Assembly: GCA_025362495.1 (NCBI GenBank)
Contig: JANYGI010000116.1
Span: 1 to 56,173 of the forward strand
DNA length: 56,173 nucleotides
From: Byssovorax sp.
GTDB taxonomy: Bacteria > Myxococcota_A > Polyangia > Polyangiales > Polyangiaceae
Direction of reading: 5' to 3'
Shown here: positions 1-56,173 of the stretch, one piece after another
Layout of the letters: every line of letters begins with the position of its first letter
Numbering within the stretch: the stretch's first letter is position 1
Translations under genes and position numbers: made by a program
The notes under the pieces: generated by a model
What the model was told of the DNA's origin: nothing
Seen by the model: only the letters and a program-made list of their open reading frames with translations
The model's database searches: none

Positions 1-405
1 CTCCCCGTCGACGGCGCGGATCTCGATGGCGCCGAGCGCGATCGTGCGGCCGAAGATGTCGACCTCGCTGCGCCCGGGGCCGACGGCCTGCAGCTCGATG
101 CGCCGGGCGCGCGCGGGGATCGCGGCTCCAGGCGCAAGCGGGCGGCCGTCTGCGAGGAGACGAACCGCAGTACCACGCAGCGCGAAGCCGGCGCTGGCCG
201 GGATCGCAGCGGGGCGCGGGATCACGAAAAGCTCGGGCGACGTCGCGACCACGAGCTGCTCGCCATCGGGGACGCCATCCGCATCGTCATCGTCGCGATC
301 GGCGAAGAGAATCGCCCGATCCTGCGCGGTGGACGTTCGTTCCGTCACCACGAGCAACGCCACGGCAAAGACCCACGAAGCTCGCCGCCAGATACACGCT
401 CTCAT
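1..405 (-). CDS. Secreted protein with thrombospondin type 3-like calcium repeat (partial)
   Basis: The frame opens at an ATG at 403-405 on the minus strand and runs off the left edge, so only the first 135 residues are present. Residues 1-27 form a typical signal peptide: a basic N-terminus (MRACIWRRA), a hydrophobic stretch and a likely cut after STA. An acidic DRDDDDADGVPDGEQ segment follows, matching the aspartate-rich calcium-binding pattern of thrombospondin type 3 repeats, which are common in myxobacterial exported proteins. The rest looks like beta-rich extracellular sequence. No strong ribosome binding site is seen. Export is well supported; the function cannot be told from this fragment. 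Confidence 0.72.
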   Translation of the reverse strand, partial: MRACIWRRASWVFAVALLVVTERTSTAQDRAILFADRDDDDADGVPDGEQLVVATSPELFVIPRPAAIPASAGFALRGTAVRLLADGRPLAPGAAIPARARRIELQAVGPGRSEVDIFGRTIALGAIEIRAVDGE

Positions 406-982
406 ACCGGGGCGCGGATGCTACCGCGAACCGAGGACGACCACAGCGCATCTGCACGCCCCGGCGCTGGAAGTAAGCGTTTCCTCTACCTCACAGTCAG
501 GAATACCGGGGGGTTGCGGCAATTCATGAAGCGGCTCAATTACTCGATAGTTCAACATTTTTTCGGGCCCTCCCCGGAGCCAGTCATGACCGCACACTCG
601 GGCCTACTCCGACGGCAAGAGCCTGGCGCCAGTGAGACGAGGTGCTCCGTCGTCTGGCTTCGCGCGTCGGCGCAGCTTCCCTCGGCGGCATCGTGCCATG
701 TAGCTGTAACTATCCGCCTCTGCTACCGAAGAAATGCGACCAGTTAGGCCCAGTGGGACAAGGCGAGCGATGCGACGGCCTCACCCTACTTCCGAGAATG
801 TATCCAAACCTTCGCATGAGGTCTGGCCTCCGTGCCCGATCTCGTTTCCAGGCGCGGCACGCGATGCACGCGCGCACGTCATCTCACCCCGAACGCGCCG
901 GCAGCACCCGCGACACCACATTTCGCAGTTGACGGTCGACTCGATACGCACGTAACATGATCCCGGTTTATGACTTTGTTTG
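406..982. other. Intergenic region, no convincing gene
   Basis: This stretch lies between the start of the minus-strand secreted protein and the plus-strand ThDP locus, so promoters for both directions should be here. Short open frames exist but none has a protein-like composition, a ribosome binding site or a recognisable motif. The DNA is visibly less GC-rich than the window in general, which fits an accessory patch boundary. No tRNA, inverted terminal repeats or transposase remnant was seen. Confidence 0.5.
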
Positions 983-1165
983 ATGCCCGATGTTAACCGA
1001 GAGCTTCAACAATATCTTCAGGTCGAGTGCCGCCTCGGCGGAACCGCGATTTCGACGGCCATTGCGAAGCTGACAAAGGTCAACGCCGCGCAGCCACCTG
1101 GAACCGAGGGCAGTGCGACCCCGGGCAACACATTCGTCGTATCCGTTGCTTCGGATCCGATGTGA
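983..1165 (+). CDS. Possible 60-residue small protein upstream of the ThDP enzyme
   Basis: An ATG at 983 opens a 60-codon frame ending in TGA at 1163-1165, 21 nt before the ATG of the ThDP enzyme on the same strand. The product begins MPDVNRELQQYL and is mildly hydrophilic, with no signal peptide, membrane segment or known motif. No good ribosome binding site precedes it. The main argument for it is position in a possible two-gene operon; it may equally be leader sequence. Confidence 0.3.
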   Translation: MPDVNRELQQYLQVECRLGGTAISTAIAKLTKVNAAQPPGTEGSATPGNTFVVSVASDPM

Positions 1166-1186
1166 ACCCTTCAAGGACGTGTGGTC

Positions 1187-3214
1187 ATGAGTGAGCAGTT
1201 TGCCTCCGACACGGAGTTTTTCGCGGTGACTCATTCGAGCCCGCCATCCATCACGCCGGCGTCGCGGGTCGTGAACTTCCCCGATCCGATGCTGCTGCCG
1301 GAGCCCGACGTGGACACGGCCGCCGCGCGGATCGTCAGCGCGCTCGAGGCTTCGGGCATCGACACCTACTTCGGTCTACCCGGAGGGCCTGTCATACCAC
1401 TTTTCGACGCAATCTTGAGGTCGCCTGGCTCGACGTTGATCGAGTCCCGACACGAGACCAACGCGGCATTCTCGGCAATCGGATACTGGCGCGCGACTGG
1501 GAAAATTCCTGTCGTCGTGGTGACGGCAGGGCCCGGCGCCACGAACGTGATCACAGGGGTCGTCTCCGCCCATCTCGAGCGCGTGCCGATGCTGGTGATC
1601 TGCGGTGATGTCGCGTGGGCATCTTCCGGTGGCCGGCTCCTTCAGTCACTCGGCCGCGAGGGCATCGGCATCGAAGACATGCTCAAGAACGTCACGCGCG
1701 CCACGGTGCGCGTCGCGCTCCCGCGATCGGCGGCATCGCAGGCAATCGCGGCGCTACGAGCGGCGACCAATGTGGAGAACCCTGGCCCCGCCCTGCTGGT
1801 CGTGCCGATCGACTGCGGCTCATCGCCGGTCGAATTCGCGCATCAAGTCGAGAGTATTCGCACGGCGATCACGAGTCAGATCGACGATCACGTGGTCATC
1901 GACGTGGCACACATGCTCGCTTCGGCTCGCCGTCCGCTGATTGTGGTCGGTGCCGCGTGTCGGCCGCATGCGCACGCGGTGCAGCGGATGATCGAGACCC
2001 TACGGATTCCCTTCGTGACGACTCCGCAGGCGAAAGGGCTCATTCCCGAAAGTCACCCGTATTCGCTGCGGAATTTCGGCATGGCAGGGTCTTGGTGGGC
2101 GCGGCGGTACACCGCCGGTGACGTGGACGTCGCGCTCGTGATCGGAACCGATCTCGACGACGTGTCGGTGGGACCTACTTCACCCATTGGCCCAGATGGC
2201 TCGTTGATCCATGTTGATCTGGATTCAACGGTCTTCAATCGCAATTTCCCCACGCGACTGGGGATCACCTGCGATCTGGGTCCGTTCGTGCAGCGCCTAC
2301 GCACCGTCGCCCGCGAGCTCAACCTGTTCAACCCGCACGCGGCGTCGGTGATGGCTGAGGCCGTCAAGGGCTCGCCCTTCGACGTCGAGGACTTTCGCGT
2401 CGACGATTCACCGACGCTCGCGCCCCATCGCGTGATCCACGATCTGGAGACCGCCGCCGGCTCCAACGCGACCTTCATCACCGACATCGGTGAGCACATG
2501 CTCTTTGCCCTCCACTACCTCACTGCTGAAGGTCCGACGAGGTTCGCCATCCATCTGGGGCTCGGGAGCATGGCGTCCGGCATCTGCTCTGCGATCGGCC
2601 ATGCCATCGGGAACCGCAATCGACGAGTCATTTGTATCTGCGGGGACGGTGGCATGCAGATGGCGGGCAGCGAGCTTTTGGTCGCGGCGAAGCTCAAGCT
2701 GCCCATCGTGTATGCGGTGTTCAACGACGCGCGCTACAACATGGTCTACCACGGCTACAAGCAGCTGTGCGGCAACGAAGCTCCCTGGGACACGCCGTGG
2801 GTCGACTTCGTCGGATGGGCTAAGTCCATGGGGATGCCGGGCGCCCGGATTGACCGACCTGGGCAGATTACTGCTACGTTGCTCGATGAGCTGACCGCGT
2901 CGGGCCTCCCTGTCGTGCTCGACATCCGCCACGACGCCGCAGTGCGGATCCGCGGAGCAGGGCGCGTGGAGGCGCTTCAGCACATGTCCGTTCCTCCGCC
3001 TTCATCGCGGATGCCGGGATCGATGCCTCCGCCGTCGTCGCGCTCGCCCATCTCGTCACGATCGCCGCTGTCTTCCCGAGTCCCGCTGTCTTCGCGAGTG
3101 CCGTCGTCCGCCCGCCACTCGATGCTTCCGCCGCCGCCGGATGAACTCGGTGCGGACTTACTGTGCGGCACCCCGAGCGATCTCGGGATGAACAAGCCGC
3201 CTTCGGTGAGATAG
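1187..3214 (+). CDS. Thiamine diphosphate-dependent enzyme, acetolactate synthase-like
   Basis: A 675-residue member of the acetolactate synthase / benzoylformate decarboxylase superfamily. The N-terminal pyrimidine-binding domain has GLPGGPVIPLFDAI and SRHETNAAF, whose glutamate (about residue 90) is the expected ThDP-activating residue. The C-terminal domain has the cofactor motif starting CGDGG (about 486-489) and ending in an ND pair. These enzymes decarboxylate a 2-ketoacid and transfer the carbanion; the substrate is not predictable here. The ATG at 1187 is preferred over GTG 1181 because AAGGA at 1173-1177 sits 9 nt upstream. An unusual Ser/Pro/Arg-repeat tail follows the catalytic domain. 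It converges on a minus-strand KAS III / VOC unit across a hairpin, suggesting a small metabolic cluster. Housekeeping ilvB is less likely: no small subunit is adjacent and the composition is accessory-like. Confidence 0.88.
   Translation: MSEQFASDTEFFAVTHSSPPSITPASRVVNFPDPMLLPEPDVDTAAARIVSALEASGIDTYFGLPGGPVIPLFDAILRSPGSTLIESRHETNAAFSAIGYWRATGKIPVVVVTAGPGATNVITGVVSAHLERVPMLVICGDVAWASSGGRLLQSLGREGIGIEDMLKNVTRATVRVALPRSAASQAIAALRAATNVENPGPALLVVPIDCGSSPVEFAHQVESIRTAITSQIDDHVVIDVAHMLASARRPLIVVGAACRPHAHAVQRMIETLRIPFVTTPQAKGLIPESHPYSLRNFGMAGSWWARRYTAGDVDVALVIGTDLDDVSVGPTSPIGPDGSLIHVDLDSTVFNRNFPTRLGITCDLGPFVQRLRTVARELNLFNPHAASVMAEAVKGSPFDVEDFRVDDSPTLAPHRVIHDLETAAGSNATFITDIGEHMLFALHYLTAEGPTRFAIHLGLGSMASGICSAIGHAIGNRNRRVICICGDGGMQMAGSELLVAAKLKLPIVYAVFNDARYNMVYHGYKQLCGNEAPWDTPWVDFVGWAKSMGMPGARIDRPGQITATLLDELTASGLPVVLDIRHDAAVRIRGAGRVEALQHMSVPPPSSRMPGSMPPPSSRSPISSRSPLSSRVPLSSRVPSSARHSMLPPPPDELGADLLCGTPSDLGMNKPPSVR
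2992..3120 (+). repeat. Degenerate in-gene repeat encoding a Ser/Pro/Arg tail
   Basis: The 3' end of the ThDP gene encodes short tandem units of the type PPPSSR, then SPLSSR and VPLSSR, giving a low-complexity basic tail of roughly 45 residues after the catalytic domain. The DNA shows matching imperfect repeats such as the two copies of ctgtcttc. Such a tail is not part of the standard fold and is probably disordered. Confidence 0.6.
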
Positions 3215-3217
3215 CGT

Positions 3218-3252
3218 CATGCTCGGCGAAGAGGGGGGCTTCGTCGAGCATG
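3218..3252. terminator. Bidirectional hairpin terminator between convergent genes
   Basis: CATGCTCGGCGAAG (3218-3231) pairs with CTTCGTCGAGCATG (3239-3252): a 14-bp stem with a single G-U wobble and a 7-nt AGGGGGG loop. It sits 3 nt after the ThDP stop and 20 nt beyond the end of the opposing VOC gene, exactly where a shared terminator would be expected. There is no U-tract. Confidence 0.7.
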
Positions 3253-3272
3253 ATTCGCGAACACGATGTGGC

Positions 3273-3731
3273 TCACAGATCCGGCGGCAATTGATCGACG
3301 AGGTGGGCCACTGCGCTCCCGTCGACTTCATAGTGGTCGGACGTCTCGGTTCTTCGCTCGACGAGCTGAATCATCAAGCCACCTGCCGTCGAAGGATCGA
3401 GGAACACTTCTCGCAACCCCGGCGCCGTTTCGATGGGTTGACCGAGCGGAGCAAAGCCGCGCTCAGCCAACTGGACAATCGTAGCGTCCAGATCATCGAC
3501 GCAAAGAGCAACATGGTGGTAGCCATTACCATGTTTTCGGAAGTACTCTTGGACGGGGCCAGGGCCAGTAGGTGCATTGACGTGGATTTCGCTCTTTCCG
3601 ATACGGAACGAACGGATATCCATACCAGGCAAGCGAACAATGGCTGTCGGCTTCTTCCCAAGCAGGCGCTCCAGCGCGCTCGCCGCCGCGTCCACGTCGC
3701 CGACTATCGCCGTGACATGATCGAGCTTCAT
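3273..3731 (-). CDS. VOC family protein, methylmalonyl-CoA epimerase-like
   Basis: A 152-residue vicinal oxygen chelate protein with two beta-alpha-beta-beta-beta modules. It starts MKLDHVTAIVGDVDAA and carries GYHHVALCVDD in the second half, both placing metal-ligand histidines as in methylmalonyl-CoA epimerase. Other expected acidic positions differ: the IELLEP-type segment reads IHVNAP, and the C-terminal LIEL-type segment reads GLMIQL, so a glutamate ligand is replaced by glutamine. The start is fixed by an ATGA overlap with the stop of the upstream ketosynthase (3728-3731), implying translational coupling. It may isomerise, cyclise or bind a product of the ketosynthase or ThDP enzyme; a true epimerase role is doubtful. 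Confidence 0.82.
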   Translation of the reverse strand: MKLDHVTAIVGDVDAAASALERLLGKKPTAIVRLPGMDIRSFRIGKSEIHVNAPTGPGPVQEYFRKHGNGYHHVALCVDDLDATIVQLAERGFAPLGQPIETAPGLREVFLDPSTAGGLMIQLVERRTETSDHYEVDGSAVAHLVDQLPPDL

Positions 3732-4837
3732 CGATCGCCCCACCGAATTGCCATCGCGGCAAAGGTATAGCCCGCGGCAGGTCCGAACATGAGCACGTTG
3801 CTCCCACGACGAATTCGACCCGCTAAGCGCGCATGGTGGAGCGATGTAGGCGTGCCGGCCGCGTTGATGTTGGCGTACTCTTGGAACGTGTCGAACACGA
3901 CATTGTCTGCGAGCCCGAGCACATCCGAGAGAAGCGCGCCGAACCAATTAATCGGTTGATGGTGCAAGCAGACATCAACGTCTTCCGTCCGTATTCCGGC
4001 GCGCTCCAGAGCCTCCCCGCAGACGACCCGCGCATTGTTGGCGATCTCGCTCATCACTTGTGCCTGCAACGCCGAATCGAATCGAATTCTGAGCCCTTCG
4101 AGCGAACGTTCCCAGTACTTACGCTCGCTCGCGCCTGCTTCTGGCGACCACTGCAGCTTGATAGCTCCGTGGAGGCGCCCATCCGTGCGCCATGATGAAG
4201 CGGCGGCCGTGCCCGGCGACGAACCAAGCACAAATGAACTTGCCATGTCGCCCTCCTGAACGCGCGAGGATACGCTCGGGTCCGCGACTCGGGAGTAGGC
4301 CACCGACTGGACACACAAGACATGACGAGCGAACCCGGAAAGAATTAGCGACGCTCCGATGCTGAACTGGGTGAGTGAAGAGTTGCAGAGACTATCAACC
4401 TCCCAGGCCGGCGCGCGCGTAATACCAAGGTTGTACGCAATCTTGGCGGCGTTCTTCGGCTGAAGCTCATCAGGCAGAAACGACTGAACCAGCACTGCAT
4501 CGATGTCGGACGCACCTATCCCCGCGTCCGCGATGGCGTTGCGCGCGGCTTCCGTCTCTGCGTCCGAAACCTTGAGATCCGGCGGGAAGTAGCGTCGTTG
4601 CTTGGTGCCGCGAAACGGATCCCTGAACCCCGCATCGATGGCCGCAAGAGTCCGTGGATATTCGCACGGGGCAAGCTCCATTCCCGCGATGCGCAAGCTG
4701 CCGTCAGATCCGCGATTCCCATGATAAGGATCCTTGACCTGCGCACGTGCCCCGAAGCTATCCCCGAAGAAGTCGTTCCCAGTGGGCGCGCCGTCCCACA
4801 ACCCTGTCCCGACAATCCCGACGTCGCGAAAGAGCAT
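3728..4837 (-). CDS. 3-oxoacyl-ACP synthase III (FabH/KAS III-like) family protein
   Basis: A 369-residue thiolase-fold ketosynthase of the KAS III class. The catalytic triad is visible: Cys151 in DSLCNSSL, His293 in CLHHQPIN and Asn323 in YANINAAGTP. A glycine-rich C-terminal segment (MFGPAAGYTFAAM) closes the fold. ATG 4837 is chosen because GGAG lies 7 nt upstream; ATG 4843 lies almost on top of that site. Such enzymes condense acyl-CoA with malonyl-ACP or transfer acyl groups in specialised metabolism (PqsD, CerJ types). Lone placement beside a VOC protein and a ThDP enzyme, away from fab genes, argues for specialised metabolism. It is the middle gene of the minus-strand unit, overlapping the VOC gene by 4 nt. 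Confidence 0.88.
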   Translation of the reverse strand: MLFRDVGIVGTGLWDGAPTGNDFFGDSFGARAQVKDPYHGNRGSDGSLRIAGMELAPCEYPRTLAAIDAGFRDPFRGTKQRRYFPPDLKVSDAETEAARNAIADAGIGASDIDAVLVQSFLPDELQPKNAAKIAYNLGITRAPAWEVDSLCNSSLTQFSIGASLILSGFARHVLCVQSVAYSRVADPSVSSRVQEGDMASSFVLGSSPGTAAASSWRTDGRLHGAIKLQWSPEAGASERKYWERSLEGLRIRFDSALQAQVMSEIANNARVVCGEALERAGIRTEDVDVCLHHQPINWFGALLSDVLGLADNVVFDTFQEYANINAAGTPTSLHHARLAGRIRRGSNVLMFGPAAGYTFAAMAIRWGDR

Positions 4838-4927
4838 CGTCATTCTCCGTCCAGCGTTTCTCAGCATCACATCACGGCGCGCCCAATCGCAACAGCGAAC
4901 AAGGCGACCGACCGCCGCGGGCTTACC

Positions 4928-5365
4928 TCAGCCGACTTGTCCGCGTCCAACAGCGGGTGGAGCAATCACGCGCACTTCATCTTGAAGTCGTTGAACCTCG
5001 CCTCGAAAGCTGGAAAACTGCCCTTCGGCAAGCCCCAAATAACGAAACGCGCTGTCGAACTCCTGAAAATTGAACGCCTTTATCTTTCTGTTGAACCACC
5101 CCATCGCCGTGACAACGCCACGGACTACGACCGCGTCGGTTACGATGGCAGAAATCATCTCTTTGCCTTGAATGACATCATTCAAGCTCTTGCGCTGTGC
5201 CGCGGTCGGTGCTCCCCCGCTGGTCACAACCAGCATTCGCAGGTTGCCAGGGTCCACGGTCTTCAGGAAAGCTAGACACGCTTGGCACTCCGTATCGGTC
5301 ATCGGACGGTCATTGTGGACAGATACGACCACGTTTCCGATAAGTTTGAACGCGATGTTCTTCAT
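4928..5365 (-). CDS. Small STAS/SEC14-like protein
   Basis: A 145-residue soluble protein starting MKNIAFKLIGNVVVSVH, with AGGAG 6 nt before the ATG. The alternating hydrophobic pattern (LRMLVVTSGG, SAIVTDAVVVRGVVTAMGW) suggests a small alpha/beta fold like the STAS/SEC14-type proteins frequent in myxobacteria, but no decisive motif is present. There is no signal peptide or membrane segment. It is the first gene of the probable operon with the KAS III and VOC genes (90-nt gap to the next start), so it may regulate or scaffold that pathway. Family assignment is by resemblance only. Confidence 0.65.
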   Translation of the reverse strand: MKNIAFKLIGNVVVSVHNDRPMTDTECQACLAFLKTVDPGNLRMLVVTSGGAPTAAQRKSLNDVIQGKEMISAIVTDAVVVRGVVTAMGWFNRKIKAFNFQEFDSAFRYLGLAEGQFSSFRGEVQRLQDEVRVIAPPAVGRGQVG

Positions 5366-5948
5366 GTCCCGCTCCTGTGCCGTGAGTGCACGCCCCGCTG
5401 CGAAGATTTTTCATGAAAATTCAGGCTTTCGGGAGCCGTATCACGGGGTTGGCTCCGGTCATAGGAAATTCGAGGCACCTGTCAGCCAAGACTGGGTGCG
5501 CGAGATGCGAGACTCCAGAACCGGACACATGTGTGATAAGGTAGCCGTTCCAGCGAGCCCCCGTTGCTGAAGCTCGCCGCAGCCACCAAGTCGTCGCCGA
5601 GGGGACACGCGCGCCGACCGTCCGCGAATCGAGATGTGGGGCGTCGGCGCGTTTGCACGTGGCACGCGTATGCGACGATTGCAGCTGGTGGTCGCACATT
5701 GGATCTAGGATGCGAGATTTTCCGCAGGGCCGACTACAAGGCCGGATATAGCATCCGATTCCAACCGTAAAAAATCGAGAGGCCACGGGGATTTTTTAGC
5801 AGGCTCACACTGCCCACCTCGCGCGGAAGCGATGGGCCTACGAGAGCATGGACGGCGATGCGAAGATGCGGGCTGCCAAGCGGATACGTCTCGCCCGACC
5901 GTCGCGGGAGCTTTCGAGGAAACCGCTCTGACATGGTCCGATTTTTCG
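5366..5948. other. Intergenic region upstream of the small protein/KAS III/VOC unit
   Basis: About 580 bases between the start of the minus-strand unit and the end of the minus-strand propeller gene. It should hold the operon promoter. The DNA is AT-richer than the window average. Short frames here lack ribosome binding sites and protein-like composition. I see no RNA gene, transposon remnant or clear promoter consensus. Confidence 0.45.
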
Positions 5949-7016
5949 CTATCTCGGGGCGCCCGCGATTCCGACGTCGACTACCATGAGCGAAGGCTGG
6001 TGGGTGGTGCTGAAGAACGGAAATGAACCGTTCGTCACGTAGAGATCGAGCCGATCGTTCTTGCCCCGTCCGAACACGGACGCGGTCGGCCCATCGAGCC
6101 CGTCCGCCGCCGTCAACAGCACCTCGGAGGTACCGTCAGGCGCTATGCGGACGAGGGTGTTGAACGGGTCCGTCGTGCAGTACATGTTGCCGAGCACGTC
6201 GAACGCGAAGTCATCGCACGCGATGCCCGTCGCGTGGACGCGCACCGTCCCCGCCGCGCCGTGGCGCCGGAGCGGGATCGCGAGGATCTCGAACTGGTTC
6301 GAGTTGGCGACGTAGAGCTCGTCGTTGAAGAATTGTACGCCGTTCGGCCCCGGGTAGATGTGGTTGAGGCCGGGCTTGAGCAGCGGGTCGTCGGCCCATA
6401 TCTGTGCCGCTTCGGTGCCATCGGCGCGGGTGCGCCAGATCAAGCCCTGCTCCGCGTCCGCGACGTAGAGAAGCCCATCGCGATAGGCAATCCCGTCCGG
6501 GAGGGCGCTCGGGCCGAGGCTCGCAACCAGAGACATCGCGCCGCTGTTGTGCGCAACCTTCCAGATGCCTCGATTCGCCGCGACGCAGGAGGCGACCGTG
6601 ACGTAGAGGTTGTCGTTCGGATCGATCGCCAGCGCGCCCATGATGCCAATGAAGGGGCCACAGGTGGTGAGCGGCGGGGCGCCGATGGGCAGCATCGCGA
6701 ACGTGGACTGGTTGCCGTTCGAGTTGATCTTGCGGATCTCGCCCGTCAACGCGAAGCTGAGGAACTTGTTGCCGTGAGAGTCGATCGCGATGCTCTCCGG
6801 GGTTTCGAGCTTCGATGCGTCGAACGACGTCATTCCGGTGATGACGGGGTCGGGGAGCGGGATCGGGGGATGATGACAGGAGCTGTCGTGGGACGCGAAG
6901 TCGGCTTGTGCGGGCGTTTCGATGGCCAGACACGCCGCGATTGCCGTCAGGCACACAACGGCGGAGAGCACGCGAACCGGAACGCGCTGCGCGTTCGGTG
7001 CAGATGAAATGGACAT
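5949..7016 (-). CDS. Secreted beta-propeller protein (SMP-30/NHL-like)
   Basis: A 355-residue exported protein. GGGAGGT sits about 6 nt before ATG 7016, giving MSISSAPNAQRVPVR and then a hydrophobic signal segment ending near ETPAQA. The mature part carries repeated propeller-blade strands such as ESIAIDSHGNKFLSF, GALAIDPNDNLYVTV and DGIAYRDGLLYVAD, typical of SMP-30/gluconolactonase or NHL propellers. It probably folds as a 6-bladed propeller in the periplasm or outside the cell. Catalytic metal ligands of gluconolactonases could not be assigned, so an enzymatic role is uncertain. It stands alone. Confidence 0.8.
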   Translation of the reverse strand: MSISSAPNAQRVPVRVLSAVVCLTAIAACLAIETPAQADFASHDSSCHHPPIPLPDPVITGMTSFDASKLETPESIAIDSHGNKFLSFALTGEIRKINSNGNQSTFAMLPIGAPPLTTCGPFIGIMGALAIDPNDNLYVTVASCVAANRGIWKVAHNSGAMSLVASLGPSALPDGIAYRDGLLYVADAEQGLIWRTRADGTEAAQIWADDPLLKPGLNHIYPGPNGVQFFNDELYVANSNQFEILAIPLRRHGAAGTVRVHATGIACDDFAFDVLGNMYCTTDPFNTLVRIAPDGTSEVLLTAADGLDGPTASVFGRGKNDRLDLYVTNGSFPFFSTTHQPSLMVVDVGIAGAPR

Positions 7017-7107
7017 TTGATTACCTCCCAGGAAAGGGGGTTGGAGTGACCACGAGCGCGCCTTCGCAGCGAGCGAGAGCACGAGAGCACAGGGTCAGCT
7101 ATGCGTT

Positions 7108-7139
7108 CATCGTGGCAGAGCACAGCTCATGCCACGATG
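7108..7139. promoter_or_regulatory. Perfect 10-bp inverted repeat upstream of the propeller gene
   Basis: CATCGTGGCA (7108-7117) and TGCCACGATG (7130-7139) are exact reverse complements separated by 12 nt. The site lies 92 nt upstream of the propeller gene start and beyond the ileS 3' hairpin, so an operator is as likely as a second terminator. Part of the right arm is repeated directly afterwards (gccacgat). Confidence 0.4.
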
Positions 7140-7269
7140 CCACGATACGGTTCTCCGAAAAATCGAGCATTCCTGTCGAGCGTCGCGTCGATCGGCGCGC
7201 GTTCGACTCGCTCGTTTGCGCGCATCGAGCAAGCTCTGGCGCTTCGCGCGCGGGAGCGAGCGCCGACGC

Positions 7270-7298
7270 GTAGCGGAGCTCGGCTGAGCTCATGCTAC
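7270..7298 (-). terminator. Hairpin after ileS
   Basis: GTAGCGGAGCTC (7270-7281) faces GAGCTCATGCTAC (7286-7298) across a GGCT loop: 6 bp of GAGCTC, a small internal bulge, then 5 bp of GTAGC. It begins 16 nt beyond the ileS stop codon on the minus strand. There is no U-tract. It is probably the ileS terminator. Confidence 0.5.
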
Positions 7299-7314
7299 GC
7301 TGGCGATGCGGGCC

Positions 7315-10300
7315 TCACCCGTTCCGGCCCACCACGATCACCACGGCCTCCCCGTCCACGTTCGCCTCCCGACGCTCCCCCTCGAACGCGGCCGCCCCGA
7401 TCACCACCTCGGAGGCCAGCGACTCCTCGATCAGCGTTTGCCGCGCGCCCTCGGCCACGCGGCGCGCCCGCTCGCTGCCGTCGACCGCGAGGCGGATCGT
7501 CTCGGTGAAGCCCAGGCTCAGCTCCTTGCGCACGCCCTGCACGCGCGAGAGGATCTCTCGCGCCAGGCCCTCGTCCTTGAGCGTGTCCGTCAGCGCGATG
7601 TGAAGCACGACGACACCTGCCTTGCCGCCGGCCGCCGCGAAGCCCTCGGCGGCCTCGACGACGACCTCGATCTCCTCCGGCCCGAGCTCGAAGCGCTCGC
7701 CCTCGAGATCGATCGACGTCTTGCCCGTGGCGGCGAGATCTGCGCGCAGCGCGGCCGCGTCGGCCTTCGCGAGGGCCGCCTTGGCGAGCTGGACCTTCTT
7801 GCCGAGCTTCGGCCCGAGGGCGCGGAATTTCGGCTTGAGCACATACCGCACCTCGCCGCCCTCCTCGCCGGGGCGGAGGAAGCGGACCTCGTGCACGTTG
7901 AGCTCCTCGGCGATCAAAGGCGCGTGGGCCCGGAGCGCGTCCGCGAGCGCGTTGGTCGAGACGACCACGTCGGCGCGCGAGAGCGGCTGACGGACCTTGA
8001 GCTTGTTGACGGTGCGCACCTGGAGGCCGAGCGAGACCAGCTCGCGGACCGCGCTCATCTCGAGGGCCAGCGCGTCGTCGATCGCCGAAGCGTGCGGCTC
8101 GGGGTACGCGCAGAGGTGCACGCTCTCCGGCTGCGTCGTAGGCCACGGCCCGCGCACCAGGTTCTGGTGCAGCTCTTCCGCGAAGAACGGCGTGAACGGC
8201 GCCATCAGCTTGGAGATCCCGACCAGCACCTCGTAGAGCGTGAAGTACGCGTCGCGCTTGTCGGTGAGCACCGCCGGGCCTGCGCTCACAGGCGCCCAGA
8301 AGCGCGCGCGGCTGCGGCGCACGTACCAGTTCGACACCGCATCGACGAGGTCGACGAGGCGCTGCGCGGCCTCGTAGAGGTGGTACGCATCGAGGTTCTC
8401 GGTGATCTGCCGCGTCGCCAGCGCGAGCTCCGACAGCATCCACTTGTCGAGCAGCGAGCGATCCTTGGCGCTGCGGTAACCCACGCTCGTGGCGAGCGCT
8501 TCAGGCGTGGTCGCGGTCGCGGCGGGGTTGCCTTCGGCAGGCGAAAACCCGTCGATCGTCGCGTAGATCGTGAAGAACGAGTACACGTTGCGCAGCTTGA
8601 CCAGGAACTCTTTCTGGAGCGCGCGGACGCCGCTGAGCGAGTGACGCGTGTTGGTCCACGGCGGCGACGAAGCGTAGAAGAACCAGCGGAACGCGTCGGC
8701 GCCCGGGGCCGGCGTCGCGGGATCCTCGATGTAGACCCGCTCGGGCTGCGGGAGGCCCGGCACGTCGTTCGGCTTCACCGCCATCGGATCGGCGCCCGGC
8801 GAAAGCTCGAGCTTCGCGAGATCCGCCGGCGCGAGCGCGACCTTGCGCCGCGGCAGCGATTTGCTCGGGCGGAGCTCCATCGCGACGGGCTCGCGATCGG
8901 CGCGGTAAAGAACCACCCTGGCCGAGTCGCCGTTCAGATCGAGCCCTTCGTAGTCCTCGCGAGCGATGTACGCGACGCCGTCCTTCGCGTCCTTGACCTT
9001 CGCGATCTCGGCGGGGACGGCCGCGAACTCCATGCGCACGCGCTCCAGGATCACCTCCGGAGGCGTGTAGTTGCCCTTGGACTTCGACTCCTTCTTCCCC
9101 TCGCGATCGCAGACGTGGCCGAGCACCACGCAGGTCTTGTAGGGGTGCGGATAGGCACGCTCGTGCGCGAGGGCCAGCTTCTTCTGCGTCTCCTCGTCGA
9201 ACACCAGGGTGGAGATCATCAGGAGCGAGTAGAACCAGCCGCGCGTCTGATCGATGGCCTCGCTGATGAAGTCGGCCGGGAAGGCCTTTTCGAACAGCTC
9301 CTTCGAGCCCTCGACGTGCGGATAGCCCCACTGGGCGAAGGGCATGCTCCCCGAGTCGAACCAGGCGTCGATGACCTCGGTCGCGCGGCGCATCGTCGCG
9401 CCGCAGTGCGGGCACGGGATCGTGACCTCGTCGATCCAGGGCTTGTGAACGATGAGGTGCTCGTTCAGGCTCGGATCGGCGATCCGCGCCGCGCGGAAGG
9501 CGTCGAACGCGCTCGGGTTCAGCGCCTCGATCTCGGCGACGGAGGCCGGCGCGTGCTGGTGCTCGGCGTTCTTCTCGCAGGTCCAGACGTTGAGCGGCGT
9601 CCCCCAGTAGCGCTCGCGCGACAGGGACCAATCGACGTTGTTGGCGAGGAAATCACCGAAGCGCCCCTCCTTGATGTGCTCGGGCAGCCAGTTGACGGCG
9701 CGGTTGTTGGCGATCGCCTTGTCCTTGTTCTGCTGCGTGCGGATGTACCAGGCCGGGCGCGCGAGCTGGATCAGAGGATCGGTGTCGGCGCGCCAGCAGA
9801 ACGGGTACTCGTGGCGATACTTCTCCTCGAAGACCATCAACCCACGCTCGGCGAGATCTTTGATGATCTTGGGATCGGCGTCCTTCACGTAGATGCCCGC
9901 GAAGGCGCCCGCCTCGGGCCCGAGGGTTCCATCGGGCTTGACGGCGCAGATCAAGGGCACCTCGTCGGGGCTCACGTAGGTCGCGAGCTGAGCGCGGTGA
10001 GCCTCGAAGTCGTCTTCGCCGAAGGCCGGAGCGAGGTGGACGACGCCTGTGCCGGAGTCGAGCGTCACGAAGTCCGCCGCGAGGACGCGCCAGTAGAACG
10101 AGGCCTCGCCGCCGGCCTTGAGCGCCGCGTGGCGACCGCCGAGATCCTTCGAGAAGGTGTAGAACGGCGGGATGTAGCGCTTGCCTACCAGCTCTTCGCC
10201 CTTGAGCTCGCGCACCACCGGGAGCTCTTGCTTCAGCTTTTTCGCCAGGCCCTCGCGCAGCGCCGCCGCGACGATCAGCTTGCGTGAGCCGGCGTCGACG

Positions 10301-11076
10301 ACCACGTAATCGAACTTCGGATTGACGGCCGCGTAGCCGTTGGAAGGCAGCGTCCAGGGGGTCGTCGTCCAGGCCACGAGGGCCGTCTCGGGATCGTCGA
10401 CCAGGGGAAAGGCCACGAAGACGCTGGGATCGTCGACGGTCTTGTAGGCCTGGCCGACCTCGAGCGCCGACAGGGCCGTACCGCCCTGGGGCCACCACCA
10501 CGAGACCCGGTGTCCGCGGTAGAGTAGCCCCTTCTTGTGCAGCTCCGAGAGGGCCCACCACACGCTCTCGACATAGCTCTTGTGGTAGGTGACATAGGCC
10601 GTGTCGAGATCGACCCAGAAGCCTATCTTGTCGGTGAGCTTCTCCCAGGCGTCGGTGTAGCGAAACACCGAGTCGATGCATTTTGCGATGAAGGGCTTGA
10701 TGCCGTACTCCTCGATCGCCGCCTTGCCGTGGATGCCGAGCTCTTTCTCGACCTCGACCTCGACCGGGAGACCATGAGTGTCCCAGCCCGCCTTGCGGGG
10801 TACGTCGAACCCGCGCATCGTCTGGTAACGCGGGAAGACGTCTTTGACCGCGCGCGTGAGGACATGGCCGTTGTGCGGCATGCCGTTGGCGGTGGGCGGG
10901 CCCTCGTAGAAGACGAACGTGCCCTTCGAGGGGCCGGTGGCGCGGGTCTCGGCGCGCAGCGTCTTCTTGAAGATGCCGTGGCTCTTCCAGTAGGCGAGGA
11001 TCCTCGACTCGTCGCCGGGGAAATCGAGCTCGCTCCGGACGGGGGAGAACACCGGGGTCTTCCTGGAATCGTTCAT
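7315..11076 (-). CDS. ileS: Isoleucine--tRNA ligase, with an atypical KMSKS region
   Basis: A 1253-residue class I aminoacyl-tRNA synthetase that charges tRNA-Ile in the cytoplasm. The HIGH-type motif is PHNGH (67-71) inside PPTANGMPHNGH, the variant of the large, eukaryote-like IleRS class. The editing domain is marked by TTTPWTLPSN (about 237-246) and GTGVVHLAPAFGEDD (342-356). Other landmarks are CPHCGA (555-560) and IDQTRGWFYS (608-617). The KMSKS loop reads KKESKSKGN (661-669), so the Met is replaced. About 110 residues (roughly 682-790) then lie before the usual GADAFRW segment, where related enzymes have only a few residues. The C-terminal anticodon-binding region is full length. The window shows no second ileS. 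The start at 11076 lacks a strong ribosome binding site. Confidence 0.96.
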   Translation of the reverse strand: MNDSRKTPVFSPVRSELDFPGDESRILAYWKSHGIFKKTLRAETRATGPSKGTFVFYEGPPTANGMPHNGHVLTRAVKDVFPRYQTMRGFDVPRKAGWDTHGLPVEVEVEKELGIHGKAAIEEYGIKPFIAKCIDSVFRYTDAWEKLTDKIGFWVDLDTAYVTYHKSYVESVWWALSELHKKGLLYRGHRVSWWWPQGGTALSALEVGQAYKTVDDPSVFVAFPLVDDPETALVAWTTTPWTLPSNGYAAVNPKFDYVVVDAGSRKLIVAAALREGLAKKLKQELPVVRELKGEELVGKRYIPPFYTFSKDLGGRHAALKAGGEASFYWRVLAADFVTLDSGTGVVHLAPAFGEDDFEAHRAQLATYVSPDEVPLICAVKPDGTLGPEAGAFAGIYVKDADPKIIKDLAERGLMVFEEKYRHEYPFCWRADTDPLIQLARPAWYIRTQQNKDKAIANNRAVNWLPEHIKEGRFGDFLANNVDWSLSRERYWGTPLNVWTCEKNAEHQHAPASVAEIEALNPSAFDAFRAARIADPSLNEHLIVHKPWIDEVTIPCPHCGATMRRATEVIDAWFDSGSMPFAQWGYPHVEGSKELFEKAFPADFISEAIDQTRGWFYSLLMISTLVFDEETQKKLALAHERAYPHPYKTCVVLGHVCDREGKKESKSKGNYTPPEVILERVRMEFAAVPAEIAKVKDAKDGVAYIAREDYEGLDLNGDSARVVLYRADREPVAMELRPSKSLPRRKVALAPADLAKLELSPGADPMAVKPNDVPGLPQPERVYIEDPATPAPGADAFRWFFYASSPPWTNTRHSLSGVRALQKEFLVKLRNVYSFFTIYATIDGFSPAEGNPAATATTPEALATSVGYRSAKDRSLLDKWMLSELALATRQITENLDAYHLYEAAQRLVDLVDAVSNWYVRRSRARFWAPVSAGPAVLTDKRDAYFTLYEVLVGISKLMAPFTPFFAEELHQNLVRGPWPTTQPESVHLCAYPEPHASAIDDALALEMSAVRELVSLGLQVRTVNKLKVRQPLSRADVVVSTNALADALRAHAPLIAEELNVHEVRFLRPGEEGGEVRYVLKPKFRALGPKLGKKVQLAKAALAKADAAALRADLAATGKTSIDLEGERFELGPEEIEVVVEAAEGFAAAGGKAGVVVLHIALTDTLKDEGLAREILSRVQGVRKELSLGFTETIRLAVDGSERARRVAEGARQTLIEESLASEVVIGAAAFEGERREANVDGEAVVIVVGRNG

Positions 11077-11128
11077 GGTCGCCGCTACGTAGCAAGACCG
11101 CGACGGAGCGTCGAGATCGCCGCGTATT

Positions 11129-11722
11129 TCAGAGCAGCGCGGTGAGATCGGCGCGGATGGACGCGACGCCGTCGGCCCCCGCCTCGAAGCAGCTCGGCGC
11201 CGTCGCGACGTCGACGCCGCCGAGCGCGATGAGGGCGACGCGGCGGCCGCCGAGCGCGGAGCGAGCGATCTGGAGCGCCGCGGGGCCGAGCGGTGTCCCC
11301 TTCCCTGGCGAGGCGAAGATCGGTGACAGCGTGATCGCGTCGGCTCCCTCCGTCGCCGCGCGGATCACGTCGTCAACGTCGTGGCACGCGACCGAGATCC
11401 AGGCCGACGGGCCGAGCACGGCGCGGGCGTCCGCGATGGACACGGAGCGCCGGCCGAGGTGGACCCCGTCGGCGCCCAGCGCGAGCGCGAGATCGAGGCG
11501 ATCGTTGACGATCAGCGACGCGCCGAGCGAGCGGGTGGCGGCGCGGAGCCGGACGCCGAGATCGGCGAGCGCGTGACTCGAAAGCCCGGGATCGCGGAGC
11601 TGAACGGCGAAGCGAGCACGCTGCTCGGGCGGAAGCGTGGCGACCGAGGCGAGGCGCGCGAGCAGGAGAGGCTCGGGCAGCGCCGACGCCTCCGTGATCT
11701 GCACGACGCGCGGCGGCTCCAC
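11129..11722 (-). CDS. thiE: Thiamine-phosphate synthase-like protein (ThiE/TenI family)
   Basis: A 197-residue TIM-barrel protein of the thiamine phosphate synthase superfamily, which joins the HMP-pyrophosphate and thiazole-phosphate moieties of thiamine. Conserved segments are VNDRLDLALALGADGVHLG, LSPIFASPGKGTPLGP and ALGGVDVATAPSCFEAGADG. The early strand reads QLRDPG where canonical ThiE has a lysine after the acidic residue, and the protein is slightly short, so a TenI-like or divergent role is possible. It starts with GTG at 11722, only one nt after the stop of the small exported protein, so the two are probably cotranscribed with the PilZ gene. No TPP riboswitch was seen. Confidence 0.75.
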   Translation of the reverse strand: MEPPRVVQITEASALPEPLLLARLASVATLPPEQRARFAVQLRDPGLSSHALADLGVRLRAATRSLGASLIVNDRLDLALALGADGVHLGRRSVSIADARAVLGPSAWISVACHDVDDVIRAATEGADAITLSPIFASPGKGTPLGPAALQIARSALGGRRVALIALGGVDVATAPSCFEAGADGVASIRADLTALL

Positions 11723-11723
11723 G

Positions 11724-11984
11724 TTACTTCGCGGCGGGCTCGGCGAGATCTTGCCGGGCCATCTCGGCGTAGCGGCTCGACGGGTACTTCGCGATCAGAA
11801 AATGCAGCGTCTCGGCGCGGGCGTGCTCGTCGTTCTTCTTGTGGAAGGCGTCGGCGAGATCGTAGAGGACCTGCGACGGATCCTCTTCCATCCGCAGGTT
11901 GGGATCGCTCGTCTTCGCGCACTGGAAGGGCGCGGTCGCCGTCGACGCCAGGAGGAGCAGCGGGGTGAGGGAGCGGAGCAGCAC
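11724..11984 (-). CDS. Small exported TPR-like protein
   Basis: An 86-residue protein starting with GTG at 11984, five nt after the PilZ stop. MLLRSLTPLLLLASTATAPFQC is a signal-peptide-like N-terminus ending in a cysteine, though the lipobox is not canonical. The rest (DPSQVLYDLADAFHKK and TLHFLIAKYPSSRYAEMARQ) matches a single helix-turn-helix TPR unit of the BamD/YbgF tetratricopeptide type. It is too short to be a full BamD. It is probably a periplasmic or lipid-anchored adaptor; its function is unknown. Confidence 0.68.
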   Translation of the reverse strand: MLLRSLTPLLLLASTATAPFQCAKTSDPNLRMEEDPSQVLYDLADAFHKKNDEHARAETLHFLIAKYPSSRYAEMARQDLAEPAAK

Positions 11985-11989
11985 CGCCG

Positions 11990-12415
11990 TTACTTACCTG
12001 GATCGCGCCCGAAAAGCGCGGCTTGACGTACGGCGAGGGCTCTGATTTGCGGCTCGATCTCGGTGAGCGGACGATCGAAGCGGACCGCGAGGCTCATCGT
12101 CCAGGGATGCGCGAGGGCGCCGGAGCGGCGCGCGCTGCGCACGACGCGGCCGCCTATCTTGTAGGCCTCGGGGCTCTCGTCGATGTAGAGCGAGAGCTCG
12201 ATCGGCGCGCCGGCGTCGAAGCGCGCGCGCGTGAGGAGCAGGGCGCCCGAGACGCTGAGATCGCGGATCAACGCCGAGCGCGCGACGCCGGGCCCCGCGT
12301 GGAGGTGCGCGGGGAAGCAGGCGAGGTGGCGGAAGTCGCGGCGGCGCTCCTCGGCGTCGTCGGACTCGCCCAGATCGAGGCCCTTGTTGTCGTTGTCGTC
12401 GTGCGCGTTGGTCAT
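11990..12415 (-). CDS. PilZ domain protein, likely c-di-GMP receptor
   Basis: A 141-residue single-domain PilZ protein. ATG 12415 is chosen for a GGAG 6 nt upstream, giving MTNAHDDNDNKGLDLGESDD as an acidic N-terminus. The two c-di-GMP binding elements are present: an arginine pair in ERRRDFRH (RxxxR) and DLSVSGA (DxSxxG). It is probably a cytoplasmic effector of c-di-GMP signalling. It heads an apparent three-gene operon with the small exported protein and thiE, which gives no obvious functional link. Confidence 0.85.
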   Translation of the reverse strand: MTNAHDDNDNKGLDLGESDDAEERRRDFRHLACFPAHLHAGPGVARSALIRDLSVSGALLLTRARFDAGAPIELSLYIDESPEAYKIGGRVVRSARRSGALAHPWTMSLAVRFDRPLTEIEPQIRALAVRQAALFGRDPGK

Positions 12416-12623
12416 CGCAGCTCCCCGAGCGCCAACGTAGCACCCTGGCTTTGTTCGCCTCAATCCCCTCCGCAGACCGCGGGAAACACGGGCTTCGAAT
12501 CCCACCGGGCAGCGCCTGACGAGGGTGAGGACGCTCGCCTCGGCGCGGTTGCCCCGCGCGGATCAGCCCGGATCGAATCGAAGGCGCGATCGCTTCAGGG
12601 CTTTGGTACTGTGGCCGGCAAAG

Positions 12624-13823
12624 ATGCGGGGCGGCGAGGATCGAACGGAGCTGGGCCGAGGCCGCGCGCGAAGGCGGGTGGGCGCGCTGCTCGCGCTCGC
12701 GCTCGCGACCACGCTCGCGGCGGTGTCGCCGCCGGCGCTCGCGGCGGGCCCTCCCGTGGTGATCGACGCGGCGGGCGCGGTCGATCCCGGCGTCGCGCGG
12801 CGCGTGCGGGAGATCGTGGTGAGCCGGCGCGCGGTCCGCGAAGAGCTCGCGCTGCCGCCCGCCGCTTCGGTGTCGCCGGAGAGGGTGGCCGCGCAGCAGC
12901 GCGCGGCGTCGATCCGCCTCGCCCTCGGGCGCGCGCAGAAGCTCGAGAGCGAGGCCGCATGGGACGACTGCGTGCGCGAGGCCGCCGGCGCGATGAGCGA
13001 CGCCGTCGAGGTGCTGGCCCGCATCGACGATCTCGGCCTGCTGCGCGAGCTGCACGTGCAGATCGGCGCATGCATGACGCTGAACCAGAGCCTCGCCAAC
13101 GCGCGGCCGCACTTCCTGGCCGCGGCGCTCCTCGACGAGCGCGCGATCCAGCTCGGGCTCCATCGCGAAGAGGCCGAGCGCGCCGAGGGCGAAGCCCGCG
13201 CCGAGGTGCTGTCGCGATCGCGCGGGCGCGTGCGGATCGAGAGCGTTCCGCCGGGCGCCGAGGTGTGGATCGACGGGCAAAAAGCCGCGGGGACGACGCC
13301 GCTCGACGTCGAGGTGCGGCTCGGCGATCACTTCGTCACGACGCGGCGCTTTCGCTTCGAGCCGCGCACCGAGCTCACCGTGCTGCAGCCGTCGGGCGTG
13401 GTGCGGCTGCCGCTCGATCCGGCGCGGCGCGAGACCTTGCGCGAGCAGCTCTCGGCCGTGGTCGCGGGCTCGGTGACGCGGCCGAACGACGCCGAGCTGC
13501 GCCTCGCGCGCGCGGTGTGGTCGCGGGCGGAGCAGGCGGTGATCCTCGAGCCCGCGGGCGCGGCGCTGCGCCTGCGGCTCGTCGATGCCGTGTCCGGGCA
13601 AGCGCTGGGCGCGGCGTCGCTGCAGAAGGGCGACGACGAGGCGACGACGCGCAAGCGAGTGTGCGACGCGCTGGGCGAGACCTGCGAGGCGCCGTCGCGT
13701 GGGATCCCATGGTACGTGTGGCCGCTCGGCGGCGCGGCCCTGGTGAGCGGGGCGATCACGGCCGGCGTGGTCGCGAGCTCGAACCGATCGCTGCGGATCT
13801 GCCCGGCGGGTGGGTGTCCGTAG
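12624..13823 (+). CDS. PEGA domain membrane-anchored protein
   Basis: A 399-residue protein. From ATG 12624 it has an Arg-rich N-terminus and a hydrophobic signal segment (VGALLALALATTLAAV) ending at ALA. A helical, TPR-like middle (QRAASIRLALGRAQKLESEA, DDLGLLRELHVQIGACM) precedes a PEGA domain marked by GRVRIESVPPGAEVWIDG and TTPLDVEVRLGDH. A C-terminal transmembrane helix (WPLGGAALVSGAITAGVV) and a short Cys-containing tail follow. This architecture is common in Polyangiales surface proteins and is thought to be structural or adhesive. No good ribosome binding site is seen. It ends immediately next to the opposing gene's stop codon. Confidence 0.78.
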   Translation: MRGGEDRTELGRGRARRRVGALLALALATTLAAVSPPALAAGPPVVIDAAGAVDPGVARRVREIVVSRRAVREELALPPAASVSPERVAAQQRAASIRLALGRAQKLESEAAWDDCVREAAGAMSDAVEVLARIDDLGLLRELHVQIGACMTLNQSLANARPHFLAAALLDERAIQLGLHREEAERAEGEARAEVLSRSRGRVRIESVPPGAEVWIDGQKAAGTTPLDVEVRLGDHFVTTRRFRFEPRTELTVLQPSGVVRLPLDPARRETLREQLSAVVAGSVTRPNDAELRLARAVWSRAEQAVILEPAGAALRLRLVDAVSGQALGAASLQKGDDEATTRKRVCDALGETCEAPSRGIPWYVWPLGGAALVSGAITAGVVASSNRSLRICPAGGCP

Positions 13824-14551
13824 CTAATCCGTGGCCGCGCCGCCGATCGCCAGGAAACAGGTGCGCAGGAAGCACCCCTGCGCGCTGAGCAGGTTGGCCG
13901 GGCAAGGGCGCGTGTTCTCGCCGCCCGCCACGTGCGAGCCGTTCTGACACGACGAGCACTCGATATCGAGCTTGTCCTCGTTCAACGGTACGTCGAGACC
14001 GGCGCACGCGACGAGGCTCGTCGGGGTGCAGCTCGGCCGCTCGCTGCCGTCCGACGTCGCGGGCCGCTCGAAGATCGCCAGGGCGGCAAAGCCGGCCGAG
14101 GGATCGTCGAAGCCGGCGAACGTCAGCTCGGGTCCCGACGCGATCGCCGCGGTGATCGCCGCGTTGATCGATCTCCTCGGGCACGCGATATCGTCGGCCG
14201 CGCACCACGCGACGGCGACGCACGCGCTCGTCTTGCGGAGGCTCGCGGGGTTGCTCGAGAAGAGCAGCACCTGGAGATCGAGGTGGCCGTCGAGCGCCGT
14301 GGGCGCGTTCCCGGGGATGCGGCACGCCCCGCGGCAGACGGCCCCGTCCCATTCGCAGGTCTTGTTGATGTCGCAGACCGGCTTCGATTTCGCGGTGCAC
14401 GCCCGCGGCTCGACGCAGCTCCCGAACAGGATCGCCTTGCCGCCGGGCGAGACCAGGATGTCGAGATCCTTCGCGGGGCACGCGAGGCCGAGCGCGCCGG
14501 GGACGAGGATCGCGACGAGCAGCGCGATCTTGCGGGTGATCCGCCGGAGGA

Positions 14552-14555
<4 letters not shown>
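13824..14555 (-). CDS. Exported Cys-rich protein, possible lipoprotein
   Basis: A 243-residue protein starting with GTG at 14555, which overlaps the TGA of the upstream sigma-54 activator (GTGA), so translation is coupled. The N-terminus [20 protein letters not shown] ends in LGLAC, a signal peptide with a near-lipobox. The mature part has many cysteines ([44 protein letters not shown]), suggesting a disulfide-bonded periplasmic or surface protein. No known family was recognised. Coupling to a kinase and FHA activator suggests an output or sensor of that pathway. Confidence 0.75.
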
Positions 14556-15934
<1,379 letters not shown>

Positions 15935-15965
15935 GCGGACGACCTTATCACGGGTGCGGAGGCGC

Positions 15966-17732
15966 TCACCGCAGGTCGACGAGCGCCGTGCCCCCGGCGC
16001 GGACCGTGACGCTGGCCTGCTTGTGTTGTGTGGCGTCGGCCCTCGAAATGGCGAGCAGCGCGAACGTCCCGCAACGCCAGGTGTAGACCCCGGGGCTCTG
16101 CACCGACTGCGGACCGCCGCTCACGATCCAGCTCCCGGTGGAGGCGATCCGCACGCCGCCCGTGCAGCCGTCCGCGGGCGTCACGCTCGGCGCGGTGGTC
16201 GCCGCGGTCGTGGCGCGCGGCGCGATCGATCGCGGAAGCGCCGGCGCGAGCGGTGGAGCGACGTCCGCCGAGGCGGTCGTGGACGCGGCGATGAGCGGCG
16301 GAGGATCCTCGGGCGCGCGCCGATGGCGTCCGCGGCGATCGATCTCGGGCGGCTCGGTCGACGCGGAGAGAACGGGCACGCGGGCCGGGGTGAGCAGAGC
16401 GCGGCTGCCGAGGCCGACGACGATGGCCAGGGCGAGCGCGACCGCGACGATCGCCAGCGCGTGGACCAGCGGAGGCGCGGGACTCAGCGGGATCACCGGG
16501 GCCGCGGACGGGTCTTCCATCGTCGGGGCGAACGGCGCGGGCGGGGGGATCGGCGCGGGGGTCGACGGCGCCGGTTCAGCCGGATCGGCGATCGTGGTCG
16601 GAACAGCGCGGCGCGAGGATCCCGTGTCGTCGCGCGTCGGCGGCGCGTCGGCTCCGGCGACGCGGATCGTGAACGAGCCGACGCCGCCGTCGACCCGGGT
16701 CCGGGTCAGCTCGCGCTCGGGGCTCGCCGGCTTGTCGGCCTCGTCGCTGTCGGTGCGCACCGCGCCCGAGAGCGCGATCACCCGCCGCCCCCGCGCCGGC
16801 TGCGCGCGCTGGGCGGCCTCGACGGCGGCGGCCACGTCGTCACCGCCCGCGAGCGTCTGGCCGTGCGCCTTCAGCGCCTCGATCGCCGTCGACATCGCCC
16901 TGGCGTCGGGGAAGCGATCGCCGCGCGACGGCGCCAGGGCGCGGCGCACCAGGGCGTCGATCTCCGGGGTGACCTCGGCGCGGTGATCGCGCGCGCGGCC
17001 GAAGTCGCCGCGGTGCGCTGCGTCTTGTTGCTCGGCGAGCGTCGCGCCTTCGAACGGAAACGCGCCAGTGAGCAGGAAGAACAGCATGACGCCGACCGAG
17101 AAGAGGTCGGCGCGCGGATCGACGTCGTCGCCGTCGTACTGCTCGGGCGCCATGTACTGGGGCTTGCCGACGAGGCCCTTGGCGCGCGGGCCGCGCTCCG
17201 CGTCCTCGGGCCGGGCGATCAGCGCCACCCCGAAGTCGGCGACCTTCACCTCACCGACCGTCGAGAGCAGCACGTTGCCGGGGCTGACGTCGCGGTGCAC
17301 GAGCCAGCCGCCCTCGCCTCCCGACTTGGCGTGCGCGTGGTGCAGGCCGCGGAGCACCTGGGCGACGAGGAAGAGCGCGAGCGGGATCGGCAGCAGCTCG
17401 CCCCGCTCCGTGTACGCGCGATGGAGCCGCGCGAGATCGACGCCGTCGACGAGCTCGAGCACGAGGAAGTAGTCGCCGCCCTCGCCGCGGCCGAAATCGA
17501 GCACCTCCACGATGTTGGGGTGCGCGAGGCGCGTCATCAACTTGGCCTCGGCGATGAACAGCTCGGCCAGATCGCTGCGGCCGAGGTGGGCCGGGAGGAT
17601 GCGCTTGACGACGACGGGCTTCTCGAAGCCGCTCTCGCCCACGGCGACGGCGCGGAACACCTCGCCCATGCCCCCCGCGGCGAGGCGCTCTTGCAGGCGA
17701 TAGCGACCGAAGGGGACGGCCGTGCTGGTCAG
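15966..17732 (-). CDS. Membrane-anchored serine/threonine protein kinase
   Basis: A eukaryotic-type kinase. The first ATG in frame (17669) would cut into the glycine-rich loop; the frame continues upstream and encodes [19 protein letters not shown], a complete loop. The best start is CTG 17732, with GGGAG 7 nt upstream; no ATG, GTG or TTG lies in frame between it and an upstream stop. With that start the protein is 588 residues. The catalytic lysine is Lys43 (VVVKRIL), the catalytic loop HRDVSPGN (from 146), the metal motif ADFG (from 165) and the activation end MAPEQ. After the kinase domain come a Pro/Ala linker, one transmembrane helix (about 421-441) and a periplasmic C-terminal domain. 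It heads an operon with the FHA activator. Confidence 0.92.
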
Positions 17733-17841
17733 GGAAGAGCTCCCGCGTGCGCCATGAAGCGACGCTAGGCCGGGCAGCGCGAGGGGTCAAAGACGACCGA
17801 TCGCGCGCCGCTTCACGGCAGCGCGCGATCGCGGCGGAGGC

Positions 17842-18681
17842 TCACGGCTTGACGAACTTCAGCACGAAGCGATCGCTCGTGCCGCGCTTGTCGGCGGCGG
17901 CCATCGGCGAGTCGTTCCAGTCGCGCGCGTCGGCCGGGTTGCGCATGAAGTCGGCCGAACCGCCGAGCTTGAAGCCCGCGGCGAGGATCTCGCTCTTCAC
18001 GGCCTCCTCGTCGATGCGGTGGAGCGTCTTCGCCTCCTTCGTGCCGGTGCCGGCGCGCCCGCTGTGATCGATGATCGCGAAGACGCCGCCGGGCTTGAGA
18101 GCCTTGAAAATGGCGCTATTCATCTTCGCGCGGTCGGTCTCGAGCCACACGGTGTCGTGGTAAAAAAGCACCATGAAGACCACGTCGAGATCGTGCGCCT
18201 CGGCGGGGAGCGGATCGTCGAACTCGCGATCGACGCGGACCACGTTCTTCAGGATCGGCTTCGCCAGGCGCTCGGTCCACGGCTTCTGGGCGAACTTGTC
18301 GAGCATGAATTTATTGTTCTGGCCGTAGACGGCGCCCGTCGGACCCACCGCGCGCGCCAGGATCTCGGCCGTGTAGCCGCCGCCCGCGCCGAGCTCGGCG
18401 ACCTTCATTCCAGGGGCGATCTTGAAGAACGCGAGCATGTCGGCGGGGTGACGACCGGCGTCGAGCGCGCGATCGGCGTCGGCGCGATCGGGCGCGGCGA
18501 GGACGGCCTGGATCGCCGGAGGGATCGCGACGGCCGGCGTTGCCGCCCCGGCGGCGGGCGGCGCGACGGCCGCGGAGCCCGACGCGGCGGGCGCTCCATC
18601 GGCAGGCGATTTCGGCTGGGCGGGCTCGCCGCAAGCGGCGAGAGCGAGGGCGGCGAGGGCGGCGAGCAGGGTGCGTTTCAC
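17842..18681 (-). CDS. Lipoprotein-type SAM-dependent methyltransferase (COG4798-like)
   Basis: A 279-residue class I methyltransferase with an export signal. GTG 18681 gives MKRTLLAALAALALAACGEP, a lipoprotein signal with lipobox LAAC, followed by an Ala/Pro linker. The SAM-binding motif is VAELGAGGGYTAEILARAVG, and ALKPGGVFAIIDHSG marks the later strand. It resembles a family of predicted exported methyltransferases. A lipid-anchored periplasmic location is odd because SAM is cytosolic, and the substrate is unknown. The gene diverges from a plus-strand lipoprotein 103 nt away and follows no obvious operon partner. Confidence 0.85.
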   Translation of the reverse strand: MKRTLLAALAALALAACGEPAQPKSPADGAPAASGSAAVAPPAAGAATPAVAIPPAIQAVLAAPDRADADRALDAGRHPADMLAFFKIAPGMKVAELGAGGGYTAEILARAVGPTGAVYGQNNKFMLDKFAQKPWTERLAKPILKNVVRVDREFDDPLPAEAHDLDVVFMVLFYHDTVWLETDRAKMNSAIFKALKPGGVFAIIDHSGRAGTGTKEAKTLHRIDEEAVKSEILAAGFKLGGSADFMRNPADARDWNDSPMAAADKRGTSDRFVLKFVKP

Positions 18682-18784
18682 GGGGGCGACTCGTAGCGGA
18701 GCGGGGCGGCGGGCGCAAACGTGGAGGCGCAGCGGCGCTCGTGCGAGGATGGCCGTCCCTGGCTTTCCGCGACCGAGGTCCACC

Positions 18785-19963
18785 GTGCGCTCTTGCTCCT
18801 TCGTCATGCTCGTCGCGCTGATCTCCTCCGGGCTCGCAGTCGGCTGCACCCAGAGCTTCGATCGCTTCGATCCGACGCAGTCCGCGGCGGCGACGGGATC
18901 CTCGAGCTCGGGCGGCGCGGGCGGAGCGGGCGGAGCGGGGGGAATGTCGGCGTCGTCGAGCGCATCGTCGTCGAGCGCGTCGAGCTCGGCGTCCTCGTCC
19001 GCGAGCGCGTCGTCGTCGAGCGCGTCGGCGTCGAGCTCGGCCGCGAGCAGCACGGCCAGCGGGACGACCGAGGATTGCCTCAACAACATCGACGACGACG
19101 GCGACGGCGACGTCGACTGCGCGGACAGCGACTGCAACGGCGGCTTCACCTGCGTCGCCGACGCGCCTGCCGCGTGGAGCGGCCCGGTCGTACTCTACGA
19201 CGGCGATCCCGCGGCGAAGCCCGGCGCATGCCCGGGCGAGCACCCGATGAAGAGCTACGAGGGCAACCGCGATCTCAACCCCACCCCGGCCATCTGCAGC
19301 GACTGCGCGTGCAGCACGCCGACGGTGACGTGCACCCCGAAGCCGCTCGATCTCGATACCGCGGGGTGCGCCACCCAGAAGGGCTTCGCGACGCAGCCGA
19401 CGCCCGGGCAGTGCGGCCCGCTCAGCCCGCCCTCCGGCGTGACGAGCTACCAGGCCGGCGCGCCCATCGCCTTCACCGGAGCGTGCGCGCCCTCGGGCGG
19501 CGCGGCGACGCTGCCTCCGCCGGACTGGGGCGGCACCGGCCTCGCGTGCGGCGGCGGCGGCCTCGGCGGCGGCTGCGGCAACAAGGCGGCGTGCGCCGCG
19601 GTCTCGGGAGCGCCGTTCGGCTCGGGCCTGTGCATCTACCGCAGCGGCGATCTCGCCTGCCCCGGCGCCTTCGCGACCAAGCACCTCTACGTGAACGACG
19701 TGATCGACACGCGCGGCTGCGGCGTCTGCACGTGCGGGGGCGGCAGCGCGACCTGCACCGCCACGACGACGCTGTTCAGCGACGGCGCGTGTGCCACGTC
19801 GTTGACGGACGTACCCAACGACGGCTCGTGCGTGAATTCGGCGGCCGCGAGCTCGATCAAGATCGCGATCACCAAGAGCGGGAGCTGCCCGTCCGACGGC
19901 GGGATGCCGAAGGGCACGCTCCAGGAAGGTCCCTCGACGACCACCGTCTGCTGTATCCCGTAG
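18785..19963 (+). CDS. Lipoprotein with Ser-rich linker and MopE-like metal motif
   Basis: A surface lipoprotein. GTG 18785, with GAGGT 5 nt upstream, gives MRSCSFVMLVALISSGLAVGC, a compact lipoprotein signal (lipobox AVGC). ATG 18749 is the alternative but has no properly spaced ribosome binding site. After the anchor comes a Gly/Ser spacer about 55 residues long, then NNIDDDGDGDVDCADSDC, the Asp-rich and Cys-containing motif of MopE-like metal-binding proteins. A Cys-rich C-terminal domain follows, with many paired cysteines (CSDCACSTPTVTC, CGVCTCGGGSATC). It is probably an extracellular disulfide-rich protein; no enzyme motif is seen. Confidence 0.8.
   Translation: MRSCSFVMLVALISSGLAVGCTQSFDRFDPTQSAAATGSSSSGGAGGAGGAGGMSASSSASSSSASSSASSSASASSSSASASSSAASSTASGTTEDCLNNIDDDGDGDVDCADSDCNGGFTCVADAPAAWSGPVVLYDGDPAAKPGACPGEHPMKSYEGNRDLNPTPAICSDCACSTPTVTCTPKPLDLDTAGCATQKGFATQPTPGQCGPLSPPSGVTSYQAGAPIAFTGACAPSGGAATLPPPDWGGTGLACGGGGLGGGCGNKAACAAVSGAPFGSGLCIYRSGDLACPGAFATKHLYVNDVIDTRGCGVCTCGGGSATCTATTTLFSDGACATSLTDVPNDGSCVNSAAASSIKIAITKSGSCPSDGGMPKGTLQEGPSTTTVCCIP
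18899..19060 (+). repeat. Ser/Ala codon repeat encoding a surface linker
   Basis: A run of tcg, agc and gcg codons encodes a Ser/Ala/Gly spacer directly after the lipid anchor of the lipoprotein. The DNA is a near-continuous microsatellite-like mix of tcgagc and gcgtcg units. Such repeats may vary in length between strains. Confidence 0.7.
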
Positions 19964-19988
19964 CGTCGAGCGAGGCGCGCCGCGGAGC

Positions 19989-22900
19989 TCAGCGCGGCTC
20001 GAACACCCGCACGCGGAGCGGCGCCGTCCAGTGCTTCTCTTCGTCGGTGTACTGCAAGTACGCGCGCGAGGCGGGGCCCGTCGTCGTGCCCGGGATCGCG
20101 GCGAGGAGCGCGATCGCCAGCACCCGGCGCTCGCCCGGCGCCATCGCGCGGAGGTGGACCACGAGCTCGCGACCGCGCAGCTCCCATGCGTCGATCTTCG
20201 CCTGCGCGACCAGGTCGTCGAGGCCGGCGGCGACGGCCGCGAGGCCCGCGGGGAGGCCGAGGATCGCCGTCACCATCGGGAGCGGTTCGCCGGTCACGTT
20301 GGCGAGCACGGCGCGGAGCTCGACGCTCTCGCCCTCGGGCAGCTCGGCGCGATCGAGCGACGTGGTGAGCGCGACCTTGCACATCGGCGCGCTCGGCGCG
20401 TCGGCGGTGCTCGCGCGGACGCGCAGCGTGTACGGCATCGGGGCGCCGCCGCGGAGGCGGATCGTCAGCTCGTGATCGCCGGGGCCGAGCGAGCCGGCGA
20501 AGGACGGCATCACTATCGCCGCGGACACGTCGGCGCCGAAGGGCGCGGTGACACACGGGGCTCCGTCGATCAGCACCTGGATCACCCCCGCGTGCTTCGG
20601 CCGCGAGCGCGTCGCCTCGAACGCGAGGAGGGCCTGGATCGCGAGCGCCGTGGCCTGCGAGGCGCCGAAGCGGCCGGCTTCGCCGTGATCGAGCAGCCAG
20701 CGTACGCCCAGCGCGGCGCGCCCCGGCTCGCCCGCGCCGAGCCACGCGAGGATCGCCAGCGCCGTCGTCTCGACGACGAGGTTCTCCCCGCCGGCGCGGG
20801 TGATCGACGTCGCCGCGCCGCGCACCGCGCCGTCGATCCCCTGCTTGTCGGCGAGCCGTTCGAGCACGCGCGCGGCGTCGCCCGGCGGCCGGCGATCGAC
20901 GATGGCGCTGGCCGCGAGGGCCAGGTGATACCCGTCGTCGCTCGCCAGCGCGCGCTCTGCGAGGAGAGCGAGATCGGGGTCGAGATCCGTGGCGCCGGCG
21001 CGTCCGAGCGCCCAGACGACGTACGCTTCAACGAGCGCCGCGTGCTCGTCGTCGTCAGCGCCGAGGAACCCGCCGCGACCATCGCGCTGCGAACGGAGCC
21101 ACGCCCGGGTGCGGCTCACCAGCGCGGGATCGACCGGCAGAACGCGCCCGATCTGCGCGAGGATGAGCAGCCCCCAGGCCGTGAGCGCGGCGTGACCTGG
21201 GTCGCCGCCGAACCATTCGAAGCCGCCGTCCTTGCGCTCGAGCTCCACGAGGCGCGCGTGGCTGCGCGTGGCGGCGTCGACGGCGCGCTGAAGAGTGCGC
21301 GGCTCGGTGCGGGGGCGCGCGAGCAGGAGCTGCAGCGTCGACGCGTCGAGGAGGGCCGTCGAGGCCGCGTGCTCGAAGCCGCCCCCGGGCTCCTGCGCGA
21401 GCGCCTCGCGGGCCTGCGCGAGCGTGGCGAGCGGCGACGGGTACAGCACGACCTCGGTGGCGATCGAGCCGGGCTCGATCGCCGCGGGGAGCCGGATCAC
21501 GTGGACCGCCGCGCCATCGGGATCGAGGCGCCCCGACGCATCGACCGTCCGCGGAAAGCCCGCGGGAGCCACGGAGATCGTGCGGGTCACCTCGTCGCCG
21601 CGGAGCCCGGCCGAAGCGCGCACGGTGACCGGGAAGACGCCCCTGCCCTTCATCACGGCGAGCGGGAGGCGCGCGCGCTCGCGGTGGCCCTCGCCGATCG
21701 AGAGCGGCACGGCGTCGCGGCCCGCGAGGAGGCCGCCCACGACCCACAGCGAGACGTTGACGTCGGCGTGCGTCGCCGTGCCGTTGGTGACCGTGATCGC
21801 GACGTCGAGGAGATCACCGGCGGTGACCTCGACCGGGAGGCGTGGCTCGACCGAGAACGGGCGCGTCGCTTCGAGGAGCGCCTCGCCGTGGCCGAGCGCG
21901 CCGGCGTCCGAGAAGGCGTCGGCGCGCGCGCGGAACGTCGTCACGGCGTCGCAGAGATCGAAGGTCACCTGGGCATCGCCGCCGGGCGAGGTCGTCACGC
22001 CGGCGTGCCAGTAGATCGTCTCGGCGAAGTCGCCCGGGGCGCCGCCTCCGGGAGCGGTGGCGCGGTGCGCGTACTCGCGGACGACGAGCAGCGGCGGCTC
22101 GGGACGCGGCGCGATCTTGCGCCCGTGCGGAGGCGACCACCCCGGCGGGAGGATCGGCGCGATCAACCGGGGCGGCGGGCCGGCGACGCGCGCCGGCGCG
22201 ACGAGGTAGCGCGTCCGCGCCTCGGCGGGCTTCACCTCGATCATGCGCGGCGCGTTCGGGCCCTTCGGCAGGAGCAACGCCGCCTGCGCGAGGGCCGGCG
22301 AGGGCGCGCGCCGCCGGGCGATCACCCGCTCGGCGCGGTCGCCGTGCTCGGCACCGAAGCGGTCGACGTCGAGGAACGCGAAGCGCCGGAATCCCTGTGT
22401 TCCCAGGAGCAAATCGAGCCGGCGCGGCGCGGCCTCGTCCGGCCCGAGGTACGCGGATGGGTCCGTGAAATCGAGCACCTCGCCGCCGAGCAAGGCCTGC
22501 TCGGCGAGGCTCGCGGCGCGCTCGCGCGGCGGCACGGCAGAGAGCAGCGCGTCGTCGGTCACGGCCAGCGTCACCGTCGCGGAGCACGGCACGCCGCCTT
22601 CGTCGGTGGTCTTCACGCGGAGCAGCACCGGGGATCGCAGGCCGGCGCGCGGAGGCCCTTCGCCGCGCGGCGGAGACGGCCCTTCGGATCGCATCTCGAC
22701 GCTGACGCGGAGCCCGCGCGACGGCCGTCGAAACACCAGGCGCTCCGCGCGCGGCAGCCCCGCGGCGTCGAGCACCGTGGCGCGGAGGACGCCGTCCGCG
22801 GACCCCGGCGGCGTCAGCGCGACCTCGCGCGCCTCGCCCGCGACCAGATCGACGCGCACCGCCGCGACCTCGCGCTCGCGCACCGAGAGCGTGATCCGCG

Positions 22901-24248
22901 CCTTGCCCGACGTCGCCGCCGTCACCCGCAAGCGCACCGGCTCCTCGATCCCGGTGACGTCGTCGATCGCCGCGAGCGCGAAGCCGTCGCGCTTCACCTC
23001 GGGGACCGGGAAGATCTCCGCCACGCCCTCCGGCTCGTCGACGAGCGCGATGTACGCGCGACCGGAGCGGGTCGGCGTCAGCGTCATCAGGCCGCGCCCT
23101 TCGTGCTCGGTGCGGAAGCGCGCGGCGACCGCGCCGCTGCTGTCGAGCACGCGCCCCGCGACGTCGACCGGCGCGCCGCGCGGCGTGCGCGCCTCGACAT
23201 ACAGGCGCCCCGCGAGGCCGACCACGAGCTCGCCGCCCTCGGGGTAGAACGCGAGGACGAGGCGCTGCCGATTGATGGGGATCGCCCGCGAAATGAGCTC
23301 GATCACGCCGCCGTCTTGCACCGTCACGGCCAGGGTGCCGTCGCCCGCGTCGATCTCCGCGGGCAGCCGGAAGCGCAGCGCGGCGATCCCCGCCGCGTCG
23401 AGCGCGACCTCGCTCCGGTGGACCTCGAGTCCATCGACCACGGCGACGATCGTGGCCACCGCCGTCGCGGGGACGCCGCCCTCGACGCGCACCGCCGACA
23501 GCGCCGCGATCACCTCCTCGCCGGGCCCGTACGCCTTGCGCGCGAGCTCGAGCTCGAGGCGCAGGTGCGGCACGCGGAGCGGGCGGACGGCGAACGCGAT
23601 CTCGGCCGGCGGGAAGCTCTCGGCCGGGCAGCGCGCGAAGAGCACGTACTCGCCGCCGGGCACGTCGTCGGGGATGGCCCACGAGAAGGCGCCGACGCCG
23701 CGCGCGACGGGCGCGGGGCGGCTCACCACGACGTCGCCGCGGGGCGTGCGCACCTCGAAGCCCAGGTTGCCGGCGCGCTTCGCGGGCGCGCGCGTGAGCG
23801 CGTCGAGCAGCGCGGCGCGGGCGTAGAGCACCTCGCCCGGCCGGTAGAGCGGTTTGTCGGTCGCGAGGTGCGCCAGCAGCCGCTCGTCCGGGAACGCCGG
23901 ACGCAGCGATCCGGGCACGCTGGAGATGGCGCTGATGCTGTCGACCGCGGCGTCAGCCGGCGCGCCGCAGCGGAAGATCCCCCGCGTCGAGCCGATCGCG
24001 ATCTCGTCGCCGTCAACGAGCAGCGACTCGTCGCGCACGCGGACGCTGTTGATGAACGTCCCGTTGAGGCTGCCGAGATCGCGGAGCACGTAGTGATCGC
24101 CGCGCCGCTCGATCAGGCAGTGCTCCTTCGACGCGATCTTGTCGAGGATCTGGATCGAGTTGTTCGGGTGGCGGCCGAGCGAGTTCATCGGCCCCAGGAC
24201 CACGACGTGCTCCCCGCCCGCCACCTTGATCACGAGGTGCGCAGTCAT
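19989..24248 (-). CDS. FHA domain-alpha-2-macroglobulin fusion protein
   Basis: A 1419-residue protein with no signal peptide. Residues 1-95 form an FHA domain (SLGRHPNN, KIASKEHC, LRDLGSLNGTFIN). Macroglobulin domains follow, beginning at ATDKPLYRPGEVLYAR (129-144), the typical MG2 entry. The A2M domain is near 720-800 (REYAHRA, DFAETIYWHAG, FDLCDAVTTFRARADAF). The thioester position reads PGGGFEH (954-960) where functional proteins have a PxGCxEQ-type motif, so the cysteine and glutamine are both missing. The helical thioester-domain repeats (GGFEWFGGDPGHAALTAW and onward) are retained. Normal bacterial A2Ms are periplasmic lipoprotein protease traps. This one looks cytosolic and phosphothreonine-responsive, with the covalent trap lost. 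It lies 77 nt downstream of a MacA-like gene on the same strand. Confidence 0.9.
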   Translation of the reverse strand: MTAHLVIKVAGGEHVVVLGPMNSLGRHPNNSIQILDKIASKEHCLIERRGDHYVLRDLGSLNGTFINSVRVRDESLLVDGDEIAIGSTRGIFRCGAPADAAVDSISAISSVPGSLRPAFPDERLLAHLATDKPLYRPGEVLYARAALLDALTRAPAKRAGNLGFEVRTPRGDVVVSRPAPVARGVGAFSWAIPDDVPGGEYVLFARCPAESFPPAEIAFAVRPLRVPHLRLELELARKAYGPGEEVIAALSAVRVEGGVPATAVATIVAVVDGLEVHRSEVALDAAGIAALRFRLPAEIDAGDGTLAVTVQDGGVIELISRAIPINRQRLVLAFYPEGGELVVGLAGRLYVEARTPRGAPVDVAGRVLDSSGAVAARFRTEHEGRGLMTLTPTRSGRAYIALVDEPEGVAEIFPVPEVKRDGFALAAIDDVTGIEEPVRLRVTAATSGKARITLSVREREVAAVRVDLVAGEAREVALTPPGSADGVLRATVLDAAGLPRAERLVFRRPSRGLRVSVEMRSEGPSPPRGEGPPRAGLRSPVLLRVKTTDEGGVPCSATVTLAVTDDALLSAVPPRERAASLAEQALLGGEVLDFTDPSAYLGPDEAAPRRLDLLLGTQGFRRFAFLDVDRFGAEHGDRAERVIARRRAPSPALAQAALLLPKGPNAPRMIEVKPAEARTRYLVAPARVAGPPPRLIAPILPPGWSPPHGRKIAPRPEPPLLVVREYAHRATAPGGGAPGDFAETIYWHAGVTTSPGGDAQVTFDLCDAVTTFRARADAFSDAGALGHGEALLEATRPFSVEPRLPVEVTAGDLLDVAITVTNGTATHADVNVSLWVVGGLLAGRDAVPLSIGEGHRERARLPLAVMKGRGVFPVTVRASAGLRGDEVTRTISVAPAGFPRTVDASGRLDPDGAAVHVIRLPAAIEPGSIATEVVLYPSPLATLAQAREALAQEPGGGFEHAASTALLDASTLQLLLARPRTEPRTLQRAVDAATRSHARLVELERKDGGFEWFGGDPGHAALTAWGLLILAQIGRVLPVDPALVSRTRAWLRSQRDGRGGFLGADDDEHAALVEAYVVWALGRAGATDLDPDLALLAERALASDDGYHLALAASAIVDRRPPGDAARVLERLADKQGIDGAVRGAATSITRAGGENLVVETTALAILAWLGAGEPGRAALGVRWLLDHGEAGRFGASQATALAIQALLAFEATRSRPKHAGVIQVLIDGAPCVTAPFGADVSAAIVMPSFAGSLGPGDHELTIRLRGGAPMPYTLRVRASTADAPSAPMCKVALTTSLDRAELPEGESVELRAVLANVTGEPLPMVTAILGLPAGLAAVAAGLDDLVAQAKIDAWELRGRELVVHLRAMAPGERRVLAIALLAAIPGTTTGPASRAYLQYTDEEKHWTAPLRVRVFEPR

Positions 24249-24325
24249 CCGCGTTCAGGAGAGCACCCTGCGCCGCGGACGCGCAACCGCTCGTTGGACC
24301 ATCCGCGGACGTCGTACCGCCGGCG

Positions 24326-25816
24326 TCAGAACCGCATGCGCGGGCTGTTGGCGGCCGGCGCGCTCGGCTTCGAGGACGCGGGCAGCGGCGCGTCGTCGGC
24401 GGTGACGGCCTCGATCACGATGAGGTCGCCCTCGTGGAGATCGCCCTCGAGGATCTCGGTGACGGTGCCGTCGGTGAGGCCGGTGCGAACCGGGACCTGC
24501 ACGGGCTTCGGGCCGCGCATCACCCAGAGCGAGCGGCGATCGGTGCCGACGCCCGACGCCGCCGGATCGGCCGATCGGCCGCCGCGCGGCCTCGGCGCGG
24601 ACGCATCGGCCGCGGGGGCCGACGCCGTGGCGATCGCGCTGGCGCTGGCGAGCGCGAGCGCGCTGGCGAGCGGCATCGCCGTCCCGATCGGCTTCACGCT
24701 CGCGAGCGGCCCCGTGAGGACGACCGGCGTCGCGCTCGCGGCGGGATCCACGGGCGGATCGGGGCTCTGCGCCGCTGTGGACGCCGCGCCTCGTCGACCT
24801 CCGCCGCCTCCCCAGCTCGACGACGGCGCCGGCGCGGCGCTGCCGACGAGCGCCGCCGGCGGCCGGAAGCGCAGCGCCGCGTTGGGCACGGCGAGCACGT
24901 CGACGCGCTCCGCGTAGACGATCGACGCGTTGGCCGTCATCCCGGGCTTGAGCTCGAGATCGGGGTTCTCCACGTCGATCACCGCGTCGTACGTGACGAC
25001 GTTCTGCACCGACACCGGCGAGTTGCGGATCTGCCGGATGGTGCCCTTGAACTTCTTGGTCGGGTACGCGTCGACCACGAACGTCGTCGCCATGCCGGCC
25101 TTGAGCTTGCCGACGTCGCCCTCGGTCACGCTGGTATCGACCTGCATTTGCCGCAGATCCTGGGCGATCGTGAACAGCGTCGGCGCCGAGAGCGAGGCCG
25201 CGACCGTCTGACCGACGTCGACCGCGCGCGAGATCACCACGCCGTCGATCGGCGAGAGGATGTCCGTGTACTGGAGGTTGACCTGGGCCTGCTCGACCGA
25301 CGCGCGCGCCTGCTCGACGGCGCCCTTCGCGGCGTCGATCTGCGCCTTGGCGACGGCCGCCGTCGTCTCGGCCGCGTCGACGTCGACCTGGGTGTTGATC
25401 CCCTCGGCGCGGAGCGCCCTGGCGCGGACGAGCTGCCGATCGCCGTCGAGCGCCTGGGCCTTGGCCTTCTCGAGGTTGCCCTGCGCCGCGTAGGCGTTGG
25501 CGCGCGCCTGCGCGAGGGCCGCCTGGTAGAGCTGCGGATCGATCCGCGCGATGCGCTGCCCCTTCTTCACGGGCGAGTTGAAGTCGACGCCGATCTCCAG
25601 CACGCGCCCGCTCACCTGGCTACCGACGAGGACCGTGACGTGCGCCGAGAGCGTCCCGGTGGCGCTCACCTTCGCCGAGATGCGCGCCTTCTCGACCTTC
25701 GCGGTGCGGTAGGTGATCTCGGGCTCGCGCGTCAGGCTCCCGTAGAGAAAGTAGCCGCCGATCGCGAGCCCGACGATCACTGCGGCGATGAGCACGCGAA
25801 TCAGAATGCGCTTCAA
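24326..25816 (-). CDS. MacA-like efflux periplasmic adaptor
   Basis: A 496-residue membrane fusion protein. TTG 25816 has GGAG 8 nt upstream and gives MKRILIRVLIAAVIVGLAIGG, an inner-membrane anchor. Lipoyl/barrel halves appear as VLVGSQVSGRVLEIGVDFN and SPIDGVVISRAVDVGQTVAAS, flanking an alpha-helical hairpin rich in Ala/Gln/Glu (roughly residues 90-190). The C-terminal part is interrupted by an Ala/Ser/Pro-rich insertion (about 345-440) before LWVMRGPKPVQVPVRTGLTDG. It would link an inner-membrane transporter (MacB ABC type or RND) to an outer-membrane channel, but neither partner gene is adjacent. Confidence 0.9.
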   Translation of the reverse strand: MKRILIRVLIAAVIVGLAIGGYFLYGSLTREPEITYRTAKVEKARISAKVSATGTLSAHVTVLVGSQVSGRVLEIGVDFNSPVKKGQRIARIDPQLYQAALAQARANAYAAQGNLEKAKAQALDGDRQLVRARALRAEGINTQVDVDAAETTAAVAKAQIDAAKGAVEQARASVEQAQVNLQYTDILSPIDGVVISRAVDVGQTVAASLSAPTLFTIAQDLRQMQVDTSVTEGDVGKLKAGMATTFVVDAYPTKKFKGTIRQIRNSPVSVQNVVTYDAVIDVENPDLELKPGMTANASIVYAERVDVLAVPNAALRFRPPAALVGSAAPAPSSSWGGGGGRRGAASTAAQSPDPPVDPAASATPVVLTGPLASVKPIGTAMPLASALALASASAIATASAPAADASAPRPRGGRSADPAASGVGTDRRSLWVMRGPKPVQVPVRTGLTDGTVTEILEGDLHEGDLIVIEAVTADDAPLPASSKPSAPAANSPRMRF

Positions 25817-25904
25817 GCCGGGATCTCCATGCTGCCCCGCGTAGTACGGGAGTCGCTGCCACGCAAAGCGGGAAGCAGCTCGGCGCCGGCCCTGCCGCTC
25901 GGCC

Positions 25905-26282
25905 TCAGCGCATCACGGCGAAGGGCGGCGGCATCGCCTCGCGCGGCAGCGCAGCGACCGTCGCCTTCGCCGGCAACGCCGTCGTCACGATCGCGACGGG
26001 CCGCGGCCTTCGTGGTCGCGCCGCCGCGAGCGGGGCGACGGCGGCGATCGGCGGCGCCGCCTCGGCCTCCATCGCGGTCATCGGCGCCGCGACGATCGCC
26101 TCGAAAACGCGGTCTCCCGGCGTCGGTGCTGCCCGCCGGTGCGCCAGCCCGAACCCCACGCCGAACGCCATGCCGAGGAGCGCGATGCATGCGGCGAGAG
26201 TACCGACGACTCGGCCCGTGCGCGACGTCGCCACACGATCGCTAACGTTCCGGGACGGAGGAGAAGGGTCATCCATGAGCAT
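25905..26282 (-). CDS. Small single-pass membrane protein
   Basis: A 125-residue protein from ATG 26282 (ATG 26276 is an alternative). A cytoplasmic Arg/Ser-rich segment (RNVSDRVATSRTGRVVG) is followed by one transmembrane helix (TLAACIALLGMAFGVGFGLA). A low-complexity Ala/Pro/Arg tail makes up the rest and is probably periplasmic. No family is recognised. It is upstream of the MacA-like gene on the same strand (88-nt gap) and could be cotranscribed. Composition is coding-like but similarity is not established. Confidence 0.5.
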   Translation of the reverse strand: MLMDDPSPPSRNVSDRVATSRTGRVVGTLAACIALLGMAFGVGFGLAHRRAAPTPGDRVFEAIVAAPMTAMEAEAAPPIAAVAPLAAARPRRPRPVAIVTTALPAKATVAALPREAMPPPFAVMR

Positions 26283-26360
26283 GGCACCGTCGATCGCGTT
26301 CGATGATCGGGGCCCCGCTCCGTTGCTCACCACCGCAAAGCACGGAAGCGTCGCGCCGAC

Positions 26361-27281
26361 CTACACCGGGAAGGCGTCGCGGTACTCGTGGACGGCGCGG
26401 ACCTCGTCGATGGTGTGCACGAAGCCCGTGGCGGCGCGGAACGCGGCGGCGTCGACGACCACCGGGTACTTGATGTGGGCGATGGCGCCCGGCGGAAGCT
26501 TCGGCAGGCCGAAGCGCCCGAGCAGCATCGTGAACAGCGCCTCGGGCAGCGGGATCACCGAGCGCCCCGCCTCACGCGCCAGCACCGAGAGCGGCACCGG
26601 CTGCGGCCCGGCGACGTTGTAGACGCCGCGGATCTTCTTCTCCAGCGCGAGCACGATGGCGTGCGCCACGTCGAGATCGTGCATGAACTGGTAGAGCGGA
26701 TCGAAGCCGAGGATCACCGGCACCCGCGGGCCGCGGAGGAAGGTCGCGAGCGTGCCCTGCCGCGTCGCGCCGAGCGTGTAACAGATGCGCAGCACGGTGG
26801 TGATCAGCTCGGGGTGACGCCATAGCGCCGTCGTCGCGTAGAGATCGGCGGCCACGAGATCCGCGAGCTCGGGGAACGTCGTCACGGCCATCGGCGGATC
26901 GTCCTCCGAGTGGTAGAGCGGAGAGTCCGGGGCGGCGCCGTAGTAGGTGTGACGACCGACGAAGATCACCTGCCCCACGCCGTGAGCGCGGCAGTGATCG
27001 AACACCGCGCGCGTCCCGCCGAGGTTGATTTTGTAACGCTCTTCGCTGCGGGCCACGAGGTGCGTCACCGTCGCCATGTGGATGACGGCGTCGGGGCGCG
27101 ATTTCCGGAACACGTCCTCCGCGGCGCGCTTGCGGATGTCGACCTCGTGCATCTCGACGCCCTTCGGCGCCTCGATCCACGGCCGCCTGTCGATGCCGAT
27201 GACCTCGTGGCCCTTCGCCAGGAGCTCGAGCGCGACGAGGTTGCCAATCTTGCTGGAAATGCCGGGGATGAGGACCTTCAT
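26361..27281 (-). CDS. NAD-dependent epimerase/dehydratase-like SDR protein
   Basis: A 306-residue extended short-chain dehydrogenase. The Rossmann entry is MKVLIPGISSKIGNLVALEL, followed by GHEVIGIDRR and DAVIHMATVTHLVA. The usual catalytic YxxxK cannot be placed; the region after TYYGAAPDSPLYHSEDD reads ELADLVAADLYA. The protein may therefore be a non-canonical reductase or a binding protein. It ends with a substrate-domain segment, VYNVAGPQPVPLSVLAREAG. Its ATG overlaps the TGA of the acyltransferase gene by 4 nt (27278-27281), so the two are coupled and probably act together on a lipid or sugar-lipid. Confidence 0.87.
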   Translation of the reverse strand: MKVLIPGISSKIGNLVALELLAKGHEVIGIDRRPWIEAPKGVEMHEVDIRKRAAEDVFRKSRPDAVIHMATVTHLVARSEERYKINLGGTRAVFDHCRAHGVGQVIFVGRHTYYGAAPDSPLYHSEDDPPMAVTTFPELADLVAADLYATTALWRHPELITTVLRICYTLGATRQGTLATFLRGPRVPVILGFDPLYQFMHDLDVAHAIVLALEKKIRGVYNVAGPQPVPLSVLAREAGRSVIPLPEALFTMLLGRFGLPKLPPGAIAHIKYPVVVDAAAFRAATGFVHTIDEVRAVHEYRDAFPV

Positions 27282-28114
27282 GAGCCGAGCGCCTTCGCGA
27301 CCTCCGAGGTGCGGTGCTTCCTGCCGTACTCGATCAGCGACGCGATCCGGTCGCGCACCCGCTCGACGTACCCGTTGATGACCTCGTCGTCCTCGGAGCC
27401 GGTCCCCTCGAAGAACATCGGGGCCGAGTAGTGGATCTCGAGCTTCACCGGCAGGGGGATGGCGAAGAGATACGGCGTGATCGGCACGTAGGGCGCGCCG
27501 AGCAGCCTCCCCAGCGTGTACGAGTTCATGATCGTGGGAATGGCGTCGCCGCCGCCGATGAACGCGAAGGGCAATATCGGCGACTTCGTCTTCAGCGCCA
27601 GGCGGATGAAGCCCGTCCCGAAGCGCACGAGCGAGTTGCGCTCCATGTAGAGCTTGGCCGTCCCGCGCGCGCCCTCGGGGAACACCATCAACAGGCGCTC
27701 GTCCTGGAGCAGACGCTCGGCGTGCTCGGGGAGCCCGGTGAAATGGCCGGTGCGGTTGGTCCACAGCGAGGCCAGCGGCACGGTGTTGATGAACTTCTCG
27801 GCCATCCCGTGGGCCAGGCGCGGCGGCTCGAGATCGAGGAACATCGAGGCGCAGACCATCGCTCCGTCGACCGCGACGCCGCCCGAGTGGTTGCCCACCA
27901 GCATCGCCCGGCCGCGCGGCGGGACGTGCTCGATCCCGAAGGTCTTCACGGAGAAGTACTTGCGGTACATCCACCCGAGGATCGTGTACTGCCGGGCCAG
28001 GTGCTTCTTCGATATCCCGTAGGGATCGACGCCGAAAGCGTTGAACGGGATCTCGATCCGCGAGACGCGATCCATCACTTCTGGATCGATGAGCAGAGAC
28101 TTCGGGAGGAGCAC
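27278..28114 (-). CDS. Lysophospholipid acyltransferase-like protein (PlsC superfamily)
   Basis: A 278-residue acyltransferase. The conserved block GNHSGGVAVDG is the NHSGG...DG variant of the acyltransferase histidine-aspartate motif, and FPEGARGTAK is the glycerol-phosphate binding motif. It has no signal peptide and no clear membrane helix, so it is a peripheral inner-membrane enzyme. It probably transfers an acyl chain to a lysolipid or other hydroxyl acceptor. GTG 28114 is used as the start; ATG 28075 is possible. It is cotranscribed with the SDR gene. Confidence 0.87.
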   Translation of the reverse strand: MLLPKSLLIDPEVMDRVSRIEIPFNAFGVDPYGISKKHLARQYTILGWMYRKYFSVKTFGIEHVPPRGRAMLVGNHSGGVAVDGAMVCASMFLDLEPPRLAHGMAEKFINTVPLASLWTNRTGHFTGLPEHAERLLQDERLLMVFPEGARGTAKLYMERNSLVRFGTGFIRLALKTKSPILPFAFIGGGDAIPTIMNSYTLGRLLGAPYVPITPYLFAIPLPVKLEIHYSAPMFFEGTGSEDDEVINGYVERVRDRIASLIEYGRKHRTSEVAKALGS

Positions 28115-28303
28115 GGGTCGAAGGCTCGCACGAGCCCGAGACGATGAGCAAGCCCGCGACGCGCGCCGCCATGCCCGGTCGTGCCCGCGGGCGACCGACC
28201 AGCCGGGCGTCGTCGGTCGGCAGGTCGGCAGTGATCGCCGGCCGCGTCGAGAGGCGCGCGACGCGAGCGCCGCGGCCGCCGACCGCGGGTGGCCGCCGCG
28301 CCG

Positions 28304-30595
28304 TCAGCCCCCGTTCGGAGGCCGCCCACGGCCCGGCGCGCGCGCCGGCGTCACGCGCGCGAGCGCGAGGCAGAGGAGCGCGCACGGGTGCGCCTCGTAC
28401 TGGTCTTGCTGGAGGTTGACCTCGACGATCAACCGCGCCGGGAAGCGCGCGTAGAGCGGCAGCTTGGCGGCGATCATGTCGGGCACGTAGGTCGGAACGG
28501 CGACGCCGCCGCGCTGCCACAGGAGCGCGCGCACCCACGACTTGCCGAGGATGGTGCGCTTTTGATGGTGGCGCTGCTCGACGAGGATCCGCTCGATCTG
28601 CTGATCGAGGTAGCCCGCGGGCAGCGACGAGGCGACCTGCGGGAACGCGTCGCGGAGGCGGTTGGTGAGGCCCTCGATCGCGCGCGCCGAGCCCGGGAGA
28701 TAGGGTGATTTCAGCGCCTCGGTCGTCGCCTCGAAGGTGTCCTTGAGCCGCTTGTCGGGACCGGACGTGAACGGCGCGACGGCGCCGAGGGAGGCCTTCA
28801 ACCTCTCGAGATCGCTGAAGGTGAGCTCGAGCTCGCCGCGCAGCACGAGCAGCGGTGGATCGAACGAGCCGCTCGGCGACGTCGCCGCGGCGACGACCGC
28901 GTCGAGCTCGTCGAGGCTCGACGCCACCGCGTCGGTGAGCACTCCGAAGACGTCGCGTCGGTCCTTGACCTCCGGCGGCTCTTCGGCGGGGTCGTCGTCG
29001 TACGCGATCTCGGCCGGAACCGGCTGGATCGCCGCGATGAGCTCTTGCCAGGGGGCGTGGAGGCGCGCGCGATCCGGCGTCGCCGGATCGAAGGCGACCA
29101 GCTCGACGATGTCGACCGAGGCCGCGCGGGCGACGGGCGGAGGCGCGGCCGGGATCAACGCCGGGACCGGCAGGGGCGGCGGGAGCGCCTGGAAAGGCGG
29201 GGGCGCGAACGTCGACGTCGCCAGCGAGGGGAGCGGCGCCGCGGCCTCGCTCCACGACGTGACGCCGCGCGGCGGCGGCGCCTGCGGGAGCGCGGGGGTC
29301 GACATCGGCGGCGGAGGCCGCGCGTCGCCGTCGCGCGGCCACGAAGGATCGACGCGCAAGGCCCCCGGTTGCAGGGTGTCGCCGCTGTTGATCGCGAGCG
29401 CCGGCGCCGGGACGATCGCGCTCGTTTCGAGCCACGGCGGCGGGCGGTTCGTCGCCGCGCGTGGCGCGACGTAGGGCTCCGCGGTCGCCTGGGAAAACGG
29501 GAGCGCCGTGTCGACGGGCGCCCGCATGATCGCCGAGATCTCGTGGACCGCGGTGCCGTGATCGTCGCTGGCGTGGGCGGCGGCGCGCTCGATCGGCGCC
29601 GCCTCGACGCCGCACTGCTGCTGGATCTCGGCCCACGTGAGCGGGCGAGCCAGCTGCTCGAGCAGCACGACGACCCGCCCCTCGTCGTGCGGGCCGTGGA
29701 CGCCGATCTGGCCGCGCCACGTCAGCGTGCAGACGCCGCGATCGGTGTCGATCCACAGCGTGTCACAGGCGAGGCTCACCTCTTCCAGGCCGCCGTTGCG
29801 CTGCACGAACGCGCGGGGCCGCTGGTTGGGGAGCTTCGTGACGAGGCGGGGATGCTGCGGCGTCAGGTTCTCGAGCATCAGCACCGCCCCGGGCTCGATG
29901 CGATCGGTCTGCTGGTCCGGGGGCGCGGCGTTGAAGAACGACGCGTCGAAGTCGTCGGGGAGCAGGTAATCGTCGAGCCGGCCTTCGGGGAACGAAGCGG
30001 CCGCGGCGCCGAGGCGGATCCGGCGCGACGGCCAGCTCGCGGCGATCGGGCCGAAGCCGACGGGCGCCATCGCGTCCGGGCGCATGCCGTTCGGGCCCGG
30101 CGGCATCTGCAGGTTCGGCAAGGGCCCGCCCGACCGAGGATCGACGCGCACCCCGACCAGGTTGTCCGGGCCCACCGCGGCGCGCTCGTAGCAGAGCTGC
30201 ATGCTCACGAACGGGGGCCCTTCGCGAAGGCCGCCCTCGGGTGTCCACGCGCGGTCGCCGCACACCTCGATCGTCTTGTCGATCCCGGCGAGGCCGAGCC
30301 GCGCGAGCAGCGAGCGCACCGGCGTCTTGCTGGGCGCGAATGCCTTGCCGACCACCATCACGTCGGCGCGCGGTTTGAAGGGCGCGAAATCGCTGGGCAC
30401 CCGGACGCTGCGGTTCGGATCGTCGTCCCAGAAGCCGTCGCCGTGGCTGGGATCGTCCTGCTGTCGCGCGAACCGGAGCTCGACGGGGCGGAGCTCGTAC
30501 GTCGCCTTGCAGACCACGGTGAGCACAAAGCCGCCGGAGCTCGGGCGCCACAGGAGCGACGCGACGCGGACCGGAGAGAGCGAGACGACATCCAT
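28304..30595 (-). CDS. DUF2169 family type VI secretion accessory protein
   Basis: A 763-residue protein whose N-terminal third is the DUF2169 domain (LSPVRVASLLWRPSSGGFVL, VCKATYELRPVELRFARQQ, later PNQRPRAFVQRNGG and ACDTLWIDTDRG). DUF2169 proteins are encoded with PAAR, VgrG and effectors in type VI clusters and act as effector adaptors or chaperones. A long Pro/Ala-rich linker leads to an uncharacterised C-terminal domain (LELTFSDLERLKASLGAVAP onward) ending in a Pro/Arg tail. ATG 30595 is chosen because conservation starts there. It diverges from the GH19-like and PAAR genes, so it probably loads one of them onto the spike. Confidence 0.87.
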   Translation of the reverse strand: MDVVSLSPVRVASLLWRPSSGGFVLTVVCKATYELRPVELRFARQQDDPSHGDGFWDDDPNRSVRVPSDFAPFKPRADVMVVGKAFAPSKTPVRSLLARLGLAGIDKTIEVCGDRAWTPEGGLREGPPFVSMQLCYERAAVGPDNLVGVRVDPRSGGPLPNLQMPPGPNGMRPDAMAPVGFGPIAASWPSRRIRLGAAAASFPEGRLDDYLLPDDFDASFFNAAPPDQQTDRIEPGAVLMLENLTPQHPRLVTKLPNQRPRAFVQRNGGLEEVSLACDTLWIDTDRGVCTLTWRGQIGVHGPHDEGRVVVLLEQLARPLTWAEIQQQCGVEAAPIERAAAHASDDHGTAVHEISAIMRAPVDTALPFSQATAEPYVAPRAATNRPPPWLETSAIVPAPALAINSGDTLQPGALRVDPSWPRDGDARPPPPMSTPALPQAPPPRGVTSWSEAAAPLPSLATSTFAPPPFQALPPPLPVPALIPAAPPPVARAASVDIVELVAFDPATPDRARLHAPWQELIAAIQPVPAEIAYDDDPAEEPPEVKDRRDVFGVLTDAVASSLDELDAVVAAATSPSGSFDPPLLVLRGELELTFSDLERLKASLGAVAPFTSGPDKRLKDTFEATTEALKSPYLPGSARAIEGLTNRLRDAFPQVASSLPAGYLDQQIERILVEQRHHQKRTILGKSWVRALLWQRGGVAVPTYVPDMIAAKLPLYARFPARLIVEVNLQQDQYEAHPCALLCLALARVTPARAPGRGRPPNGG

Positions 30596-30735
30596 GGGGC
30601 GCGGCACCCTGCTCCGCTGCTCGGGCGGGCGCAATCGCGACGGCGCAATTGATGTCGACACCGCGACGCAACTTCCATTCACACGCATCCGCGCCGTGTC
30701 TCACTTGATGTACGCTGCCCGAGAGGCTGCCCTTC

Positions 30736-31548
30736 ATGCCGACGTCGAATTCGCAAACAGACCTTCCGAGCGTCGACGAGGCGCGCACGGGCATCGGCTC
30801 CGGTGGCCTGCGCGCCACGCTGAGCTTGCTGGCGACCACGCACAGCACGCCGGCGCCCCGCGCCCCGACGCCCGCGGGCCACGCCGCTCCGCCCCACGCG
30901 GCGCCCGCTCCCGCCGCGCGCCCCGCTCGCCCACCGGAGCACATCGCGCCCGCGCCCGCCGCCCCCTCGATCGACGTTCGACCGGCGCGCGGCGGAGCCG
31001 GAGCAACGCTCGTCAGCGCGGCGGACCTCCGCGCGATCATGACGCAGCTCTCCAGCACCAAAGTGCAGCGCTACCTCGAGCCGCTCAACCAGGCGATGGC
31101 CGAGTTCACGATCAACGTGCGCCTGCGCAAGGCGGCGTTCCTCGCGCAGGTCGCCCACGAGAGCGGCGAGCTCGCGTGGTTCCACGAGTTCGCTTCGGGC
31201 ATGGAGTACGACCTCTCGCGCAACCCGCGAAAGGCCCGCGAGCTCGGCAACGTGAACCCGGGCGATGGCCCGCGCTACAAGGGGCGCGGCCCGATCCAGC
31301 TCACTGGTCGCAACAACTACCGCGCGTGCGGGCGCGCCCTCGGGCTCGATCTCGAGGGCCAGCCCGAGATGGCGGTCGACCCTAGCGTCGCGTTTCGCAC
31401 CGCGTGCTGGTTCTGGTCGACGCACGGCCTCAACCTGCTCGCCGATCAACAAGACTTCCGCGCGATCACTCGGCGGATCAACGGTGGCTACAACCACTAC
31501 GCCGAGCGGCTCCGCTACTACGAGCTCGCCCTTCGTGTTTTGCACTGA
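30736..31548 (+). CDS. GH19 chitinase/muramidase-like effector
   Basis: A 270-residue protein. The first 90 residues are a Pro/Ala-rich linker with no signal peptide. From about 95 it matches the glycoside hydrolase 19 lysozyme-like fold: AAFLAQVAHESGELAW holds the catalytic glutamate (Glu142), and YKGRGPIQLTGRNNYR (181-196) is the signature substrate-cleft segment shared by GH19 chitinases and phage endolysins. It probably cuts peptidoglycan or chitin. Lack of a secretion signal, plus position 31 nt before a PAAR gene and opposite a DUF2169 gene, argues for delivery as T6SS cargo. The ATG is preceded by GAGAGG. No immunity gene is adjacent. Confidence 0.87.
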   Translation: MPTSNSQTDLPSVDEARTGIGSGGLRATLSLLATTHSTPAPRAPTPAGHAAPPHAAPAPAARPARPPEHIAPAPAAPSIDVRPARGGAGATLVSAADLRAIMTQLSSTKVQRYLEPLNQAMAEFTINVRLRKAAFLAQVAHESGELAWFHEFASGMEYDLSRNPRKARELGNVNPGDGPRYKGRGPIQLTGRNNYRACGRALGLDLEGQPEMAVDPSVAFRTACWFWSTHGLNLLADQQDFRAITRRINGGYNHYAERLRYYELALRVLH

Positions 31549-31578
31549 CGCCCCACGCACGAGACGGAGCCACGACGA

Positions 31579-33333
31579 ATGCCCCTCGCCGGAAGAGTAG
31601 GTGACCTCGCCAAGCACGGCGCCGATCAAGGCCATGGCAAGCAGGGGTCGCCGGACGTCCTGATCAACGGCCACGCGGCGCTGCGCGTCGGCGATCCAGG
31701 CGAAAAGTGGCGCGCCGAGAAGGGCAGCCGCGGCGTGCTCATCAACGGCATCCCCGCGCATCGCCTCGGCGACGAGACGTCGCATCACACCGGCAACGGG
31801 CAGCTCGTCGAGGGCAGCCCCGACGTGTTCATCGGCGACCGCGGCGGCGGGCATGCGAAGGCCGAGCCGCACGCGCAGTCGCTGTTCGTGCAGGTGTCGG
31901 ACGCGCTCGACCGCGCGATCGAGGAGGTGAAGGTGCGGATCAGCTGCCCGCACAAGGACGACGAGCACCGCACGATCACCGGCAGCACGACGCTGAGCGG
32001 CCTCTGCTCCAGCGCCACCGTGATGGTGCAGAAGGCGCTGCAGAAGGGGACGTGGGATCACGGCGCGTCGAGCGGCGAGATCGTCGCTCCGGCGCACTCG
32101 CACGTCGAGGCGGCCCCGATCGCCAAGGCGCCCGCGCCGGCCCCTGCGCGCGCGAACGCCCCCGCGGCGGCGGCGCCGGCTGCAGCGAGCGCGCCCGCCG
32201 CGGCCCCGCCGGCTGCGCCCGTCACGCACGTCGTCCACGCGCCGGCCCCGCCGGCGACGCCCCCCGCGCAGCACGAGGTGCACCTCGTCCGTCCGACGAC
32301 GCCGACGGCGCAGGTGACGCTCACCACGGTGCACAACTGGGTCGAGCTCGTGTTCCGCGCCTTCGGCCAGACGCTGCCCACGGCGGCCACCGAGATCGCC
32401 ATCCTCGGCGTGCGCGAGGCCAGCCTCTCGGGCAAGGGCTCCGTCAACGATCTCGAAGCCGAGGCCGGCGAAGGGCACGCCGACAAGGTCACCTTCACGA
32501 CCGAGGCGCGCGACGCGAACTTCGCCCATGCGACGACGTGGAACGATCTGCTCTTCATCGCCTACACCGACTCGACGCCGGCGAAGGCCCAGCACGTCGA
32601 GGTCTTCGAGTGCACCATCGACGCCGGCGAAGGCGAGAGCGCGCTCGGCGTCCCCGTCACCCTCGAAGGCAAGCTCTACTCGGGGCGCCCCGGCGGCCAC
32701 ATCAGCAGCCGCTACCCCGGCAGCGACATCTGCCTGCACCTCTTCAGCGAGACGATGGGCAAGATGGCGCTGGCCCGCGACTGCACGCGCAGCGCTCGGA
32801 CCTTCAACGACATCGCGAGCGCCAGGAACAACGCGACCAACTGGCGCTTCGCCAGCGTCGAAGACAACGCGTCGATCCACATGCACTTCGGCGCGGAGGG
32901 CGGCACCGTCGGCAGCTGGTCGACGGGCTGCACGGTGCTCCACCACCACTACTTCATCAGGAACAAGGCCGGCGCGCGCGTGCCGGATCCCGCCGCCGTC
33001 CGTTACAAGCGCTTCATGGAGCTCTACCGGGGCGCGGCCAACAAGAACAAGATCCCCTACCTCGTCGTCTCCAGCGAGTACGTGCGCAACTACGCCGAGT
33101 GGGCCCGCCTCGTCGGCGCGACGCCGGCCGAGGGCAGCAAGTCCGCGAGCGTGATCCTCCGCGACAAGCTGCGATCCCCCGCGGGGATGGAGGGGCGCTA
33201 CCTGCCGTCGTTCATGACGACGTCGTTCGCGAACGAGGTCAGCGCCCTGGAAACGAAGGCCGGGACGAGCGCCGCCCACGCGGCCAACCTCAAGAGCTCG
33301 CTCGAGCTGGCGACGTTCACGCTCTCGATCTGA
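31579..33333 (+). CDS. PAAR protein with C-terminal L,D-transpeptidase-like motif
   Basis: A 584-residue evolved PAAR protein. The N-terminus (MPLAGRVGDLAKHGADQGHG, SPDVLINGHAALRVGD, VLINGIPAHRLGD, SPDVFIGDRGG) has the repeated Gly/Asp/His pattern of PAAR spike tips, over residues 1-92. A central region and an Ala/Pro linker (about 180-240) precede a C-terminal domain of about 340 residues. This contains IHMHFG (433-438) and SWSTGCTVLHH (446-456). A histidine followed by SxGC is the catalytic arrangement of YkuD L,D-transpeptidases, with Cys451 as candidate nucleophile. The resemblance is motif-level only. The domain is likely a cell-wall-acting toxin carried on the T6SS tip. Confidence 0.85.
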   Translation: MPLAGRVGDLAKHGADQGHGKQGSPDVLINGHAALRVGDPGEKWRAEKGSRGVLINGIPAHRLGDETSHHTGNGQLVEGSPDVFIGDRGGGHAKAEPHAQSLFVQVSDALDRAIEEVKVRISCPHKDDEHRTITGSTTLSGLCSSATVMVQKALQKGTWDHGASSGEIVAPAHSHVEAAPIAKAPAPAPARANAPAAAAPAAASAPAAAPPAAPVTHVVHAPAPPATPPAQHEVHLVRPTTPTAQVTLTTVHNWVELVFRAFGQTLPTAATEIAILGVREASLSGKGSVNDLEAEAGEGHADKVTFTTEARDANFAHATTWNDLLFIAYTDSTPAKAQHVEVFECTIDAGEGESALGVPVTLEGKLYSGRPGGHISSRYPGSDICLHLFSETMGKMALARDCTRSARTFNDIASARNNATNWRFASVEDNASIHMHFGAEGGTVGSWSTGCTVLHHHYFIRNKAGARVPDPAAVRYKRFMELYRGAANKNKIPYLVVSSEYVRNYAEWARLVGATPAEGSKSASVILRDKLRSPAGMEGRYLPSFMTTSFANEVSALETKAGTSAAHAANLKSSLELATFTLSI

Positions 33334-33336
33334 TCG

Positions 33337-33377
33337 CGGTCGAGCGCGCTGCGCGGAGGGCGCAGCGCGCTCGACCG
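33337..33377. terminator. Perfect 18-bp hairpin, bidirectional terminator
   Basis: Positions 33337-33354 and 33360-33377 are exact reverse complements (core TCGAGCGCGCTGCGC) around a 5-nt GGAGG loop. The hairpin begins 3 nt after the PAAR stop codon and ends 7 nt before the stop codon of the opposing vgrG. It is the strongest stem in the window and has no U-tract. Confidence 0.8.
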
Positions 33378-33384
33378 ACGCCCC

Positions 33385-36300
33385 TCAGCGGCGCCGCGCG
33401 GGCGGAGGCGCGGGAGGCGGCGGCGGAGGGGGCCAGATCCGCGCGAGCGCGTCGGCGGGTACGGGGTGGCGCGCGGCCTCGCCGTGCTGATCGCCGAGGA
33501 CCTCGTCGACGTAGCCGACCCGATCCGCGGGCGTGTGCGGATCGACGACGTAGTGCGTCCCATCCGAGCTGAACTCTCGTCCGCCGTTGTAGCGACGGAT
33601 CGCCGCGCGGATCACGACGCCGAGCGGCGCCTCTGGCAGGCCCGGGTTGGCCTCGCGCAGGTTGGCGAGATCGTGGCGACCACGCTCCATGTAGACGTTC
33701 TGGAAGCTGCTGATCCCTTCGCTCACGTTCCGCTTCCAGTTCCAGAAGATGCGCGGGAAGAGGTTGCTCGGCGTGGTGATCCGGTTCGGCGGCCAGCGCC
33801 ATTCGTCCGCGGTCGGATCGCGCTGCACGATGCCGACGCCCGACGGCGGCCCGTAGAGCGGCGCCTCGTTCTTGAACTGCGCGAGCGAGTGGTTCGACTC
33901 GTGGCAGAACATGCGGAGGAAGAGCCAGGCGAGATCGCCGGCCTTGTCGACGATCATCGCCTCGACCGCCGCGCGCGCGACGTTCTGGCCGACGACCTTG
34001 AAGCCGTTCACGACCTTCACCAGCGTCACGTTGGCGAGCTCGGGCCCGCCCTCGAACGTCGCCTTGAGCTCGAGATCGCCGCCGACGAGCTCCGCGGGCG
34101 CGAGCAGCACCGTCTTCGCCTCGTTGGGCTTGGTGGTGAAGGTGCCGGCCGCGAAGCGGAACTCCTGCATGCGGTAGCCGCGGTCCGCGTCGGCGTCGCG
34201 CACGCGGTACGAGCCGGTGATCGTCGCCTCCCAGCGGACGGTGCCCACGGTCGTCTCGTTCCCTTGCACGAGCACCCGCGCCTTCAGCTCGATCGACGGC
34301 ATCGCGGGATCGGGGCCGAGGTAGGTCCCCGGCTCGATCGGGAACTTCGTGGCCGGCGCGGGCGAGAGGACCTCGACCACGATCGGCACGACGTGAACGG
34401 TCGGCTTGGCCTTCGGCGCGGTCTGCGCCGGGGTGTGGCCCACAGGGATCACCGCGGGCGGCGCGGCGGCTCTCGTCGCGGGCGCCGCGGCTGTCGCAGC
34501 CGGCGCAGCCGACTTCGCGACCGGCGCCGACGCGGGCTTCGCTGCGGGCGCCGCGGCCTTCACGACCATCGCGGCGGGGGTCGCCGGCGGATCGCCGATC
34601 TTCACGTGGTACGGCCCGGCCTTGTCTACGGGCAGCCGCACGTGACCGGCGCCGTCCGTCACCTGCCGCGGCGAGGTCGTGCCGTCGGCATGCTCGACGT
34701 GCACGCGCGCGCCTGCGAGCGGCAGCCCCTCGAAGAGCAACTGGAACCACACCAGATGATCGATCAGCGTCGCCGGCTTCGCCGCGTCGGCCGCCTTGGT
34801 GATCTTCGGCGGGTTGATCTGCACGTACGGCATGCCCTGGATCACCACGGTGCCGCCGGCCTTGATCTTCACCTCGTGCTGCGCGGTGACCGTGATGTTG
34901 GGCCCGTCGAGCACGATGGTCGCGCCCCCGGTGGTGATGGTGATCCGCCTGGCGATGATCTCGCGCCGCGTGTCCATCGGCTTCAGGTCGGGCTGGCCCA
35001 TCGCGCCGACGTGCGCGTCGGTGATGCCCGCCATGCGCAGCTCGTGCATGCTGCCGACGGTGATGGCGTCCTGGATGGCCACCGTCGTCCCGAGGTGCGC
35101 GCCGATCACGCTGACGCGGTCGCCCCCGATCTCCTCGCGCTCGTCGTGGAGCACGACCTTCTCGAAATCGCGCTCGGCCCGCAGGGACAAGCGCTCGCGC
35201 CCGGCGGTGTCGTCGAAGGAGATCTCGTTGTAGCCAGGCGATTTCGGCGACGACGAGCTGCGCCAGACGCTGTGGGATTTGCCCGCGGGCAGGCCGTGCG
35301 GGAGCGGGTTCTCGCCGTCGTGGACGCGGCCGATCACGATCGGCTGATCGGGGTTGCCCTCGTAGAATGCGACGAGCACCTCTTGCCCCACGCGCGGGAC
35401 GGCGATCATGCCGAAGCCAGCGCCGGCCCAGCCGTCGTCGACGCGGACCCACGCGCTGCGATGGTCGTCGTGGATGCCCTCGCGATCCCAGTGGAAGCGC
35501 ACGCGCACGCGGCCGAACTCGTCGGTGTGGATCTCCTCGCTCGCGGGGCCGACCACGACGGCGCTCTGGATGCCCTCGACCCGCGGCCAGCTCACCCGGC
35601 GCGGCGGGCGCACCTTCGCGGACGCGAACGCGGCCACGACGTTGACGACCAGCGTCTGATCGACGCGCCCGTCGATCCGCGTCTGCGTGACGAGCAGCCG
35701 CTGGTCCACGGCGATCTCCGGGCGCGGGGCGCCGGCGATCGTGAAGACGCTCCCGGGCGCGAGATCGACGAGGCTGGTGGCGAGCTCGACGCGGCGGCGA
35801 TCCTCACGCACCGCCTGGAGTCGGCGCTCGGCGAGCGCGTTGCCCTGGTGCTCGTCGGATCGCGCGTGGCTCTGATCGTCGGCGACCGGCGTATCGTTCG
35901 CGGCGATCGACGCCGCCGGTACGTCGGCGATGGCCGAGCCGGGCGCATACGCGTAGCGCTCGAGCTTCGCCTCGCCGGGTCCCGCCGCCTCGGCTCGGTA
36001 AGCGAGCGCGAAGTCCGGCCGCCGAAAATCGTAGTCGGCGATCGTGACGGCGCCGTTCTTCATCTGGTGCGCGACGCGCACGTCGGCGACGAAGGGCAGC
36101 GCCTGGGTCGGGCTCAGCTCGCTCGTGAACTTCACGCCGGCATGCCGCGTCTCGGCGCGCTCGGGGCCGTCGGCGAGCACGAGGTGCGAGGCGCCGTCGC
36201 CCCGCTGATCGTCGAAGAAGTAGCTGATGCCCGCCTCTTCGAGGAGGCGATCGAAGAGCTCGAGATCGCTCTCGCCGTACTGCACGCGCACCTCGTGGCG

Positions 36301-36711
36301 CGCGAGGAGCTCCTCGGTGACGAGGGTCGTGACCTCGATCTTCCACTCCGCGAGCAGCGCCTGGACCATCTCGAGCGCGGTCTGGTGCTGGAGGATGCGG
36401 TGACCGCGGCGCTGCGAGAGCAGCCAGAGCCGCGGCACGATCCGCAGCATGTAGGTGGTGAGGCCGCCGGGCTCGACCTCCATTTGCTCGACGAACGACA
36501 CGACGCCCGAGAAGGCGCGACGCCCGAGCGAGCCCTCGTCGATCCGCAGCGTCGCCTCGGCGCCGATCAGGCGCTCGAAGTCGAGATCGCTGTCGGGCGT
36601 CACCGCGGCGAACGCCACTTCGAACGGCGACGACAGCCCCTCGGCGATGTCGATCGAACGCACGGACATGCCGTGGCCCGCATACGACGGGATCTGGATC
36701 TCGACTGTCAC
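33385..36711 (-). CDS. vgrG: Evolved VgrG with C-terminal lysozyme/transglycosylase-like domain
   Basis: An 1108-residue T6SS spike protein. The VgrG core spans about 1-600 (PFEVAFAAVTP, QYGESDLELFDRLLEEAGI, DEFGRVRVRFHWDREG, VPRVGQEVLVAF, DQPIVIGRVHD). A beta-helix tail (RRITITTGGATIVLDGPN) and an extended domain follow, then an Ala/Pro linker (about 713-757). The C-terminal domain has MFCHESNH with Glu938, followed by YGPPSGVGIVQRDP and AIRRYNGG. This E...GxGxxQ...YNGG order is that of lysozyme-like lytic transglycosylases. It ends in polyproline. The GTG start at 36711 has a GAGAG upstream. It is encoded 13 nt after the second vgrG. Confidence 0.9.
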   Translation of the reverse strand: MTVEIQIPSYAGHGMSVRSIDIAEGLSSPFEVAFAAVTPDSDLDFERLIGAEATLRIDEGSLGRRAFSGVVSFVEQMEVEPGGLTTYMLRIVPRLWLLSQRRGHRILQHQTALEMVQALLAEWKIEVTTLVTEELLARHEVRVQYGESDLELFDRLLEEAGISYFFDDQRGDGASHLVLADGPERAETRHAGVKFTSELSPTQALPFVADVRVAHQMKNGAVTIADYDFRRPDFALAYRAEAAGPGEAKLERYAYAPGSAIADVPAASIAANDTPVADDQSHARSDEHQGNALAERRLQAVREDRRRVELATSLVDLAPGSVFTIAGAPRPEIAVDQRLLVTQTRIDGRVDQTLVVNVVAAFASAKVRPPRRVSWPRVEGIQSAVVVGPASEEIHTDEFGRVRVRFHWDREGIHDDHRSAWVRVDDGWAGAGFGMIAVPRVGQEVLVAFYEGNPDQPIVIGRVHDGENPLPHGLPAGKSHSVWRSSSSPKSPGYNEISFDDTAGRERLSLRAERDFEKVVLHDEREEIGGDRVSVIGAHLGTTVAIQDAITVGSMHELRMAGITDAHVGAMGQPDLKPMDTRREIIARRITITTGGATIVLDGPNITVTAQHEVKIKAGGTVVIQGMPYVQINPPKITKAADAAKPATLIDHLVWFQLLFEGLPLAGARVHVEHADGTTSPRQVTDGAGHVRLPVDKAGPYHVKIGDPPATPAAMVVKAAAPAAKPASAPVAKSAAPAATAAAPATRAAAPPAVIPVGHTPAQTAPKAKPTVHVVPIVVEVLSPAPATKFPIEPGTYLGPDPAMPSIELKARVLVQGNETTVGTVRWEATITGSYRVRDADADRGYRMQEFRFAAGTFTTKPNEAKTVLLAPAELVGGDLELKATFEGGPELANVTLVKVVNGFKVVGQNVARAAVEAMIVDKAGDLAWLFLRMFCHESNHSLAQFKNEAPLYGPPSGVGIVQRDPTADEWRWPPNRITTPSNLFPRIFWNWKRNVSEGISSFQNVYMERGRHDLANLREANPGLPEAPLGVVIRAAIRRYNGGREFSSDGTHYVVDPHTPADRVGYVDEVLGDQHGEAARHPVPADALARIWPPPPPPPAPPPARRR

Positions 36712-36724
36712 TGGGCGCTCTCTC

Positions 36725-38581
36725 TCAATCGCAGTTGATCTTCACGTTGGGGCCGCCGCGGATGATCACGTCACCCTCGTGCGCCACGATGGTGATGTTC
36801 CCCTTGGCCTCGAGCGCGATGTCCGGCCCGTGGAAGGTGATCGTCGCCTCGCCGGTGGTGGCGACGATGCGCTTGTCGGTCATCTCGAAGCTGGTCGGCG
36901 TCGCGCCGACCGTGACCACGTGGCGCGTCCCGACGAAGGTCGAGTCCGCCGCGCCGACGATGGCCGTGCGGCTCTTGCCGACGGCCACGGTGCGATCGGC
37001 GCCGGTGCGCTCCATCTCGTTGGCCTTCACCAGCTTGTGCAGGTCGCGCTGGGCGCGCAGGTTGACGAGCTCGGCGCCCTTCTTGTCCTCGAACATCAGC
37101 TCGTTGTAAGCGGGCGCGGCCGGCGTGCTGGGCGAGGACTGGGTCTTCCAGCCGCTGCGCGTCTTGTGGTCCGGCAGCTTGTACGGCACCTGATTGCGGG
37201 CGTTGTACACCCGGCCGATGATCACCGGTTGATCGGGATCCGCTTCGAAGAAGCTGACCGTGACCTCCTGACCGACGCGCGGGATCACCATCATCCCGAA
37301 GCCGGTCCCGGCCCAGCCCTGGCTCACGCGCACCCAGCACGAGCTGTGGTCATCGCGCACGCCCTCGCGGTCCCAGTGGAACTGCACGCGCACGCGGCCG
37401 AGCTCGTCCGTGTGGATTTCTTCGCCCTTCGGGCCGACCACGATCGCGCTCTGCACGCCGCCGATCCGCGGTCGCGGCGTCACCTTCGCGGGCCGGAACG
37501 GCGTCGCGGCCGGCACCGCGCGCCCGCTCACCGACCACTCGCCGCCGACCGTCCCGTCGATGCGCTGCTCGATCGCGAGGAGGAGCTTCGGCGCCGCGAT
37601 CTCCGTCTTCGGGTGGCCGCTCATCGAGAAGACCTCGCCCGGCGCGAGATCGATGGCGTTGGTCTCGAAGGAGACGATCTCCTTCGTCGCGCGCATGGCC
37701 TCGAGGCCGCGCTTCGCCAGCGCCATCCCCTCTTTCTCGTCGGCGCGCGCCGCGTGCACCGCGCTTGGCTTTCCCTCGTTCAGGAAGGCGCCGGGGGCGT
37801 ACCCGTACTGCTCGAGCGGGCCCTCGACCCCATCCGCCGGTGTGGCCTTGCCGAACAGCGGATACTCGACGCTCCCGCGAAACTCGAAGTCGCGCAGCGT
37901 CACGTTGCCCGGGCGGATCTCGCGCGCCACGCGCACCTTGGTGATGATCTCGCGGTCGAGCTCGAGGCGCGCGTGGTCCACGAACCGGAGCGGGGCGCCC
38001 GCGCGCGGCTCTCGCCGCTGCGGCTGGTCGGTGAAGATGGGGTACGTGCCCTTCGCGGCGTCGAACGCGAACCGGTACGCGATCCCCGCCTCCTCCAGGA
38101 GGCGGCTGATGAAGGCGAAATCCGTCTCCCCGTACTGCACGCAGTACTCGCGCCGAGCGTGCATCGTCGCGTCGAGCTGGAGCTCGTGCTCTATGCCCCA
38201 CTCGTGGAGGATCTTCCCGACGATCTCCGGCAGCGTGGCGTGCTGGAAGATCCGGTTGTTCTGTCGCTGCGTCAGCATCCACATCGTCGGCGCGATGCGA
38301 ACGAGGTACGACGACAGCCCGGTCGCCTCGGCCTGGAGCTGCTCGAAGTGGCAGCAGATCCCCCGCCACTCGCGCGCCAGCCCGCCTGCGTCGACGCTGG
38401 CGTGCTCGATCCGCAGCGTCGCGGGCTGGCCGATGATGGTCTCGAAATCGATATCATCGAGGGGCGAGAGCCCGATCACCGAGACGTCGAACAGCGTCGA
38501 GATCCGCTCGGTCGCGGTGAAGTGCCGGACCGAGAGCGAGTCGTGCGCCGAGGCGAAGGACAGATTGAGGCTCTGCGGCAT
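36725..38581 (-). CDS. vgrG: VgrG type VI secretion spike protein
   Basis: A 618-residue VgrG with no C-terminal extension. Core landmarks are STLFDVSVIGLSP, REYCVQYGETDFAFISRLL, LGRVRVQFHWDREGVRD, MVIPRVGQEVTVSFFEADPD and QPVIIGRVYNARNQVPYKLP, followed by a beta-helical end with ATITFHGPD, closing in GGPNVKINCD. It is the first gene of a two-vgrG operon and is clearly paralogous to the downstream one across the core. It would trimerise with or without its neighbour at the tip of the T6SS tube and carry a PAAR protein. Confidence 0.94.
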   Translation of the reverse strand: MPQSLNLSFASAHDSLSVRHFTATERISTLFDVSVIGLSPLDDIDFETIIGQPATLRIEHASVDAGGLAREWRGICCHFEQLQAEATGLSSYLVRIAPTMWMLTQRQNNRIFQHATLPEIVGKILHEWGIEHELQLDATMHARREYCVQYGETDFAFISRLLEEAGIAYRFAFDAAKGTYPIFTDQPQRREPRAGAPLRFVDHARLELDREIITKVRVAREIRPGNVTLRDFEFRGSVEYPLFGKATPADGVEGPLEQYGYAPGAFLNEGKPSAVHAARADEKEGMALAKRGLEAMRATKEIVSFETNAIDLAPGEVFSMSGHPKTEIAAPKLLLAIEQRIDGTVGGEWSVSGRAVPAATPFRPAKVTPRPRIGGVQSAIVVGPKGEEIHTDELGRVRVQFHWDREGVRDDHSSCWVRVSQGWAGTGFGMMVIPRVGQEVTVSFFEADPDQPVIIGRVYNARNQVPYKLPDHKTRSGWKTQSSPSTPAAPAYNELMFEDKKGAELVNLRAQRDLHKLVKANEMERTGADRTVAVGKSRTAIVGAADSTFVGTRHVVTVGATPTSFEMTDKRIVATTGEATITFHGPDIALEAKGNITIVAHEGDVIIRGGPNVKINCD

Positions 38582-38771
38582 GCGCGCAATCTAGCCGTTT
38601 CTCTCGCGACCTCGAAGAATTTCGCGCGGTGACGCGCCGGATCTCTCGCGCCGACCACCGCGCTCTCGCGCGCCGCGCCGACCGGAGTCACCGTCGTCGG
38701 GCACGCGCGCCCTGCCCCTCCGGTGCGCCGACGCGACGGCTCCGACGACGCCCGCCCGCCGAGCGTGGGAA

Positions 38772-41700
38772 TCAATCTTCGGCGCCGCCGCCGCCGAGAG
38801 GGCCATAGCCGAGCTCGTGGCCAATCTGGTGGGCGGCGTCGAGCAGGCCAATGTACCGGGTCAGAGCGCCAATGGCGCTGGCGTCGGGATCGAGCGCCAC
38901 CGGCTGGCCGTTCGCGTCGAGGACCAGCATCGGCGCTCCGAACGCGTCGAGGATCGGCTTGCCCTGCGCGTCCTTCTGGGGCTCGTACGAGGCCATCAGG
39001 AGCTGATTGGCATGCTCGATCATCCGCGAGGCGATGCCGCGATCGACCGATTTGCCGTCGATGAGCTCGGCCCCGTAGCGGCGCGCGATGTAGGTGTAGC
39101 CCGTCGCGGGATCGCGGAAGCGCGCCTGCTCGGCCGCGTCGACGTTGACGCCGCCCACCTGGCCGTCGATCCAGATCCGGGCCTTGTCGACCAGGTTCAT
39201 GTCGGTGTTGAGCCGCGAGAACGACTCCACGAACAGCAGAGTCCCGAGCTGCTGCTTGTACCCGATGTTCGGGAACAGCACCTTGGCGCCGCTCGGCCGC
39301 TTCGGCGTCGGCGCGGTGAGATCGAGCAACGACGGTGACGGCGTGGCCCCGGCGGTGACGAACGGAGCCACGGTGTCCCAGTCCTCCGCCAGCATGCCGC
39401 CCACGAGGCGATCGAGCGCGGGCCCGAGATCGTTGCGGAAGTTGATCTTCACGCCGCGGCCGTCGAGGAAGTTCTCGCGGCTGATGGTGAAGAGCGTGGG
39501 CCGACCGTCGGTGAGGGCGCGCATGGCGAGCGTCTTCTCGGTGGAGAAGCCGGCGTGCTTCATCCAGTGCAGGTAGTCCCACGAGCCGCCGGCGGCAGGG
39601 CCGCTGTCGTACTCTTCCCCGATGTAGCGGCCGTCGACGATGCCAATCGTGAAGGCCTTGGAATTGCCCGTGGCGAGGTCGTAGATCGCGTGATCCTGAC
39701 CGGGGCCCTTGGCGCCGGCGGCGTAGGCTCCGGGCTCGGGCATCAGGGCAGCCCGCGTCAGGAAGTTGAACATCTCGGTCTCGGCCACGAGGCCGGGACG
39801 GTGCCAGTCGTCCTCGGAGGCGATCTCGTCGAAGGCCTGGGCGCCGAACTGCCGGTAGAACGCCGTCGAGTTGGCGACGAGCCAGTGATACGAGCGGATC
39901 CGCTCGAAGTACCGGTCGGCGACCTGGGCCGGGATGTTCTCGAACTGGTACTCGCGGTTCTGGCGGCGGAAGTACCCGAACGGATACCCGAGGTCGAACT
40001 TGCGAACGGTGTTGACGGTGACCTCGTAAGGATCGGCGCCCGCGTCGCTGTCGTTGACGTGAAAGTACGAGTTGTGGTTCGTGCCCCAGCGGTAGAACCA
40101 GCGCACCTGATCGGCGCCCGTCTTCGCGTCCTTGCCGGTATGCCAGAAGGGCGCCTCGCCGTTGTTGCCGGGGAGCGCGTCACTCTGGAAATCGCGCCAC
40201 GCGGCGTGATCGCGCGGAGCCGGCGCGCAGACCTTCCCGTGGACGATGCGCCACTCGCCGATGGCCTTCTCCTCGGCCGTCGCGTCGCGGCAGTCGCGCG
40301 CGGCGTCGAAGACCTTCATCCCGCGGGCAACCTCGGTGTAGTGCGTCGGCCAGGTGCCCGGCCCGAACTTGGCGTGGGTGCGCATCACCCGATCCTCGTC
40401 CGAGAGCTGGCTCTCGAGGCGCGGAGCGAACGAGTGCTGAGCCTTGGAGTCGAGGCCGCCGTGGGCCGCGTCGTCGAAGGTCTCGAGCACGCGACCGTAG
40501 AGCGCGTTCATCACGTGCTGATCGTAGGTGCCGAGGCCGACCGTCTCGCCGAAGCGCTCGATCTGGTATTCCATCACCGACGAGTTGGCGAAATAGAGCA
40601 CGCCGGGACGTGATTCGTCGGCCATCCCCTGCTCGTCGGCCGTCTCGGGATCGAGGTAGCGCGGGCCCATGCAGGTGTCGGCGTCGCCGCTCCGCGGCTT
40701 GCCCTCGCACGATTTTGCGGCCTTCCCCTCGCCCGTGCGGAGCTGCCAGTACTGCGGGTTGTAGTTGGGCGCGTCCCACGAGGAGGCGAACTCGTGGAGC
40801 ATCCCGAGCGAGTGGCCCATCTCGTGGATGGCGATCCCCTTGAAGGCCTCGATCCAGAGATCGTGGTAAATCTTCTCGCCGCGAGCCTTGCTATCCATCC
40901 CGGCGTACTTGTCCTGGAAGTGCTTCGCCAGGCCTGCGAGGTCGACGCTGCCGAGGATCGGAGCCTCGGAGTCCATGAAGCAGACCCCGTGGAGGCGGAG
41001 CTTCTCTTCGACGAGATCGTGCCAGGCGTTGATCCGCCCGCTGTCGAGGCCGCGGAGCGGAGAGGCCTTGTCGAGCACAGCCTCGCTCATCGGCGTGCTC
41101 GGATCGAGGCCGAGCGCGCCCACCATCCAGTGCGGATCGAGGATCTGCGCCTCGTGGACGGTGCCCTTGAGCGGCGCGACCACGGCGTCGAACTCGAGCT
41201 GCGACGTCGAGGCTTCGAGCGGATCGGCCGAGGCCGATTTCTGCATCGTCACGTAGGATCTGTACTGCTCGGCCACCGTCGCCCCGGCGAGCTTGGCAGC
41301 GTTCGCCGTCTGCATCGCGTGCACGGCGTCGACGGCGCCGACGCGCTTCTCGAGCTCGGCCTCCGAGAGCGCGGCCGGCGTGCTCCCGTTCTCGAGATAG
41401 TGCGCGTACGTCGCGGCCGGCGCCCCGTCGGTGAGATCGGTGGCGCTGAGATCGCCCATCGCGAGCTGCAAGGTGTCGCGCTGCATCGCCGCGGCGTACG
41501 TCGCCGATCGGCCCATGATCTGCGCCGCCGCGCCCACGATCCGCCCTGTTATCGGATCGGCGTTCCAGTCGGCGATACCGCCCCAGGGCGCGCGCGACTC
41601 GTGCGGCCAGTAGAACAGGAAGTTGTGCCGGAGATCGCCGACCCGGGCCTGATAGCCAGTCTCCCCGCAGGTGTCGTGACGATCGTAGGCGCGGACCGGG

Positions 41701-43148
41701 TTGTGGCAGAGCGTCAGCGCCGGAGTCGGCTCCTTCGGCTGATCGACGAGCCAGGCGCCGTAGCTGAGCATCACCTTGTCCGGCGCGAAGAACTGATCGT
41801 GGCACCAGGCGCGCTCTCCGCCGGTGCGACGACACTCCACCTCGCGCGCCGAGGCGATGGCGTTGCTCATGAGCTGATCCCACGAGTGGGCCAGATCCTC
41901 GGCCGCGCCGCGGGCGAGGACGTCGCCGTGCCCGCCGAGGCGATCCTGGAGCTCGTCCGGCATCTCCTGGTTGACCCAGTAGCCGATCGTCTTGATCTGC
42001 CGATCGCGGTAGGGGATCGTGCATTTGCCGGCGAAGACGTCGCACTGCGATCCGGTGCTGCCCTGGTAGCCCGTCGTCGCGTTGGCGCACGCGTCGGCCG
42101 TGCCGTCGCCGTCGGCGTCGTCGCCCGAAGCACACGAGACGCCGTCCTGGTGGCTCTTCTTCCAGCTGTCGTGGATGTGGGCGAAGCGATGATAGAGCTT
42201 GTCGACGTAGCCATAGCCGGGATCCCAGCCCTGCTGTCCGGGCGTGACCGTGCCGACCTCGAGGCTGTCGCCGATGCCGCCGGGATTGCCGATCACGTCG
42301 AGCGGAGCGGTGGTGTTCTCGAGCGGCTCGAAGTCGTCGTCGGGATCGATCTTGAGGTACGAGCTGCGGACGACGGCCTCCTGGGCGTTGCAATCGTAGG
42401 TGGCCGATCCCGTGTAAATGCCCACGAGCGCGCACGTCGGCACGGTGCCCCCGCCGCCGAACGGCGACGCCGCCTCGGCCGGCGCGATCGAGAAGTGGTT
42501 GGTGACGTCGAAATAGCCCTTGTCGGCGTCGAAGTGCGGAGCGTCGTCCTTCGTGGGATCGGTCTCGTCGAAGGCCAGCGGCGTGACGTCGATCTTGCCG
42601 AAGATCTTGCCGAGGAACATGTCGCCCCACATCGGGTTGTCGACGAGGTTCTGCGACCAGTCGATCCGCATGCTCTCGCGCTCGTTCCACGGGCGATCCG
42701 TGGTGTTCTCCTCGATGATGTTGCCCTCTTCGCCGGTGGTGGGGTTGTAGGTCCGGCGGATGTCGAAATGGCTCCTGATCTTGTAGGCGGCGATGATGGC
42801 GCCGCTCGGATCCTTCGCCACGGTGCCCCGGTCGTCAGCCCCCTTGGAGATCTGGTAAGCCTTGCGCCCGATCAGCAGATCCTCGGTGATTTCCCAGCGG
42901 ATCCGGTCGACACCGCTCCACGATCCCACGCCGATGAGCGACTGGCTGGCCGACCCGTCGACCACGTAGTTGCGCCAGTAGAACTCGGGGTCATCCGTCC
43001 CGTCGCTGAGCTTCGCGCCGACGAAGAAGTGTTTATCGAGGGCGCCGGGCTGAACCCTGGTGATCGGCGCGCGTTCCTGCGCACAGCCCATCAGCGCGGA
43101 GACAAAAAGAGGCACCAGCCCGAGCCGGGCAATTCGCTTCAGATTCAT
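38772..43148 (-). CDS. Very large metzincin-type zinc metalloprotease lipoprotein
   Basis: A 1458-residue lipoprotein. ATG 43148 gives MNLKRIARLGLVPLFVSALM and lipobox MGC. The zinc motif HEMGHSLGMLH (775-785) is the full metzincin HExxHxxGxxH, and SSVMEYQ shortly downstream is a plausible Met-turn. A TSP3-like DADGDGTADAC stretch lies in the N-terminal half. The length is unusual for the family. Regions before and after the catalytic domain have no recognised domains and are rich in aromatic residues. It probably degrades or processes extracellular or periplasmic protein. The gene stands alone, with a hairpin between it and the upstream same-strand gene. Confidence 0.9.
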   Translation of the reverse strand: MNLKRIARLGLVPLFVSALMGCAQERAPITRVQPGALDKHFFVGAKLSDGTDDPEFYWRNYVVDGSASQSLIGVGSWSGVDRIRWEITEDLLIGRKAYQISKGADDRGTVAKDPSGAIIAAYKIRSHFDIRRTYNPTTGEEGNIIEENTTDRPWNERESMRIDWSQNLVDNPMWGDMFLGKIFGKIDVTPLAFDETDPTKDDAPHFDADKGYFDVTNHFSIAPAEAASPFGGGGTVPTCALVGIYTGSATYDCNAQEAVVRSSYLKIDPDDDFEPLENTTAPLDVIGNPGGIGDSLEVGTVTPGQQGWDPGYGYVDKLYHRFAHIHDSWKKSHQDGVSCASGDDADGDGTADACANATTGYQGSTGSQCDVFAGKCTIPYRDRQIKTIGYWVNQEMPDELQDRLGGHGDVLARGAAEDLAHSWDQLMSNAIASAREVECRRTGGERAWCHDQFFAPDKVMLSYGAWLVDQPKEPTPALTLCHNPVRAYDRHDTCGETGYQARVGDLRHNFLFYWPHESRAPWGGIADWNADPITGRIVGAAAQIMGRSATYAAAMQRDTLQLAMGDLSATDLTDGAPAATYAHYLENGSTPAALSEAELEKRVGAVDAVHAMQTANAAKLAGATVAEQYRSYVTMQKSASADPLEASTSQLEFDAVVAPLKGTVHEAQILDPHWMVGALGLDPSTPMSEAVLDKASPLRGLDSGRINAWHDLVEEKLRLHGVCFMDSEAPILGSVDLAGLAKHFQDKYAGMDSKARGEKIYHDLWIEAFKGIAIHEMGHSLGMLHEFASSWDAPNYNPQYWQLRTGEGKAAKSCEGKPRSGDADTCMGPRYLDPETADEQGMADESRPGVLYFANSSVMEYQIERFGETVGLGTYDQHVMNALYGRVLETFDDAAHGGLDSKAQHSFAPRLESQLSDEDRVMRTHAKFGPGTWPTHYTEVARGMKVFDAARDCRDATAEEKAIGEWRIVHGKVCAPAPRDHAAWRDFQSDALPGNNGEAPFWHTGKDAKTGADQVRWFYRWGTNHNSYFHVNDSDAGADPYEVTVNTVRKFDLGYPFGYFRRQNREYQFENIPAQVADRYFERIRSYHWLVANSTAFYRQFGAQAFDEIASEDDWHRPGLVAETEMFNFLTRAALMPEPGAYAAGAKGPGQDHAIYDLATGNSKAFTIGIVDGRYIGEEYDSGPAAGGSWDYLHWMKHAGFSTEKTLAMRALTDGRPTLFTISRENFLDGRGVKINFRNDLGPALDRLVGGMLAEDWDTVAPFVTAGATPSPSLLDLTAPTPKRPSGAKVLFPNIGYKQQLGTLLFVESFSRLNTDMNLVDKARIWIDGQVGGVNVDAAEQARFRDPATGYTYIARRYGAELIDGKSVDRGIASRMIEHANQLLMASYEPQKDAQGKPILDAFGAPMLVLDANGQPVALDPDASAIGALTRYIGLLDAAHQIGHELGYGPLGGGGAED

Positions 43149-43281
43149 GGGTCCTTCCCTGGGGACGAGTGTCGCCCTGCACGAGGGGGGCGCGAGACCG
43201 CGCTGCCAGGGAGTGAGCAAGCGATAGGCCAATGCGGAAAGGCCTGGAAAATGCGGAACGGCACCGCCCCGCGATGGACGC

Positions 43282-43319
43282 GTGGAGCGACGCCGTTAAC
43301 GGATTGACCGTCGCTCCGC
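43282..43319 (-). terminator. Hairpin with nested palindrome after the YWTD lipoprotein gene
   Basis: GTGGAGCGACG (43282-43292) pairs with CGTCGCTCCGC (43309-43319), 11 bp with one wobble. The loop contains the perfect 10-bp palindrome CCGTTAACGG (43293-43302). It starts 7 nt after the stop of the minus-strand propeller lipoprotein and 134 nt upstream of the metalloprotease start. It fits a terminator; the palindrome could also be an operator for the downstream gene. Confidence 0.55.
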
Positions 43320-43326
43320 TAACGCT

Positions 43327-44451
43327 TCAGGGTGCGCACGCCTCGAAGCGCATCACCTTGCCCTGAACGGCGTCAGTCCAGCAGACGCCGTTGGGACACG
43401 CGACGAGGCCGGCGTCCTCGATCACCGTGTCGACGATCGTCGTCGGCGCGGCGCCGGAGGACGAGCCGCGGGTGATGAACGTCGGCCAGATCAGGTCCGT
43501 GTCCGTGCTGTCCACCACGCCGCCGCCCCAGTACACGCTGGTGCCGTCCACGGCGAGCGCCTGCGGGAAGCGCTGTGTGGCGAGCGTCACCGCGGCGCTG
43601 CTCCCGTCGAGAGCCAGCTTCGTCACCTTCCCCGGCCCCTGGGTGTTGTCGGCGTGGAGCGTGACGTCGTCCGTCCAGTAAATGTTCGTCGCGTCCACCG
43701 CGACGGCGCCCCAGCTCGACAGGCCAGACGCCAGCGTCGTCGCAGCTCCACCGTCGATGGGCGCCTTCATCACCGAGCCCGAGCCGAGCTGCTCGCCCGT
43801 CGCCGACCAGTAAACATTCTCGGCGTCCAGGGCGAGGTTGAGCGAGCCGATGACACCGCTGCTGCCGGGCGAAAAGAGCGTGGTCGCGTCGCCGCCGGAG
43901 AGCGGCGCCTTCATGATCCGGCCGTCACCGCGGTTGCCCCGGTACACGCTGGTCGCGTCGAGGACGATGCTCCCGGCGCTGCTCTGGCCGCCGGCGATCA
44001 GCGTCACCGGGCCTCCGCCGACAGGCATCGTCTTCACCTCGTCGCCGCTCGACCAGTAAACCCGGCTGGCGCTGGCCGCGATGCCTTGCGGGTGAAGCTG
44101 GTTGCTCGCCAGGACCACCGGGGTTCCGCCGGTGATGGGCACGCTCAACACCAGCCCTGTGCCCTCGGGCGTGCCCTGGGGATCGTCCGTCACGACGTAG
44201 AGTGTGTCCCCGAAGATCGCCATGGAAGCCGGGAAATTGAGGCCCGAGGCCAGCGTGGTGACGACGCCGCACGCAGTCCCGGACAGCGATGGATCCCCCG
44301 ACGAGCCGCCTCCCGTTCCGGTGGACGTCCCACCCGACGAGGCCTGCGGCAGCTCGCCGAGGTTCACCGTGGGCGCGCAGCCGAGCGCGGCGGCCGAGAT
44401 CAGCGAGGCCAGGATGGCGTTGAAGCCCGAGCGACGAGACGAGCTCTTCAT
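43327..44451 (-). CDS. YWTD-type beta-propeller lipoprotein
   Basis: A 374-residue lipoprotein. GGAGG lies 8 nt before ATG 44451, giving MKSSSRRSGFNAILASLISA and lipobox ALGC. A Gly/Ser/Thr spacer follows. The mature part consists of repeated blades with a YW signature: VYWSSGDEVKTMPVGGGP, VYWSATGEQLGSGSVMKAP, IYWTDDVTLHADN, VYWGGGVVDSTD, resembling LDL-receptor class B repeats. It probably forms a single 6-bladed propeller on the cell surface as a binding module. No enzymatic residues are recognised. Confidence 0.85.
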   Translation of the reverse strand: MKSSSRRSGFNAILASLISAAALGCAPTVNLGELPQASSGGTSTGTGGGSSGDPSLSGTACGVVTTLASGLNFPASMAIFGDTLYVVTDDPQGTPEGTGLVLSVPITGGTPVVLASNQLHPQGIAASASRVYWSSGDEVKTMPVGGGPVTLIAGGQSSAGSIVLDATSVYRGNRGDGRIMKAPLSGGDATTLFSPGSSGVIGSLNLALDAENVYWSATGEQLGSGSVMKAPIDGGAATTLASGLSSWGAVAVDATNIYWTDDVTLHADNTQGPGKVTKLALDGSSAAVTLATQRFPQALAVDGTSVYWGGGVVDSTDTDLIWPTFITRGSSSGAAPTTIVDTVIEDAGLVACPNGVCWTDAVQGKVMRFEACAP

Positions 44452-44522
44452 TGAAACTACCTCCATGTCAGTACACTCCCCATCAGCCATCGGCCGTGAG
44501 TGTCCGGGCGCCGTGGAATCCA

Positions 44523-45542
44523 TCACGGGAATCGGACGTGGAGCCCGACGAGGGCGCGCGCCGTCCCTTGCGGCGGCTGGAAGACCTGCCCGGCCTGCGT
44601 GACGACGAAGCGATCGCGCGCGAGCACCACGAGCCCGTCGAGCTCGATCGTCAGGGCGATGCGCGAATCGAGGTGCGCCGCGCCGAGGAGGGCGAGCTCC
44701 GGCGCGAGCCACGGTCCGGTCGCCGTGGTGGGCGTGGTGACGCCGACGCCCGACGCCACGAACGCGCCGGCCTCGAAGCCCGCGCACGGGCCGAGATCGA
44801 TCCGGCCTTCGACGAGCATGCGGCAGTAGCGCAGCGCGCCGGCGTAGAGCGCGATGTCGCCGCCCACGGCCGTGCGCGAGGCGAGCCTCGCCCGCTCGGG
44901 GAGCCACGCCGTCGCGCGGAGCTCGAGGCGGCTCGGGCCGACGGCGAGCCGGACGCCGACGCCGAAACCCGGCGCGGGCCCGGGCAACGACGTGAAATCG
45001 ACGCCGCCGATCACCGCGACGTCCCACACGCGGGGGCTCGACGCGTCGACCGCAGCGGGCGGGATCACCGGCGGCGCGGGATCGACGTCGCCGCTCGTCG
45101 ATGGCGGCGACGCGACGGGCGGCGGCGAGATCGGCGCGGCCTCCGCGGGCGCGGGCGCGTCGTCGTCGCTGGCGAGCGCGAGGATCACCGCGGCGGCGCC
45201 GGCGACCTCGGCGCAGGTCGCTCCGTCGACGCGGCGCTCGCGGATCCCGCCCTCGGGATCGGTGATCACGAGGCGCAGGTGATAGGGCCCGACGGCGTCG
45301 CGAGTGATCTGCGCGTCGACCTCGGTCATCGCCCGCGACGTGGACCGCGGCCGCGCGACGAGGCGATCGATCTCCGCGCGGAGCTGCGTTTCAGCAGGGC
45401 ATTCCGGGGGCGCCGATCAGCGCAGCGCCGGGCCCGCGGAGGCCGGCCCGGCGGCGTGAGCGCCCCGCGCCGCGGAGACGACGAGGCCGACCACGAGCGC
45501 GCAGCGAGATCGGGTTCGGGCACGCGCGAGCACGGCCGGCAC
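44523..45542 (-). pseudogene. Outer-membrane-type protein gene interrupted by an in-frame TGA
   Basis: Two coding-like parts share one frame. From GTG 45542 (or 45533) the frame encodes a signal peptide (RSRCALVVGLVVSAARGAHA) and about 13 more residues, then TGA at 45417-45419. It continues without a shift as SAPPECPAETQLRAEIDRLV and then the 268-residue open part from ATG 45329. The segment CPAE..LRAEI....TCAEVAGAAAVILAL is the N-terminal pattern of an exported Polyangiales family, so the ATG at 45329 is not the natural start. No ATG, GTG or TTG lies between the stop and 45329. The C-terminal half alternates like a beta barrel. It is a nonsense pseudogene or a sequencing error. Confidence 0.65.
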
Positions 45543-45671
45543 CGTAGAGCGCGGCTCTCCGCGTCGCTACCCGCACGCGACGTCCGCGCCTGGATCGCGC
45601 GCCGTTCCGCCTCGATCGCGTTGACACGAGCGCCCGAGCTGACCGATCCTCACCACGCGCCGCCGCGACGA

Positions 45672-46472
45672 ATGCGGCTGGCCCGGGGAATGAAATCGAT
45701 GATCTCTACCTGGCTGCTCCGATCGGCGATAAGCGGCGCCTTCGCCATCGTCCTCTACCTGGTCAGCGCCGGCGTCGTCGCGCGCTTCTGGAGCCGCGGA
45801 GTCGCGCGCTCGGTCGTCAAGCACGACTTCAAGCTCGGGATCATCTCGCTCGTGTTCGGCTCGCCCGTGATCCAGGGCTTCGCGATGACGTCGGAGCGCT
45901 ACGGCATCGGGCGGATGTACAACGACGTCGCCGAGCGAGGGTGGCTGTACTGGGTCATCAGCTTGCCGCTCTACATCCTCTGCTGGGACGCGGTCTTCTA
46001 CGTCACCCACCTGGTGCTGCACATCCCGTACGTTTATCGCAAATCCCACTTTCGACACCACAGCTGCCGGCCGCCGGTGCCGTGGTCAGGGATCGCCATC
46101 GATCCTTTCGAGACCATCCTCTCGGGGATCCTGCCGTACACGGTGCCGCTGTTCATCTTCCCGTTCCACCTGACCACGGTGTACGCGCTCAACATCCTGT
46201 TGATGGTCTGGGCGACCCTGGTTCACTCGTCGTTCAACTGGTCGGGCAACGCGATCATGCTCTCGCCGCAGGACCACAACCTCCACCACGCGTTCGGCCT
46301 CAAGAACTCGAACTTCGCGGCGGTGTTCACCTTCTGGGATCGCCTCGGGAACACGCTCAATCGCCGGCAGACGCCGCCGTGGTGGGGCAAGGACTCGTGG
46401 ACGCCGCGGGGCGCGGTGAGCGCCGCCCCGGCGACCGACGAGACCTTCGTGCCCGACACGTCGAAGCCCTGA
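45672..46472 (+). CDS. Sterol desaturase/fatty acid hydroxylase family membrane protein
   Basis: A 266-residue integral membrane di-iron enzyme. Histidine motifs are visible: HLVLH, then SHFRHHS, and DHNLHHAFG near the C-terminus. Hydrophobic spans (GAFAIVLYLVSAGVVARFW, LYWVISLPLYILCWDAVFYV, YTVPLFIFPFHLTTVYALNI) fit about four membrane helices. These enzymes hydroxylate or desaturate fatty acids, sterols or carotenoids using O2. ATG 45672 is taken; 45690 and 45699 are alternatives, the last having GGGGA 9 nt upstream. It diverges from the interrupted barrel gene. Confidence 0.9.
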   Translation: MRLARGMKSMISTWLLRSAISGAFAIVLYLVSAGVVARFWSRGVARSVVKHDFKLGIISLVFGSPVIQGFAMTSERYGIGRMYNDVAERGWLYWVISLPLYILCWDAVFYVTHLVLHIPYVYRKSHFRHHSCRPPVPWSGIAIDPFETILSGILPYTVPLFIFPFHLTTVYALNILLMVWATLVHSSFNWSGNAIMLSPQDHNLHHAFGLKNSNFAAVFTFWDRLGNTLNRRQTPPWWGKDSWTPRGAVSAAPATDETFVPDTSKP

Positions 46473-46481
46473 TCGCGTCGC

Positions 46482-46516
46482 CCGCGACTGCACCCCGGGG
46501 AGGGGCGGAGTCGCGG
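46482..46516. terminator. Possible hairpin between convergent genes
   Basis: CCGCGACT (46482-46489) and AGTCGCGG (46509-46516) are reverse complements, with a 19-nt loop containing the self-complementary CCCCGGGG. The hairpin sits between the stops of the hydroxylase (46472) and the opposing fasciclin gene (46540). Confidence 0.4.
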
Positions 46517-46539
46517 TCGGGCTCGCGTCAAAGGCAGCT

Positions 46540-47394
46540 TCAGGGATCGAGGGGGTTCGGCTCCGACATGCCCGGCATCGAGATGCCGGTCTGCGCGGGC
46601 AGCGTCGGCTCCGGCGACAGGTAGGGCTGCTGCTGCATCACCGGCTGCTCCGGCGTCATCGGCGCCTGCGGGATCCCGGGCTGCAACGGCTCTTGCGGGC
46701 TCCCGGGCTGCGGCGGCGTCAACGGCTGCTCCGGGCTCCCGGACTGCTGCGGCGTCAACGGCTCCTGCGGGTTCCCGGGCTCCTGCGGCATGGGGATGGT
46801 GCCTTGCGGCGGAGCGACCGAGGGCTGCTGAGGAGTCGCGATCTCCTGCGGCGGCGTGGCCTGCTCCTCGGGGAGGATCACCGCGTCGAGCACGTGAATC
46901 ACCCCGTTGCTGGCCACGATCTCGGGATCGGTCACCTCCGACGAAGCGATCATGAAGCCGTCGGGCGTGGCCTCGATCGGGAGCTGCTCGCCGCCGAGCG
47001 TGACGACGGCGCCCATGGTGCGGATCGCGCTCGTGTTCAGGCGACCCGACGCGACGTGGCCGAGGAGGACGTCGCGGAGCTGCCCCTTGTTTTCGGGGCG
47101 GAGGAGCTGCTCGAGCGCGCCCTCCGGCAGCTTCGAGAACGCCTCGTCGGTGGGCGCGAAGATGGTGAACGGGCCCTCTCCCCGGAGCGTCTCGGTGAGA
47201 TCGGCGGCGTCGATCGCGCGGCCGAGGATGCTGAACGAGCTGGTCCTCGCCACGACGTCGAGGATATCGCCCTGCTCGTAGCGCGTGCACGCCGCGGCGG
47301 CGTCGGTGACGGCCTCGCTCTCGGCGCAGCCGATGGGCGCCATCGCCGCGAGCAACCCCACAACCAGCATCGAGCCCCGGATGGTCGTTTTCAT
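46540..47394 (-). CDS. Fasciclin domain lipoprotein with Pro/Gln repeat tail
   Basis: A 284-residue exported protein. GAGGGA precedes ATG 47394; the signal (MLVVGLLAAMAPIGC) ends at Cys23 and suggests a lipoprotein. Residues about 42-172 are a complete FAS1 domain: FTIFAPTDEAFSKLP is the H1 motif and SNGVIHVLDAVILP the H2 motif. The last 110 residues are Pro/Gln-rich with three 12-residue repeats. FAS1 proteins mediate adhesion. The tail probably spans the envelope or extends the domain from the surface. Confidence 0.9.
   Translation of the reverse strand: MKTTIRGSMLVVGLLAAMAPIGCAESEAVTDAAAACTRYEQGDILDVVARTSSFSILGRAIDAADLTETLRGEGPFTIFAPTDEAFSKLPEGALEQLLRPENKGQLRDVLLGHVASGRLNTSAIRTMGAVVTLGGEQLPIEATPDGFMIASSEVTDPEIVASNGVIHVLDAVILPEEQATPPQEIATPQQPSVAPPQGTIPMPQEPGNPQEPLTPQQSGSPEQPLTPPQPGSPQEPLQPGIPQAPMTPEQPVMQQQPYLSPEPTLPAQTGISMPGMSEPNPLDP
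46669..46776 (-). repeat. Three 36-bp in-gene repeats in the fasciclin gene
   Basis: The gene encodes GNPQEPLTPQQS, GSPEQPLTPPQP and GSPQEPLQPGIP in tandem (residues 207-242), with matching imperfect 36-bp DNA units. Copy number could vary by slippage without breaking the frame. Confidence 0.65.
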
Positions 47395-47723
47395 GCTTCC
47401 CTCTTTCAACAGATCTCGGGCCACACCCGCGGCCGAGTCGCTACGCCGCCAACGCAAGCAGCGCGCCCCGGGCAGTCGTCACCGCCGGTGACAGAGCCCC
47501 GCCGAGCCGCGGAGGACACGCAGAGACCCGAGGGTCCCGACGACGCGAAAGAGCCGACTGTCCGCGCGGACTCACGTCCTTCACCGGCTCGCGGTTTTCC
47601 GGGGCTCGGCCCCGACGGACAGGCGTGCTCTCGCCTCGGCGAAGGCGCGGCGGACAGAGAATGTCCATTCGTCGCTGGACATCGCGGGGCATGCCGGGCA
47701 AGACGGGTCGCACCGAGGATTCC
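47395..47723. other. Divergent intergenic region
   Basis: About 330 bases between the fasciclin gene (minus) and the hypothetical protein gene (plus), expected to hold both promoters. ATG codons at 47625 and 47691 would extend the hypothetical protein into an Arg-rich, noncoding-like sequence and are not favoured. No RNA gene or repeat was seen. Confidence 0.45.
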
Positions 47724-48260
47724 ATGGACCAAGACCACGACGAGACCGACGACACCGCCGCCGACGCGAGCGACGGGGCGGGGCGGCGCCGGCCAATCCG
47801 CCCCGAAGATCAGGATCCGAAGCTCTGGAAGGCCGACGGGTGGACGGCGCGGATCATCAAGAACGAAGACGACGACGGGTGGGCCGTCGAGATGACGAGC
47901 GACGGCGAGACCGAGCCGGCGCTCGTCGGCCCCTGGACGATGGGGCGCGACAAGAAGAACCCCAAGCCGATCGACACGAGCGCGTTCGCGACGCTGACGA
48001 AGACGGCCAACGAGATCCTGGCGCGGCACGCCCAGCAGCGCCGCGCGCAGCTCCACCGCAGCGTCACGGCCGTGAGCGCGACCGGCGCGCGCGTGCGCGT
48101 CGATCTCGACGTCGTCCCCGACGAGGACGATCCTCACGCGATGGTGACGGTGTTCGACGCCGCGGGCGCGACCGTGAGCCGCTCGCGCGTCGCGGCGAAT
48201 TTCAAGCTCACCAGCGACAGCGCGCGGAAATGGGTCGACGAGGGCGGCTCGGAAGGCTGA
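47724..48260 (+). CDS. Acidic hypothetical cytoplasmic protein
   Basis: A 178-residue protein. ATG 47724 is favoured because GAGG lies 5 nt upstream. The N-terminus is strongly acidic (MDQDHDETDDTAADASDG), followed by a compact region with ADGWTARIIKNEDDDGWAVE, GPWTMGRDKKNPKPID and ATLTKTANEILARHAQQ. It has no signal peptide or membrane helix. Codon usage matches its neighbours, supporting a real gene. No family was recognised; it may be a small nucleic-acid or protein-binding factor, but nothing shows this. Confidence 0.68.
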   Translation: MDQDHDETDDTAADASDGAGRRRPIRPEDQDPKLWKADGWTARIIKNEDDDGWAVEMTSDGETEPALVGPWTMGRDKKNPKPIDTSAFATLTKTANEILARHAQQRRAQLHRSVTAVSATGARVRVDLDVVPDEDDPHAMVTVFDAAGATVSRSRVAANFKLTSDSARKWVDEGGSEG

Positions 48261-48378
48261 GACGCCACGCCGACACACGCCGACAAACGGTTGGCGCTCG
48301 GACGGTCAGCTGAAAATAATTTCACCAGCCGGTATTCTGGTGCACCGCGGCTCCCGGGAAGGGCTCTATGCTCGCGGC

Positions 48379-50817
48379 ATGCTGCACCTCTCTTCGTCTG
48401 CGCGGTCACCGCTCCTCGCCGCTCTCGTGGTCACCGTAGCTCTGGCCGCGCCGGCCTGCGGTTCCGGGTCGGCGGGCACCACGAGCACGGGTCAGGGCGG
48501 CTCCGGCGGGGCGCCGTCGACCGCATCGACCTCGAGCGCAGGCGGCGCCGGCGGGACCGTCGCGAGCGCGACGAGCGGCAGCAGCAGCACCGGAGGCGCG
48601 CCGGGCTGCACCGGCCCCGGCGACTGCCCCGACAGCGCCAAACCGCTCTGCGACGTGGCCTCGGGCGACTGCGTCGCCTGCACCCCCAAGCAGGACATGT
48701 GCCCCACAGGCCAGTACTGCACGCCCGCCAACGCGTGCGCCGTCGGCTGCACCGATCAGAGCGATTGCACTGTGGGTACGGTCTGCGATCCCGCGACGAA
48801 CCAGTGCGTCGGGTGCATCGTCGACATCGACTGTCCCCTCGGCTCGGTGTGCGCGCAGGACAAGGCGTGCGTCGCCGGTTGCTCGGTCACGCAAGGGTGC
48901 GCCGGCGCCGACACCTGCTGCAACGCGGCCTCGTGCTTCGATCTCCAGACCAGCGTCACCCACTGCGGCGACTGCCTCACCGCGTGTCCCCTGCCCGCCC
49001 ACGCCATCCCCACGTGCACCGGGGCCAAGTGTGGCTTCACGTGCGACCCGGGCTTCGACGATTGCAACCTGGATCCCGCCGACGGCTGCGAGCACAACAA
49101 TCTCGAGGACGGCCCCTGCGCCTGCGCGCCCGGCAGCACCAAGAGCTGTTACACCGGCGCGCCCGGCACGCAGGACGTCGGCGTCTGCGTCGCGGGCACG
49201 CTCACCTGCCTCCCGAGCGGCACCGCGTGGTCGCCCTGCGTCGGCCAGGTGATCCCCGTCCCCGAGAAGTGCAACGGCCTCGACGACGACTGCGACGGCG
49301 CCCCCGAGGCCGCCGGCTGCGTGCCGTGCACCGCCGGCACGGGCTCCTGCAATGGCACCCTCGGCCAGTACTGCTCGAACGGCCTCGGTTACACCTACGA
49401 GAGCTGCGATCCCCTCGAAGGGATGACGTGCAACCCGCAGACCGGCCAGTGCATCGGCGTGTGCAGCCAGGCCTCGCTCGGCACGAGCTACCTCGGCTGC
49501 GACTACTTCCCCACGGTGACGGCGAACCTCGTCGATCCCCAGTTCCACTTCGCCGTCGCCGTGTCGAACACCTCGGCCAGCAACGCGACGGTGACGATCA
49601 CCAAGGGCGCGGCCGTCGTCCAGACGGTGACGGTCGCGCCGAACAACGTGCAGATTGTCACTCTGCCGTGGGACCTCACGCTCAAGGGCCCTTCCGGCGG
49701 CTCGATCATCCCCTTCCCTGCGTCGGTGAAGGTGGCCCAGGGTGCCTATCGGCTCCGGTCGACCCAGCCGGTGAGCGTCTATCAGTTCAGCCCGCTCGAG
49801 TACACGCTGAACGGGGCCTTCTCGTTCTCTAACGACGCCTCGATCCTCCTGCCGACGTCGGCGTGGACGGGCACCTACCGCGTCGCCGCGCGCCACCATT
49901 TCGCGGGCGGATCCGGCTTCTACGCCGTGACGGCGCGGGACGACGGCACCGTGGTCACCGTCAAGGCCGCGCCCGGCGGCGGCACCGTGAAGCCGGGCGT
50001 CACCGGCATCCCCGCGAGCGGCAACGGCACGGTCACCCTCAACGCGGGCGACGTGATCGAGATCGTCACCAACGGCGGCACCAGCCAGAGCGATCCCGAC
50101 GACGTGACTGGCACCCTCGTGTCGGCGACGAAGCCCGTCCAGGTGATCGGCGGGCATCAGTGCATCTACATCCCCGACACCACCGGCTACTGCGATCACC
50201 TCGAAGAGTCGATGCTGCCCTTCGAGGCGCTCTCGCTCTCGTACCTCGTGACGGCGCCGCTCGTGCCCACCACGCCGGCGACCACCAAGACCCAGTTCGT
50301 GCGGATCATCGCCACCAAGCCCAACACGGCCATCACCTACGATCCGCCGCAGCCCGGCGCCCCCTCGCTCCTCGCGCAAGCGGGCCAGTGGGCCGAGATC
50401 GCCGGGACCACGGCCGACTTCCAGATCAACGCGACCGATCCCGTCCTCGTGGCCACGTATTTCACCGGCCAGGACGCGGGCGGCAACATCGGTGATCCGT
50501 CGCTCTCGATCGCCATCCCGAGCGATCAGTACCGGAAGAGCTACCTCTTCCATGCGCCCACCAACTACAGCAGCAACTACGTCAACATCACGGCCGCGGT
50601 CGGCGTGCCGGTGACGCTCGACGGCGCCGTCGTCCCGGGCTTCGTCACCATCGGCAACAGCGGCTTCGCCGTCGCGCGCGCCGCGCTCTCGAACGCCGGC
50701 TCGGGCAACCACACCATCACCAGCAACCAGGCCTTCGGTATCAGCGTCTACGGCTACGGCCAGTACACCAGCTACTGGTACCCGGGCGGGACCGAGCTCA
50801 CCAAGCTCCACAACTGA
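48379..50817 (+). CDS. Large surface lipoprotein with Cys-rich repeats and IgGFc-binding-like domain
   Basis: An 812-residue lipoprotein. ATG 48379 gives MLHLSSSARSPLLAALVVTV and a lipobox ending APAC, then a Gly/Ser/Thr spacer. Residues about 80-370 are Cys-rich with regular CxxC-type spacing (CVACTPKQDMCPTGQYC, CNGLDDDCDG). CNGLDDDCDG is the MopE-like metal motif. The C-terminal half (SVYQFSPLEYTLNGAFSFSN, WTGTYRVAARHH, SATKPVQVIGGHQCIYIPD, SLSYLVTAPLVPT) matches the IgGFc-binding-type domain widespread in Polyangiales surface proteins. It is probably an extracellular adhesin. It ends 20 nt before the opposing cheB stop. Confidence 0.85.
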   Translation: MLHLSSSARSPLLAALVVTVALAAPACGSGSAGTTSTGQGGSGGAPSTASTSSAGGAGGTVASATSGSSSTGGAPGCTGPGDCPDSAKPLCDVASGDCVACTPKQDMCPTGQYCTPANACAVGCTDQSDCTVGTVCDPATNQCVGCIVDIDCPLGSVCAQDKACVAGCSVTQGCAGADTCCNAASCFDLQTSVTHCGDCLTACPLPAHAIPTCTGAKCGFTCDPGFDDCNLDPADGCEHNNLEDGPCACAPGSTKSCYTGAPGTQDVGVCVAGTLTCLPSGTAWSPCVGQVIPVPEKCNGLDDDCDGAPEAAGCVPCTAGTGSCNGTLGQYCSNGLGYTYESCDPLEGMTCNPQTGQCIGVCSQASLGTSYLGCDYFPTVTANLVDPQFHFAVAVSNTSASNATVTITKGAAVVQTVTVAPNNVQIVTLPWDLTLKGPSGGSIIPFPASVKVAQGAYRLRSTQPVSVYQFSPLEYTLNGAFSFSNDASILLPTSAWTGTYRVAARHHFAGGSGFYAVTARDDGTVVTVKAAPGGGTVKPGVTGIPASGNGTVTLNAGDVIEIVTNGGTSQSDPDDVTGTLVSATKPVQVIGGHQCIYIPDTTGYCDHLEESMLPFEALSLSYLVTAPLVPTTPATTKTQFVRIIATKPNTAITYDPPQPGAPSLLAQAGQWAEIAGTTADFQINATDPVLVATYFTGQDAGGNIGDPSLSIAIPSDQYRKSYLFHAPTNYSSNYVNITAAVGVPVTLDGAVVPGFVTIGNSGFAVARAALSNAGSGNHTITSNQAFGISVYGYGQYTSYWYPGGTELTKLHN

Positions 50818-50837
50818 GAGAGAGAGCGAGAGGCCGT

Positions 50838-51908
50838 TCAGCGGCGCGACGCGGCGGCGAGGATCCGGCCTGGCATCTGCTTGAGCGAGAGCACCTCGTC
50901 GGCGGCGCCGAGATCGATGGCCACCTTCGGCATGCCGAAGACGACGCAGTCTTCCTGGCTCTGCACCAGGGTCGTCGCGCCGGCCTTCTTCATCGCGAGG
51001 AGGCCCTGCGCGCCGTCGCTTCCCATCCCGGTCAAGAGCACGCCGACGGCGCTGCGCCCGCACGTCTCGACGACGGAGTTGAAGAGCACGTCGACCGAGG
51101 GCGCGTGGCCGTTGACGCGCGCGCCGTCGCGGAGCTCGATGCGCTTGATCCCGGAGACCGAGCGGATCGTCATCTGCTGACCGCCGGGCGCGATCAGCAC
51201 GCAGCCCGGCACGAGCAGATCGCCGTCGACCGCTTCGCGCACGTCGAGCGAGGTGGTGGCGGCGAGGCGATCGGCGAACGATCGCGTGAAGACCGGCGGC
51301 ATGTGCTGCACGATCACCATCGGGGGACACCCCGGCGGCATCACCCGCAAGAGCTTCTCGATCGCCTGCGTACCGCCGGTGGAAGCGCCGATGGCGATCA
51401 CCTGGCGCAGCGCGAGCACCGGCGTCGCGAGGCGCGCCGGAGCGGGGGCCACCTCGACGGCGCGCGCGCGCGGCGACTGCATGGCGCGCGCCCCGGCCTT
51501 GACGGCGGCGATGAGATCTTGCGCCATCTCCGCCGCGGAGTAGCCCGGTCCCGGCTTCGAGACGACCTCGACGGCGCCGGCGTCGAAGGCCTGCATCGCC
51601 AGCACGCCGCCGCGCGCCGTCAGGGACGAGACCACCACGACCGGCGTCGGGCGGAAGCGCATCAGCTTCCCCAGAAACGTGATGCCGTCCATCTTCGGCA
51701 TCTCGATGTCGAGGGTGATCACGTCGGGCTCGGCCTCGACGATCTGATCACGCGCGGCGTACGCGTCGGGCGCGGTGCCCGCGACCTCGATGCCCGGATC
51801 GCGCGAGAGCACCCGCTCGAGCTGCGCCCGGATCGAGGGCGAGTCGTCCACGATGAGGACCCGCACCTTCGGCGTCGGCCGCAGGCTGGGAAATTCGGCG
51901 CGGATCAT
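50838..51908 (-). CDS. cheB: Chemotaxis response regulator protein-glutamate methylesterase
   Basis: A 356-residue CheB that demethylates and deamidates chemoreceptor glutamates. The receiver domain has the phospho-acceptor Asp67 in TLDIEMPKMDG. The methylesterase domain has the Ser/His/Asp triad: Ser176 in GASTGG, His202 in VQHMP and Asp298 in TGMGSDGAQG. It is the last gene of the che operon; its ATG lies one nt after the cheX-like stop. It ends facing the IgGFc-type lipoprotein gene. Confidence 0.96.
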   Translation of the reverse strand: MIRAEFPSLRPTPKVRVLIVDDSPSIRAQLERVLSRDPGIEVAGTAPDAYAARDQIVEAEPDVITLDIEMPKMDGITFLGKLMRFRPTPVVVVSSLTARGGVLAMQAFDAGAVEVVSKPGPGYSAAEMAQDLIAAVKAGARAMQSPRARAVEVAPAPARLATPVLALRQVIAIGASTGGTQAIEKLLRVMPPGCPPMVIVQHMPPVFTRSFADRLAATTSLDVREAVDGDLLVPGCVLIAPGGQQMTIRSVSGIKRIELRDGARVNGHAPSVDVLFNSVVETCGRSAVGVLLTGMGSDGAQGLLAMKKAGATTLVQSQEDCVVFGMPKVAIDLGAADEVLSLKQMPGRILAAASRR

Positions 51909-51909
51909 T

Positions 51910-52365
51910 TCAGGCTTCCCCGGCGAGGATCTGGAGCTCGAGCCGCTCGCCTTCGTCGGTCATCAGCGCGACGGAGAAGGGCGACGCCGCCGGGTCGGAC
52001 GACGCCGTCGCGCGGACCTGCGGCACGCCGAGGTGCACCAGCGCGCTGGTGCCGAACACCCGCGCCACCAGCGAGCCCGCGACCACGTTGAGCATCTCGC
52101 CGACGGCGTCCTGCGTCCGCTCGGTCACCTCGGGATCATCGATCTCGATCCCGAGCATGTTGGCGGCGAACAGCGCCGCGAGGCCGGGGCTGGCGCGCAC
52201 GAACAGCGCCCCTCGCTCCGGCCCGGAGAACGCCAGTGTCGCCTCGATGGCCCCGCCGCTCCAGGGCGCCGCGACCGCCGCGGGCTCGGTGAACACGAAG
52301 GCCACGTCTTCGAGGACCTGGGCCGCCACCTCGGACAGGGTCTCCACGGTAACACTGGTGCTCAT
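51910..52365 (-). CDS. CheC/CheX-like CheY-P phosphatase
   Basis: A 151-residue protein of the CheC/CheX/FliY phosphatase family. The catalytic pattern ExxN is present as DAVGEMLNVVAG (Glu90, Asn93), inside the conserved long helix. One such motif suggests CheX-like rather than two-site CheC. It would dephosphorylate CheY, consistent with no CheZ being present. Its start overlaps the cheY stop (ATGA at 52362-52365) and its stop is one nt from cheB, so all three are coupled. Confidence 0.85.
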   Translation of the reverse strand: MSTSVTVETLSEVAAQVLEDVAFVFTEPAAVAAPWSGGAIEATLAFSGPERGALFVRASPGLAALFAANMLGIEIDDPEVTERTQDAVGEMLNVVAGSLVARVFGTSALVHLGVPQVRATASSDPAASPFSVALMTDEGERLELQILAGEA

Positions 52366-52751
52366 CGCGGAATCTCGCTTTCACCGAGGATCTGGTCGAT
52401 CATCACGCAGACGTCCTCCGGTCGGAAGGGCTTGGGGAGATAATGAATTCCGAGGCGCTTCAGGCGATCGATCCGGCCCTCGTTCCGCTCGGTCGAGATC
52501 ACCACCACCTTCGTCGTCTGGAGCTTGCCAGTCTCGGCCAGGCGCTGGATCAGCTCGAGCCCGTTCATCTCTGGCATGTTGATGTCGACGAAGGCCAGAT
52601 CGACCTGCTCCGTCGCGAAGACGGCGAGGGCCTCTATCCCGTTGCCCGCCTCGTGGATCGAGGCAAACTCGAGCTCCGCCATCCTGAACACGCGCCGGAG
52701 CATCTTCCGCATCAGCGGAGAGTCGTCGACGATGAGAACACTTTGACTCAT
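52362..52751 (-). CDS. cheY: CheY-like single-domain response regulator
   Basis: A 129-residue stand-alone receiver domain. Acidic residues are in LIVDDSP (Asp9, Asp10), the phospho-acceptor is Asp56 in LAFVDINMP, and the conserved lysine is in HYLPKPF. It would transmit CheA phosphorylation to a motility motor or another target. It sits between cheD (34-nt gap) and the CheX-like gene (4-nt overlap). Confidence 0.95.
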   Translation of the reverse strand: MSQSVLIVDDSPLMRKMLRRVFRMAELEFASIHEAGNGIEALAVFATEQVDLAFVDINMPEMNGLELIQRLAETGKLQTTKVVVISTERNEGRIDRLKRLGIHYLPKPFRPEDVCVMIDQILGESEIPR

Positions 52752-52785
52752 GACCTGCCTCCGCGCGGTCCGAAAGCGATGCTAT

Positions 52786-53265
52786 TCACAGATCCATCTC
52801 CTCGTTCGCCGAGCGAACGGTCACGCGGCCCGAGCCGACGTAGAGCTTCGTCGTCCGCGACTTCGCCCCTGCGACGTCCTCCGCGGAGATCATCACTCCG
52901 GCCTTCCAGAGCATCTGACGTACGATGACGTAGTTGCGACGCCCTATGTCGAACGTGCCGTTGTCCTCGTAGAGCTTGCTCCCGCCGACCACCTTGACGA
53001 CGAGGCTCTTCTTCACGCAGCCCCGGTCGTACATGGCATGAAACAGGAGCGGGACGCCGGTGTCGGCGAACATCGCCGGCTTCAGCACCGCCTTGGCCGG
53101 AGCCACCGACGACTGCGGGAGCATGTAGTGAATCATGCCGCCGATCTTCTTCACCGGATCGTGGACCACCACCGCGATGCACGAGCCGAGCGCGTACGTG
53201 ACCAGCACGTCGTCAGCGGCGTCGGCGATCTGGTAGTCCGAGATATCCACCGTCACGAGGGCCAC
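52786..53265 (-). CDS. cheD: Chemoreceptor glutamine deamidase CheD
   Basis: A 159-residue CheD. GTG 53265 is supported by AAGG 8 nt upstream and lies five nt after the cheR stop. The catalytic Cys29 is in YALGSCIAVVVHDP and His46 in GGMIHYMLP. CheD deamidates receptor glutamines and, in CheC/CheD systems, binds the phosphatase, which fits the CheX-like gene nearby. The longer open frame upstream overlaps cheR and is not used. Confidence 0.93.
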   Translation of the reverse strand: MALVTVDISDYQIADAADDVLVTYALGSCIAVVVHDPVKKIGGMIHYMLPQSSVAPAKAVLKPAMFADTGVPLLFHAMYDRGCVKKSLVVKVVGGSKLYEDNGTFDIGRRNYVIVRQMLWKAGVMISAEDVAGAKSRTTKLYVGSGRVTVRSANEEMDL

Positions 53266-53270
53266 GCGGC

Positions 53271-54131
53271 CTACCTTCCTGCCGCGGCGCGCTGAGCCGG
53301 CATGCGTCGTTGCTCGCTCGAAGCGGGCTTCTGGAACGTGGAGGCCTGCACCGGCCGGAGGCCCGTGCGGATCCCGTTCAATGTCTCCGAGTGCCCGATC
53401 ATCAGGAGTCCTCCAGGGGCCATGATCCGCTCGATCTCGACCACGAGCGCCTGGCGCACGGGCTGATCGAAGTAGATCATCACGTTGCGACAGAGCACGA
53501 TATCCATCGGTCCGCTCATCGGGAACGGCGGCGCGGCCAGGTTCAGCCGCGCCAGCGTCGTCCTCTCGCGGAGCGCCGGGACGACTTGATAGGTGCCGCC
53601 CCCGGCCCCGGCCTTCGTCTTCCGGGCGAAGTAGCGGTGACGCAATGGCCCGGGCACGCGCTCGATCTGAGCCTCGGTGTACGTGGCCTCCCGCGCCAGG
53701 GCGAGCACGCGGGTCGAGATGTCCGTGCCGAGGATCCGGTAGTCGATGTCGCGCCCGGCGAAGGCCTCGGCGAGGACGATGGCGAGCGTGTACGGCTCTT
53801 CGCCGCTCGACGCCGCCACCGACCAGAAGCGGAACTTGCGCCGCCCCTCCGACAGCCACGCTCCGACCTGCGCCGTGACGTGCTCGAAATGATCCGGCTC
53901 GCGGAAGAAGCTGGTGAAGTTGGTGGAAATGGCGTCGAGGAAATGCACAAGCTCGTCGTCGCCGGCGGGGCCCTCGAGCACGTTCAGGTACTGGCGCTCG
54001 TCGGTGAGGCCGAGGGCGCGGAGCCGCTTCGCGAGCCGCGCCGTGATCAGCGGCTCTTTGGACTCGGTGAGGGTGATACCGGCCTTCTCGTGGACCAGAT
54101 CGCAGAACGCGCGGAGGAGAGCAGGTTCCAT
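53271..54131 (-). CDS. cheR: Chemotaxis protein-glutamate O-methyltransferase CheR
   Basis: A 286-residue CheR. The N-terminal helical domain (LLRAFCDLVHEKAGITLTES) is followed by the SAM domain with FWSVAASSGEEPYTLAIVL, ILGTDISTRVLALA, DIVLCRNVMIYFD and GGLLMIGHSETL, all standard CheR landmarks. It methylates receptor glutamates. It is the first gene of the che operon here; its ATG at 54131 faces the divergent region before the plus-strand methyltransferase. Confidence 0.96.
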   Translation of the reverse strand: MEPALLRAFCDLVHEKAGITLTESKEPLITARLAKRLRALGLTDERQYLNVLEGPAGDDELVHFLDAISTNFTSFFREPDHFEHVTAQVGAWLSEGRRKFRFWSVAASSGEEPYTLAIVLAEAFAGRDIDYRILGTDISTRVLALAREATYTEAQIERVPGPLRHRYFARKTKAGAGGGTYQVVPALRERTTLARLNLAAPPFPMSGPMDIVLCRNVMIYFDQPVRQALVVEIERIMAPGGLLMIGHSETLNGIRTGLRPVQASTFQKPASSEQRRMPAQRAAAGR

Positions 54132-54474
54132 GTCGTTGCCAGGTACGAAGCGCCTTCGGACAGGCGAGGTTCGGCAGCGCGCTCGCGCCGTGAGAGACGA
54201 ATCGGCGTCGATGCCAGGAACTTGAGCCGAGCGGCGCCGGCGCCGCCAGCACCGCGCCGCGGTGAAACCTTCTTGTTGCGAGCACTCGAAATCGAATCAC
54301 GAGCAATTCAATTTCCCCGTGGTGCCGGGACTGCGGTACGAAGGATGCTTGGTTCCGTTCCTGCTGAAAGTGGCAGGAACCCCGTGTTCAGCTCGTTCGA
54401 CGACGTGTCGCTCGGGCTCGACTGACCGCGGGAGGGGGGAACCGTCGCCCGATCAGGAACGCCGAGGTAACAAA
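54132..54474. other. Divergent promoter region of cheR and the methyltransferase
   Basis: About 340 bases with no convincing gene. The methyltransferase frame is open upstream to 54262, but that part is Ser/Arg/Cys-rich and not protein-like, and the ribosome binding site GAGG at 54464-54467 supports a later start. A GC-rich symmetric patch (ggcgccggcgccgcc) lies near 54234-54248. No clear sigma consensus was found. Confidence 0.45.
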
Positions 54475-55506
54475 TTGGACATTCTCACCGCGCTGGACCG
54501 AAAAGCGGATTACTCGCGCACGCAGCTGCAATTCATCCTTGGCGCGTGGGTGCTGAGCGGCTTCGTCGACCGTAAGAACAAGATCTCGATCACCGACGGC
54601 GACGTCCTCGAGAGCGACTACGACAAGCAGTCGATCTACTCGCTCCTCTACTCGCTCTATCGCTCCGTGGGCGACGTCCCGAGCGAGACCGGCGAGCGCT
54701 ACGAGCTGACGTTCAACACCTGGGGCTACGCGTGGCCCGCGGCGTGGGGCCCGTGCCCGACCAAGCCCACCGATCCCGAGCGCTACGGCAAGAACGCGTA
54801 CACCGGGCTCTACCAGTTCGCGGCCGTGCAAGAGTATCTGCGCGAGAAGAACGGCCGAGTTCACGTCGTCGAGATGGGCTGTGGCACCGGCGCCGGCGCC
54901 AACCTGGCCTGCTCCGAGGTGCTGCCCGATTGCACCTACGAGGCCGTCGACATGCAGCGCGCGGCCATCGAGACGTGCAAGCGCAAGTTCGTCCCGCGGC
55001 ACGGCGGTCGCCTCGTCGCGACCTGGGCCGACGCCACGAAGATGCCCATCAAGGAGGGTGTGGCCGACTTCGTCGCCGTCAACGAGACCCACGTCACCGA
55101 GCAGCCCGGGCGGGCCACCGAGGAAGACAAGGTGTTCTTCAAGACGGCCTATCGCCTGCTCAAGCCCGGTGGCTACCTGGTCTGGGGCAACGCCATCCCG
55201 GACTCCACGTGGAAGCCTTGCTTCGACGTCCTCGAGGCCCTCGGCATGAAGCTCGTCGAGGTCCGTGACGTGACGAAAGAGGCCGTGATCGCCCGGGACG
55301 AGGACCAGCGCCGCGTGGACCTGTACGTCGACGCGGCCATCGACAGCTTCTTCGGGTTCCGCATCCCCCTCGTCGGCCAGAGGCGACGACAGGAGGCGGC
55401 GCTCGCGATGAAGAACTTCTATCGCAACCCCGGGACCAAGCTGTACACCAACATGAAGGACGGGACTGACAGCTACAAGGTCGTCCTCTTCCAGAAGCCG
55501 GCGTGA
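54475..55506 (+). CDS. SAM-dependent methyltransferase
   Basis: A 343-residue class I methyltransferase. TTG 54475 has GAGG 7 nt upstream and begins MDILTALDRKADYSRTQLQF. The core has the SAM motif VVEMGCGTGAGANLACSEV, then CTYEAVDMQRAAIETCKRKF, WADATKMPIKEGVADFVAVN and LLKPGGYLVWGNAIPDST. The preceding YTGLYQFAAVQEYL segment and the layout resemble small-molecule O-methyltransferases of the phthiotriolone or sterol type. That is a resemblance, not an assignment. It lies between the receptor gene and the che operon but on the opposite strand, so it may be unrelated to chemotaxis. Confidence 0.85.
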   Translation: MDILTALDRKADYSRTQLQFILGAWVLSGFVDRKNKISITDGDVLESDYDKQSIYSLLYSLYRSVGDVPSETGERYELTFNTWGYAWPAAWGPCPTKPTDPERYGKNAYTGLYQFAAVQEYLREKNGRVHVVEMGCGTGAGANLACSEVLPDCTYEAVDMQRAAIETCKRKFVPRHGGRLVATWADATKMPIKEGVADFVAVNETHVTEQPGRATEEDKVFFKTAYRLLKPGGYLVWGNAIPDSTWKPCFDVLEALGMKLVEVRDVTKEAVIARDEDQRRVDLYVDAAIDSFFGFRIPLVGQRRRQEAALAMKNFYRNPGTKLYTNMKDGTDSYKVVLFQKPA

Positions 55507-55552
55507 TGGTCAGTCGGGCGTCGCGCTGAGCGAGGACGAGACGGCGATGAGG

Positions 55553-55571
55553 CGGCGAGCGGCCCTCGCCG
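55553..55571. terminator. Hairpin between methyltransferase and chemoreceptor genes
   Basis: CGGCGAG (55553-55559) and CTCGCCG (55565-55571) form a perfect 7-bp stem with a 5-nt CGGCC loop, between the plus-strand stop (55506) and the minus-strand receptor stop (55578). Its position supports 55578 as the true receptor end. Confidence 0.5.
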
Positions 55572-55577
55572 TATCGA

Positions 55578-56173
55578 TCAGAAGTCGCCGAGGGCGACGT
55601 CGCCGTCGAGCGGGAAGAGCGCCCGCGCCGGGTGAGCGCCGCGGTGATCGAGGGCCGGCGCGGCGGGCTTCCGCGCGGTCGTCGCGCCGCGCATCGGCTT
55701 GCGCGCGCTCGACGCTGCCGGGGCTCGCATCGGGGGGCGAGTGGCCGTTTGAACGCTCGCGCCGTCGCGGCGGAGCCGGAACTGCCGCACCAGGCTCGAC
55801 AGCTCCTGGGCTTGCCCGGTCAGCTCCTCGGCCGCGCTCGCCGACTCCTCCGAGCTCGCCGCGTTCTGCTGCGTCACCTGATCCATCTGCGAGATCGCCG
55901 TGTTCACCTGCGCTATCCCCCCGCGCCTGCTCGTCGCTCGCCGTGGCGATCGATCCGACCACCGACGAGACCTTGCCGACCGAGGCCACGATCTCTTCCA
56001 GGTTCTCGTTCACCTGGGTGCAGATGCCCTCTCCGCGCAGCGCGAGAGCGACAGAGTCCTTGATCAACACCTCGGTCTTCTTCGCCGCTTCCTTGGAGCG
56101 CAGCGCCAGGTTGCGCACCTCCTCGGCCACCACGGCAAAGCCTCGTCCCGCTTCGCCGGCCCGCGCCGCCTCG
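55578..56173 (-). pseudogene. Methyl-accepting chemotaxis protein, 3' end, with a frameshift
   Basis: The 5' part lies beyond the right edge. The receptor signalling domain reads EAARAGEAGRGFAVVAEEVR, the conserved hairpin tip, then NLALRSKEAAKKTEVLI and SIATASDEQARG. It then goes out of frame at a run of six G (coding strand; C6 at 55917-55922). Dropping one G restores IAQVNTAISQMDQVTQQNAA and the usual Ala/Ser/Glu-rich descending helix, ending SSLVRQFRLRRDG plus a basic tail, with stop at 55578-55580. In the unshifted frame the end is nonsense, running to 55510 through the terminator hairpin. This is an assembly or sequencing slip, a pseudogene or a slippage-controlled gene. It is the likely receptor partner of the adjacent che operon. 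Confidence 0.8.

Follow-up and report, generated by a model that had tools for sequence, protein, structure and literature searches.

In the literature, bacterial macroglobulins are discussed as proteins that protect the periplasm from foreign proteases. In the window that we analysed (the whole stretch of 56,173 nucleotides, from a Byssovorax sp. contig), one gene encodes an alpha-2-macroglobulin (A2M) that begins with an FHA domain and has a degenerate thioester site. Where would such a protein act, and what could it do without its covalent chemistry?

This minus-strand gene encodes a protein with the domains FHA, MG2, A2M, and TED in that order, each scoring above the curated Pfam cut-off (Table 1). 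The stop-to-stop frame has a G+C content of 0.78, 0.54, and 0.94 at the three codon positions, which is similar to the surrounding genes. (A promoter scan found no promoter.) Given the order of its MG2, A2M, and TED domains and the fold matches described below, this protein is a member of the A2M superfamily. The sequence-only reading had placed the gene correctly and had recognized the bacterial A2M architecture of everything after the FHA domain.

Table 1. The FHA-A2M gene, its parts, and neighbouring genes, by position in the window
Feature	Position	Strand	Basis or remark
FHA-A2M fusion gene, 1419 aa	19989..24248	-	ATG start, Pfam, codon composition
In-frame TGA stop	24255..24257	-	Nine bases ahead of the ATG
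FHA domain, residues 23-86	23991..24182	-	Pfam (62.4 bits); contact residues kept
MG2 domain, residues 126-205, start of macroglobulin body	23634..23873	-	Pfam (55.3 bits), alignment
Bait-like linker, residues 624-739, 116 aa, Pro/Ala/Arg-rich	22032..22379	-	Low model confidence
A2M domain, residues 744-834	21747..22019	-	Pfam (50.9 bits)
TED (thioester-domain fold), residues 945-1208	20625..21416	-	Pfam (TED_complement, 38.9 bits); predicted intact
Degenerate thioester PGGGFEH (for PxGCFEQ), residues 954-960	21369..21389	-	Codons CCC GGG GGC GGC TTC GAG CAC
MacA/RND-type periplasmic adaptor	24326..25816	-	Same strand, 77 nt upstream of the FHA-A2M gene
Ser/Thr protein kinase	15966..17786	-	Pfam
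FHA-sigma54 activator	14552..15934	-	Pfam; adjoins the kinase
Type VI secretion tip genes: DUF2169, GH19, PAAR, two VgrG	28304-38590		4-14 kb from the FHA-A2M gene

The sequence-only reading had described a cytosolic protein that starts directly with the FHA domain, and an exported start further upstream would have overturned this. Such a start is ruled out by the TGA just 5' of the ATG, so that there is no longer, exported form in this frame. When we read the N-terminus, we found no signal peptide: the FHA domain starts immediately, with the alignment to GarA running from residue 11. Within its 45 N-terminal residues, no uncharged stretch is longer than 12 residues, versus 16-24 in eight exported relatives. 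(We rejected hydropathy as a signal test because the best 15-mer of the FHA-A2M protein, at 1.54, is not separated from that of the same-family A2M G009, at 1.41, which has a lipoprotein-like start; six others score 1.91-2.94. We used the uncharged-stretch count instead.) The export signal of type I and type II bacterial A2Ms is thus missing, and on these signs the protein is probably cytoplasmic. Exported relatives (L033, C3 half B, L007, L008, L090, L091, L097, and L098) have a signal-like start that is followed by a common mature start, which reads STDKPxYRPGE in L090, L091, and L098. In the FHA-A2M protein, the FHA domain and linker occupy the position of that signal-like start.

The FHA domain has Arg, Ser, and Asn (R26, S40, and N62) at the positions that we take to be the phosphothreonine contacts, and these align with GarA, so the domain is a putative phosphothreonine binder. 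GarA and OdhI are the closest solved FHA sequences and have these contact residues in common with it; unlike the FHA-A2M protein, they are small and contain no macroglobulin. Within the genome, the closest FHA domain is that of an FHA-GAF-cyclase on contig C220, which is 57% identical over residues 3-123 (the FHA domain and the beginning of the linker); its remainder is GAF plus adenylate/guanylate cyclase. All other FHA matches in the genome are at most 42% identical. In the predicted model, the pLDDT of the FHA part is mostly below 55.

At the thioester site, the protein has GFEH instead of the CxEQ of type I A2Ms, as the sequence-only reading had noticed. When we aligned this region, the relatives that we read had Cys or, in some planctomycetes, TGA. 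Matches outside this genome from searches of the order and the family have CxEQ in 23 of 25 cases, which is every one that was read (G074:C12 and G072:C1 were left out). Across 99 near-invariant columns from 15 relatives, the FHA-A2M protein retains 78 and loses 21, a larger share than any of the 15 relatives loses in a leave-one-out count. The losses are concentrated around the thioester (6 of 11 columns, versus 15 of 88 elsewhere; one-sided Fisher test, p = 0.011, with the bounds of the segment set after the column list had been seen). An intact CxEQ in close homologs had been proposed as a sign of a local sequence error here. The motif is indeed intact in the relatives, but six near-invariant positions changed rather than one, which makes a local sequencing error unlikely.

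Several planctomycete relatives have an in-frame TGA at the position of the thioester cysteine, which is probably selenocysteine. The reactive position of this family therefore varies: it is Cys in most of the relatives read, Gly in the FHA-A2M protein, and TGA in several planctomycetes.

Despite the lost thioester, the fold of the C-terminal half is predicted to be intact, in a model with a mean pLDDT of 81 that was built on an alignment of thioester-bearing relatives. Its best structural matches are tied: native complement C5 (Z = 36.6, 654 residues aligned, rmsd 4.4), native A2M (Z = 36.0, 618 aligned, rmsd 2.9), and native C3 (Z = 35.7, 661 aligned, rmsd 4.8). Complement C5 has a TED fold without a thioester and acts as a non-covalent assembly platform. 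It is about 15% identical to the FHA-A2M protein, and its TE domain alone is matched with Z = 29.0, versus 26.6 for C4 and at most 25.3 for C3d. However, C5 is a secreted animal protein, and the thioester-bearing C3 and A2M match the model equally well. Judging from the sequence, the bait-like linker is also retained; it has 116 residues, versus 127-202 in 8 relatives that lack a plug-like insert.

Among bacterial systems, the closest parallel is the type II A2Ms such as MagD of Pseudomonas aeruginosa, which lack the CxEQ thioester (PMC5764988). There, MagD is described as a periplasmic protein with a signal peptide, encoded in the six-gene mag operon, that traps protease non-covalently even though its thioester is missing (PMC5764988). 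Loss of the thioester alone is therefore no sign of a new role, which the sequence-only reading had suggested from this loss together with phosphothreonine reading and an apparently cytoplasmic location. Its interpretation is supported in part; the roles that it named, a phospho-regulated scaffold or an internal protease inhibitor, are conjectural. Like MagD in its published description, with which we compared it, the FHA-A2M protein lacks CxEQ and keeps a bait-like linker, albeit one with low confidence in the model. Unlike it, MagD is exported to the periplasm, and no FHA domain is described for MagD there. Thus, thioester loss is already known in bacterial A2Ms, but the exchange of the signal peptide for an FHA domain looks new.

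Type I A2Ms (E. coli ECAM and Salmonella Sa-A2M) have the same MG/A2M/TED architecture, and Foldseek matches of the model include the type I structures 5a42 and 4u48. These proteins are exported and have an intact thioester (PMC5764988), whereas the FHA-A2M protein has neither feature; they are also longer (1538-1597 residues in solved chains versus 1419). There are also compact exported A2Ms with PxGCFEQ, from the same family (G009), of planctomycete type (G196 and G206), and from Bacteroidota (L007 and L008), which are 27-41% identical to the FHA-A2M protein over the C-terminal half. Unlike the FHA-A2M protein, they have a signal-like start, an intact Cys, and no FHA domain.

We looked for a second FHA-A2M pair and did not find one. 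Matches were present in 4 of 20 relatives (own genome excluded), in 10 of 57 genomes of the order (E ≤ 1e-25, own included), and in 14 of 60 genomes of the family (E ≤ 1e-30, own included); all nine non-own matches from the order have CxEQ, and the 16 from the family have CFEQ in all 14 that were read. With a 167-aa TED query (E ≤ 1e-25), 5 of 108 family genomes matched, own included. Two of the four others (G009 and G069) have signal-like starts and no FHA domain, while the contigs of G085 and G103 end before the N-terminus, so that an FHA domain could have been cut off there; Cys is intact in both. When 84,980 species were scanned for exact words, five relatives came up and, with L010 left unread, no FHA-A2M was found among them; such a scan reaches close relatives only, and a diverged FHA-A2M may have escaped it. 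Nor did a motif scan find FHA in 24 relatives; of these, L062 and L063 are truncated, L092 and L099 are perhaps incomplete, L021 and L064 each represent one half of a split gene, and the frame of L006 is broken. In the alignment, the first 147 residues of the L006 row come from a wrong frame and were used for no count. A plasmid search gave one weak match and a search of viral contigs gave none, and our literature search for FHA combined with macroglobulin found only unrelated papers. In a tree (without MagD), the closest grouping of the A2M part is with A2Ms of planctomycetes, which bear Cys or TGA, and not with the A2Ms of its own family, and its branch is long (1.22).

The neighbouring genes are the MacA-like adaptor, which is a possible operon partner, an epimerase, and an acyltransferase. 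The kinase and the FHA-sigma54 activator lie 2.2 to 5.4 kb away, and the kinase is a candidate source of the phospho-ligand. The sequence-only reading had pointed to Ser/Thr kinase and FHA elements nearby; they are present, but they are weak evidence because the genome is rich in FHA genes (of 29 genome matches to the protein at E ≤ 1e-3, 24 fall inside its FHA end, at query positions up to 159).

We propose, with a probability of roughly 40%, that this is an exported-type macroglobulin that was relocated to the cytoplasm, with an FHA domain in place of the signal peptide, and that it acts as a phospho-docked switch or a non-covalent trap. An FHA module like that of the FHA-GAF-cyclase would have been joined to the mature start in exchange for the signal peptide, and the thioester would have disappeared without loss of the fold; the order of these events is our conjecture. 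The FHA domain would then dock the protein onto a phosphothreonine-bearing partner. The MG ring, exposed linker, and TED might form a cleavage-sensitive conformational switch or trap a protease non-covalently, as MagD does, with no covalent trap. A more specific version is possible but doubtful: phosphorylation of a partner would recruit the protein via its FHA domain, and a cytoplasmic protease would be trapped, or sensed by cleavage of the linker. Several observations count against this proposal. At their N-termini, the planctomycete relatives L100 and L101 have a membrane-like segment as well as a soluble stretch, and no plain signal. The 15 near-invariant columns lost outside the thioester segment and the long branch also fit relaxed constraint. 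Also, because we found no FHA-bearing ortholog, selection on the fusion is not demonstrable.

The macroglobulin body could instead be a large binding platform, so that the protein is solely a phospho-dependent scaffold that neither traps nor senses proteases. A TED fold kept without its thioester would suit this, as would the likeness to C5, above all in the TE domain. But a pure scaffold would not need a bait-like linker, and over the whole half thioester-bearing proteins match equally well, so we consider this rather unlikely. It is improbable that the protein has no role and is a recent fusion heading to decay, in which an acquired A2M gene lost its export and its thioester. The full-length frame with coding composition, the retained FHA contacts, and the 73 of 88 near-invariant columns kept outside the thioester all speak against decay, although the fusion is found in a single genome, has a long branch, and has the highest share of lost columns.

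Export or delivery without a signal peptide, for instance via the nearby type VI secretion tip genes, is quite improbable. The FHA domain has a weak likeness to TagH (TIGR03354; 28 bits, far below the cut-off of 120.25), but the protein has no PAAR or VgrG part, other genes intervene, and the nearest FHA domain in the genome belongs to a cyclase. An assembly chimera or a local sequencing error is conceivable in a draft genome of 240 contigs, but we give it very little weight. The junction is in frame and at the mature start; the FHA DNA is just 66% identical to its closest copy in the genome, with a longest exact run of 30 nt, which makes a repeat-driven join unlikely; and the thioester loss involves six positions.

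If the protein is indeed recruited by phosphorylation inside the cell, then a protein class that is known from outside the cytoplasm would have been turned inward, and the protein would combine a planctomycete-like A2M that was acquired with an FHA domain resembling one that the genome already had. An A2M that lacks the reactive bond and has an FHA domain where an export signal would be expected would show that the complement-like body lends itself to reuse as a switch inside the cell that is addressed by phosphorylation. The FHA-A2M protein would also be a clean test of what this fold can do without thioester chemistry.

The minus-strand gene encodes a protein (FHA-A2M) in which an FHA domain, MG2, the alpha-2-macroglobulin (A2M) domain and the thioester-domain fold (TED) all score above Pfam cut-offs, and its thioester site is PGGGFEH, as the sequence-only reading had reported. 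The codon-position G+C of the frame (0.78/0.54/0.94) is that of a genuine gene. The FHA domain starts at once at the N-terminus and, when aligned with the solved FHA protein GarA, retains the contact residues R26, S40, and N62. The proposed lack of a signal peptide also held up: within the first 45 residues, uncharged runs reach at most 12, versus 16-24 in eight exported relatives, and no upstream start is possible. (Hydropathy alone does not discriminate signals: 1.54 for FHA-A2M versus 1.41 for the relative from G009, another genome of the family.) A longer exported form is ruled out by an in-frame TGA nine bases 5' of the ATG. As for the suggested novelty, thioester loss by itself is an already known trait of bacterial A2Ms; what is unusual, judging from sequence, is the FHA in place of an export signal, with one case so far.

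In the C-terminal half, 99 columns are near-invariant among 15 close relatives, and FHA-A2M retains 78 of these (79%), whereas in a leave-one-out comparison the relatives retain 83-99%. In the thioester segment, FHA-A2M differs at 6 of 11 such columns (C, Q, S, Y, P, Y), versus 15 of the 88 outside it (p = 0.011, one-sided, with segment bounds chosen after the list of columns was seen). A C-terminal model, built on an alignment of thioester-bearing relatives, has a mean pLDDT of 81 and a pTM of 0.75. Three structures tie as its best match: native complement C5 at Z 36.6 (654 aligned positions, rmsd 4.4), native A2M at Z 36.0 (618 positions, rmsd 2.9), and native C3 at Z 35.7 (661 positions, rmsd 4.8). 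Taken by itself, the TED of the model matches the TE domain of C5 (Z 29.0). The 116-residue MG-to-A2M linker is modelled with low confidence; the N-terminal model matches complement MG rings and leaves the FHA itself unmodelled.

The organism's own genome (10.8 Mb, 240 contigs) has five loci with A2M family matches. The FHA-A2M locus has GFEH; the intact motif CxEQ is present on contigs C180, C129, and C3, and a motif scan found no CxEQ at the C152 locus. The closest of these relatives is the split gene pair on C3, which has PGGCFEQ and a signal-like start on each half. A TED query matched 5 of 108 family genomes, own included; the other four (G009, G085, G103, and G069) have PGGCFEQ or PSGCFEQ, and the N-terminus is readable in two. 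Order and family searches together gave 25 matches outside the own genome, and all 23 that were read have CxEQ. An exact-word scan of 84,980 species with the protein returned five relatives, from Planctomycetota and Bacteroidota. A motif scan found no FHA in 24 relatives, among which L062 and L063 are cut, L092 and L099 may be incomplete, L021 and L064 are halves of split genes, and L006 has a frame break.

The split A2Ms L021 and L064 have their order swapped: the TED half comes first, with a lipoprotein-like start, then the MG half, with a signal-like start, and the break falls at the bait region. Two Bacteroidota A2Ms, L007 and L008, have a TonB plug domain inside the bait region (the L007 domain scores 67 bits against Pfam Plug, and L008 is similar by eye) and lie directly 3' of a TonB-receptor-like gene (by eye).

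How was the fusion assembled? The relatives L090, L097, and L098 have a signal-like start and then a mature start such as RYLAHISTDKPIYRPGE; in FHA-A2M, RLLAHLATDKPLYRPGE is preceded by the FHA domain plus a short linker. The FHA (residues 3-123) is 57% identical to that of an FHA-GAF-cyclase from the same genome, and other FHA matches are at most 42% identical. Because the DNA of the two copies is only 66% identical, with a longest exact run of 30 nt, a repeat-driven assembly join is disfavoured. In a 25-row tree with the thioester columns left out, FHA-A2M clusters with planctomycete A2Ms in a set of eight rows (support 99/98), a label that is known for L006 and that for the seven other names (window apart) reflects their being drawn as relatives of the L006 genome. 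A topology that holds FHA-A2M together with its own family's five compact A2Ms was rejected (p-AU 0.0147). The A2M part was likely acquired from a planctomycete-like donor, but this is not secure because FHA-A2M has a long branch (1.22) and a flagged composition.

In three planctomycete-type A2Ms (L100, L101, and L009), the A2M body is preceded by a soluble N-terminal stretch plus a membrane-like segment, an arrangement resembling that of anti-sigma factors; in L100 and L101 these take the place of the signal-like start. The soluble stretch of L100 and L101 has no Pfam match at E 0.01.

In the planctomycete L006, the codon for the thioester cysteine is TGA. Among 60 genomes (that of L006 and those drawn as its relatives) there were 18 A2M matches, and 8 of these, from six genomes, have a TGA inside the match. 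On reading all 18, the TGA is exactly at PxG-TGA-FEQ in the 8, with cysteine at that place in the other 10; three of the 8 (from G107, G157, and G170) are close kin (80-95% identical). The L006 genome, the only one examined for this, encodes a tRNA-Sec with anticodon TCA (73 bits versus a gathering score of 47), with selA (547 bits) about 0.7 kb away. Differences between L006 and L090 3' of the TGA (14, 9, and 52) are mainly at third positions. The sequence following each TGA can be folded into a hairpin, with modest z of -0.8 to -2.75 against mononucleotide shuffles, versus 0.8 to -1.6 in five cysteine genes. These are probably selenocysteine macroglobulins. The word "macroglobulin" is absent from the main text of a 2026 inventory of prokaryotic selenoproteins (PMC13188914; term search) and was not found in a paper on planctomycete genomes that encode selenoproteins (PMC4807772), whose candidate table is a supplement, so selenocysteine at this position may already have been described.

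Features of the window and of relatives' loci
Feature	Location	Strand	Remark
FHA-A2M gene	24248 to 19989	minus	ATG start, 1419 aa
FHA	residues 23-86		FHA-A2M protein
MG2	residues 126-205		FHA-A2M protein
A2M	residues 744-834		FHA-A2M protein
TED	residues 945-1208		FHA-A2M protein
MacA/RND-type adaptor	77 nt upstream of FHA-A2M gene	minus	same strand as FHA-A2M gene
Ser/Thr kinase, FHA-sigma54 activator	14552-17786
Cys-rich protein	18671-19963	plus	430 aa; convergent with FHA-A2M gene; no Pfam match at 0.001
Type VI tip island	28304-38590		DUF2169, GH19, PAAR, two VgrG
Coding frame	38772-43295	minus	1507 aa; no Pfam match at 0.001
Split A2M	L021 4158-8308	minus	own genome
Split A2M	L064 6164-10278	plus	G069
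A2M with plug	L007 9950-14572
A2M with plug	L008 9944-14518
A2M with soluble stretch	L100 1225-6129	minus
A2M with soluble stretch	L101 1604-6754
A2M with soluble stretch	L009 9146-11473
TGA at thioester Cys	L006 12534
TGA at thioester Cys	L090 4001
TGA at thioester Cys	L091 3647
TGA at thioester Cys	L092 1492	reverse
TGA at thioester Cys	L093 6561
TGA at thioester Cys	L094 5446
TGA at thioester Cys	L095 3996	reverse
TGA at thioester Cys	L096 3838

The kinase and FHA elements said to lie near the gene are indeed there. Together with the adaptor and the type VI island, they are at most candidate partners of FHA-A2M, by position. One VgrG of the island has a long C-terminal extension, with a weak DUF4198 match below the cut-off. 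The Cys-rich protein contains a Ser-rich low-complexity stretch.

MagD, the type II A2M of P. aeruginosa, also has no CxEQ; even so, its bait undergoes cleavage and a protease is retained non-covalently (PMC5764988). Therefore, thioester loss in FHA-A2M removes covalent capture, as the sequence-only reading held, but not necessarily trapping. The main rival to a trap or switch is a pure scaffold role, and decay of the gene comes next. The best-supported reading, from sequence and from the analogy to MagD, is that FHA-A2M would be a cytoplasmic protein, docked through its FHA, whose macroglobulin body would serve as a cleavage-sensitive trap or switch.
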